Of a stretch of 38,731 bases of DNA, positions 1 to 38,731 are shown piece after piece. The stretch comes from Pyramidobacter piscolens W5455. GTDB lineage: Bacteria; Synergistota; Synergistia; Synergistales; Dethiosulfovibrionaceae. The notes beneath the pieces were generated by a model. The model saw nothing but the letters and a program-made list of their open reading frames with translations. It was not told where the DNA came from and did not search any database. Both the position numbers and the translations under genes were made by a program. The stretch covers positions 1-38,731 of the forward strand of contig NZ_ADFP01000090.1 of assembly GCF_000177335.1 (NCBI RefSeq). The letters run 5' to 3'. Positions within the stretch are counted from its first letter, which is position 1. Every line of letters starts with the position of its first letter.

Positions 1-1
1 G

Positions 2-115
2 CCGCCCTCGCTGCGCGAAACGGCCCGCGGCGGCTGCGCGCTGACGCCCGCGGGCAAGGCGCTGACGAAAAAACTGAACGAGAACCGCGCGGAAGCGGGA
101 GCGGCTCTCGCCTGA
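2..115 (+). CDS. C-terminal fragment of a winged-helix (ModE/LysR-type) DNA-binding protein
   Basis: This is the last 37 codons of a gene whose start lies outside the window; the stop codon is at 113-115. The visible tail contains RGGCALTPAGKAL, which resembles the wing segment (GG..LTP.G..L) of ModE and LysR winged-helix domains. Because the protein ends about 20 residues after that wing, a stand-alone ModE-like helix-turn-helix protein of roughly 110 residues is more likely than a full LysR regulator, which would continue for some 200 residues. No ligand or target can be read from the fragment. Confidence 0.45.
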   Translation, partial: PPSLRETARGGCALTPAGKALTKKLNENRAEAGAALA

Positions 116-155
116 CAGGGCGAGAAAGCCTCCCGGCGTCCGTGCGAAAGGGCTC

Positions 156-184
156 TTGCGCCCATCGGTATTCTGTGGTACTAT
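156..184 (+). promoter_or_regulatory. Promoter of the metF-metH operon
   Basis: A TTGCGC -35 box (156-161) and a TACTAT -10 box (179-184) are separated by 17 bp. The expected start, near 191, is about 20 nt upstream of the first strand of the riboswitch-like structure, so the whole leader would be transcribed. Found by eye only. Confidence 0.6.
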
Positions 185-208
185 CCAAAAATCCGAATAA
201 TCGTTTTC

Positions 209-302
209 CTTTATCCAGAGTCAGGGGAGAGAGTCAGCTCAACGATCCTGCGCCAACCTGTCCGCGTCGTGCGGACGTGGTGGTCCTGCTGACAGCGATA
301 AG
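209..302 (+). promoter_or_regulatory. Divergent S-box (SAM-I clan) riboswitch aptamer candidate
   Basis: The leader of the methionine operon carries an S-box-like layout. A closing helix P1 pairs TTTATC (210-215) with GATAAG (297-302). P2 is closed by CAGG (222-225) and CCTG (247-250). A CCAACC element (253-258) sits where S-boxes have GCAACC. A perfect P3 hairpin GTCCGC/GCGGAC follows (260-275). A GGTGG..TCCTGC segment (279-289) resembles the GGTGC..ATTCC joining region, and then comes a very short P4. Several canonical S-box blocks are shortened or altered, for example the TGAAACC stretch and J3/4. The family call therefore rests on architecture, the conserved AA in CCAACC, the GATAAG strand and the downstream genes. 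It could be an S-box variant or a distinct SAM-responsive class. Confidence 0.65.
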
Positions 303-324
303 CCGCTGGGGCGAGAAAATTTTG

Positions 325-360
325 CAGCCGTCTTGTCGTGAACAGGGCGGCTGTTTTTTT
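325..360 (+). terminator. Attenuator terminator of the riboswitch
   Basis: A 12-bp stem (325-336 with 342-353, including two G-U pairs) closes a 5-nt loop and is followed by seven T residues (354-360). The 5' arm CTTGTCGT (332-339) can instead pair with GCGATAAG (295-302), which contains the 3' strand of P1. P1 and an antiterminator therefore compete for the same bases. This is the normal S-box logic: ligand binding holds P1, frees the terminator and stops transcription before metF. Confidence 0.85.
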
Positions 361-393
361 ATGGAAATTTGAGGTAAAAGGAGTCGTGTCCGA

Positions 394-1272
394 ATGAACA
401 ACGCTTTTAAAGAGGTGCTTCCCAATTTCTCGTTCGAAATCTTCCCTCCGAAGAGGACCGGCAGTCTGGAATCGATTTACAGCACGGTGGACGCGCTGGC
501 CAGCCTGCGCCCCGATCTGATCAGCGTCACGTACGGCGCGGGCGGTTCGAACCGCGACAACACGATCGAAATCGCCTCCACGATCCAGAACCGTTACCTG
601 CTGCCCGCCGTCGCTCATCTGACCTGCGTGGGCAGTTCGCTGGAACAGACCGACGCGCTGCTGGCGGAACTGAAGGAAAGAGGCGTGCGCACGATCCTGG
701 CGCTGCGCGGCGACCGCCGCGCCGACGCGGATTTCGAGGACGGGTACTTCAAGCACGCGGCGGAACTTGTGGCTCACATCAAGAAAAATTACGATTTTCG
801 CGTGCTGGGGGCCTGTTATCCGGAGAAACATCCCGAAGCGCCCTCGCTGGAAGCCGATATCGCCCATCTGAAGGAAAAGGTCGACGCCGGCGTGGACGCG
901 CTGATCACCCAGCTCTTTCTGAACAACGACGACTTTTATCGTTTCCGCGATCTGGCGCAGAAAGCCGGCGTCAACGTCCCGATCATCGCCGGCATCATGC
1001 CGATCACCCAGGCCAGCATGCTGGACAAAGTGGTCTCCATGTGCGGCGCTTCGATCCCGCCGGCGGTGCGGCGTTTTGTGGACGCCTACGGCCATAACGC
1101 CGAAGCCGTCCGGGAAGCGGGGATCGCTTACGCGGCGTCGCAGATCGTCGATCTGCTCGCGTCGGGCGTGGAAGGCATTCACATTTACAGCATGAACAAG
1201 GCCGGAGTCACCCGCCAGATCGCCCAGAACATCCACGGCATCCTTTATTCGCTGCGGGTGAAGAAATCCTGA
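394..1272 (+). CDS. metF: 5,10-methylenetetrahydrofolate reductase
   Basis: Reduces 5,10-methylene-THF to 5-methyl-THF in the cytoplasm, supplying the methyl donor for the methionine synthase encoded two genes downstream. The 292-residue product is the usual length for bacterial MetF. It opens with FEIFPPK, whose Glu15 matches the catalytic Glu of the TIM-barrel family, followed by SVTYGAGGS and later a LALRGD segment, both MetF hallmarks. The ATG has an AAAAGGAG Shine-Dalgarno about 10 nt upstream, just beyond the attenuator. The stop overlaps the next start (ATGA), so the genes are probably translationally coupled. Control is expected from the leader riboswitch. Confidence 0.96.
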   Translation: MNNAFKEVLPNFSFEIFPPKRTGSLESIYSTVDALASLRPDLISVTYGAGGSNRDNTIEIASTIQNRYLLPAVAHLTCVGSSLEQTDALLAELKERGVRTILALRGDRRADADFEDGYFKHAAELVAHIKKNYDFRVLGACYPEKHPEAPSLEADIAHLKEKVDAGVDALITQLFLNNDDFYRFRDLAQKAGVNVPIIAGIMPITQASMLDKVVSMCGASIPPAVRRFVDAYGHNAEAVREAGIAYAASQIVDLLASGVEGIHIYSMNKAGVTRQIAQNIHGILYSLRVKKS

Positions 1273-1929
1273 TGGAGCCGACGCGCAGACAGTTGGAAGA
1301 AGCGCTGCGCTATCTCCGCGTGCCTGACCGGGGGCGCGGGGAAATGTTGGAGATGGCGCGCGCCGGTTTTGCGGAGCTGAGCAGCTGCGCAAAATCGCGC
1401 AAAGTCTGGGGACGTTTTTCGTTGACGATCGAAGAGAGCGGCGTCGTTCTCGGCGACGGTTCCGTGCGCTGCGCTTCGCGCGATCTGGCGCGGTTGTTCG
1501 CGAACTGTCGTTCCTGCGTCGTCATGGCGGTGACGCTCGGGCCCGAGGTCGACCGGCGCACGCAGCTTCTCGGGCGCGACAGCATGAGCCGGGCGCTGTG
1601 CCTTGACGCCTGCGCTTCCGTGTGGGCCGATTCGCTCTGCGATGAAGTCGAGGACGAAGTCGAAGAAACGCTGCGCGAAGGCGAGTATCTGACGCGGCGC
1701 TTCAGCCCCGGTTACGGCGACGTTCCCATGGAATTCTCCGGCGACCTGCTGTGGCTTGTCGACGCGGAGCGCCGCATCGGCCTGACCATGACGCGGAAGG
1801 GCATGATGATCCCCGTCAAGTCGGTGACGGCTCTGCTGGGAATTTCCGATTCGCCGGAGCGGCGGCAGCGCAGCTGCGACGACTGCTCTTTTGCGGCCTG
1901 CCAATACAGAAGAAAGGGCGGTTTCTGCC

Positions 1930-1946
<17 letters not shown>
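1272..1946 (+). CDS. Stand-alone vitamin B12-dependent methionine synthase activation domain
   Basis: A 224-residue protein that corresponds to the C-terminal SAM-binding reactivation module of long MetH proteins, here as its own gene. It contains RFSPGYGDVP, the SAM-binding signature of that domain (RxSPGYGD..), at about residues 142-151. Its expected role is to bind SAM and help remethylate cob(II)alamin that has been oxidised on MetH. The C-terminus carries a cysteine cluster (CDDC...C......C) absent from the E. coli domain; this could bind metal or be structural. It overlaps metF by one base and its last 17 bases overlap metH. The downstream MetH lacks this domain, so the pair together equals one full methionine synthase. 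Confidence 0.9.
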
Positions 1947-4326
<2,380 letters not shown>

Positions 4327-4327
4327 G

Positions 4328-4367
4328 AAAAGGGATCTGACCTCGGCATGAGTTCAGATCCCTTTTT
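4328..4367. terminator. Bidirectional terminator between metH and udp
   Basis: AAAAGGGATCTGA (4328-4340) pairs with TCAGATCCCTTTTT (4354-4367). A-tract and T-tract flanks make it effective in both directions, serving metH on the plus strand and the convergent uridine phosphorylase gene on the minus strand. Confidence 0.9.
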
Positions 4368-4450
4368 GATTGCTTTTGCCGGCGGCGCGCGGAAAAAATT
4401 TCCTCTGCGAAAAAACGCCTGTCGGTCGTCGCCGTTGCGTCCTGCGCCTC

Positions 4451-5281
4451 CTAGCCGAGCCGCGGCGTCCAGTATTTTTTGCCGGCGGCGCGTTTTTTCG
4501 CGTCGCGGACGCAGAGGATCTGGATCGCCCGGTTGCAGGTGGCCATGGCCGGTTCGAGCGGCGACGAGACCATCTCGTTGGTGATCCGGTTGGCCACGGC
4601 CACGCAGAGGCAGCCGCTGCGGAAGCCGTACAGGTTGCCCATCGTGAAGAGCGCGGCCGCCTCCATCTCGAAATTGAGCACGCGGGCGCGGCGTAGGTCC
4701 TCGACGATGTTTTCGAAGAACGACTGCCGGTAGCCGCGGTAGCCGGGACGCCCCTGTCCGCAGTGGAACGAGCCGGTGGAGCAGGAGAGCCCCACGTGAT
4801 ACGTCAGGCCAAGCTCTTCGCAGGCTTCGATCAGCGCCAGCGTCACTTCGTGATCGGCGGACGCCGGATAACGGTCTTCCACGTACAGGTTGCTGGCGCC
4901 GTCGTGGCGCACCGCCGCCGTGTTGACGATCAGGTCGCCGCAGGCGATGTCTTCCTGGATGACGCCGCAGGTGCCGAGGCGGATGAACGTGTCGGCGCCG
5001 ACGCGGAGCAGTTCTTCCACGGCGATGGCAGTCGATGGGCCGCCCATGCCCGTGGAAGTGACGGAAACGGGCGCGCCGCCGGTCGTTCCCGTGAACGTGC
5101 GGTGCTCGCGGTTGGCGGCGACGAAGCGCCGCTCGTCCCAAGTTGCGGCGATCGCGTCGGCGCGGCCCGGATCGCCGGGCAAAAGCACATAGGGTGCCAC
5201 GTCGCCGGGCGTGCACTGAATGTGGTACTGCCGCCCCTCCATCTCCGGCGCGTCGGCGCTGGATTTCCAATTTTCCGTCAT
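4451..5281 (-). CDS. udp: Uridine phosphorylase (nucleoside phosphorylase family I)
   Basis: Cleaves uridine with phosphate to uracil and ribose-1-phosphate for pyrimidine salvage in the cytoplasm. The 276-residue protein has the phosphate-binding GDPGR at residues 36-40, the STGMGGPS and RLGTCG segments, and a FEMEAAALF block (near residue 200) whose Met-Glu binds ribose. These fit uridine or purine-nucleoside phosphorylases; the length and the long insert with CSTGSFHCGQ favour the uridine type, but the base specificity is inferred. The ATG is preceded on the minus strand by AAGGAG at about 9 nt. It faces metH and shares its terminator. Confidence 0.88.
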   Translation of the reverse strand: MTENWKSSADAPEMEGRQYHIQCTPGDVAPYVLLPGDPGRADAIAATWDERRFVAANREHRTFTGTTGGAPVSVTSTGMGGPSTAIAVEELLRVGADTFIRLGTCGVIQEDIACGDLIVNTAAVRHDGASNLYVEDRYPASADHEVTLALIEACEELGLTYHVGLSCSTGSFHCGQGRPGYRGYRQSFFENIVEDLRRARVLNFEMEAAALFTMGNLYGFRSGCLCVAVANRITNEMVSSPLEPAMATCNRAIQILCVRDAKKRAAGKKYWTPRLG

Positions 5282-5340
5282 GTTCTGGTCACTCCTTCTG
5301 CGCCGTTGAAATTCAATGACAGCGCGAAACTTTGCAAAAA

Positions 5341-5369
5341 ATTATAACATGACGGCGACACGACGGCAA
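5341..5369 (-). promoter_or_regulatory. Promoter of udp
   Basis: Read on the minus strand, TTGCCG (5364-5369) and a consensus TATAAT (5341-5346) are 17 bp apart, about 60 nt before the udp ATG. The -35 box begins in the T-tract of the terminator that ends the upstream TamB-like gene. Confidence 0.8.
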
Positions 5370-5404
5370 AAGACTCCGCAGCTGGAATACCTGCGGAGTC
5401 TTTT
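5368..5404. terminator. Terminator of the tamB-like gene
   Basis: A perfect 14-bp stem, AAAAGACTCCGCAG (5368-5381) with CTGCGGAGTCTTTT (5391-5404), and a 9-nt loop. On the minus strand it ends transcription from the TamB-like gene, whose stop lies about 25 bp before it. It overlaps the udp promoter. Confidence 0.9.
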
Positions 5405-5428
5405 GTCGTCGTGCAGGGGACGGAACGC

Positions 5429-8400
5429 TCATTTCTTTTTGCCGTTCCCGTTTTTCGTTTTGAGCTTGGCGGGATCGGGACCGACGGGAAGAGGATAACT
5501 GAGAGAGTAGCGCTGGTACGTTTTTTTCTGCCCTGCGTCCTCGGTCCAGTCGGTGGCCGCCACGTCGGCATAGCTGCCTTCGCCGCCGAATTTCATCAGG
5601 CCGATGTTGAATTCGCCGTAGTCTTTGCCGGAAACTTCCAGATCGAAATCGCGGAACTGTGCGGCAAGGCTGCCGCCGATGAACTTCTGCAGAAAGTTGG
5701 AAGCGAGGCTTTCGGCGGAAACGTTGCCCGACACGCCGGCCTGCATGACGGCGCCAAGCCCACCCAGCAAACCGTTGAGAACGCGCATGTTGACGCTGCC
5801 GCTGACGAGCATGTGGTACACGTTGCCGCCGCGCTGCAGCAGGTCTTTGGGAACCAGGGCGGGATCCAGTTTGGGGAGCGCGCGTGCCCGCTTCCATGCC
5901 GTGCCGGTGAAGGAAACGAAATGGAAGAATTTGTCGTCGGGGCATGCCGTGATGGCGCTGCCGGGCAGAACGAAAACTTCGCCGTCGTTGACGTTGAAAA
6001 AGACGTTGCCGTGCTGGATCTTGAACGGGTCTTTGCCGGTGACGGCGAGCTGCCCGGGATATTTGTCCACGACGACGTCACGGACGCGGATCCTGCCGTC
6101 GCCCTGCACCAGCGTGGTCAAGCCGGAACGGACTGCGCCCCTGAAGCTGACGTCGCTTTTTCCGGCGATCTGCGCCGGGGGCGCGAACGACGCCGCGAGA
6201 CGGTTCAGATCGATGTCCTTGCCGTTCAGCTGCACCGAATAAGTTCCCTTGGCCACGTCGCCGTCCGCTTTCACATGGAACGCGCCGCCGCCGAGTTCGA
6301 ACTGTCCGTCGGGGATGTGCACTTTGTTTTGTCTGAAAGCGAAGGGGATCAGCACGTTGCTCACCGGCACCTGCGCGGCGGTGATGAGCGGCGAAGCGGC
6401 CTGACCGGTGAAACTGACGCCGCTGCCGTCGACCTCGCTGTGGACGGCGAGCGAAACGCGGCCGTCCGCGACGCTTGCCAGAGAGGGATCGAGCGCGTCG
6501 AGGCGGACCGTGGGAGCCGTTACGTCGAACGCGCCTTTCATTCCCTTTTTGAAATCCACCGTGCCGATGATCTCGGGGCGGCGGTCGCCCACGGCGATCG
6601 ATGCCTTCACGTCGACACGGCTGTCTTTCAGCTCGGCCGTGCCCTTGGGATTGACGATCTTGAAGCCGCCGACCTGGATCTCTTCGCTTTCCAGTTCGGC
6701 GCTGAGCCGCGGTTTTTCAAGAGAGCCGTTGACGAGGAGCGCCGCCGTCACGCTGCCGGCAAATTTCATCGTGTTGGGAAGGATTTCCGTCAGATCCATT
6801 TTTTCCACGTCGAGCCGAAGGTCGAGCGACGAGCGGCGTGCATCGAGGGGCCGAAGGAGGGTTCCGCCGCCGCCGAAAGGCGCGCCGCGTTTGGTGAGCC
6901 CCTTTATCTCCACGTTCATTTTTTCGCTGCCGCCGCTGACGTTCAGGGCGACTTCTTTGACGCCGAACTGGCCGGAGTCCAGCTTGTCGATGCGGGAATC
7001 GAGAGCGATCTCGGGCTTGGCCGCGGTGCCTTTCAAATGGAATTTGCCGTGGAACGTGCCGGCGACGGTTCCTCCGGGAACGGCCGCGCCGAGGTCGATG
7101 CGTTCGGCCAGACCGTTCAGGTCGAACGCCGGCGTTGTGCCGGCCAGACCGACGGTTCCCTGAAGCTGGACGCGTCCCTTGAAGACGTTGGCGGTCAGGT
7201 TCTCTACCGTCAGTTCCTTGGGGCCGGCGAGCACGTTGGCTTCAATGTCGGAAACCACGTACTGCTTTTGGACCGTCAGGCGCGGCAGACGTATTGACAG
7301 GCGGGCTTTCGGCTGCGCCAGCGTACCTGTGACGCCGAGCTCGGCGCGGAGCGTGCCGTCAAGCCCGGCGCCGGCTGTCTCGGGGAACCATGAAGCGAGA
7401 TTTTTCAGCGCCAGCGAGGGCATCGTCGCCTTCATGTTCAGCGCCGCGTCCGGCGTCAGACCCGACGAGCCGACGATCGAAAGCGGCGAGCCCAGAAGAT
7501 CCGCGGAGAGAGCCGCCTGAACGTTGACGCCGTTCAGTTCGACGATGCCCTCCACGTTGTCGGCCCGGTACTTTTTGTAAGCGACGTCGCCGTTTTTCAG
7601 AGCGATCGTGCCGGTCGGACGGGCCAGCGTCCCTGCGATATGCGCCCGAAGGCTCTCCAGAGTGCTTGCCCCCAGTCCGGGGATCCATTTGCGCAGCGGT
7701 TTGAAATCGACCTTTTGCAGCGTCAGATCGGCGGCGATGCGCGGATCCTTGGACGCCGCGTCGATGGAAGCGCTGCCTGTGACGGGCGCGCCGAGCAGCG
7801 TACCTTCGAGTTTTTTCAGCGAGATCTGTCCGTCTTTCAGCGACGCCTGTATCTGCACGTCGCTTTGCAGCGCGCGGAGACGCAGGTCGAGGCGTTCCGG
7901 CAGTCCCGTTTCCGTGACGGAGAACGTGCCGCCGATGCGGATCCGCTCCTTTAAATAATCGGCGTCGAGTTCCAGCGCGTAGGCCAGCTTGTCCGGTTCC
8001 GGCTGTTCGACGCTCAGGCGTTCGACTTTCCACCCCAGAGAACCGGACAGATCGCTGGCGGCGAAACTTCGCGGCGTTACGATCGAGAGGATCGGCAGGC
8101 TCTTCTCATCTGGGCGAGAGGCTTTCCGCGCGGGGGAAAACTCTTTTTGCGCCGCGGCGGCCAACCGCGTCAGCCGATCCTCTGTGACGCGCAGCCCTTC
8201 CAGTTCGCCGCGCAGGATCACTTTGCTCCGTCGCCAGCTTTCTTCGGCATCGACGGCGACGAAGATTTTTCGCACGGCGACGATGGCGGGGTCGTTTTTA
8301 TCGCCGACGGTCAGGCCGTGCAGTTCGTAGCCGTCAAAGAGGCTGCCGCCGAACTTTTCGAAAGCGACGCTGAGGTACTGCATTCTCGACAGATATTTCT

Positions 8401-8590
8401 TCGCGCCGAACGCGACGATGTCGGTGGCAAGCGGTCCCCCCCAGATCGCAAAGGCGGTCAGCCCGACCAGCAGCGCAACCAGCGCCAGGAATATCTTGGG
8501 AACGAGAAACCAACGAAATCGCTTTTTGCCGTTCCGCTTTTGTGGAAGCGGTTCTTTGCTTTTTACCGCGTCGATGATCATCAACCCCAT
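5429..8590 (-). CDS. TamB/AsmA-like inner-membrane-anchored periplasmic bridge protein
   Basis: A protein of about 1053 residues with a short basic N-terminus, one membrane anchor (about residues 28-50, FLVPKIFLALVALLVG) and a very long, repetitive beta-rich body. Repeated units resemble LxGxvxlxG..., as in the repeating beta-groove of AsmA/TamB/YhdP proteins, which are thought to bridge inner and outer membranes for lipid transport or outer-membrane protein insertion. The last third (from about GSGVSFTGQA) fits the TamB C-terminal region but ends in a lysine-rich tail (KLKTKNGNGKKK) rather than a typical aromatic end. The start is uncertain: ATGs at 8644, 8590 and 8581 are in frame and none has a good Shine-Dalgarno. 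A promoter-like TTGCCT-17-TACAAT overlaps the 8644 ATG, so 8590 is preferred. No TamA/BamA partner is in the window. Confidence 0.8.
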   Translation of the reverse strand: MGLMIIDAVKSKEPLPQKRNGKKRFRWFLVPKIFLALVALLVGLTAFAIWGGPLATDIVAFGAKKYLSRMQYLSVAFEKFGGSLFDGYELHGLTVGDKNDPAIVAVRKIFVAVDAEESWRRSKVILRGELEGLRVTEDRLTRLAAAAQKEFSPARKASRPDEKSLPILSIVTPRSFAASDLSGSLGWKVERLSVEQPEPDKLAYALELDADYLKERIRIGGTFSVTETGLPERLDLRLRALQSDVQIQASLKDGQISLKKLEGTLLGAPVTGSASIDAASKDPRIAADLTLQKVDFKPLRKWIPGLGASTLESLRAHIAGTLARPTGTIALKNGDVAYKKYRADNVEGIVELNGVNVQAALSADLLGSPLSIVGSSGLTPDAALNMKATMPSLALKNLASWFPETAGAGLDGTLRAELGVTGTLAQPKARLSIRLPRLTVQKQYVVSDIEANVLAGPKELTVENLTANVFKGRVQLQGTVGLAGTTPAFDLNGLAERIDLGAAVPGGTVAGTFHGKFHLKGTAAKPEIALDSRIDKLDSGQFGVKEVALNVSGGSEKMNVEIKGLTKRGAPFGGGGTLLRPLDARRSSLDLRLDVEKMDLTEILPNTMKFAGSVTAALLVNGSLEKPRLSAELESEEIQVGGFKIVNPKGTAELKDSRVDVKASIAVGDRRPEIIGTVDFKKGMKGAFDVTAPTVRLDALDPSLASVADGRVSLAVHSEVDGSGVSFTGQAASPLITAAQVPVSNVLIPFAFRQNKVHIPDGQFELGGGAFHVKADGDVAKGTYSVQLNGKDIDLNRLAASFAPPAQIAGKSDVSFRGAVRSGLTTLVQGDGRIRVRDVVVDKYPGQLAVTGKDPFKIQHGNVFFNVNDGEVFVLPGSAITACPDDKFFHFVSFTGTAWKRARALPKLDPALVPKDLLQRGGNVYHMLVSGSVNMRVLNGLLGGLGAVMQAGVSGNVSAESLASNFLQKFIGGSLAAQFRDFDLEVSGKDYGEFNIGLMKFGGEGSYADVAATDWTEDAGQKKTYQRYSLSYPLPVGPDPAKLKTKNGNGKKK

Positions 8591-8642
8591 TTCAGCAACG
8601 CCCCGGTAAATGTCCGTGGAATTTTTTGATGCTGTGATTTTC

Positions 8643-8671
8643 ATTGTAATCTTTTGAAGGAACTCAGGCAA
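8643..8671 (-). promoter_or_regulatory. Probable promoter of the tamB-like gene
   Basis: On the minus strand TTGCCT (8666-8671) and TACAAT (8643-8648) are 17 bp apart. The predicted start, near 8636, lies downstream of the most upstream plausible ATG (8644), which is why the later ATG is preferred for the coding region. Confidence 0.5.
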
Positions 8672-8823
8672 GAGGGCATCGGGAGAGCCGCTTCGTGTTC
8701 CGTCATGGAAGACGTTTGACTGCCCGCACGGCGGGGGCCGGTTTCGCCGGATGGAATGGAGCTCGCGAAAAAAACGGCACGATATCCCGCTCTCTTCGGC
8801 CTCACCGATATGCCGGAGTGGTG

Positions 8824-8829
8824 TATAAT
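8824..8829 (+). promoter_or_regulatory. -10 element ahead of the 98-residue gene and arsA
   Basis: A consensus TATAAT is present about 58 nt before the GTG start of the small gene, but no convincing -35 is found 16-18 bp upstream (CTCACC at 17 bp). It may be a weak or activator-dependent promoter. The stretch between this and the tamB-like promoter (8672-8823) holds nothing else that I recognise. Confidence 0.45.
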
Positions 8830-8887
8830 AAACAAAACGGTGAGCTGTGCGGGATGAGATGACGATCATGTATAGAGGTGAAGCGGA

Positions 8888-9184
8888 GTGAACGGAACTT
8901 TTAAAGAAAAAATGGCCGTCGCGTGGGAGTGGATCCGTCTTTTTTTCTGGGGCGCTTCGTTTGACAAGCGCATGGGCGTTGTTCGCAAGGAAGCTTACGA
9001 CGTCAACGACGAGTTGATGCTGCTGCTTTTCGGCGATTATCTGGGCATCCCCAATCCGGTCTCTTACTATATGATGGAGCTGCTGCCTTACATTGCGACG
9101 GATATACCCGGCTGGGAGCGGCGCATGATGAACCGGCAGATGCTCATCGCGGAAAAGGCTGGACAGTACGGATTTGACGGCTAA
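8888..9184 (+). CDS. Uncharacterised 98-residue protein encoded just before arsA
   Basis: A soluble-looking small protein with no signal peptide. It has an N-terminal amphipathic/aromatic helix (WEWIRLFFWG), then a block FGDYLGIPNP followed by YYMMELLPY and a charged WERRMMNRQM segment. The GTG start has AGAGG about 9 nt upstream. Its stop is 10 nt before the ATG of the ArsA-type ATPase, so the two are almost certainly co-transcribed. I do not recognise the family with certainty. The block pattern resembles small proteins that I associate loosely with ArsA-type ATPases, but that is memory, not a search. A role as partner or substrate adaptor of the ATPase is a guess from proximity. Confidence 0.75.
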   Translation: MNGTFKEKMAVAWEWIRLFFWGASFDKRMGVVRKEAYDVNDELMLLLFGDYLGIPNPVSYYMMELLPYIATDIPGWERRMMNRQMLIAEKAGQYGFDG

Positions 9185-9194
9185 GGAGAAAATC

Positions 9195-10157
9195 ATGGCT
9201 TATAAACGGTTCACATTCTTCGGCGGCAAGGGCGGTACCGGCAAGACAACGTGTTCGTCGGCCTATGCGCTTCATCTGGCTCGCCGGGGCGTGCGCACGC
9301 TGGCGGTGTCCACCGATCCGGCTCATTCTCTGGCCGATGCGTTCGGCACCGGAATCGGCAGCTCAGTGGTCAAGCTCGAGGAGAATCTCTGGGGACTGGA
9401 GATCGACGCTGCGCTCGAAGCGAAGAAATACATGGAAGGCATTCGCGAACAGATGCGTCGGATCGTCAGTCCCGCGATTGTGGAGGAGATCGACAAGCAG
9501 CTGCGCATCGCTTATGTGTCTCCCGGGTCGGAAGAATCGGCGATCTTCGATTGTTTTGTCGATCTGATGGAGCAAGCAGGCAAGAAATACGACGCGATCG
9601 TTTTCGACACGGCCCCCACCGGGCACACGCTGCGCCTGTTGACGCTGCCCGAAGTGCTCGGCATGTGGATGGAGCATCTGCTGGAGAAGCGCCGCAAGGC
9701 TATGGATATGATGCGCCTGGCCTCTCATTATGAACGCGACCTGCTCGAGAAACTGAAAGAAGATCCCGTCTTCGATCTTCTGACCCGTCGCCGCGACCGT
9801 TTCCAGCGCGCCCGCGAATTATTGACCGATCACGGCCTGACGACCTTCCACTTTGTGCTCAACGCCGAGAAATTGGCCGTTCTCGAAACGGAGCGGGCCG
9901 TAGCCCTGATGAATGAATTCGAAATCGCCGTGGGGCCGATGATCGTCAACCGCGTCATGCCGCCGGAAACGGGGAGCTTTTTCGAGAAAAAAAGGGCCCA
10001 GCAGACTCAATATCTTGACCAGATCCAAAAAGAGTTCGGACAGTACGGCATCGTGCAGCTGCCGATGCTCGACGGCGACATCGAAGGCATGGGGGAGCTG
10101 GAAAAGCTCCTGCCCCTGCTGGCCGTACTTGACACGGAGAAAATCGCCGCCTCGTGA
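9195..10157 (+). CDS. ArsA/Get3-family ATPase
   Basis: A 320-residue single-domain P-loop ATPase of the SIMIBI class. It has the deviant Walker A GGKGGTGKTT at residues 10-19, including the signature lysine (Lys12) used by dimeric members, a STDPAHSLADAFG switch segment (about 41-53), and DTAPTGHTLRLL (about 140-151), the hallmark of ArsA/Get3/TRC40. No second ATPase domain and no arsenite-binding cysteine triad are evident, and no arsB or arsR is nearby, so arsenite pumping is unlikely. A client-delivery or chaperone-like role is possible but unproven. The start ATG is set by AAGGAG at about 7 nt; a longer reading from 9174 would overlap the small upstream gene. Confidence 0.88.
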   Translation: MAYKRFTFFGGKGGTGKTTCSSAYALHLARRGVRTLAVSTDPAHSLADAFGTGIGSSVVKLEENLWGLEIDAALEAKKYMEGIREQMRRIVSPAIVEEIDKQLRIAYVSPGSEESAIFDCFVDLMEQAGKKYDAIVFDTAPTGHTLRLLTLPEVLGMWMEHLLEKRRKAMDMMRLASHYERDLLEKLKEDPVFDLLTRRRDRFQRARELLTDHGLTTFHFVLNAEKLAVLETERAVALMNEFEIAVGPMIVNRVMPPETGSFFEKKRAQQTQYLDQIQKEFGQYGIVQLPMLDGDIEGMGELEKLLPLLAVLDTEKIAAS

Positions 10158-10167
10158 CGCGACGGCA

Positions 10168-10213
10168 CAAAAGCGGACGGAAGGCGCTGGGGGCCTTCCG
10201 TCCGCTTATCCTT
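10168..10213. terminator. Bidirectional terminator between arsA and the DNA glycosylase gene
   Basis: AAGCGGACGGAAGGC (10171-10185) pairs perfectly with GCCTTCCGTCCGCTT (10193-10207) around a 7-nt loop. T-rich flanks lie on both sides (TTATCCTTT on plus, TTTTGTG on minus), suiting the two convergent genes. Confidence 0.88.
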
Positions 10214-10228
10214 TGCGCGAGCGCGCTC

Positions 10229-10714
10229 CTACAGCCAGGGAAGGATGGCGCCGTAGGCGGCGCAAAGCCGTTCGAAGGATACGGCGCAGTTGGCGGGGCT
10301 GGTGGAGGGAAGCGTTATTGCCGAATGTTTCGTGACCGGTTCGATCAATTTGCGGTAGAAAGCGGCTGATTTTGTGCCGGTGCAGAAAATGGCCTGAATC
10401 GGAGCGCGATCGAGAACGACCGATAGGTCGTTGGGCACGGGCCGCTTGATCGAGGCGTCGCTGGCGCCTTCGATCTCGCACGAGCGCAACACGTCCCACA
10501 GAGCGATATGGCGGCGGAGGACGAATTCCCGCCGAATCTCTCGGCCGAAAGGGATCTCGCTTTTGAAAAGTGCCGCCAGCACCTTCCAGAAGCGGTTCTG
10601 CGGATGGGCGTAGTAGAACCCGGCTTCCCGCGATTTCGGCGAGGGCATGGTGCCGAGGATCAAAACGCGCGACGACGTGTCGAAAACAGGTTCCAGAGGA
10701 TGGACGATGAGCAT
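10229..10714 (-). CDS. DNA-deoxyinosine glycosylase (uracil-DNA glycosylase superfamily, HDG/Mug-like)
   Basis: A base-excision repair enzyme of 161 residues, expected to remove deaminated bases (hypoxanthine and possibly uracil) from DNA. The N-terminal motif LGTMPSPKSREAGFYYAH (about residues 20-37) with the following NRFW is typical of the hypoxanthine-DNA glycosylase branch of the superfamily. A second motif LPSTSPAN near residue 136 corresponds to the DNA-intercalating loop. The start ATG follows GGGAGGG on the minus strand at about 8 nt; a reading extended to 10810 would run through the promoter. The substrate is inferred from the family. Confidence 0.88.
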   Translation of the reverse strand: MLIVHPLEPVFDTSSRVLILGTMPSPKSREAGFYYAHPQNRFWKVLAALFKSEIPFGREIRREFVLRRHIALWDVLRSCEIEGASDASIKRPVPNDLSVVLDRAPIQAIFCTGTKSAAFYRKLIEPVTKHSAITLPSTSPANCAVSFERLCAAYGAILPWL

Positions 10715-10748
10715 ATGGTTTCCCTCCCGCGCAAAGACGTATGACCTT

Positions 10749-10777
10749 ATTATAGAGCCGTCGCCGGTCGGATTAAA
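10749..10777 (-). promoter_or_regulatory. Promoter of the DNA glycosylase gene
   Basis: On the minus strand TTTAAT (10772-10777) and TATAAT (10749-10754) are 17 bp apart, about 35 nt before the glycosylase ATG. Confidence 0.6.
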
Positions 10778-10792
10778 GTGGCACGCGCCGGT

Positions 10793-10821
10793 TTGATTCG
10801 CGCCGCGCAAAAGAGTACAAT
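10793..10821 (+). promoter_or_regulatory. Promoter of the HD-domain gene
   Basis: TTGATT (10793-10798) and TACAAT (10816-10821) are 17 bp apart, 64 nt before the ATG. It lies back-to-back with the minus-strand glycosylase promoter; only 15 bp separate the two -35 boxes. Confidence 0.65.
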
Positions 10822-10884
10822 AAAAAACGCGCCGCCGCGGGGCGGCTCTTTCATCCGAAAATTTTCAAGGGAGGTTGCGAGGCG

Positions 10885-11445
10885 ATGATACCGACACCGC
10901 AGGAAGCCTATGAACTGTTGAAAGAATACAACGAGGGGGAGTTTCATCTCAAACATGGGCGTATCGTCGGCGATGTGATGCGCTGGTTTGCCGTCGACCA
11001 GGGGTTTGGCGATGAGGCCGACTTTTGGCAGGCGGTGGGAATCCTTCACGATCTCGATTTCGAAAGATATCCCGAGCGGCACTGCGTCAAAGAAGAAGAG
11101 ATCATGCGCGAGCGCGGCCTCGACGAACGCATAATTCATGCGACGACCAGTCATGGCTTCGGCCTGACGGGGATTGCCTCTCAGCCGGAGCACCGGATGG
11201 AAAAAATTCTCTTTGCCGCCGATGAACTGACCGGTCTGATCGGCGCTGTGGCGGTGATGCGTCCCTCCAAGAGCGTCAGCGACCTCGAAGTGAAGTCCGT
11301 GAAGAAAAAATTCAAGGACAAAAGTTTCGCCGCCGGCTGTTCCCGTGACGTGATCCGTCAGGGAGCCGAGATGCTGGGCTGGGAGCTTGACGAACTGATC
11401 GGCAAAACAATAGAGGCGATGCGCGCCAGCGAGAACGTGGACTGA
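10885..11445 (+). CDS. HD-domain metal-dependent phosphohydrolase family protein
   Basis: A 186-residue protein with the HD superfamily metal-binding pattern: a first His (His24 in HLKHG), the His55-Asp56 pair in LHDLDFER, a downstream His in ATTSHGFG, and an Asp in ADELTGL. These could coordinate a divalent metal for phosphomonoester or phosphodiester hydrolysis. The C-terminal third (SVKKKFKDKSFAAG) is shared with a widespread group of HD proteins of unknown substrate. It starts behind AGGGAGG and ends before a strong terminator, so it is monocistronic. The substrate cannot be predicted. Confidence 0.85.
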   Translation: MIPTPQEAYELLKEYNEGEFHLKHGRIVGDVMRWFAVDQGFGDEADFWQAVGILHDLDFERYPERHCVKEEEIMRERGLDERIIHATTSHGFGLTGIASQPEHRMEKILFAADELTGLIGAVAVMRPSKSVSDLEVKSVKKKFKDKSFAAGCSRDVIRQGAEMLGWELDELIGKTIEAMRASENVD

Positions 11446-11510
11446 AAAAAAGCGCTAAAAGGACGAAAGGACGACGTCCATTTTGAAGAACGGGCGCTTT
11501 GGCGTTTTAA

Positions 11511-11561
11511 AAAATGAGCCGACCTTCGGACAGTTCGCCGGAAGGTCGGCTCATTTTATTT
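11511..11561 (+). terminator. Terminator of the HD-domain gene
   Basis: AAAATGAGCCGACCTTC (11511-11527) pairs perfectly over 17 bp with GAAGGTCGGCTCATTTT (11541-11557), followed by ATTT. The symmetric A/T flanks could also stop antisense transcripts. Confidence 0.88.
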
Positions 11562-11745
11562 GCGCATCCTATATACTCCTGCCGGAGCAGTTTCGTGGCC
11601 AGCGAACGGCGCCCCGAAGAAGCTTCTCGCCCAAGACTGCCTCGACCGCCGCGCGGTCGCGCGCCAGCGCGGTATTCTCAATGATGCTTTTTGACTGAAA
11701 ATCAGCACTAGTGAAGAAACAGTGTCATTGATGGGAAATTCCGGC
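11562..11745. other. Intergenic stretch with no recognised gene
   Basis: Between the HD-gene terminator and the RNase P promoter I find no start codon with a ribosome site. On the minus strand there is a stop-free run of about 50 codons that reads SKSIIENTALARDRAAVEA and ends at a TAG near 11573. It lacks a start codon, so it may be the decayed 3' end of a lost gene or chance. No RNA structure stands out. Confidence 0.4.
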
Positions 11746-11774
11746 GTGACGCGAGAACGAAACGATGATATACT
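11746..11774 (+). promoter_or_regulatory. Promoter of rnpB
   Basis: GTGACG (11746-11751, TGAC core of the -35) and TATACT (11769-11774) are 17 bp apart. The expected start near 11781 coincides with the first paired base of the RNase P P1 helix. Confidence 0.75.
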
Positions 11775-11782
11775 TCAGAACC

Positions 11783-12120
11783 GGAGTGGTCCTGATAGTC
11801 GCTGCCGTGCAAACGGGAGAGGAAAGTCCGGGCTCCACAGGGCAAGACGCTGGATAACGTCCAGTTGGCGCGAGCCACAGGAAAGTGCAACAGAGAGCAG
11901 ACCGCCCGGTTCCCGTACCGGGTCAGGGTGAAAGGGTGGGGTAAGAGCCCACCGGGCGACAGGCGACTGTCGTGCCTGGCAAACCCCGTCTGGAGCAAGA
12001 TCGAATAGGGAGGGCCGAGGCTGCCCGCTGACCTCCGGGTACAGATCGCTTGAGACATGCAGCAATGCATGTTCTAGATAAATGACTATCCCAGACAGAA
12101 CCCGGCTTACGGGCCACTCC
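11783..12120 (+). ncRNA. rnpB: RNase P RNA (bacterial type A)
   Basis: The catalytic RNA that trims tRNA 5' leaders. The conserved core segments are plain: GAGGAAAGTCCGGGCTCC (11819-11836) near the 5' end, ACAGGAAAGTGCAACAGAGA further on (11876-11895), a GGGTAAGAG-type segment (11938-11948), and AGAACCCGGCTTACGGGCC close to the 3' end. The terminal helix P1 forms between GGAGTGGTCC (11783-11792) and GGGCCACTCC (12111-12120). At about 338 nt it is a normal size for the ancestral type. It is transcribed toward the division cluster from its own promoter, and terminators follow it. Confidence 0.97.
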
Positions 12121-12154
12121 GCCATCCCGTAAAAGCGTGAATGGTCAAGAAGTT

Positions 12155-12177
12155 CCGCGCCGCGCGGATAATTTTTT
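12155..12177 (+). terminator. Probable terminator of rnpB
   Basis: A short GC-rich stem (CCGCG/CGCGG, 12155-12167) is followed by ATAATTTTTT. A second AT-only hairpin, GATAATT/AATTATC, spans the T-run. The stem is short, so termination may be partial, which may explain the second hairpin 60 bp later. Confidence 0.6.
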
Positions 12178-12233
12178 GAATTATCTGGATTATTTTTGTA
12201 ATTAGTAATTCTAAGATTTAGATAATTTGCCAT

Positions 12234-12269
12234 GGATCTTCCCTATATTGGGGGAGATCCAATTTTTTT
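12234..12269 (+). terminator. Second terminator between rnpB and mraZ
   Basis: GGATCT-CCC (12234-12243) pairs with GGG-AGATCC (12250-12260), with one or two unpaired bases, followed by AA and seven T residues (12263-12269). It insulates the division operon from the highly expressed rnpB transcript. Confidence 0.75.
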
Positions 12270-12367
12270 GCTTTCGTTTTGTCATCCTTTTCTTTGTTGG
12301 GCGGATAGGTCGTCAACAAATATGTCGAGGGTTCATTTTGCTACGATTGAGAGGATCTTTCAGCTTA

Positions 12368-12396
12368 TTGACCCTCCTCAAAAAAAACGATATTCT
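12368..12396 (+). promoter_or_regulatory. Main promoter of the dcw division/cell-wall operon
   Basis: TTGACC (12368-12373) and TATTCT (12391-12396) are separated by 17 bp containing an A8 tract. The expected start is near 12403, inside the MraZ-type repeats and about 30 nt before the mraZ ATG. The 12270-12367 stretch before it is AT-rich and holds no gene that I can support. Confidence 0.8.
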
Positions 12397-12400
12397 GACC

Positions 12401-12429
12401 GTGGTGGAATAAAGTGGTAGAAAGTGGGG
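12401..12429 (+). promoter_or_regulatory. MraZ operator: three GTGG repeats at 10-bp spacing
   Basis: GTGG occurs at 12404-12407, 12414-12417 and 12424-12427, the last two as AAAGTGG, so the period is exactly 10 bp (one helical turn). MraZ proteins are known to bind tandem GTGG/TGGG-type boxes in front of their own gene. The repeats cover the predicted transcription start and the ribosome-binding region, so MraZ binding would repress the whole operon. Confidence 0.8.
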
Positions 12430-12433
12430 AAAA

Positions 12434-12871
12434 ATGGACATGTTCATGGGAAGCTACGACCATCGCATAGACAATAAGGGACGACTCGTCATGCCGGCGA
12501 AGTTCCGCGCCCAGATTGGGGACACCGTGGTCTGCACGGTGGGCCTCGATAATTGTCTTGCCGTCTACCCCATGGACGCATGGAGCGTATATCTGCAAAA
12601 GCTCCAGTCTCTGCCGTTCACAAAAGGACAGGCACGCCAGTTTATGCGCACGCTTCTCGGCGCGGCGGAGGAACTTCCCGTGGATGGACAGGGACGCATC
12701 CTGCTTTCTGTAAAGTTGCGCAAATATGCGCTGTTAAGCGACGCGGTCGTCGTCAATGGCGTCAATGATCATCTGGAAATCTGGAACAGCGAGAAATGGG
12801 CCGCCAGCAACGACGAAATGCTGGAGAATTTCACCTCCCTGGCCGAGGGGGTGTCGGACCTTGGAGTTTGA
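12434..12871 (+). CDS. mraZ: Transcriptional regulator MraZ
   Basis: First gene of the dcw cluster; a 145-residue DNA-binding protein with two SpoVT/AbrB-like swapped-hairpin repeats. The first covers about residues 5-50 (GSYDHRIDNKGRLVMPAKFR) and the second about 78-125 (PVDGQGRILLSVKLRKYA). Each carries the DxKGR/DxQGR basic loop used for DNA contact. MraZ forms rings that bind the tandem boxes in its own promoter, and matching repeats lie immediately upstream. GTGGGG in the last box doubles as the ribosome site. Its end overlaps the start of rsmH. Confidence 0.97.
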   Translation: MDMFMGSYDHRIDNKGRLVMPAKFRAQIGDTVVCTVGLDNCLAVYPMDAWSVYLQKLQSLPFTKGQARQFMRTLLGAAEELPVDGQGRILLSVKLRKYALLSDAVVVNGVNDHLEIWNSEKWAASNDEMLENFTSLAEGVSDLGV

Positions 12872-13802
12872 GCATGTCCCCGTGCTCCTGGCGAAAGTCG
12901 TCGAGAGCATGGACCTCAAAGCCGACGCGTTGATCGTTGACGGCACGTTGGGATTGGGCGGTTATTCGGAAGCGTTTTTAAAACGCTCCCCGCGGTGGAG
13001 AGTCGTCGGCATCGATCGTGATGAACGGGCGCGAAACATCGCCTGCCAGCGGCTGGCTCCTTTTGGGGAGCGTTTTCTGGCTCTCGACGGGGATTTTCGG
13101 AACATCGGAGGACTTTGCGCGTCCGTCGGGATTCGGGCGGTTGACTGTGTGGTGCTCGATCTGGGCGTGTCGAATATGCAGCTGGCCGACGGCCGACGCG
13201 GTTTTTCGTTCCGCGAGGACGGACCGCTGGATATGCGGATGAATCCCGCTGAGGGAACTCGATCGGCGTCGGAGTTGGTGAATGAACTTCCGCGAGAATC
13301 TCTGGCGGATATTTTTCGGAAATACGGCGAAGAGCGTTTTGCCTGGAGCATCGCCGGCGAGATCGTCAAAGAGCGGTTGAAAAGACCGATAACGAGCACG
13401 GCGGAACTGGTGGAAGTGATCCGCCGGGGGATTCCCGCTCCGGTAATGCGCAAGATGAACGGCCATCCGGCGCGAAAGGTGTTCCAGGCCTTGCGGGTCG
13501 CGGTGAACGACGAGCTGGGCGCGTTGGAACAGGGATTGGACGAAGCGTTTTCGCTCCTGGCAGAGGAGGGGCGGCTGCTTGTTGTAACGTACCATTCGCT
13601 GGAGGATCGTATCGTCAAGCGGCGCTTCAGAGAGTGGAACGAAGAAGGAAAAGGCGTTCTGGAGCCGCGCAAAGGGCAGGTTCCGGATGACGAGGAAGTG
13701 GAACGCAATCCAAAATCGCGCAGCGCGCGGCTTCGCGGCTTTCTCAAGAAAAACGTGCCGAACAAGGCGGAAGGGCGGATCGGACCATGGCGCAGGGTGT
13801 GA
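12861..13802 (+). CDS. rsmH: 16S rRNA (cytosine(1402)-N4)-methyltransferase
   Basis: Methylates N4 of C1402 in 16S rRNA in the small-subunit decoding centre, using SAM. The 313-residue product begins EFEHVPVLL, has the SAM-binding VDGTLGLGGYSEAFL at about 26-40, DLGVSNMQ (catalytic region), RGFSFREDGPLDMRM, and the C-terminal VTYHSLEDRIVKR of the family. The start is read as TTG at 12861, giving the typical family N-terminus, with GAGGGG 10 nt upstream; no ATG or GTG fits, and an upstream reading would run deep into mraZ. It overlaps mraZ by 11 bases and ftsL by 16. Confidence 0.95.
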   Translation: MEFEHVPVLLAKVVESMDLKADALIVDGTLGLGGYSEAFLKRSPRWRVVGIDRDERARNIACQRLAPFGERFLALDGDFRNIGGLCASVGIRAVDCVVLDLGVSNMQLADGRRGFSFREDGPLDMRMNPAEGTRSASELVNELPRESLADIFRKYGEERFAWSIAGEIVKERLKRPITSTAELVEVIRRGIPAPVMRKMNGHPARKVFQALRVAVNDELGALEQGLDEAFSLLAEEGRLLVVTYHSLEDRIVKRRFREWNEEGKGVLEPRKGQVPDDEEVERNPKSRSARLRGFLKKNVPNKAEGRIGPWRRV

Positions 13803-14152
13803 GATATTTGAGAAGAAATTCCGGGAAGTTTGGACAGGCGTTAGTGATGTTCTTCATCACTTCGATTATGTGTTTGGGGCTTCTGTCGATGCTGAGAAAC
13901 GATTCTCAGCGGATGGACGAGGCGATCTCTGCGGTTCAAGGACAGCTGGAGACGTGTGAGAAAGAATGCCGCGATCTGGAGCGCGAAGCGGCGGCCATGA
14001 TGTCGCCGCGCGCGATTCATGCCTATGCGGCCCATCAGCTCGGCATGACTCAGGTCCATCTGGCGGGCGCCGTCCGTCTGGATGTCGCAGGACGTTCCGG
14101 CGGCACGAGGGCTGCTTCTCTGATTGGTTCGGGAGTCGCGTTATCTCGTTAG
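13787..14152 (+). CDS. ftsL: FtsL-like cell-division protein
   Basis: A 121-residue bitopic membrane protein. A short basic cytoplasmic tail is followed by one membrane segment (about residues 18-36, ALVMFFITSIMCLGLL) and a periplasmic coiled coil (about 40-75). The short conserved SPRAIHAYAAHQLGM block is like that seen near the end of FtsL coiled coils. FtsL joins FtsQ and FtsB to activate the FtsW-FtsI synthase. Sequence conservation in this family is weak, so the call rests on topology and on its position between rsmH and ftsI. The start overlaps rsmH. Confidence 0.85.
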   Translation: MAQGVRYLRRNSGKFGQALVMFFITSIMCLGLLSMLRNDSQRMDEAISAVQGQLETCEKECRDLEREAAAMMSPRAIHAYAAHQLGMTQVHLAGAVRLDVAGRSGGTRAASLIGSGVALSR

Positions 14153-14195
14153 TGAAATGAAAAGTTGCTTTTGACGGAAACCGGGTGACGAGGAA

Positions 14196-15890
14196 ATGCC
14201 GGAATGGAGAACGGATGAGACGAAAAGAGAGCCGGGGCGCAGAAAAATCCAGTGGTGTCTCGTCTTTATCGTGATGGCCTGGTATCTGGGCGCGCTGGTG
14301 AAAGTCCATATATACCCGGACCGGCGGGCGGCCGAGCAGCTTGCCAAGCAGTACCAGCAGAGCGAACGCAAGGCGATGGACCGGGGCAGCATTTATGACG
14401 GCCGCGGCGAGCCGCTGGCTCTCTCCATTACGACGTACAGCGTGTTTCTCGATCCGGGGGTGGAGGGCTTTGAGCCTGGAAGTCTCGACAAGCTGACGCC
14501 TTATATCGGCAAGGCGAAAGTCCAGGCGCTGGACAAAAGATTAGACCGTCGCTTTTATTGGATCAAACGTTATCTTGAGCGCAGCGAAGCGGAAGAGATC
14601 GTAAAAAACTGCGGCAAAGGATTTTACATCAGAGAGGAACGCAAACGGATCTATCCGAAGGGGAATATGCTTTCCCACTTGCTGGGGTTCTGCGATCAGG
14701 ACGGCTGGGGACTTGCCGGCATCGAACTGATGTGGAACGGCACGCTGGTGGTGCCGGAAAAAATGCACACGAGTTATCGCGGCGCGCCGGCGGCCGTGGA
14801 CGTGACGCAGGAGTCGAAGCCCCGCAGCGGGAAGCAGGGGTTGTACCTGACCATCGATTCTGAGATCCAGTACGCAATAGAGCGTTTTCTTGGCGCTCAA
14901 GCCGCCGAGATCAAGGCTCCTTGGGCGGCGGGAATTTGTCTGGAAACGAGGACCGGCGCCGTCAAGGCCATGGCCAGCTATCCTGTTTTCGATTCGAACA
15001 ACCGCTCCACTTTCAAGGATCCGAAAGCTTTGAACAACAACGCCGTGAATCGGGTCTACGAACCGGGCTCGACCTTCAAACCCATTATGGTCGCCATGGC
15101 GCTTGAACAGGGAAGAGTGAAACAAGGCGATTCATTCCGTTGTCCCGCGCATCTGAAGGTGGCCGACGGTTATATCAGCGATTCCCATCCGAGGGACAAC
15201 GGCGTCATGAAGGTGGCGCAGATCATCGAAAAATCGTCGAACGTGGGCATGGCTCAGATCGGTATGAAAATGCCTCCTTTCAGTACGTATGAGGAAATGC
15301 GCTCTTGGGGAATCGGTTCCCGCACGGGCATCAAACTGAACGGTGAGGAAATGGGGCTGTTGCCGACAGCCGATAAATGGTACGGAATCACTCCCGCAAA
15401 CGTCGCCATCGGGCAAGGGTTCGCGGTAACGCCGCTTCAGCTCGTCACGGCTTTCAACGCTATCGTCAACGACGGCGTGCTCCTCCGTCCTTATTTGGTG
15501 CGTTCGGCCGTCGACGGCGAAGGGCATCAGGTGTATCACTCCGAGCCGATGGAGGTGAACCGCGTCGTTTCGCCGCGAAATTCCAAATGGCTTCGCGGCG
15601 TCCTGCGCCAGGTCGTGGTCAGCGGCACGGGCAAGCCGGCCGACAGCGAACTGGTCCACGTGGCCGGAAAAACCGGCACCGCCCAGGTCGCCCGGAACGG
15701 GAAGTATGTCAAAGGGCTTTACAATTCGTCAATGATCGGCTTCTGGCCCGCGAACGATCCCGAGTATACCATGTTGATCGTTTTCGGCGATGTGACGGGC
15801 AGTCTGTATTACGGAGGTCCCGTCGCCGGTTCGGTTTTTAAAAAAATCGTCGACGAAGTGGAACGTCTGAAGGGCGTCGGCGTCAAGTAA
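14196..15890 (+). CDS. ftsI: Septal peptidoglycan transpeptidase FtsI (class B PBP3)
   Basis: Cross-links septal peptidoglycan, paired with the FtsW glycosyltransferase. The 564-residue protein has an N-terminal membrane anchor (about 22-42), a dimerisation/pedestal domain starting at RGSIYDGRGEPLA, and a penicillin-binding transpeptidase domain. All three active-site motifs are present: STFK with nucleophile Ser292 and Lys295, SSN at 347-349, and KTG at 492-494. The start ATG follows GACGAGG at a normal distance; the 43-bp gap before it has no promoter that I trust. No C-terminal PASTA domain is present. Confidence 0.96.
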   Translation: MPEWRTDETKREPGRRKIQWCLVFIVMAWYLGALVKVHIYPDRRAAEQLAKQYQQSERKAMDRGSIYDGRGEPLALSITTYSVFLDPGVEGFEPGSLDKLTPYIGKAKVQALDKRLDRRFYWIKRYLERSEAEEIVKNCGKGFYIREERKRIYPKGNMLSHLLGFCDQDGWGLAGIELMWNGTLVVPEKMHTSYRGAPAAVDVTQESKPRSGKQGLYLTIDSEIQYAIERFLGAQAAEIKAPWAAGICLETRTGAVKAMASYPVFDSNNRSTFKDPKALNNNAVNRVYEPGSTFKPIMVAMALEQGRVKQGDSFRCPAHLKVADGYISDSHPRDNGVMKVAQIIEKSSNVGMAQIGMKMPPFSTYEEMRSWGIGSRTGIKLNGEEMGLLPTADKWYGITPANVAIGQGFAVTPLQLVTAFNAIVNDGVLLRPYLVRSAVDGEGHQVYHSEPMEVNRVVSPRNSKWLRGVLRQVVVSGTGKPADSELVHVAGKTGTAQVARNGKYVKGLYNSSMIGFWPANDPEYTMLIVFGDVTGSLYYGGPVAGSVFKKIVDEVERLKGVGVK

Positions 15891-15905
15891 GAGGAGTGCG
15901 TGACC

Positions 15906-17405
15906 ATGGATCGGCGATTGAAAAGAGGACTTGAAGATCTGAAAAATGCTGGGCTTCTGACAGATATCGGCGGTGACTGGAACAAAATACCGGCGGACTG
16001 CACCCTGAAAAGCGACTCCCGGACCGTCGGCCCGGGAGATATTTTTGCCTGCGTCGTGGGGCTTCACGCGGACGGGCATCGTTTCATCGAACAGGTGCTG
16101 AAAGCCGGCGTGTCGTATCTTCTGATTCAGCGCCCTGTTTCGGGACTGCCGATCCCTTGGATCCAGGTAACCGACGTCCGGGCGGCGATGGGGTATGTCG
16201 CTGCGGCTTTGAACGAAGAGCCGTCCGAGAAAATGAAAATGTTCGCCGTCACGGGGACGCAGGGCAAAAGCACCACCAGCTACATGGTGCGCAGCATCCT
16301 GCAAAACTGCGGCGTCAAATGCGGCCTGCTGGGAACGATCGTTTACGACGACGGTTCCAAGTCTGTGCTCGCCGACCGCACGACGCCCGAAGGCAGCGAA
16401 ATCCAGCAGTTTTTGAAGAATATGGTCGACAACGGCTGCCAAGCTTGTTCCATGGAATGTTCTTCGCACGGCATCGCGCAGGGGCGCCTGAGCGGGTGCC
16501 TTTACGACGGCGCCGTTTTCACCAATCTGACGCCCGAGCACCTCGACTTTCACGGGACGATGGAGAACTACTACGAAGCCAAAGCGGCGCTGTTCCGCAA
16601 ATATCTCAAACCGGGCGCGGCGGTGGCGCCGAACGCCGCCAGCGAGCACGGCCGCCGTCTTGCGGCCGAATTTCCGCAAGCCATGACCTGGGCGCTCGAG
16701 GCTCCGGCCCGCCTGCAGGGCGCGAACGTAAAGCTCGATATCGACGGAAGCGAGTTCGATCTGATCTTCGACGGGCGAAAGATGGGGCGCGTCCACATCC
16801 CGCTTTCGGGACGACACAATGTGGAAAACGCGCTTGGCGCGGCGGCCGTCTGTTTAGCCGAAGGCTGCGACGAAAAAAAAGTCGTTGCCGGTCTGGCGCT
16901 CATGCCTCAGGTGCCGGGGCGCATGGAACGGCTGAATCTCGACAACGGCGTGCGCGTCGTCATCGATTACGCGCACACGGCGGATTCACTGAAAGCGTTG
17001 TTGGAAACGCTGCGCCCATTGACCGAAGGACGGCTCGTCAGCCTCTTCGGGCACGGCGGCGACCGTTTCGCCGGGCATCGTTCCCTGCTTGGGCGGGCGG
17101 CGGCGCAGAAAGCCGATCGGATCTTTGTCACCATGGACAACCCGCGCACGGAAGATCCCCTGAAAATCGCCGAACAGATCGTGGCGGGCATCGAGGAAGT
17201 CCGCGCCGACGGTTGCTGGTCCATTGAACTTCCCCGTGACGCGGCGATCTGCAAGGCTCTGGACTGGTGCCGCCGCGGCGATCTGCTGGTGCTTTCCGGC
17301 AAGGGTCCGGAACCGTATCTGGAAATCAACGGCGTCAAATATCCTTACAGCGACCGCGCGGTCGTCGAGAAATGGGCCGAAGAAAGGGGCGTGACGATCC
17401 GGTGA
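15906..17405 (+). CDS. murE: UDP-MurNAc-L-Ala-D-Glu:meso-diaminopimelate ligase
   Basis: Adds the third amino acid to the peptidoglycan stem peptide in the cytoplasm. The 499-residue product has the Mur ligase layout: an N-terminal UDP-binding domain (SDSRTVGPGDIF), the ATP loop GTQGKSTTS at 117-125, the YYEAKAALF segment containing the lysine that is carbamylated, and VIDYAHTADSL. The DNPR motif at 411-414, followed by TED, matches the diaminopimelate-selecting signature rather than the lysine type, which supports a Gram-negative style wall. ATG 15906 is preferred over GTG 15900 because GAGGAG is then 9 nt rather than 3 nt away. Confidence 0.95.
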   Translation: MDRRLKRGLEDLKNAGLLTDIGGDWNKIPADCTLKSDSRTVGPGDIFACVVGLHADGHRFIEQVLKAGVSYLLIQRPVSGLPIPWIQVTDVRAAMGYVAAALNEEPSEKMKMFAVTGTQGKSTTSYMVRSILQNCGVKCGLLGTIVYDDGSKSVLADRTTPEGSEIQQFLKNMVDNGCQACSMECSSHGIAQGRLSGCLYDGAVFTNLTPEHLDFHGTMENYYEAKAALFRKYLKPGAAVAPNAASEHGRRLAAEFPQAMTWALEAPARLQGANVKLDIDGSEFDLIFDGRKMGRVHIPLSGRHNVENALGAAAVCLAEGCDEKKVVAGLALMPQVPGRMERLNLDNGVRVVIDYAHTADSLKALLETLRPLTEGRLVSLFGHGGDRFAGHRSLLGRAAAQKADRIFVTMDNPRTEDPLKIAEQIVAGIEEVRADGCWSIELPRDAAICKALDWCRRGDLLVLSGKGPEPYLEINGVKYPYSDRAVVEKWAEERGVTIR

Positions 17406-18778
17406 CGGTGAGACTGAGTCAATTGGCGTTGCAGGCCGGCGTCGTTGTAAAAGGGGTCGATCGGGAGCTGCCTCTGACCGTTCGGGTGGACAGCCGCGAA
17501 ACGCAAAAAGGCGAGGGGTTTGTGGCGCTTCGCGGCACCAAAGTCGACGGGCACCGCTTCATTCCCGACGTGCTCGCGAAGGGGGGCGCGCTGATCGTCT
17601 GCGAAGCGGCGGCCTATCGAGAGGAATGGAGCTCGCTGTATCCCCAATGCGCTTTTATCCTGACGCCGGAACGCTGTGAATACGGTCTTGCGTCCCTGGC
17701 GTCGGTTTATCTGAAGTCGCTGGAGCGTCTGCGCGAAACCGTCGCCATTACGGGCAGCGTCGGCAAAACTTCGGCGAAAAACGACACGAAAGCTCTTTTG
17801 GAAGGTTATTTCAAAATCCACGCGGCCGCAGGCAACTATAATACGCTCATCGGCTGCGCGGTGACGGTGCTGGCGGCGCCGGCAGACACGGAGGTCGTGC
17901 TGCTGGAAATGGGCGCCAACCATCGCGGGGAAATCGCCGAGATGACGCGTTATCTGCCGCCGACGATCGCCGCAGTCACCGAGGTCGCGCCGGCGCATCT
18001 GGAAAATTTCGGTTCCCTCGAAGGCGTGCTTCAGGCCAAAACGGAAATTTTTGCGTCGGAAAATCTGCGCTGCGCCGTGATCAACGGCGACAACGGAATG
18101 CTCTGCAAACGCGCCGAAGAACTGAGACTGCCGGAAGTGATCCGTTTCGGACGCCGCGGCGAGGTTCTTTTTGCCAGAGAACATCTAAGTTGGGAAAAAG
18201 ATCATTTTACGGTGAGGGCGATTTTGACAGGGCTGGACGGTTTGTCATTCAACCTTTCTTTGCCGTTGGCCGGCGTGCATCAGCTCTATCCGCTCTGCTG
18301 CGCCGTCGCCATCGCGGGGCGTCTGGGGCTTTCCAGCCGCGAGATCGCGGCGTCTTTGCCCAAGTGCCGCAACAGCGCCGGACGCGGAGAGATCCGCCTG
18401 TCCGAAAGCGGCGCAGCGATTCTCGACGAGTGTTACAATGCCAGCCCGGCGGCCGTGAAAGCGTCTCTGGCTGCCATGGACTCGGCCGACATCCCCGGGC
18501 GCCGCTTTTTGATCCTCGGCGAAATGTTGGAGCTGGGAACGGCGTCGGTTTCGGAACACGGCAAGATCTTTGAGCGGGCGCTTCGCGTCAGTGACCTGCT
18601 GTATCTCTTTGGCGAGGAATGGAAGAACGTCGATGGGACGGCGGATTATTATTACGACTCCATCGATGCGCTGATCGAGGCGGTGGATGGAACGCGCCCG
18701 GGCGAAGGCGACGTGATTCTCGTCAAGGGATCGCGCGGCAATCATCTTGAGCGCGTGGTGAGGGCGCTTGAACTATGA
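17402..18778 (+). CDS. murF: UDP-MurNAc-tripeptide:D-alanyl-D-alanine ligase
   Basis: Adds D-Ala-D-Ala to complete the cytoplasmic pentapeptide precursor. The 458-residue product has the N-terminal VDSRETQKGEGFVALRG motif of MurF/MurE uridine binding, the ATP loop GSVGKTSAK at 118-126, an NYNTLIG segment typical of MurF, LLEMGANHRGEI, and DECYNASPAAVKA near residue 345. The start is taken as GTG 17402, which overlaps the murE stop as GTGA and implies coupled translation; GTG 17408 is an alternative. The stop overlaps the mraY start. Confidence 0.95.
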   Translation: MTVRLSQLALQAGVVVKGVDRELPLTVRVDSRETQKGEGFVALRGTKVDGHRFIPDVLAKGGALIVCEAAAYREEWSSLYPQCAFILTPERCEYGLASLASVYLKSLERLRETVAITGSVGKTSAKNDTKALLEGYFKIHAAAGNYNTLIGCAVTVLAAPADTEVVLLEMGANHRGEIAEMTRYLPPTIAAVTEVAPAHLENFGSLEGVLQAKTEIFASENLRCAVINGDNGMLCKRAEELRLPEVIRFGRRGEVLFAREHLSWEKDHFTVRAILTGLDGLSFNLSLPLAGVHQLYPLCCAVAIAGRLGLSSREIAASLPKCRNSAGRGEIRLSESGAAILDECYNASPAAVKASLAAMDSADIPGRRFLILGEMLELGTASVSEHGKIFERALRVSDLLYLFGEEWKNVDGTADYYYDSIDALIEAVDGTRPGEGDVILVKGSRGNHLERVVRALEL

Positions 18779-19743
18779 TGACTCTTCTGGCTCCTCATTC
18801 GCTGATCCTTCTTTTCGTGATTTTCTTCTGTGAGGTTGCCGCGCAGCATTCGTGGATCGACTGGATGCGGCGCCGTCACGTGTCTCAGGTGCAGAAGGCT
18901 TATGGAACGCATATCGACGAGAAGATCAAGGCGAAAGTTCCTGCGGCGGGCGGCGTGGTATTTTTGCTGATCGGTTCAGGGCTTTTGCTGACTCACATGA
19001 TTCGGGGCGATCGCGCCGGCGTGATCTTCTGGTCGTATCCGATCCTTTCCGCTATGGTCGGCTTATGCGACGACATGTTGAAGTTCAAAAACAGTTCCAG
19101 CGAGGGGCTGCGCAGCCTGCAAAAGTTCGCTCTGCAGGCGACGACGACGGGGCTGTGGTTCATCCTTCTGGCATTGGACGGCAAAGTTCCCGCTCTATTC
19201 TGGGGCTTTTCGATCGGCGGCTGGATCTGGCCTCTGGCGCTGTTTTTCGCCGTGGGCATTCAGAATTCGGTGAACGTGACCGACGGTCTGGACGGTCTGG
19301 CGGCGGGGGCAAGCGTCGTGACCTTCGTCGTTTTGGCGTCGCTCTCGCCGGAACCTTACCTGGGATCTCTGACGGGATTGGCCGTCGCTTTGGGATTTCT
19401 ATGGCATAACTGTCATCCCGCTCAGGTCTTCATGGGCGACGCGGGAGCGCATTTTTTGGCCGGGCTGATGGCTTCCTGCGCTTTTATGGGCGCCGGCGGC
19501 GTGTTGGTCTTGATCCCCGCGGGAACGGGATTCGGCATTGAGATGCTGTCGGTCGTGATCCAGCTGATCGCCATTCATGGTTGGGGCCGGCGCGTTTTTA
19601 GAATGAGCCCCCTTCACCATCATTTTCAACTGTTGGGCTGGCCCGAAGACCGCATCGTCGTCCGTTTTTTGCTGGCCCATACGCTTTGTTCGCTGCTGTG
19701 CGCCGCGGCGGCGCAGTCCGTGGCGTTCTTTTTTATGCCGTGA
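18775..19743 (+). CDS. mraY: Phospho-N-acetylmuramoyl-pentapeptide transferase
   Basis: Transfers phospho-MurNAc-pentapeptide to undecaprenyl phosphate at the inner membrane, making lipid I. The 322-residue, about ten-helix protein shows the family blocks in order: KVPAAGGVVF, CDDMLKFKN (Mg-binding Asp pair), NVTDGLDGLAAG, FMGDAGAHFLAG and PLHHHFQLLGW (His-rich loop). It is shorter than E. coli MraY (about 360) mainly at the N-terminus. Its ATG overlaps the murF stop. It is followed by the largest gap inside the cluster, 72 bp without a recognisable signal. Confidence 0.96.
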   Translation: MMTLLAPHSLILLFVIFFCEVAAQHSWIDWMRRRHVSQVQKAYGTHIDEKIKAKVPAAGGVVFLLIGSGLLLTHMIRGDRAGVIFWSYPILSAMVGLCDDMLKFKNSSSEGLRSLQKFALQATTTGLWFILLALDGKVPALFWGFSIGGWIWPLALFFAVGIQNSVNVTDGLDGLAAGASVVTFVVLASLSPEPYLGSLTGLAVALGFLWHNCHPAQVFMGDAGAHFLAGLMASCAFMGAGGVLVLIPAGTGFGIEMLSVVIQLIAIHGWGRRVFRMSPLHHHFQLLGWPEDRIVVRFLLAHTLCSLLCAAAAQSVAFFFMP

Positions 19744-19815
19744 TCGATTTTCGTTGAGCGCGACGTCGCTACCGTGCGTTTGGTCTTTTCGGGCGCGGCG
19801 GAAGGAGGAGTTTAG

Positions 19816-21126
19816 ATGGTTCATAAGATCACCGTCGTCGGCGCCGGCGTGAGCGGAAGGGCTCTGGCGCTCTGGGCGGCCAGCCGCGGCGCCGGTGTTT
19901 TCGTGACCGATCATCGGGCGGAGATCCCCCGCGAGACGCAGGAGCTTTTCAGCAAGACGCGGATCCAATGGGAAACCGGCGGCCATACGCCCAGATGTTG
20001 CGAGTGCGACCTGATGGTTGTGAGCTCGGGCGTGTCGGAAAAATCGGATGCGGTGTCGATGGCCCGCGCAAAAAACGTGCCTGTGCAGGGAGAGCTCGAC
20101 CTTCTCGCCCCGTTCCTGAAAGGAAAGATCATCGCCGTGACGGGAACGAACGGCAAAACGACCTGCACGGCGCTGATCGCTCATCTGCTGCGGAACGCCG
20201 GGCTGAACGCCGTTTCGGCGGGGAACATCGGCAATCCCCTGGCGGCCCATGCGGACAGAAGCTATGACGCAATCGTGATGGAGCTGAGCAGTTTTCAGCT
20301 GCACTGGAACACGCAGCTCAGACCGGACGTTGCCGTTCTGACGAACCTGGCCCCCGACCATCTTGATTGGCACGGCAGTTATGAGAACTACAAGAACGAC
20401 AAGTGCAAGATCTTTCTGCCCCGCCAGGAAGAATGCTACGCGGTGACGCATGACGTCGACGCGTTCCGAGTCCCGGCGGGACGCGCCGTTTGTGCGCTGG
20501 GGCGCGGCAATCTGAGGATCGACATGGACGGCCGCGATGTGTTTCTCGTCGGTCACGGGAGACGCCGCCTGTTGTTCCATAAAAGCTCGTTGAAACTGCT
20601 CGGCTCCCATAATTTGGAAAATGCGGCCATGTCTTGCGCAGCCGTGGCGCTTGCGTTTCGCGATGTCGATCCCTCCGCGGGACTTGCCGGTTTTGAAGCC
20701 CTCCATCATCGTTGTGAGCCGGTGGGCGAACAGAACGGCGTCCTTTTTATCGACGATTCCAAAGGAACCAACGTCGCCGCCGTGATCGCGGCTTTGCACA
20801 GCATAAACGGGCGCAAGCTGATTATCCTTGGCGGTCAGGGTAAGGGCGAAAGCTATGATGAACTTGCCCGCGTCGTTTGCGAAGAGACGTTCGCCGCGAT
20901 TGTGATCGGTTCCGAAGCCGAAAAAATTCTCGCGGCGCTGCGGGTTGCCGGTTACGGACATGCCGTGCGGGCGAAGGACATGGCCGAAGCCGTAAAAAAA
21001 GCTTCGGAACTTGCCGCTCCCGGCGACAAAGTCCTTCTTTCTCCGGCCTGCACAAGCTGGGACATGTATCATAGTTATGAAGAACGGGGAGATCATTTTG
21101 CCCAACTCGTCAGAGCGTTATTCTAA
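19816..21126 (+). CDS. murD: UDP-N-acetylmuramoyl-L-alanine:D-glutamate ligase
   Basis: Adds D-Glu to UDP-MurNAc-L-Ala. The 436-residue protein starts with a Rossmann-like uridine-binding fold (VVGAGVSGRALA), has the ATP loop GTNGKTT at 110-116, ELSSFQLHW (a MurD signature), LTNLAPDHLDWHGSYENY with the following lysine-rich DKCKIF, and ends with SPACTSWDMY, the usual C-terminal MurD block. The start follows GGAAGGAGGAG at a suitable distance. It overlaps the ftsW start. Confidence 0.96.
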   Translation: MVHKITVVGAGVSGRALALWAASRGAGVFVTDHRAEIPRETQELFSKTRIQWETGGHTPRCCECDLMVVSSGVSEKSDAVSMARAKNVPVQGELDLLAPFLKGKIIAVTGTNGKTTCTALIAHLLRNAGLNAVSAGNIGNPLAAHADRSYDAIVMELSSFQLHWNTQLRPDVAVLTNLAPDHLDWHGSYENYKNDKCKIFLPRQEECYAVTHDVDAFRVPAGRAVCALGRGNLRIDMDGRDVFLVGHGRRRLLFHKSSLKLLGSHNLENAAMSCAAVALAFRDVDPSAGLAGFEALHHRCEPVGEQNGVLFIDDSKGTNVAAVIAALHSINGRKLIILGGQGKGESYDELARVVCEETFAAIVIGSEAEKILAALRVAGYGHAVRAKDMAEAVKKASELAAPGDKVLLSPACTSWDMYHSYEERGDHFAQLVRALF

Positions 21127-22207
21127 CCAGATAAAGGTCTCGCGGTGTTATAACCGCGATTCCGGCAGCGGAAGCGTTTTTGGACTTTGGATTGTGCCCT
21201 TGATCCTTTCCACGTTAGGCGTCGTCGTGGTCTCGTCGATGACGGGCTGGGATCTTTCTTCGCCGGGATTGAAGCAGGCGCTGTGGCTCGTGGTAGCTTT
21301 GTCGGGATTTATCGTGGTGACTCAGGTGCCGCTGAGTTTTTGGTCGAGGCACAGCATTTTTTTGCTGGCTGTGGCCTTTGGTCTGCTGGCGATGACGGTC
21401 TTTTCCCCGTTGAGAGTTGTCGTCAAGGGAGCTTCCCGGTGGATCCGTCTTGGTCCAGTCAACTTCCAGCCGTTGGAAGTCGTGAGCTTTGTGATGATGA
21501 TTCATCTCGCCAAAGTCTATATGCGGGTGGACAGCATGTGGAAAGCGCTGATCCTCAGCGGCATCCTGTTTGCTCCCTTTGCCCTGATCATCATGAAACA
21601 ACCTGACTTTGGCGGCCTGCTGCTGCTCGTGGGCATTATGGGCGCGCTTTTCATCGAACGATACGGCATCCTGTTGCCGCTGGTCACGGGGATTGCCGCG
21701 TCTCCGGTGCTATGGTACATGGCGAATTATGGATATCGCGCCGAACGGATCGAAACATGGCTCGATCCCTGGACCGATCCGTTGGGTTCCGGTTATCAGG
21801 TCATTCAGGGACTGATCGCTTTTGCCAATGGGCGAATATGGGGCATCGGTCTGGGCCGGGGGCAGCAATTTTTACCGGAAGTACACAACGATTTTATTTT
21901 CCCCGCTCTTGGAGAACAGCTGGGACTTGTCGGCACGATGAGCGTTTTTCTTCTGTTTGTGTTTTGGACGCTGCGCGTCTATGCCGCATACAGAAAAGCG
22001 ACGCCGGAACGGCGTATTCTCATTTGGGGATGCTGCGTCGCGGTACTGCTGCCGTTTTTCATCAACCTCGGCGGCGTCATGAAACTGATTCCCCTGACGG
22101 GCATGCCTCTGCCGTTTATCAGTTACGGAGGCACCTCGCTGGTATTCATGTGGGCAAGGATCGGCTTGCTGATCAGGCTGATCAAAGAACCGATAGAAGA
22201 CGAGTAG
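21098..22207 (+). CDS. ftsW: Septal peptidoglycan glycosyltransferase FtsW (SEDS family)
   Basis: Polymerises lipid II at the division septum together with FtsI. The product has about ten membrane helices and the SEDS signatures KGASRWIRLGPVNFQPLE, KQPDFGGLLLL, GSGYQVIQGLIAFANG, the HNDFIFPALGEQLG loop and LPFISYGGTS near the end. The start is uncertain. TTG 21098 has GGGGAG 6 nt upstream and gives 369 residues; ATG 21077, seven codons earlier, has no Shine-Dalgarno. Either start lies inside the end of murD, so translation is coupled. Confidence 0.94.
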   Translation: MPNSSERYSNQIKVSRCYNRDSGSGSVFGLWIVPLILSTLGVVVVSSMTGWDLSSPGLKQALWLVVALSGFIVVTQVPLSFWSRHSIFLLAVAFGLLAMTVFSPLRVVVKGASRWIRLGPVNFQPLEVVSFVMMIHLAKVYMRVDSMWKALILSGILFAPFALIIMKQPDFGGLLLLVGIMGALFIERYGILLPLVTGIAASPVLWYMANYGYRAERIETWLDPWTDPLGSGYQVIQGLIAFANGRIWGIGLGRGQQFLPEVHNDFIFPALGEQLGLVGTMSVFLLFVFWTLRVYAAYRKATPERRILIWGCCVAVLLPFFINLGGVMKLIPLTGMPLPFISYGGTSLVFMWARIGLLIRLIKEPIEDE

Positions 22208-22221
22208 AGGAGGACGGTGAC

Positions 22222-23259
22222 GTGGCGTACAGAATCCTGCTGGCTGCCGGGGGAACCGGCGGTCATATCATCCCGTCCGTCGCTTTCGGCTTGTGGTTGC
22301 AAAAGCAGGGTGAATCGGTCATTTGGCTCTCGGGCAGCCGTCCGCTGGAAGACGAAATTTATAAGGCTCATGGCATAGCTCCTCAAAAATTGTCGCTGGA
22401 AGGCTCGCCTTTGGGCGTGCCCGGTCTGCGTTCGCTGAAGCGCTGGAAACATCTTTTCGGTTCTTTTTTCGAAGCATGCGCGATTTTAAAGAGAGAACGG
22501 ATCGACCATTGCGTCCTGTTTGGCGGTTATCTTTCGATGCCCGTTTTGCTGGCGGCGCGGTGCCTTCACGTTCCCGCGCTTATACATGAACAGAACACAG
22601 TCGCAGGGAAAGTCACCCGTTTTGCAGCCAGGTGCGGCATTCCTGTCGCCTGCGCTTGGGAAGAGTGTCAGGGGCTGGATACAATAAAAAAAACTGTGAC
22701 GGGTATGCCGTTGCGCGAGATCCGGCTGATCGATAAAAAAGACGCTCAGAAACGGCTGTTGGGGGCGTCTCTGAGCGACAATGAAAAACTGATTGTTATT
22801 TTAGGCGGCTCTTTGGGCAGCGGCGGCATGAAAAAAGTGCTGCAAGATGCACAAAATATGATAAAATCAACGAGTTATAAAGTCCTATGCATGGGGATCG
22901 AACCCAAGGATCGTCCTTTTCCGGAAGCGTTGACTCACGAAGCCTGCTGGGATATGACGGCGGTATTTTCCGCGGCGGATGTGATCGTCTGCCGAGCTGG
23001 AGCTTCGACACTGGCAGAGCTTCGGGCCCTGGGAATTCCAGCGCTCGTCGTGCCGTGGCTAAAAGCCGCTGGACAGCACCAGGTGAGCAACGCCCAGTAT
23101 TTCTCCAAATTGACGGGAGCCCCCGTCTTCTTGGAAGGTTCTTCACAGGAGCAGTTCCGCGCGGCCTTGCAGTCTGTCGCAGAGCGGCGCATGAGCTGTG
23201 AGAATTTGAATGCAGGCGCAGTAAACCTTTACGAAGCCTTGCGCAGCCTCACAGTTTGA
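22222..23259 (+). CDS. murG: UDP-GlcNAc:lipid I N-acetylglucosaminyltransferase
   Basis: Adds GlcNAc to lipid I to make lipid II on the inner face of the membrane. The 345-residue GT28 enzyme has the glycine-rich AAGGTGGHIIPSVA at the N-terminus, an HEQNTVAGKVTRF block (about 115-127), GGSLGS at the start of the second Rossmann domain, and the donor-binding CRAGASTLAEL segment followed by AAGQHQVSNA. The GTG start is set by GAGGAGG 8 nt upstream and gives the expected N-terminus. Confidence 0.95.
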   Translation: MAYRILLAAGGTGGHIIPSVAFGLWLQKQGESVIWLSGSRPLEDEIYKAHGIAPQKLSLEGSPLGVPGLRSLKRWKHLFGSFFEACAILKRERIDHCVLFGGYLSMPVLLAARCLHVPALIHEQNTVAGKVTRFAARCGIPVACAWEECQGLDTIKKTVTGMPLREIRLIDKKDAQKRLLGASLSDNEKLIVILGGSLGSGGMKKVLQDAQNMIKSTSYKVLCMGIEPKDRPFPEALTHEACWDMTAVFSAADVIVCRAGASTLAELRALGIPALVVPWLKAAGQHQVSNAQYFSKLTGAPVFLEGSSQEQFRAALQSVAERRMSCENLNAGAVNLYEALRSLTV

Positions 23260-23273
23260 AAGGGGAATCCCAA

Positions 23274-24704
23274 GTGGGTCGAAAAAAAATAGATCTGGGC
23301 AGTATCAAAAACATTCACCTTATGGGTGTTGGCGGAGCGGGAATGAGCGGGCTGGCGCTGCTTTTCCGCGAATTGGGATTCAACGTCAGCGGTTGCGATA
23401 TGGGACGCACTGCTTACGTCGAAAAGCTGGAGAAAGCCGGCGTAAAGATTCTTTACGGACATGACGTGCACCATTTGGATGCGTGCGCAGTTGATTTGCT
23501 GGCGTACAGCAGCGCGATTCCCGCGTCCAATCCCGAGCTGGCCGAGGCGCGCAGAAAAGAAATCCCTGTGCTGCAGCGAGCCGAGCTGCTGAGCCTTCTT
23601 TTCGACTCCAAAAACGGCATCGGCGTGGCGGGAACACATGGTAAGACGACGACGACTTCGCTGATCAGCTATATCCTTGAGCAGGCCGACATGCAGCCCA
23701 CCATCGCGGTGGGCGGAGAGCTTTGTGACATTGGCTGCAATGCCAAGCTCGGCATGGGGGAGTACATGGTCGCCGAACTTGACGAAAGTGACGAGTCTTT
23801 TGAGTATTTTCATCCCCTTTACTCTGTCGTGACGAACGTCGATTGGGATCACGTGAATCAATATCCCGATCTTCAGGCCGTCATCGATGCTTTCGGCCGT
23901 TTTCTTCGCAACACCAAGGAAGGCGGTAAACTCTTCCTGTGCGGAGAGGATGCCGGAGTTAAAAAGGTGATCGAAGCGCTTCCGAACGATTTGAAGAATC
24001 GCATGTATCTTTTCGGGCGCGATCCTTCGTTCGATTTTTACGCTGCCGACATCCAGTATCACTGCGGCGGTGGTTTGAACTACACTTTCTATGCGAAAGG
24101 CCGGAAGATGGGGACCATCGAGCTGGTGATTTCCGGCGAACATAATGTCCTCGATTCTCTGGCGGCATGTGGCGTCGCTCATGAACTGGGAGTTTCCTTC
24201 GACATCGTTCAGAAGGCCATGAGAATGTTTCATGGGGCCAAGCGGCGTCTTCAGCTGCGTGCCATGTGTCCGGACAATATCCTGGTATACGACGACTATG
24301 GGCACCATCCCCGCGAGATTGAGGCAACGCTGAACGCGGTCCGGCTTATGTACCCCGACCGGCGAATCCTGTTGATATTTCAGCCTCATCGCTACACGCG
24401 GACCCAGGCTCTTTTCGATCGTTTTGCAGAAGTGTTGGCCAGCGTGCCCCAGGTCGTGCTGCTGCCGATCTATGCGGCGGACGAGCAACCGATTCCCGGC
24501 GTATCGTCCGAACTGATCGGCGCCACAGTGGCAAAGCTTGGCGGCAGTTGCGTCCTCGCGCAGAATAAAGTTGAAGCCGCTGGAAGGGCCCTGTCGCTGG
24601 TTCGTCCCGGTGACTTGATTCTGACCGAAGGAGCAGGCGATGTATGTGTGATTGGCGATCTGGTCGTTCAGGAGTTGAACAGGAGTTTTGCGTCGGCTCT
24701 TTGA
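23274..24704 (+). CDS. murC: UDP-N-acetylmuramate:L-alanine ligase
   Basis: Attaches L-Ala to UDP-MurNAc, the first stem-peptide step. The 476-residue protein begins with IHLMGVGGAGMSGLA, the murC dinucleotide-like fold, has the ATP loop GTHGKTTTT at 120-128, ELDESDESF, NVDWDHVNQY and DDYGHHPREI, the last a strong MurC signature. GTG 23274 is preferred, with AAAGGGG 8 nt upstream; TTG 23256 is in frame but lies within the murG stop region with no separate ribosome site. No murB or ddl follows it, unlike in many dcw clusters. Confidence 0.95.
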   Translation: MGRKKIDLGSIKNIHLMGVGGAGMSGLALLFRELGFNVSGCDMGRTAYVEKLEKAGVKILYGHDVHHLDACAVDLLAYSSAIPASNPELAEARRKEIPVLQRAELLSLLFDSKNGIGVAGTHGKTTTTSLISYILEQADMQPTIAVGGELCDIGCNAKLGMGEYMVAELDESDESFEYFHPLYSVVTNVDWDHVNQYPDLQAVIDAFGRFLRNTKEGGKLFLCGEDAGVKKVIEALPNDLKNRMYLFGRDPSFDFYAADIQYHCGGGLNYTFYAKGRKMGTIELVISGEHNVLDSLAACGVAHELGVSFDIVQKAMRMFHGAKRRLQLRAMCPDNILVYDDYGHHPREIEATLNAVRLMYPDRRILLIFQPHRYTRTQALFDRFAEVLASVPQVVLLPIYAADEQPIPGVSSELIGATVAKLGGSCVLAQNKVEAAGRALSLVRPGDLILTEGAGDVCVIGDLVVQELNRSFASAL

Positions 24705-24730
24705 CATTTTGATTTTTATGGGGGCGGGCA

Positions 24731-25492
24731 ATGCGGAAAAGATTACGGTGGTGCATATATTCTTTTTTAGCGGGATCTTTTCTGTGCCTGAACGATCGTT
24801 TTCAACCCTTTCGCCTGAAGTCGTTGCAGGTTGAAAATTTTTCGGCCGAGTTCGAGACGAATCTGCGCGATTGGAGCGAGTCATTCCTGAATTTCCATCC
24901 AGCATGGCTTTTGGCGAAAAGCGAACTTAAAAGCTATGAACGGCAATATCCCTTTACGATAGAAACGCAATGGAACCCTTTTCGTGGCGCACTGAAACTG
25001 ACCGCGGTCCCCTTTGTTCCGGCCATGAGAATCGTCTGGCAGCATGCCGAGTATCTTATTGCGCAGGACGGTGCGGCATGGCGCCGCGATCTGTGGGACA
25101 AGGTGCTGACTGCGGAAATTCCGCAGCTCCCTGAACTTCGGGTGGGGAATTCGTTTCCTTTGCTTGAGGATCTGGGGCTCAACGGAGTTACTCGTTTGAC
25201 GGTTTCGTATCAATGGCTTTATTCACTGCAGCAAACTCTGCTTTCCCAGAAGGACCTGAAAGTTTCCGATGTGGAACTGCTCCGCCGCGGCGGAGAAGAT
25301 GTGGTTGCCTGTGTTTTTGAAAACGTCGGGACAAAAAGCCAGTCGTCTTTTATTGGAAAAGTGTCTCATCTTGAAAAAAGTCTCATCGTCGTGAGAGAAT
25401 TGACTGGCGCGAAACCGGAACAAAAAACGTCGATCGATGCGACGTACGAGGATAAAATAATTATCAAGAAAAACAGCGTCATCCCTGAATAA
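24731..25492 (+). CDS. Divergent FtsQ/DivIB-like cell-division protein
   Basis: A 253-residue protein in the position always held by ftsQ, between murC and ftsA. A basic N-terminus leads into a membrane segment (about residues 6-21, RWCIYSFLAGSFLCL). Then comes a region compatible with a POTRA domain: LKSLQVENF, helices, and IVWQHAEYLIAQDGAAW, which resembles the A.W..Y.L.D..G.. strand after POTRA. A beta-rich second domain follows (NGVTRLTVSYQWL..). Overall similarity to textbook FtsQ is low, so the name rests on topology and context. Its expected role is to scaffold FtsL/FtsB and hold the FtsWI synthase in check. Its base composition looks more AT-rich than that of flanking genes. Confidence 0.7.
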   Translation: MRKRLRWCIYSFLAGSFLCLNDRFQPFRLKSLQVENFSAEFETNLRDWSESFLNFHPAWLLAKSELKSYERQYPFTIETQWNPFRGALKLTAVPFVPAMRIVWQHAEYLIAQDGAAWRRDLWDKVLTAEIPQLPELRVGNSFPLLEDLGLNGVTRLTVSYQWLYSLQQTLLSQKDLKVSDVELLRRGGEDVVACVFENVGTKSQSSFIGKVSHLEKSLIVVRELTGAKPEQKTSIDATYEDKIIIKKNSVIPE

Positions 25493-25519
25493 TGTTTGAG
25501 GGTAAAGGAGAGAGGATTT

Positions 25520-26836
25520 ATGGGCAGAGATTCTGACATCCTGGTGGGACTTGATCTCGGCACGAAGAAAATAGCCGTGGCAGTTGCCGAACGAGCGCCG
25601 GAAAACCCCGATAAAGCGCAGATCATAGGCATAGGACAGGCGCCTTCCCGAGGTCTGCGCAAAGGTATGATCGTCAATCTCGATCAGGCGGTCAGTTCGG
25701 TCTCCGACGCTATCGCCGATGCCGAATCTATGCTCAGCGGTATAAAGATCAGCCGTGCTGTGGTCGCTTTCAGCGGTATCGACGTAAAATGCCACGTACT
25801 GAAGGGAAAGATTTCCCTGGGACGTTCGCCGCGCCAGATCATGGCTGAAGACATCGAGCGGGTCATCGAGACGGCACTGAGTGAGCTTCAGCTGCCGCCG
25901 AGCAGTTGCTGCCTTCATTCAATTCCGATTAAATATGCTATCGACGGCAACAGCGGGATCGACAATCCTTTGGAGATGACGGGCATCCGTCTGGAGGTCG
26001 AACTGACGGCGCTCGTAATCCCTACTACCGTGGCGCAAAATGTGGTAAACTGTGTGGAAAAAGCGGGAGTCTCTGTGGTTGGTCTTGTTCTCAAACCTGT
26101 CGCCGAGGCTTTGGGAACGCTGAGCGCCGACGAGCGGGCGATGGGCGCCTCCCTTGTGGCGATCGGCGGTGGAACGACGAGCGTGTCGATCTTTTCCGAA
26201 GGACATATGGTTCACGCCGCGGAAATTCCTGTTGGCGGCGATCATATTACCAACGATATTTCCTGCGTCATGAAAATTCCTTTTGCGATCGCGGAAGAGC
26301 TAAAAAAAGATATTGACGTGGACCCGAAGGCGGAAACGACGGAAACGGATGGAACGCTGACGGTGGAACACCGCGGCCGAAAGCGTGAACTGGGCAAGGA
26401 AGAAGTGGGGGAGATCATGGCAAGCCGTCTGGACGAGCTTTTTGCCGACAGCATCGTTCCCAGTCTCAAAGCGATCCAAAAGGCGGGGCTCCCCACTGAT
26501 GTGATTCTGACGGGCGGCGTCATGATGACTCAAGGCATCGTTCCGTTTGCCGATTCTTACTTGGGAACATCCGTGCGAGTCGGCGTGCCCGTGCTTCAGG
26601 AGGAGATGCAGCGAGGACGCAATGACTGTCGTTACAGTGCCGTATCGGGGATTATCGTGTATCTGATGGAAAGGAGAAAGAATCCCTTTGCATACGTGGA
26701 AGCGCCTATGTCGATTTTCAAAAACATTGCCACCGGCAAATCTTCTAAGAGAATGAAAGGTGCAAGAAGACCTTCTCAGTCGCCCCTTAAATCCTTTGCC
26801 CGCAATGCGAGAGAACTTTTCAGAGAATTATTCTAA
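25520..26836 (+). CDS. ftsA: Cell-division protein FtsA
   Basis: An actin-like ATPase that tethers FtsZ filaments to the membrane. The 438-residue product opens with ILVGLDLGTKKIAV (phosphate-1 motif), has SHS2-like domain 1C with AFSGIDVKCHVLKG, an IGGGTTSVSIF phosphate-2 block and LTGGVMMTQGI adenosine block. It ends in an amphipathic helix (KSFARNARELFRELF) that is the expected membrane-targeting sequence. The start follows AAAGGAGAGAGG; an in-frame ATG 24 bases earlier would precede this site. It is followed after 14 bp by ftsZ. Confidence 0.96.
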   Translation: MGRDSDILVGLDLGTKKIAVAVAERAPENPDKAQIIGIGQAPSRGLRKGMIVNLDQAVSSVSDAIADAESMLSGIKISRAVVAFSGIDVKCHVLKGKISLGRSPRQIMAEDIERVIETALSELQLPPSSCCLHSIPIKYAIDGNSGIDNPLEMTGIRLEVELTALVIPTTVAQNVVNCVEKAGVSVVGLVLKPVAEALGTLSADERAMGASLVAIGGGTTSVSIFSEGHMVHAAEIPVGGDHITNDISCVMKIPFAIAEELKKDIDVDPKAETTETDGTLTVEHRGRKRELGKEEVGEIMASRLDELFADSIVPSLKAIQKAGLPTDVILTGGVMMTQGIVPFADSYLGTSVRVGVPVLQEEMQRGRNDCRYSAVSGIIVYLMERRKNPFAYVEAPMSIFKNIATGKSSKRMKGARRPSQSPLKSFARNARELFRELF

Positions 26837-26850
26837 GGAGGACCGGTTCC

Positions 26851-28023
26851 ATGGACGACAGCGAGATCTTCTCGATCACCAACGATGCACCCCTTGAGGA
26901 TGGCGATATCGGCGCGTTAGTTCCGCGAGAAGTCATCAAGGTTATAGGTGTCGGCGGCGCCGGCGGCAACGCACTGAATACGATCATTCGCAGCGGCATT
27001 GATGATGTGGATTTTATTGCCGGCAACACCGACGTCGCGGCGCTGCGGCTTTCGGAGGCTTCGTCGAAATTGATCCTGGGGCGCAATCTGACCAAGGGAC
27101 GGGGCGCCGGCGCGAATCCCAGCGTTGGGCAGGAAGCGGCTCAGGAATCTGAAGAGGAAATCTCACAGCTTCTTGAAGGGGCCGACATGGTCTTCATCAC
27201 TGCCGGCATGGGCGGCGGCACCGGTACGGGGGCAGCTCCCGTGATCGCCGGCATTGCCAAGGAAAAAGTCGGCGCGCTGGTCGTCGCGATCGTGACCTAT
27301 CCTTTCAGCTGGGAGGGACCGAGGCGTATTCAGCAGGCGACTGAAGGCATCGGCAGACTGCGAGAGAAAGTCGACGCGCTGGTCATCGTGCACAACGACC
27401 GTATCATCGAACTTTCCGATAAATCGACGACGTGGCAGGAGGCCTTCAAGATGAGCGATGAAGTCCTTCGGCAGGCCGTCGCCGGAGTGACGGGCGTGAT
27501 TCGCAAGATCATGCAGGTCAACGTGGATTTCGCGGACGTGTGCACGATCATGCGCAACGCCGGGACCGCCATCATGGGCGTCGGCGAAGCCAAGGGCGAT
27601 GGCCGTGTGCTCGCGGCGGCCCGCGCGGCGATGAATGGGCCGCTGATGACGGCGCCGATGAACGGAGCTTCTTCTGTATTGTACTGCATCGAGTCCGGCG
27701 AGGACTTGAGCATTCTCGAGATGAACGAAGCGGCGAAGTTGATCTCCGCTTCTGCCCGCGAGGACGCGAACATCATCTGGGGGCAGGGCATCGATCCCTC
27801 CATGGGCGATACCGTGCGCTTTACCTTGATCGCTACGGGATTCAAGGACGTTCTTGCCGACAAGAACGACGCCAAGGCGCGGGCCGGGGCGGATTCCGCC
27901 GGCTTGTTCGAAAAACAGAACCTGACGCCCAGCGACGTAGTTTCGGAAGAGCCTCACAGTATTTTTGAAGGGCTTGGCTCTGGACTTGATATCCCGACGA
28001 CTTATAGACGCCGCAAAAAGTAA
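26851..28023 (+). CDS. ftsZ: Cell-division GTPase FtsZ
   Basis: The tubulin-like GTPase that forms the Z-ring. The 390-residue protein has the N-terminal [15 protein letters not shown], the tubulin signature [10 protein letters not shown] at 121-130, [11 protein letters not shown] with the T7-loop residues near residue 230, and a conserved C-terminal peptide [13 protein letters not shown] that binds FtsA and other partners. The variable linker before it is short, about 30 residues. It is the last gene of the dcw run and is followed by a terminator. Confidence 0.98.
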
Positions 28024-28037
28024 CGAGGATTTTCGGA

Positions 28038-28069
28038 CGGGGACAAGTCTGCTTGTCCCCGTTGTTGTT
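28038..28069 (+). terminator. Terminator of the dcw operon
   Basis: CGGGGACAAG (28038-28047) pairs perfectly with CTTGTCCCCG (28052-28061) around a 4-nt loop, followed by a T-rich run broken by G (TTGTTGTT). The interrupted T-run suggests that termination is not complete. Confidence 0.8.
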
Positions 28070-28081
28070 ATGCCATATGAT
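28053..28081 (+). promoter_or_regulatory. Promoter of the SPOR-rapZ-yvcK-whiA operon, nested in the ftsZ terminator
   Basis: TTGTCC (28053-28058), inside the 3' arm of the terminator, and TATGAT (28076-28081) are 17 bp apart. Transcripts from here would lack the terminator hairpin and begin near 28088, just before the ribosome site of the SPOR gene. Confidence 0.6.
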
Positions 28082-28104
28082 TTTACGAGACAGAGGTGAT
28101 TTTT

Positions 28105-28797
28105 ATGGCAGCCAGATCAACGAGCCGTTTTAAGCAAAAACCGGCTGTTCCGTTTGGCGACTTTATGCTGCCGATTCTTGGCGTTGTCGCGCTGGGCATT
28201 GTCGTGGTCGGGATTCGCCTTCTTTGGGCCCCCAATCCTCCGAAGCCGACCGTTATCACACAGCCGCGCCCGATCGCCCAGCACCAGAGCGCGGGAATCG
28301 TCGCGGGCAAAAAAGCTGGTGCGGAAGACGGCGTGGTGACGAAAAAAGAAAAAATTGACAACGTGATTATCGCTCAACCCGTACAGCGGAAAAGCGACAG
28401 TCGGTCTCAAACCGAAAATCGCCCGGGCACGCCAAGCGGCGAGGGCGGAGACAATGCGTCGCAAAAAAGCCCGTCGCAACCGCGAGCCGCTCGTGTCGAG
28501 CCCAAGAAAGGCGATGCTGCGCCAGGGGAAAATCGCGTCGTTGTCCGCGGCGGCAGCATCGACAAGAGTTTGTTTATTATCCAGTGCGGTTCCTACACCG
28601 ACCGCGCGGCGGCAAACGCCGTCGTTTCGTCGCTTCAGAAGATGGGGCACAGCGCCGTGGTGCGTCAGGCGGAGGTGCGCGGCAAGAACTACTATCGCGT
28701 GATCGTGGCCGGCGGCCGCGACCGCGCGGTGGCCGACGAGATCGCGAAGGATATCAAGGCGGCGGGGCATCCGGTCCTGGTACGGCAGAATCAGTGA
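28105..28797 (+). CDS. Membrane-anchored SPOR-domain protein (FtsN-like)
   Basis: A 230-residue bitopic protein. It has a basic N-terminus, one membrane segment (about 21-41, FMLPILGVVALGIVVVGIRLL), a long low-complexity periplasmic linker rich in Pro, Ser, Lys and Arg, and a C-terminal SPOR domain from about residue 155 (FIIQCGSYTDRAAANAVVSSL...YYRVIVAGGRDRAVADEIAKDI). SPOR domains bind septal peptidoglycan stripped of stem peptides, so this is a probable late division protein comparable to FtsN in layout, though homology to FtsN itself is not shown. ATG 28105 is favoured over GTG 28096 because GAGG is then 8 nt away. Confidence 0.85.
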   Translation: MAARSTSRFKQKPAVPFGDFMLPILGVVALGIVVVGIRLLWAPNPPKPTVITQPRPIAQHQSAGIVAGKKAGAEDGVVTKKEKIDNVIIAQPVQRKSDSRSQTENRPGTPSGEGGDNASQKSPSQPRAARVEPKKGDAAPGENRVVVRGGSIDKSLFIIQCGSYTDRAAANAVVSSLQKMGHSAVVRQAEVRGKNYYRVIVAGGRDRAVADEIAKDIKAAGHPVLVRQNQ

Positions 28798-28808
28798 GCG
28801 GCAAGACC

Positions 28809-29696
28809 ATGCTTCCGAAAAAACTGCTGATCATCACGGGGCTGTCCGGCAGCGGGAAAAGCAGCGCGCTGCATCTTCTGGAAGATCAGGGCTTTTTTAC
28901 GGTCGACAACATTCCCGTCGGCATGCTTCCGGAGTTGATCGGGATCCTGTCGCAGCATCCCAAAGCGCTGGAAAACGGCGTAGCGGCCGTGATCGACGTG
29001 CGCAGTCTCGATCTTCCGGACTGTCTGCCGCGCGTGCTCGATGATCTGAAACAGAAGGGCGTCAACGTCCAGATTCTTTTTCTCGAAGCGTCGGAGGATG
29101 TGCTGCTGCGCCGCTATAGCTTGACGCGTCGGCGTCATCCGCTTGGCTTCATGAACTCCCTGCTGGAAGGGATCGGCCTCGAACGCAAGCAATTGGCGCA
29201 GTTCCGGCGCATTGCCGACCGTATCATCGATACTTCCGCGCTGTCGAGCGCCCAGCTGCGCGCCGAGATCTTCTCGATCCTGGCGCGCAATCCGGCCGGA
29301 TTGCAGGTGACGGTCAGTTCGTTTGGCTTCAAGTACGGCGTGGCGCTTGACGCCGATTTTGTGCTGGACGTACGTTTCCTCGTCAATCCTTATTACGTGG
29401 AGACGCTGAAACATCTCTCGGGACGTGACGAACCGGTACAAAAGTACATCTACAACGATCCGATGGCCAGTTCGTTTTTGCACCAGAGTCTGGAACTTTT
29501 CGAGAGCATCATTCCTGTGTATCATTTCAGCGGCAAAAACTATTTGCAGATCGCCATCGGCTGTACGGGCGGCCGTCACCGCTCCGTTTTTGCGGCTGAA
29601 TGGCTGGGAGAGCGACTGGGACGGATTGACGGCGTGGATTGCCGCATTAAGCATCGCGACCTCGAACGGGACGAACGGGGAGGGCGGGAATCATGA
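28809..29696 (+). CDS. rapZ: RNase adapter protein RapZ (YvcJ family nucleotide-binding protein)
   Basis: A 295-residue P-loop protein with Walker A GLSGSGKSS at 11-19, VDNIPVGMLPELI, VIDVRSLD (about 65), a TRRRHPL block, and the C-terminal-domain signature IGCTGGRHRSV near residue 255. In E. coli RapZ guides the sRNA GlmZ to RNase E; in Gram-positive bacteria the homologue YvcJ binds nucleotides and has less defined roles. Which applies here is unknown, as no GlmY/GlmZ-like RNA is visible. The start could instead be GTG 28794, which overlaps the previous stop; ATG 28809 gives the usual short N-terminus. It overlaps yvcK by four bases. Confidence 0.93.
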   Translation: MLPKKLLIITGLSGSGKSSALHLLEDQGFFTVDNIPVGMLPELIGILSQHPKALENGVAAVIDVRSLDLPDCLPRVLDDLKQKGVNVQILFLEASEDVLLRRYSLTRRRHPLGFMNSLLEGIGLERKQLAQFRRIADRIIDTSALSSAQLRAEIFSILARNPAGLQVTVSSFGFKYGVALDADFVLDVRFLVNPYYVETLKHLSGRDEPVQKYIYNDPMASSFLHQSLELFESIIPVYHFSGKNYLQIAIGCTGGRHRSVFAAEWLGERLGRIDGVDCRIKHRDLERDERGGRES

Positions 29697-30832
29697 CGCT
29701 TTTGTTCGCTGTGGCGCTGATTTTTGTCGGCGGCTGTCTGGCCGGCGGCGTGACCGTGTCTCTGCTGTTCCGCAACAGCCGCCGTGTGCGAAGTTTCATA
29801 TCGAAAAGAACAAACGAACGGGAAGCGGCGGCTGCTGCCGTACAGCTCCGTCTCGCGGGAGGGCCCCATTTTGTGGCAGTCGGCGGCGGGACGGGGCTTT
29901 CTTCTCTTTTGAAGGGACTGAAGGGTTATACGCGCAACATCGTCGCCCTGGTCACGGTGACCGATGAAGGCGGCAGTTCCGGGCGCCTGGTGCGCGACTG
30001 GGGCATGCTGCCTCCCGGCGACATCCGCAACTGTCTGGTCGCCCTCAGCGAAAACGACGATCAGCTGCGGGCCTTCATGAACTTCCGTTTCGGCCAGGGC
30101 GATCTGAAAGGACACAGTCTCGGCAATCTGATCCTGTTGGCGGCGACGGAGCAGTCGGGCGATTTCAAAAACGCCGTGGAGCTCGTCAACAATTTGCTGG
30201 CGATCCGCGGCCGGGTGCTGCCGATCACGACGGAAAACGTCACGCTCGTCGCGGAGACGAACGACGGAGCGACTTTGCGCGGCGAGCTGGCGGTGGCGGA
30301 ACGCGGCCGCGACATTCGCAGCATCCGCCTCGAACCTTCGGGCGTGAAGCCGGTGCGCGAGGCGTTTTCGGTCCTTCGCCATGCCGATATGGTCATTCTG
30401 GGGCCGGGCAGCCTCTTTACGAGCGTCATCCCCAACCTGCTGGTGGAGGATTTCACCGCCGCGCTGCGCACGTCGAAACGCCCCGTCGTTTACGTTACCA
30501 ATCTGATGACCCAACCGGGCGAAACCAGCGGCATGACGCAGCTCGATCACATTCAGTGGGTCGCCAAGGCGCTGGGACGTTACCCCGACGCTGTGGTCCT
30601 CAATGAAGATATCATTCCCGAACCGCTGCGGGAAAAGTATCGCGCTCAAGGAGCCGAGCCTTTGTCGCTGGGACGTCAGGACGAAGAGTTTTTGATCTCG
30701 AAAGGCTGTCAGGTTTTCCGCGCCTCGTTGCTTCAGATTCAGGAGAGCGGCGTCGTTCGCCATCACAGCGCCCGACTGGCCGAGGCGTTGATGCGGATCA
30801 GCCGCAAGCTGAACGGCGGGTACGAGTTATGA
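29693..30832 (+). CDS. yvcK: YvcK/CofD-like protein (gluconeogenesis factor family) with an N-terminal membrane segment
   Basis: A 379-residue protein with the CofD-like Rossmann core: AVGGGTGLSSLLKGLK (about 62-77), TVTDEGGSSGRLVRDW, LPPGDIRNCLVAL, and the late ILGPGSLFTSVIPNLLV motif. Members bind UDP-sugars and, in Bacillus, help direct carbon into cell-wall precursors during growth on gluconeogenic sources. Ahead of the core there is an extra hydrophobic helix (about residues 3-25, LLFAVALIFVGGCLAGG) that would anchor it to the membrane; the Bacillus protein begins almost directly at the core. ATG start overlaps rapZ (ATGA) and its stop overlaps whiA. Confidence 0.92.
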   Translation: MTLLFAVALIFVGGCLAGGVTVSLLFRNSRRVRSFISKRTNEREAAAAAVQLRLAGGPHFVAVGGGTGLSSLLKGLKGYTRNIVALVTVTDEGGSSGRLVRDWGMLPPGDIRNCLVALSENDDQLRAFMNFRFGQGDLKGHSLGNLILLAATEQSGDFKNAVELVNNLLAIRGRVLPITTENVTLVAETNDGATLRGELAVAERGRDIRSIRLEPSGVKPVREAFSVLRHADMVILGPGSLFTSVIPNLLVEDFTAALRTSKRPVVYVTNLMTQPGETSGMTQLDHIQWVAKALGRYPDAVVLNEDIIPEPLREKYRAQGAEPLSLGRQDEEFLISKGCQVFRASLLQIQESGVVRHHSARLAEALMRISRKLNGGYEL

Positions 30833-31707
30833 AGATCAGCACCGCGCAATGGGACGAATGGTTTTTGGCCCCCGTAACCGACGCGGTTTCCGCGGAGTCC
30901 GAGCTGTCGGGAATCGTCGCCTGCATGAACAAACAGACCGTCGGGACCGAAGTGCGCATCTCGTCGTCGCGGCTGTGGGTCTACCGCCGTTTCCGCCGTC
31001 TCTGGCCGTGTGTGCGCTGGAGCGGCGAGGCGGACCTGAGCGAGATCCTGCGCGTGCAGAGTCGGAAAGTGGCGGTCGTGTTGCCGCAGTCTCTTTACAA
31101 GACGATTCTTACGAAACGTCACCGCCGCGATTTTATCCGCTGGGCCTGGGCGCGCGGCGTCTTCGGCTGCGCGGGGAGCGTTTACAATCCCAAGAGAGGA
31201 TATTACTGCATCATGCGTTTTCACGATGCGTCGGTGGCGCGCAATATGAGCGAACTGCTGGAGGGCAGCGGAATCACTTTCTCGGCGCGGGATAAGGAAA
31301 ACGTGCGCGAACTGACGATCCGCGACCTTCAGCAGATCATGCGCTTCTGTTATTTTATGGGCATGTCGGCTTTGGCGCAAACTCTTGAGAAGCGTTCGAT
31401 AATGCGCGGCAGCCGCGACCTGGCCAATAAGCAGGCCAACTGCGACAGCGCCAATATTCGCCGCAGCGTGGAAACTTCCCGCCAGCACGTGGCGATGATT
31501 GATTTTCTGCGGCGGCTTGACGTGAAACTGATTCCCGAAAAGCTGATCCCTCTGGCCCGGGCACGGCTCGAGAATCCGGAAGCGACGTTGTCCGACCTTG
31601 GCGATCTGCTTCGCCCGCAGGTGAGCAAAAGCACCGTGAAATACCGCCTGAAAAAATTGCTCGCGATCGCGGAAGAGGCTGGTTTTGATCCGTCAAAGCA
31701 GCCCTGA
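30829..31707 (+). CDS. whiA: WhiA-like DNA-binding regulator
   Basis: A 292-residue protein with the two-part WhiA layout. The N-terminal half (to about 175) resembles the LAGLIDADG homing-endonuclease fold without its catalytic acidic pair being obvious. It is followed by the strongly conserved RDLANKQANCDSANIRRSV and a C-terminal helix-turn-helix (LSDLGDLLRPQVSKSTVKYRL) from about 250. WhiA influences cell division and chromosome segregation in Bacillus and is an activator of sporulation septation in Streptomyces. Its place after yvcK matches the standard rapZ-yvcK-whiA order. The start overlaps the yvcK stop. Confidence 0.93.
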   Translation: MKISTAQWDEWFLAPVTDAVSAESELSGIVACMNKQTVGTEVRISSSRLWVYRRFRRLWPCVRWSGEADLSEILRVQSRKVAVVLPQSLYKTILTKRHRRDFIRWAWARGVFGCAGSVYNPKRGYYCIMRFHDASVARNMSELLEGSGITFSARDKENVRELTIRDLQQIMRFCYFMGMSALAQTLEKRSIMRGSRDLANKQANCDSANIRRSVETSRQHVAMIDFLRRLDVKLIPEKLIPLARARLENPEATLSDLGDLLRPQVSKSTVKYRLKKLLAIAEEAGFDPSKQP

Positions 31708-31730
31708 CGTGAAAGTTATCGGCGTAAATC

Positions 31731-31759
31731 TTGACAGCCGGCTGTTTTGCGCTTAATCT
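31731..31759 (+). promoter_or_regulatory. Promoter P1 of gapA-pgk
   Basis: A consensus TTGACA (31731-31736) and TAATCT (31754-31759) with a 17-bp spacer, 78 nt before the gapA ATG. Confidence 0.75.
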
Positions 31760-31775
31760 AAACACACGGTATGAT
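31747..31775 (+). promoter_or_regulatory. Possible second, overlapping promoter P2 of gapA-pgk
   Basis: TTGCGC (31747-31752) and TATGAT (31770-31775) are 17 bp apart and interleave with P1, so polymerase cannot occupy both at once. A 25-nt imperfect hairpin (GGCCGTT...AACGGCC, 31787-31811) follows in the leader, without a T-run; its role is unknown. Confidence 0.45.
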
Positions 31776-31836
31776 GTCGCTTGCGAAGGCCGTTTTCCCG
31801 GCGGGAACGGCCAATAATTCTTAGGAGGCTGCTGCT

Positions 31837-32859
31837 ATGAGCAAAGTTCGAGTTGCAATCAGTGGTTTTGGCAGAATTGGCCGTCTTGTTCTTCGTGCCA
31901 TGTCGGAGTATGACAAAAAAGGTCTTTTCGAGGTCGTCGCCGTTACGAGGCACAGCGCGTCAGCCGACCAGATGGCGTATCTTTTCAAGTACGATTCCGT
32001 GCACGGCCGCTTCGACGGCACGGTCACTTCGGAAGGCGACTCCATCGTTGTCAACGGCCGAAAGATCCTCTGCGTCGCGCCCGAAAACGACGTTTATCCT
32101 TGGAAGGAACTGGGCGTCGAGCTGGTCATCGAAGCGACCGGCAAGAACGTGACTGCCGAAAAGGCGGGCGCGCATCTTGCCTGCGGCGCCAAAAAGGTCG
32201 TCATCACCGCGCCGGGGAAAGGCGACGGAGTGGCCACGTTCGTGATGGGCGTCAACGAGGGAAAATACGACCCTGCCAAGGACCACATCGTTTCCAACGC
32301 GTCCTGCACGACCAACTGTCTGGCGCCGATCGCCAAGATCCTTAACGACGCGTTCGGCATCGAAAAAGGATTGATGACGACCGTCCACTCTTACACGGGC
32401 GATCAGAATCTGGTCGACAAGTCCCATAAGAAGAGCAACTACCGCGCCCGCGCGGCGGCGTGTTCCATGGTCCCCACCACGACCGGCGCCGCCAAGGCCG
32501 TGGCGCTCGTCATCCCGGCCCTGAAGGGCAAACTGAGCGGCATGGCGCTGCGCGTGCCCACGCCCGACGTCTCGATCGTCGATTTGACCTTCGTCCCCGG
32601 CCGCGCGGTGACGGCCGACGAAGTGAACGCAGCCGTGAAAAAGGCCGCCGAGGGCGCCATGGCTCCCTACGTGGGCTACGTCACCGACGAGTGCGTGTCC
32701 GCCGATTTCATTCACGACGACCGTTCCAGCATTTTCGCGCCCGATCAGACCATCGAGATGAACGGACTCGTCAAAGTGTTCGCCTGGTACGACAACGAGT
32801 GGGGCTATTCCTGCCGCTGCGTCGACCTGGTCAACTACGTGATCGCCAAGGGGCTCTAA
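31837..32859 (+). CDS. gapA: Glyceraldehyde-3-phosphate dehydrogenase, type I
   Basis: Oxidises and phosphorylates glyceraldehyde-3-phosphate to 1,3-bisphosphoglycerate. The 340-residue protein has the Rossmann start ISGFGRIGRLVLR, the catalytic SNASCTTNCLAP with Cys157, HSYTGDQ, VPTTTGAAKAV and the terminal WYDNEWGYSCRCVDL. The stretch after the second strand is VVAVTRHSASAD (residues 33-44), where NAD-dependent enzymes have an IND-type block with an Asp that binds the adenine ribose; here Arg38 occupies the Asp position. This suggests NADP use or mixed specificity, by inference. It has AGGAGG about 9 nt before the ATG, and pgk follows after one base. Confidence 0.95.
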   Translation: MSKVRVAISGFGRIGRLVLRAMSEYDKKGLFEVVAVTRHSASADQMAYLFKYDSVHGRFDGTVTSEGDSIVVNGRKILCVAPENDVYPWKELGVELVIEATGKNVTAEKAGAHLACGAKKVVITAPGKGDGVATFVMGVNEGKYDPAKDHIVSNASCTTNCLAPIAKILNDAFGIEKGLMTTVHSYTGDQNLVDKSHKKSNYRARAAACSMVPTTTGAAKAVALVIPALKGKLSGMALRVPTPDVSIVDLTFVPGRAVTADEVNAAVKKAAEGAMAPYVGYVTDECVSADFIHDDRSSIFAPDQTIEMNGLVKVFAWYDNEWGYSCRCVDLVNYVIAKGL

Positions 32860-32860
32860 A

Positions 32861-34054
32861 ATGCCGAGGCTCCGCGGAATTTCCGACGCGCCCCTGCAGG
32901 GCAAAAAAGTTCTGGTCCGCGTCGATTTCAACGTGCCGTTCAAAGACGGCAAAGTCAAGGACAATTCCCGCATCGTCGCGCATAAGAAGACCATCGACGC
33001 GCTGCTGGCCGGCGGCGCTCTGGTGACGATGGTCTCGCACTTCGGGCGTCCCAAAGGGCAGGTCGTGCCGGAGATGTCATTGGGACAGATCCGCGCAGAC
33101 GTGGAAAAAGGGCTGGGGCATCCGGTGCGTTTCGTGCCCGAGTGCGTCGGCCCCGAGGTCGAAGTGGCCGTCGCGGCGCAGAAGCCCGGCGAGCTGCTGC
33201 TGCTGGAGAACTCTCGCTTCCACGCCGAGGAGCAGAAGAACGATCCCGAGTTCAGCAAGCTGCTGGCAAAGCCGTTCGATCTGTTCGTCATGGACGCGTT
33301 CAGCGCTTCGCACCGCGGCGACTGCACCACCGAAGGCGTCGCTCATGCGCTGCCCGCCTACGCCGGCTTTTTGATCGCCCGCGAGGTGGAAGCGCTCGAG
33401 CGCGTCAAATCCGCTCCGGAAAAACCGTATGTACTGGTGCTGGGCGGCGCGAAAGTTTCCGACAAGATCGGCGTGATCGAACACATGCTCGACAAGGCCG
33501 ATACGATCCTGATCGGCGGCGGCATGGCCTTTACGTTCCTGTCCGTGCGGGGCGGAACGATCGGCAAATCGTTGTACGACGCCGAGCACGCGGACTTTGC
33601 CAAAGACGTGCTGGCGCGCGCCGCGGCGAAGGGCGTGAAGATTTTGCTGCCGACGGACGTCGTTGCGGCGGCGGAAATCAGTGACGAGGCTCCGCGTTCC
33701 GTAGTTCCCGCGGCCTTGGTGCCCGACGGCATGATGGGCTTGGACATCGGCCCGGAGACGGCCAAATCCTTTGCCGCGGAAATCGCCAAAGCGAAAACGG
33801 TTTTGTGGAACGGCCCCATGGGCGTGTTCGAGAACGAACCGTTCGCCGCCGGCAGCCGCGCCGTGGCCGAGGCGATGGCGGCGGCGACCGCCAAGGGTGC
33901 GTTCACCGTGGTCGGCGGCGGAGATACCGCTTCGGCCGTGAAGAAATTCGGCCTGAAGGACGCGATGTCCCACGTGTCCACCGGCGGCGGCGCCAGCCTC
34001 GAATACTGCGAGGGCAAAAATCTGCCCGGCATCGCCGCGCTTGAAAACAAGTAG
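32861..34054 (+). CDS. pgk: Phosphoglycerate kinase
   Basis: Transfers the acyl phosphate of 1,3-bisphosphoglycerate to ADP. The 397-residue enzyme shows VRVDFNVPFKDGKV (about 20-33, substrate-binding Asp and Asn), VSHFGRPKGQ, LLLENSRFHAEE, LGGAKVSDKIGV in the hinge, and the nucleotide-binding NGPMGVFE and VGGGDTASAVKKFG near the C-terminus. It begins one base after the gapA stop, so both are on one transcript, and ends just before a perfect palindromic terminator. Confidence 0.97.
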   Translation: MPRLRGISDAPLQGKKVLVRVDFNVPFKDGKVKDNSRIVAHKKTIDALLAGGALVTMVSHFGRPKGQVVPEMSLGQIRADVEKGLGHPVRFVPECVGPEVEVAVAAQKPGELLLLENSRFHAEEQKNDPEFSKLLAKPFDLFVMDAFSASHRGDCTTEGVAHALPAYAGFLIAREVEALERVKSAPEKPYVLVLGGAKVSDKIGVIEHMLDKADTILIGGGMAFTFLSVRGGTIGKSLYDAEHADFAKDVLARAAAKGVKILLPTDVVAAAEISDEAPRSVVPAALVPDGMMGLDIGPETAKSFAAEIAKAKTVLWNGPMGVFENEPFAAGSRAVAEAMAAATAKGAFTVVGGGDTASAVKKFGLKDAMSHVSTGGGASLEYCEGKNLPGIAALENK

Positions 34055-34069
34055 CCGAGAGAGTACAAT
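34041..34069 (+). promoter_or_regulatory. Promoter of the radical SAM gene, overlapping the pgk end and terminator
   Basis: TTGAAA (34041-34046, within the last pgk codons) and TACAAT (34064-34069) are 17 bp apart. The -10 box runs into the 5' end of the terminator stem, so RNA begun here, near 34076, would lack most of the 5' arm and not terminate. Confidence 0.6.
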
Positions 34070-34101
34070 CGCCCCGGAGAACGTTCTCCGGGGCGATTTT
34101 T
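34068..34101 (+). terminator. Terminator of gapA-pgk
   Basis: A perfect 30-bp palindrome (34068-34097, ATCGCCCCGGAGAAC and its complement) ending in five T residues. It is GC-rich, and the loop must open by several bases at the centre. Confidence 0.88.
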
Positions 34102-34122
34102 GTATATGGGGGAAGCGCGACG

Positions 34123-35031
34123 ATGAATCTGAGCTCATGCGATATCTGCCCGCGCCACTGCGGAGCGAACCGGCGGGCCGGACAGAAAGGCTGGTGCGGC
34201 GCCGGCGAACTGGCGCGCGTGGCGCTGGTATCGCTGCACCGCTGGGAAGAACCGTGCCTGACCGGCGAAAAAGGCGCCGGAACGGTTTTTTTCTCCCACT
34301 GCACCATGAAATGCGTCTTCTGCCAGAATTATGACGTCAGCCACGGGGGGCGGGGCATTGAAGTCAGTTCGGAGCGCCTCGCCGGGATCTTTCTCGAACA
34401 GCAGCGCCGCGGCGCCGCGTCGCTCGACTTGGTGACGCCGACGCACTACGTGCCGCAGATTGTCGAGGCGCTCGATCGGGCCAAAGCGAACGGTTTTTCT
34501 CTGCCGGTCGTGTACAACTGCGGCGGCTACGAGCTGCCGGAGACGATCGAAGCGCTGCGCGGTTCCGTGGACGTGTTCCTGCCCGACCTGAAATATTGCG
34601 ACGATTCCCTGGCGCGGCGGTACTCCAACGCGCCGGATTATTTTCGATACGCTTCGGCGTCGATCGAGAAAATGTTCGAGATCGCGGGGCCGTTCGTGAT
34701 GAAAGACGGGCTGATGACCCGCGGCGTGCTGGTGAGGCACCTGATCCTGCCGGGGCACTATCGCGACAGTCTCAGGCTGCTGGATTATTTGCAGCGCACC
34801 TTCGGTTCGGACATCTGCGTGAGTCTGATGAACCAGTTCACGCCCATGCCGCAGGCCGCTTGCTGCCCCGAGCTGAACCGCCGCCTGATGGCCTGCGAGT
34901 ACGACAAGGTGCTGGACCACGCCGAAAAGCTCGGCATGGAAAACTGTTTTATCCAGCGCGGCCACACGGCGATGGAAAAATTCATCCCCGTCTTCGACGG
35001 GCGCAACGTCGCCCGCGATGAAGAAACGTAA
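34123..35031 (+). CDS. Radical SAM protein of the PflA-like (COG1313) group
   Basis: A 302-residue iron-sulfur enzyme. It starts with CDICPRHCGANR and a further Cys at WCGAG, a cysteine-rich head typical of this group, then has the radical SAM cluster motif CTMKCVFCQN (CxxxCxxC, about 65-74) that holds the 4Fe-4S cluster cleaving SAM. Later blocks NCGGYELPETIEAL, VDVFLPDLKY and RHLILPGH are shared with pyruvate-formate-lyase-activating-like proteins. No glycyl-radical enzyme gene is adjacent, so its target is unknown. GGGGAAG precedes the ATG. It appears to be a single-gene unit between two terminators. Confidence 0.9.
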   Translation: MNLSSCDICPRHCGANRRAGQKGWCGAGELARVALVSLHRWEEPCLTGEKGAGTVFFSHCTMKCVFCQNYDVSHGGRGIEVSSERLAGIFLEQQRRGAASLDLVTPTHYVPQIVEALDRAKANGFSLPVVYNCGGYELPETIEALRGSVDVFLPDLKYCDDSLARRYSNAPDYFRYASASIEKMFEIAGPFVMKDGLMTRGVLVRHLILPGHYRDSLRLLDYLQRTFGSDICVSLMNQFTPMPQAACCPELNRRLMACEYDKVLDHAEKLGMENCFIQRGHTAMEKFIPVFDGRNVARDEET

Positions 35032-35092
35032 ACGCAGCGGCAGGAAGAAGACGCGGTCAACCGCGCCGTTCTTCCTGTCGCTGCGTTATTTT
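35031..35092 (+). terminator. Terminator of the radical SAM gene
   Basis: AACGCAGCGGCAGGAAGAA (35031-35049) pairs over 19 bases with TTCTTCCTGTCGCTGCGTT (35069-35087), with one G-U pair; a small inner hairpin GCGG/CCGC sits in the loop and ATTTT follows. It begins at the stop codon itself. Confidence 0.88.
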
Positions 35093-35120
35093 GCGATCGC
35101 GGGTAAAAAACGGCGCGGCG

Positions 35121-35150
35121 TTGACATAATGTTGAGAACGATGTTATTAT
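35121..35150 (+). promoter_or_regulatory. Promoter ahead of the hairpin leader and glycosyltransferase
   Basis: A consensus TTGACA (35121-35126) and TATTAT (35145-35150) with an 18-bp spacer; TTATTA at 17 bp is an alternative reading. The sequence around it is strikingly AT-rich. Transcription would begin near 35157, only about 28 nt before a strong terminator-like hairpin. Confidence 0.75.
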
Positions 35151-35184
35151 TATTTTCATAATATGTTTTGCTTCCAAGGGTGCC

Positions 35185-35256
35185 GCGCCGCCGAAAGAGC
35201 GAGTACAGCTGCATCAAGCGCCGTACTCGCTCTTTCGGCGGCGCCTTTTCATTTTT
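35185..35256 (+). terminator. Strong terminator-like hairpin between promoter and glycosyltransferase start
   Basis: Twenty-two perfect base pairs (35185-35206 with 35223-35244), a 16-nt loop and then CTTTTCATTTTT. Placed between the only visible promoter and the coding start, it either ends a small RNA of about 100 nt or acts as an attenuator. No alternative antiterminator structure is obvious in the short leader. Confidence 0.8.
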
Positions 35257-35275
35257 CGACAGAGAGGTCGTGGCG

Positions 35276-37726
35276 ATGAAACCGCTTATGGATAAGCAAA
35301 AATCTTCCTGTGTCGTCATGAAACAGAATCAGGCCGGACATCCGCTCGTGAGCGTCGTCGTCCCCGTGTACAACGTGGAAGAATATCTCGAAGACATGCT
35401 GCGGAGCGTTTTGCGTCAGTCGTTGACGCAACTGGAAGTGATCTGCGTCAACGACGGCTCGACCGACGCTTCGTTGGACGTGCTGATGCGCTGGGCCGCC
35501 GAGGAGCCGCGCATTTCGGTGCTGTCGCAGGAAAACGCCGGACTGTCGGCCGCGCGCAACCGCGGGCTTGACGCCGCTGCGGGCGAGTACGCGATCTTTC
35601 TCGACGCCGGGGACAGGCTGCTGCCCGACAGTTTGCGGCGGCTGTACGATGCGGCTGTGAAAAACAAACTGGATTTGGTCAAAGGGGCGGTGCGCCTGAA
35701 GGGCGCGCGCCGCGGCGAAACGGAGCTGCCGGCGCCGTGGAGTCACCGCGATTGCCCGAAACTGTGGACGGCCGCGACCTTTGCCGAAGCGCCGCGCGAG
35801 CTGCTCGAGACGGCCGTTTCTTTCTACGGTCTGTACCGAACCGAGTTCGTGCGCCAAAGCGGCCTTGCGTTTTCGCCGCTGCCGGACGGCGGCGAACGCA
35901 GCTTCTCCGTGGGCTGTCTGACTGCGGCGCAGCGTCTGATGATCACCGACATTCCCGTCGCCGAGCGCCGTGTCGCCGAAACGGGATCGCCGTCCTTCGA
36001 ACGTCAGATTGTCTCGTATGCCGCGATTCGCGAGTTAGCGGCCACACTGCCGCAGGCAACGGCGCGCCTGGTTTGCCAGTGGGGGCTCAATCGCGTTTTC
36101 GAAGAATATTTCCGTCGGCTAGAACGGGGAAAAGACGTTTACGCCCTCCACGAACGCATCAAAGAGTTTGTCTGGTGCCTCGACGCAGACGACGTCGGCG
36201 AAGATTTTATCGCGGCGTTTGCGTACAAGGAGCATTTCTGGACGCTGAAAAATCTGTGTCTGCCGCCGCGCTTTGAGGGACGGCACGGCATCGCCGCGGA
36301 GGCGCGCCCGCTCGTCACGATCGTCATGCCCGTCTTCAACGCGCAGAGGTATCTGTGCGAAGCGGTGGAGAGCGCGCTGAGGCAGTCGCTGACTTCGTTC
36401 GAGCTGCTGTGCGTCGACGACGGTTCGACGGACGACACGCCCAATGTCCTGCGCGAATACGCCGCGCGCGACGGCCGGATCGTCGTGACGACGCAGGAAC
36501 ATGCCGGCGTCGGCGTGGCGCGTAACTTGGCGCTGGACGCGGCGCGGGGCGAATACGTGACGTTCCTTGACTCCGACGACGCGTTCGACGCCGATTATCT
36601 GCTGAAGATGACCGACCGGGCGCGCTCGACTCGGGCGGACGTCGTCGTGGGAGGAACGTACCGCTGGCAGGGCGGCGAAGCGGCGACCGCCGAACCGTCT
36701 TCGTTGCGGTTGAACCTGCTGCCGCGCGACCTGCCCGTGTTTTGTTGGCGCGACGTGCCGCAGTATATTTTCAATTTTTGCGACGGCGGTCCGGGCGGCA
36801 AGCTGTTCCGTCGCGATTTTATCGACTCCCTTCGGCTCCGCTTTCCGGCGCTGCCGCGCGCGGAAGATATTGTCTTTGTTTATGCGGCGCTGGGTGAAGC
36901 CTCGCGGATTATTGCGTACGACACTCCCGGGTACCGGCGCCGCGTCAACAATCCGCGCAGCCTCGAACACACCAAGGACGAATCGCCGCTGGCCTTTTGG
37001 GAGGCGACGAAACTGTGGAAGCGAAATCTGGCCGCGTCGGAATGCTGGCCGCAGGTGAAGCAGAGCTTCATCAACAGCACGCTGGATCGCTGCGCTTACA
37101 ATCTGCGCATGGTCGGTACGCTCGACAGCGTGTTCAGGATCCTGCGCGAGCTGAGAACGCAGGCCAACGAACTGATGGAGCTTGACCGGCGCGATCGCGG
37201 CTATTTTTACAATCCGTCGAATCTGGATTACGTGACGCGCCTGCTGCAGTACGAAGACGAAAGCGAGTATCTGTTCGCGCGCTGCCGCCGCCTGGACGGA
37301 CTCGAACTCCAGCTTCGGAACGTGAACGCGCGCTGCGCGAAGCTCGAAAAAGACCGGAGCCTCGCCGCACAGGAAGCGTCGCGGCGTCAGGCAGCCGAGA
37401 AAGAGCTGTCGTCGGCGCGTTCACAGCTGCAGAAAGAAACATCGCAGCGTCAGACAGCCGAGAAGGAACTGTCGTCGGCGCGTTCACAGTTGCAAAAAGA
37501 AACATCACAGCGCCAGACAGCCGAACGTGAGGCGGAGACGGCGCGCAACCAGCTGCGGACAAAAGAGAACGTGATGCATGATCTCCAGCGCAGCGTTTCC
37601 TTCCGCCTTGGCCGCGTTCTCACCTGGGTGCCGCGCAAAGCGCGCGGCGGCGTTCGCTGCTGGCGCGATCACGGATTGGCGCACATTCTGCGCCGGGCGC
37701 TGTGGCATCTGGGCCTGAAAAAATAA
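35276..37726 (+). CDS. Tandem GT2-family glycosyltransferase with a C-terminal coiled coil
   Basis: An 816-residue protein with two GT-A domains. Domain 1 (about 23-130) has VSVVVPVYNVEEYLED and CVNDGSTDAS, but its metal-binding site reads LDAGD (Asp110 to Asp113) rather than DxD. Domain 2 (from about 344) has VTIVMPVFNAQRYL, CVDDGSTDDT and an intact LDSDD (Asp432-Asp435). So domain 2 is likely active and domain 1 possibly weakened. A charged coiled coil (about 673-775) contains three copies of a 21-residue unit, ending in a basic tail. It has no membrane helix, and its sugar and acceptor are unknown; surface polysaccharide or protein glycosylation is a guess. ATG 35276 is set by AGAGAGG 8 nt upstream. 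Confidence 0.88.
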   Translation: MKPLMDKQKSSCVVMKQNQAGHPLVSVVVPVYNVEEYLEDMLRSVLRQSLTQLEVICVNDGSTDASLDVLMRWAAEEPRISVLSQENAGLSAARNRGLDAAAGEYAIFLDAGDRLLPDSLRRLYDAAVKNKLDLVKGAVRLKGARRGETELPAPWSHRDCPKLWTAATFAEAPRELLETAVSFYGLYRTEFVRQSGLAFSPLPDGGERSFSVGCLTAAQRLMITDIPVAERRVAETGSPSFERQIVSYAAIRELAATLPQATARLVCQWGLNRVFEEYFRRLERGKDVYALHERIKEFVWCLDADDVGEDFIAAFAYKEHFWTLKNLCLPPRFEGRHGIAAEARPLVTIVMPVFNAQRYLCEAVESALRQSLTSFELLCVDDGSTDDTPNVLREYAARDGRIVVTTQEHAGVGVARNLALDAARGEYVTFLDSDDAFDADYLLKMTDRARSTRADVVVGGTYRWQGGEAATAEPSSLRLNLLPRDLPVFCWRDVPQYIFNFCDGGPGGKLFRRDFIDSLRLRFPALPRAEDIVFVYAALGEASRIIAYDTPGYRRRVNNPRSLEHTKDESPLAFWEATKLWKRNLAASECWPQVKQSFINSTLDRCAYNLRMVGTLDSVFRILRELRTQANELMELDRRDRGYFYNPSNLDYVTRLLQYEDESEYLFARCRRLDGLELQLRNVNARCAKLEKDRSLAAQEASRRQAAEKELSSARSQLQKETSQRQTAEKELSSARSQLQKETSQRQTAEREAETARNQLRTKENVMHDLQRSVSFRLGRVLTWVPRKARGGVRCWRDHGLAHILRRALWHLGLKK
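37379..37567 (+). repeat. Three 63-bp in-frame tandem repeats in the glycosyltransferase gene
   Basis: Units at 37379-37441, 37442-37504 and 37505-37567 each encode 21 residues, exactly three heptads. Copies 1 and 2 are nearly identical (SxRQxAEKELSSARSQLQ...). The third diverges after SQRQTAER. The pattern suggests recent unit duplication and a coiled coil whose length could vary between strains. Confidence 0.9.
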
Positions 37727-37887
37727 CCGAAACCCTCTCATGAACAGCGAATAATCAAGACGAATACAACGAAGAAAGGGCAACGGCGTTTCCTTGGGAG
37801 TGCCGCTGTCCGCGAGAAAAAATAACGATTCTGAAGTGCCCTTAGCCGCGCACGAGTGTAGGAATCTACAATTCTGCGCCGGAGCAC

Positions 37888-37917
37888 TTGAAGCGGGGAC
37901 GGTGGATCTGTTATAAT
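37888..37917 (+). promoter_or_regulatory. Promoter of the secreted DUF3298-like gene
   Basis: TTGAAG (37888-37893) and a consensus TATAAT (37912-37917) with an 18-bp spacer, giving a leader of about 55 nt. The stretch 37727-37887 before it holds no gene and no clear terminator for the glycosyltransferase; a small hairpin (TGTAG/CTACA) lies within it. Confidence 0.7.
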
Positions 37918-37977
37918 TCCTACTGGTATGAAGGTGTTTCACAGATCCCAAAATTAAGATTCGGAGGAAATTTTGAA

Positions 37978-38577
37978 ATGAAAAAAGTGATTTTGGCTCT
38001 TCTGGCTGCGGTGGCTCTTCCCTTCGCTGCTCAGGCTCAGGTCGTCGACGCGGTTCAGGCCGACGGTTTCGGTCTGAAGCTGGTGTACCCCGCGGTGCAC
38101 GCGGAAAACGCGAAAGCCCAGGAAATGATCAACAAGGACATCGCCGCCTACGTTGACGGCATGAAAGCGAAGTACGACGCTCGGAAGAACGTGTCCATGA
38201 GCTACGCCGCGAAGTTCGAGGACGAGAAGTACGTCTCTCTGGTCATGAGCACGTCGGTCATGGAGCAGGGCGCGGCCAATCCCGAGAATTTCGAGCACGG
38301 CGTAGTGTACAGCAAAGTCACCGGCGAGCGCGTGCCTCTCGGCCGCTTTGCCCGCGTTAAAAACGTGAACGCGCTCGTGAAGAATCTGAAGAAGGGCGCC
38401 TGGAAGCTTTACAATCAGGAGGGCAAGGCGCTCGCGTTCAGCGCCGAGTTCGTTCCCGAAAAGCTGAGCGACGAGTTCTATCTTGCCGACGCCAAGACGG
38501 TGGCCGTGATCTATCAGCAGGGCGACCTGGCTCCCTATTCCGAGGGCGCTGTGCGCGTGATCTCGAAACGTCGTTAA
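37978..38577 (+). CDS. Secreted protein with a DUF3298/RsiV-like domain
   Basis: A 199-residue exported protein. Residues 1-21 form a standard signal peptide (MKKVILALLAAVALPFAAQA) with a probable cleavage after AQA. The mature part follows the DUF4163-DUF3298 pattern: an N-terminal half with an LVYPAV...N..I..... segment, GVVYSKVTGERVPLGRF, and the closing FYLADAKTVAVIYQQGDLAPYSEGAVRV, where the APYSEG block is typical of DUF3298. RsiV of Bacillus uses this fold to bind lysozyme, but here there is no membrane anchor or sigma factor. The function is unknown; periplasmic. The start follows GGAGG at about 10 nt. Confidence 0.8.
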   Translation: MKKVILALLAAVALPFAAQAQVVDAVQADGFGLKLVYPAVHAENAKAQEMINKDIAAYVDGMKAKYDARKNVSMSYAAKFEDEKYVSLVMSTSVMEQGAANPENFEHGVVYSKVTGERVPLGRFARVKNVNALVKNLKKGAWKLYNQEGKALAFSAEFVPEKLSDEFYLADAKTVAVIYQQGDLAPYSEGAVRVISKRR

Positions 38578-38602
38578 TCGCGGCGTGAAAATCGTATAAA
38601 AC

Positions 38603-38661
38603 AATCCCCGCCGCGGGCACGGTTCTGTTTCTCCACAGAACGCGCCCGCGGCGGGGATTTT
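38603..38661 (+). terminator. Terminator of the DUF3298-like gene
   Basis: AATCCCCGCCGCGGGC (38603-38618) pairs perfectly over 16 bp with GCCCGCGGCGGGGATT (38644-38659), with an inner GTTCTGT/ACAGAAC hairpin in the loop, followed by TT. The remaining 70 bases of the window hold nothing that I recognise. Confidence 0.85.
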
Positions 38662-38731
38662 GCGTTCGGACGACGGCGCGGGCGAAATGGAGAATTGCCG
38701 CTTTTTGTCGCGCGCCAATCATAACCACCGT

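Follow-up and report, generated by a model that had tools for sequence, protein, structure and literature searches.

A three-box repeat array directly ahead of mraZ in Pyramidobacter piscolens W5455 is very probably an autoregulatory, and probably repressive, operator of MraZ that lies over the predicted transcription start site and the ribosome-binding site; binding of the protein is deduced from the sequence. The repeats are almost certainly the known MraZ docking site, and the finding is therefore real but ordinary. It places an MraZ operator in the Synergistota, a phylum in which the repeats are conserved together with their phase and their overlap with the ribosome site. No study of an MraZ operator in Synergistota was found in the literature searched, which was mostly open-access. 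The features of the window, the whole 38,731-nucleotide stretch of DNA that was analysed, are listed in Table 1.

Table 1. Positions of genes and regulatory features around the array ahead of mraZ
Feature	Position	Strand	Details
RNase P RNA (rnpB), upstream gene	11782-12125	+	Rfam RF00010, 301.6 bits, model 1-367/367
Terminator-like hairpin 3' of rnpB	12233-12261	+	13-pair stem then T run; separates rnpB from mraZ promoter
Predicted -35	12368-12373	+	TTGACC, 5/6 match, 17-nt spacer
Predicted -10	12391-12396	+	TATTCT; in the slot of the first MraZ box of most Synergistota
MraZ box 1	12401-12407	+	GTGGTGG, GTGG core at 12404
MraZ box 2	12411-12417	+	AAAGTGG; identical in 6/6 genus members
MraZ box 3	12421-12427	+	AAAGTGG; overlaps Shine-Dalgarno region
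Bases predicted to pair with 16S rRNA 3' end	12418-12430	+	TAGAAAGTGGGGA, -11.5 kcal/mol
Possible fourth in-phase box	12431-12437	+	AAAATGG; contains ATG 12434-12436 (first possible start codon)
mraZ	12434-12871	+	TIGR00242, 2x PF02381
rsmH (mraW) ORF	12756-13802	+	TIGR00006, 275 bits, from ORF residue 38; true start inside, near mraZ end
ftsL-like gene	13787-14152	+	TIGR02209, E 9.4e-05, below cut-off
ftsI-type penicillin-binding protein	14196-15890	+	best NCBIfam model spoVD_pbp, 329.9 bits, below cut-off
murE	15900-17405	+	NF001126 and TIGR01085 above cut-off
murF ORF	17267-18778	+	TIGR01143 above cut-off; true start inside
mraY	18775-19743	+	TIGR00445, 161.3 bits, below cut-off 192.05
murD	19816-21126	+	TIGR01087 above cut-off
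ftsW ORF	21011-22207	+	TIGR02614, 254.1 bits, below cut-off; true start inside
murG ORF	21712-23259	+	TIGR01133, 184.1 bits, below cut-off; true start inside
murC	23256-24704	+	TIGR01082 above cut-off
Gene at ftsQ position	24731-25492	+	named by position only; no NCBIfam match
ftsA	25496-26836	+	TIGR01174 above cut-off
ftsZ, last cluster gene	26851-28023	+	TIGR00065 above cut-off
Terminator-like hairpin 3' of ftsZ	28036-28063	+	12-pair stem

The repeat array and its conservation

Positions 12401-12430 read GTGGTGGAATAAAGTGGTAGAAAGTGGGGA. The GTGG cores start at 12404, 12414 and 12424 with a spacing of exactly 10 bp, which bears out the perfect phasing claimed in the first-pass annotation; an extra GTGG at 12401 is out of phase with the other three. 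Boxes 2 and 3 are exact AAAGTGK units, and box 1 has only the core, the AAA half of the consensus being missing. The annotation had compared the two AAAGTGG boxes to those of Mollicutes, and both motif and spacing indeed equal the published MraZ site of that group, given as (AAAGTGKN3)3 in the available text of PMC5282649. Over the 21 positions of this consensus, 12401-12427 has three mismatches and 12411-12437 only one, because the in-phase AAAATGG at 12431-12437 counts there as a unit. The earlier count of three copies is thus exact for GTGG and a slight undercount by motif. In all, the array combines GTG-core direct repeats every 10 bp, at least three boxes, the AAAGTGK-N3 unit and a position directly upstream of a mraZ gene that heads its cluster.

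The pattern GTGG-N6-GTGG-N6-GTGG has a single match in the window, compared with 0.02 expected, and a single match on both strands of the genome (2.56 Mb, 140 contigs), which is the site before mraZ. Dinucleotide shuffling of the 100-bp upstream region, repeated 20,000 times, never produced three in-phase GTGG, whether the period was fixed at 10 or allowed to vary between 5 and 21. A repeat finder applied to 12340-12460 did not report the boxes at the settings used.

The protein encoded downstream is MraZ, as shown by a TIGR00242 score of 136.2 bits (cut-off 98.35) and two PF02381 domains, and it is 98% identical to that of Pyramidobacter sp. C12-8. Its AlphaFold2 model (pLDDT 93.3) has the MraZ fold, with Z 23.2, rmsd 1.0 and 137 aligned residues to 1n0e, and the closest chains are the MraZ proteins of M. 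pneumoniae and M. genitalium. Residues D11, K13, R15, D82, G85 and R86 are invariant in 22/22 aligned MraZ proteins.

Conservation was assessed in 61 genomes, the P. piscolens genome and 60 relatives, of which 49 encode MraZ, in 24 of 25 genera. The first-pass annotation had named loss of phase in close relatives as a result that would speak against its reading; the phase is kept, and three in-phase boxes are present in all six members of the genus. At least three in-phase RTGK cores occur at 45 of the 49 Synergistota loci (24 genera), related sequences that are not independent samples, and at 39 of the 40 loci taken from other phyla; at the remaining four Synergistota loci the strict in-phase count stays below three. 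Chain scoring that admits weak boxes gives at least three boxes, and up to five, at 49/49 loci, and the strict core counts are preferred here. The 40 loci from other phyla are those left from 44 after omission of three Pyramidobacter loci (L052-L054) and a fragment without upstream sequence (L095). GTGG pairs 10 bp apart number 61 in the 48 distinct Synergistota upstream regions, against 0.35 by shuffling, and pairs 20 bp apart number 42 against 0.45. The corresponding numbers for the 40 regions from other phyla are 90 and 54, with 0.5 by shuffling in each case. The consensus built from one sequence for each of the 23 other genera consists of four consecutive AAAGTGG-type units, the last merging into GGGAGG, and the sequence before mraZ in E. 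coli K-12, CAGTGGGAAATTGTGGGGCAAAGTGGG, is an array of like kind.

The array accompanies mraZ. MraZ is absent from 12 of the 61 genomes, and a three-box site at rsmH was found in none of the 12. Eight of them, six of which belong to one genus, are informative in that rsmH scores above cut-off, and the 200 bp before rsmH hold at most two in-phase GTG in these eight. The strict three-box site (at most three mismatches) is present at mraZ in 35 of the 49 genomes with the gene and in 0/8 without it (Fisher p 0.0002, relatedness ignored). The same pattern was found outside mraZ genes at four places in the 61 genomes (in G006, G020, G032 and G044), compared with six for the reversed control. Sites elsewhere are thus no commoner than in the control and give no evidence of a wider MraZ regulon. 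A 10-bp tandem repeat, AAAGTGCAGA (C8:18992-19018), in G032, a genome without MraZ, is probably unrelated. The sole other AAAGTG-N4-AAAGTG site in the P. piscolens genome lies inside a 481-aa ORF (C124:31510). In one relative (G060), a second MraZ match (C19:5-115) is truncated where the contig ends and is preceded by its own array (C19:128-174), which may reflect duplication or contamination.

The association with mraZ also bears on the possibility that the G-rich repeats form a quadruplex, at the DNA or the mRNA level, and thereby lower expression independently of MraZ, as has been claimed for the mraZ promoter of S. aureus. According to the available text of PMC11796246, a G-quadruplex motif lies downstream of that promoter, conserved motifs of this type precede mraZ in other bacteria, and destabilising the S. 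aureus motif raised a reporter in E. coli; in P. piscolens, 12401-12430 contains four G runs, each two to four bases long. However, a quadruplex needs neither the 10-bp phase nor the A-rich half nor the T in GTGG, yet it is the phase and the TGG core that are best conserved in the array, which is moreover absent before rsmH in 8/8 informative genomes without mraZ. Because the E. coli reporter strain should carry a MraZ of its own, the reporter result could fit an MraZ box equally well. In a term search of the main text of PMC11796246, neither 'MraZ box' nor 'repressor' was found. The quadruplex explanation is thus considered very improbable. The S. aureus quadruplex may itself coincide with MraZ boxes, going by the portion of PMC11796246 that was available, and published quadruplex effects before mraZ would be worth checking as MraZ boxes.

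Promoter, ribosome site and start codon

The predicted promoter has nine of 12 consensus matches, and about one such site per 1.5 kb is expected by chance. A -35 of the form TTGACC/G with a 17-nt spacer is found in 6/6 genus members. Transcription would start near 12403 if the predicted promoter is used. The boxes are placed behind the predicted -10 and over the predicted start site, the promoter prediction being conserved in the genus. The proposal in the first-pass annotation that the array covers both the start site and the ribosome site thus holds for the ribosome site, and its start-site part depends on the predicted promoter.

The predicted pairing region for the 3' end of 16S rRNA overlaps the last box in 6/6 genus members, and does so by at least two bases at 43/49 loci, in agreement with the earlier suggestion that the last box is also the Shine-Dalgarno sequence of mraZ. 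The anti-Shine-Dalgarno sequence was taken from another member of the genus (G005), the sole one of the six genomes with a match, because a search for the 16S 3' end in the P. piscolens genome gave no match. The overlap is a constraint of shared space, in so far as the modelled base pairing is correct, and the present data give no indication that MraZ acts on translation. The predicted pairing of the last box would also suit a mere purine-rich leader with an extended Shine-Dalgarno sequence and a chance likeness to MraZ boxes. Nevertheless, ribosome binding can use one box only, and the 10-bp period reaches 20-30 bp further upstream and is common to distant phyla. The shuffling and core-count results likewise contradict a chance leader, which leaves this explanation with next to no probability.

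The mraZ gene has two candidate start codons six bases apart, at 12434 and 12440. Start codons were assigned by alignment throughout; at three of the 40 loci from other phyla (L066, L086 and L094), this assignment falls on a codon that does not usually serve as a start. The codon aligned with 12440 is the start in most relatives, and 12434 is therefore possibly not the real start; judged from this alignment, mraZ may begin at ATG 12440. In that case, AAAATGG falls in the leader. The position of AAAATGG is in phase in only three of the six genus members; G001 and G002 have it one base out of register, and G003 has no ATG there. A conserved fourth box at the start codon is not supported for this reason, and the repeat in P. 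piscolens may be of chance origin.

Box number and promoter arrangement in Synergistota

Box slots were numbered backwards from the box closest to the start codon (slot 0). All six Pyramidobacter genomes have GTG in slots 0, -1 and -2, and none has it in slot -3; their -10 hexamer lies in slot -3 or begins up to two bases earlier. GTG is present in slot -3 at 30 of the other 43 Synergistota loci. An extended -10 element, TGNTANNGTG, lies within the first box at 28 of the 49 loci (13 genera, Pyramidobacter not among them), and it is in phase with the array in 28/28, compared with a shuffle rate of 0.019 per locus. The same element was found in the first box at 0/40 loci from other phyla. At the 28 fused loci the match to a -35 at 16-18 nt averages 2.25 against a background of 2.46, and none reaches 4/6. 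TTGAC occurs within the upstream 100 bp at 12 of the 21 non-fused loci and is absent at nine, so the split between the arrangements is not clean. A sigma-70 scan with free placement over the relatives gave scattered -10 positions, many of them inside boxes, and placement at the conserved position was used instead.

Two architectures appear to be present in these sequences: in one, a box and an extended -10 are fused; in the other, the -35 and -10 are separate from the boxes, which lie behind them. A tentative and somewhat doubtful extension is that in Synergistota the first box supplies the bases of the extended -10 (TGNTANNGTG), for which MraZ and the polymerase would compete. Pyramidobacter would have the unfused form, with a -35 and -10 and without a box at the position of the -10; some of its species would have gained a fourth box that contains a start codon. 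Box number and promoter type would then form a trade-off that sets the self-limitation of the division genes. What may be new in this analysis is confined to the fusion of promoter and box across Synergistota and the lack of it in Pyramidobacter; neither was found in the literature searched, which was mostly open-access. The fusion offers a simple, testable idea of how self-limitation of the division genes could become stronger or weaker.

Proposed regulation of the cluster and comparison with known systems

The first-pass annotation had a cluster of 15.6 kb begin at this site, which fits the complete division and cell-wall gene cluster that runs from mraZ to ftsZ (12434-28023), with intergenic gaps of at most 72 nt and a terminator-like hairpin behind it. 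By analogy with B. cenocepacia, in which a single mRNA from mraZ to ftsZ was measured (PMC7761207, available text), the cluster is probably read as one transcript. The gene directly 3' of ftsZ (28096-28797) matches FtsN weakly (E 7.7e-07, below cut-off) and has a promoter-like site ahead of it at 28053-28081. The genes rapZ, yvcK and whiA are consecutive at 28584-31707, an order known from Gram-positive bacteria.

Solved relatives suggest that MraZ forms a ring-shaped oligomer, which would put several DNA-binding folds on consecutive GTG boxes; owing to their 10-bp spacing, these boxes all face the same way on the helix. Bound MraZ would cover a span that begins immediately downstream of the -10, takes in the start site and reaches the ribosome-binding region, and it is proposed that RNA polymerase would therefore be unable to start or to leave. 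MraZ would in this way limit its own mRNA and, via the common transcript, the genes down to ftsZ. The repression, and its strength, are suggested by the position of the boxes and by other species.

MraZ could instead bind the array and activate, or merely buffer, the cluster. An activator role has been described for a mycoplasma MraZ, as cited in the available text of PMC7761207, and the site alone therefore does not fix the sign of regulation. However, boxes behind the predicted -10 and over the predicted start site are in the usual blocking position, and cluster expression rises upon loss of mraZ in M. genitalium, with mraW, MG_223 and ftsZ transcripts up (PMC8475190, available text). Activation or buffering is thus regarded as unlikely, and repression is the preferred reading.

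The array resembles several known MraZ sites. Eraso et al. reportedly described the E. coli MraZ operator before mraZ in 2014. As in E. coli, three GTGG-type boxes 10 bp apart lie between the promoter and mraZ, but the E. coli boxes are GTGGG and the last of them is about 20 bp before the start codon. Compared with the Mollicutes site (PMC5282649, available text), the 10-bp repeat is alike and boxes 2 and 3 are exact, whereas box 1 of Pyramidobacter lacks the AAA. The protein has the same fold as M. genitalium MraZ in two cryo-EM structures, 9sz7 (titled 'in complex with 4 box promoter', Z 20.9) and 9r4j (titled 'in complex with its promoter', Z 19.5). The two proteins share 28% identity, and 9sz7 has four boxes, whereas Pyramidobacter has three, or four if AAAATGG counts. 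According to the available text of PMC7761207, the repeats of the B. cenocepacia dcw promoter follow the -10 box and extend across the start site. Pyramidobacter likewise has seven-base repeats with 3-base spacers behind a -10, which is a predicted one, but B. cenocepacia differs in having four repeats and a start site 100 bp upstream of mraZ.

Follow-up and report, generated by a model that had tools for sequence, protein, structure and literature searches.

The window analysed here, a stretch of 38,731 nucleotides from contig NZ_ADFP01000090.1 of Pyramidobacter piscolens W5455, contains a gene for a glycosyltransferase of 816 amino acids (35276–37726, + strand) which, according to domain matches, comprises two GT2 domains and a repetitive C-terminal part. 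Upstream lie gapA, pgk and a radical SAM gene, a run closed by its own hairpin with 19-bp arms (35031–35087, + strand), which divides it from the glycosyltransferase unit. The glycosyltransferase gene is alone in this unit, and the gene downstream carries a DUF3298 domain. As a guess from its GT2 family, the enzyme might act on a surface glycan. Close orthologues are present in three of the five other genomes of the genus (G001, G004 and G005), and a scan of genome contigs located a relative on a contig of Pyramidobacter sp. C12-8. Comparison of the loci L033, L034 and L035 gave two GT2 domains for the window protein and three for that of G001 (1080 aa), and three were also judged, by length, for the 1122-aa protein of G004; this change in domain number apparently arose via in-frame recombination between GT2 domains. 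A longer form of the protein, with an N-terminal extension from TTG 35168 through the leader hairpin described below (852 aa), was discarded because a TGA in the G001 loop stops the frame. Elsewhere in the window, an RNase P RNA of bacterial class A occupies positions 11782–12125 (Rfam RF00010, 301.6 bits).

The leader of the glycosyltransferase gene is preceded by a putative sigma-70-type promoter (35121–35150, + strand), TTGACA-18-TATTAT with TGT before the −10 element, which matches the consensus at 11 of 12 positions and would place the transcription start near 35157, in agreement with the near-consensus promoter proposed by the first-pass annotation. It is the sole site scoring at least 11/12 in the 38.7-kb window, both strands having been scanned, and in shuffles of a 3-kb scanned region even a far more permissive threshold, 9/12, gave only 0.7 sites on average. 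The promoter is identical in G004, and in G001 the −35 element reads TTGACG with spacing and −10 element unchanged. The same annotation had seen no other promoter for the glycosyltransferase, and our search between the hairpin and the gene start (35256–35276) likewise found no promoter-like site. On the minus strand, a weak promoter-like site (9/12) is located inside the leader at 35149–35177 and points away from the glycosyltransferase. From the positions of promoter and terminator, we predict a leader RNA spanning 35157–35275 (+ strand), whose terminated form of about 95 nt would end at approximately 35252–35256.

The main feature of this leader is an exact 22-bp stem, whose 5′ arm (35185–35206, + strand) and 3′ arm (35223–35244, + strand) are followed by an interrupted U-tract, CTTTTCATTTTT (35245–35256, + strand), broken by C and A, present on the + side only and retained in the relatives. 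On re-reading the window, the perfect stem and the T-run, as well as the coordinates and sequence given earlier for the whole promoter-hairpin element, were found to be correct. The loop had been described as 16 nt long; a 16-nt apical part is indeed present (35207–35222, + strand), but it contains two further G-C pairs above an A·C mismatch (35207/35222), so that the true loop is the 10-nt sequence TGCATCAAGC (35210–35219). In two relatives the mismatch is replaced by a G-C pair, resulting in a continuous 25-bp helix. Folding of 35157–35266 yielded −56.4 kcal/mol (z = −8.3), and none of 200 shuffles was equally stable. Downstream of the T-run, a Shine-Dalgarno-like AGAGAGG (35261–35267, + strand) is placed 8 nt from the ATG at 35276, in a region conserved in all four genomes compared.

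With a G+C-rich perfect stem directly before a T-rich stretch and a positive terminator score, the element has the make-up of an intrinsic terminator. Scores of the d'Aubenton-Carafa type, calculated with our own implementation, were 4.9 in the window, 7.1 in G001 and 14.9 in G004, with 16.6 for the pgk terminator. Given the interruption of the U-tract, termination could be weak. Terminator prediction in E. coli has considered stems of 4–18 bp and loops of 3–10 nt, as a search rule and not as a strict definition (PMC2784873); the leader hairpin falls outside this combined range, with a stem of 22 bp (25 bp in G004) and a loop of 16 or 10 nt depending on how the apical part is counted. Stems of 17–27 bp are, however, common at gene ends in the genus, so that the E. 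coli range is not decisive for classing the element as a terminator.

The genus background was taken from two samples of 400 kb, one from G001 and one from G005 (800 kb in total), using crude gene calls. Perfect stems of at least 20 bp occurred 15 times in this sample; 14 of them lie downstream of genes, mostly where two genes converge, and the single stem ahead of a start codon is the orthologue of the leader hairpin. Long stems are thus how terminators usually look in this genus; what is unusual is the position in a leader. The succession of a promoter and a terminator-like stem of at least 15 bp within 120 nt was found only at the leader locus and its orthologue. Several other seeming leader hairpins in the relatives were spurious, produced by antisense gene calls.

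Leader identity to the window amounts to 97% over 35093–35275 in G004 and to 87% in G001, and in both genomes promoter, hairpin, T-run and Shine-Dalgarno sequence retain their order before the orthologue, that is, in three species including the window. The surroundings in G001 are different, as the radical SAM gene is not found upstream nor the DUF3298 gene downstream of the orthologue, and immediately before the leader there is a transposase-type fragment that carries an integrase-core (rve) domain. The block common to G001 and the window opens just 5′ of the −35 box and continues into the gene. Conservation of this leader block despite different neighbours argues that the hairpin belongs to the glycosyltransferase. 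Two other assignments were rejected, namely a terminator of the upstream gene, as the hairpin is present in G001 without that gene and the upstream gene has a terminator of its own, and a dispersed repeat or mobile hairpin, as the element is single-copy: we found no second copy elsewhere, and it always stands directly before the glycosyltransferase gene.

A deletion in G005 (L035, 2850–2950) has taken away the promoter together with most of the hairpin and fused the upstream hairpin to the leader T-run; in addition, a 1-nt deletion, at a site where a sequencing error is possible, breaks the frame of the glycosyltransferase gene. Promoter loss together with a frameshift would be expected if the leader promoter were the only one of the gene, and fits a decaying gene. 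Every species keeps the T-run, even G005 with its fused hairpin in place of the original one. Within the stem, G001 shows two changed positions, both of which give G-U in RNA and so keep the pairing; no two-sided compensatory change was found among the three intact leaders, a set of three sequences that cannot prove covariation. A comparison of window and G001 shows 3 differences in the 50 arm positions and about 15 in the 112 of the remaining leader, the latter counted by eye on the alignment, compared with 15% at fourfold-degenerate codon sites. Since the leader outside the hairpin diverges about as fourfold sites do, these figures do not establish constraint on the leader, and the difference between arm and leader divergence gives weak evidence of constraint on the stem.

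In our opinion, the reading with the best prospects, and a reasonably probable one judging from the sequence, is that the hairpin acts as a premature intrinsic terminator, i.e. an attenuator, in the leader of the monocistronic glycosyltransferase gene. On the predicted parts, a terminator is located between the only promoter of the gene and its start codon. RNA polymerase would start near 35157 at the gene's own promoter and produce a transcript with a 5′ tail of about 28 nt, followed by the 22–25-bp hairpin and the U-rich stretch. A fraction of the transcripts would stop at about 35252–35256, leaving the RNA of about 95 nt as a by-product, and others would continue by readthrough into the Shine-Dalgarno sequence and the glycosyltransferase gene. 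Our inferences are that termination occurs, that it affects only part of the transcripts and that it is subject to regulation. The first-pass annotation had left the choice between a small RNA and an attenuator; the order conserved in three species, the movement of the element together with the gene and its atypical position favour the attenuator, whereas the inverted loop and the single copy speak against a dedicated trans-acting small RNA.

Concerning the way in which such a terminator might be controlled, the RNA 5′ of the 3′ arm was not more stable than its shuffles in the window or in G004, although in G001 it did fold better, with only 3 of 200 shuffles as stable; no antiterminator fold was found in the window and G004 leaders. 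An Rfam scan returned nothing at the leader locus, the RNase P RNA being the only match in the window, and antitermination by a NusG paralogue was set aside as only one NusG-family gene was found in this genome. With neither an antiterminator fold, nor an Rfam family, nor a NusG paralogue at hand, constitutive partial readthrough, a leader-binding protein or translation of a short ORF remain as candidates. Our literature search found no Pyramidobacter transcriptome paper.

The succession of promoter, leader terminator, Shine-Dalgarno sequence and gene is like that of the attenuators surveyed by Naville and Gautheret among premature terminators of 5′ UTRs (PMC2965389). Many attenuator leaders have no known sensor, and their short leader RNA is a by-product which may act in trans (PMC2965389). 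In contrast to the glycosyltransferase leader, an antiterminator fold is usually visible in the attenuators of that survey, from whose main text the word 'glycosyl' is absent. Antitermination of surface polysaccharide genes by RfaH and LoaP likewise involves a terminator-containing leader before a glycosyltransferase; here, unlike in those systems, only one NusG-family gene was found and the unit is a single gene instead of an operon. Little RNA biology is on record for this genus, to which an attenuator at this locus would add a conserved leader terminator; the glycosyltransferase gene behind it varies in domain number between species.

It is less likely, and on the whole doubtful, that the hairpin barely terminates and that expression is constitutive, the stable 5′ stem-loop shielding the mRNA or serving as an RNase III site. 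Stabilising stem-loops sit near the 5′ end of mRNAs, and the distance of about 28 nt between this hairpin and the predicted 5′ end would suit such a role, as would the interrupted U-tract, a stem longer than those of usual terminators and the failure to find either an antiterminator or a sensor. For this role, however, the T-run would be superfluous, yet it has been retained throughout the species, even beside the fused hairpin of G005, and the other long perfect stems of the genus mark gene ends.

The leader also harbours a candidate upstream ORF of 38 codons (35163–35279, + strand), which runs through the hairpin and whose TGA lies within the ATGA of the glycosyltransferase start. None of the three intact leaders (window, G004 and G001, with 39 codons in the last) interrupts this frame, in spite of an indel and of the inverted loop, and in the G001 leader the other two reading frames are stopped. 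The open frame and the overlap of stop and start could suggest a coupling of the pyrBI type, in which a ribosome on the 38-codon ORF would meet the hairpin, block its folding and pass to the overlapping glycosyltransferase start; the pyrBI terminator of E. coli is similarly situated within a leader peptide gene, so that the leader ORF crosses the terminator hairpin as it does here (PMC4824070). We regard this coupling as improbable. The ORF, in a gene context unrelated to pyrBI, has no Shine-Dalgarno sequence and its ATG follows the predicted start of transcription by no more than a few nucleotides; the number of substitutions at third positions (4 of 7) is not significant, and arms that are nearly invariant make an open frame nearly automatic. 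Moreover, terminators that lie no more than 100 bp into a coding region mostly work well despite translation (PMC4824070). Slightly more improbable still is a variant in which a near-leaderless ribosome on the 38-codon ORF would melt the 22–25-bp hairpin and move to the overlapping start with no antiterminator RNA involved, the stem being kept perfect by a template switching that flips the loop too.

The loop had been proposed as a target-pairing region, and its conservation in relatives was put forward as a check. The G001 loop, GCTTGATGCA, is the exact reverse complement of the window loop TGCATCAAGC; its orientation is thus flipped between species, which is not the behaviour of a conserved single-stranded pairing region. 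Similar flips affect other hairpins of the genus. The 19-nt loop (35050–35068) of the upstream terminator at 35031–35087 is inverted between the window and both G004 and G005, the 9-nt loop (5382–5390) of a hairpin at 5367–5405 is flipped between species, and a 24–25-bp hairpin elsewhere has its loop in opposite orientations in G000 and in G005 and G001 (L109, L107 and L108). By our own count, four of about nine long hairpins orientable across Pyramidobacter species show such flips. Exact loop inversion is a product of interstrand template switching during replication, a process that can keep stems perfect, and the hairpin inversions described in rRNA show, as here, an exactly inverted loop on an unchanged stem (PMC8794818); the present cases concern long hairpins resembling intrinsic terminators with loops of 9–19 nt, compared with 7–8 nt in the longer cases reported for rRNA (PMC8794818). 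Loop flips might in theory also be introduced by an assembler whose k-mers are shorter than the stem; for two of the flips, however, the G004 and G005 assemblies show the same loop orientation. Be they real or made by assembly, these flips make the loop unpromising as a conserved pairing region, and the inversion of a terminator loop between sister species warns against taking such loops as small-RNA seeds.

The existence of a dedicated trans-acting small RNA of about 95 nt, pairing through the inverted loop, consequently seems very improbable. A promoter and a terminator about 100 nt apart would fit it, and the short forms of attenuated leaders may act in trans, as reported for greA (PMC2965389); nevertheless, the short 5′ tail diverges at a near-neutral rate, no copy occurs away from the glycosyltransferase gene, and the end of the T-run is just 20 nt from the gene start.

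Least credible of all, to the point of being hardly tenable, is a phase-variable switch in which the promoter would flip between 9-bp repeats (35111–35119 and 35182–35190), or the loop flip would act as in cwpV of Clostridium difficile: the repeats are present in the window and the loop is known in both orientations, but the repeats are missing in G001, for which reason an invertible promoter was rejected, the promoter orientation is identical in the three genomes that carry it, and gene-end terminators show equal flips. The cwpV locus shares with ours an intrinsic terminator between promoter and gene together with a DNA inversion; there, inversion of 195 bp creates or abolishes the terminator (PMC2784873), whereas here 10 nt invert within the loop, stem and T-run are unaltered, and the terminator is present in both states.

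As a separate observation, the palindrome TGTTCCACGTGGAACA, of which the window holds no copy, occurs 54 times in genome G000 (e.g. L123–L137) against 0 for the control, far above chance. In the sampled regions of two relatives only 2 copies per 400 kb were found, so the sites may be clustered. The palindrome fits the parS consensus.
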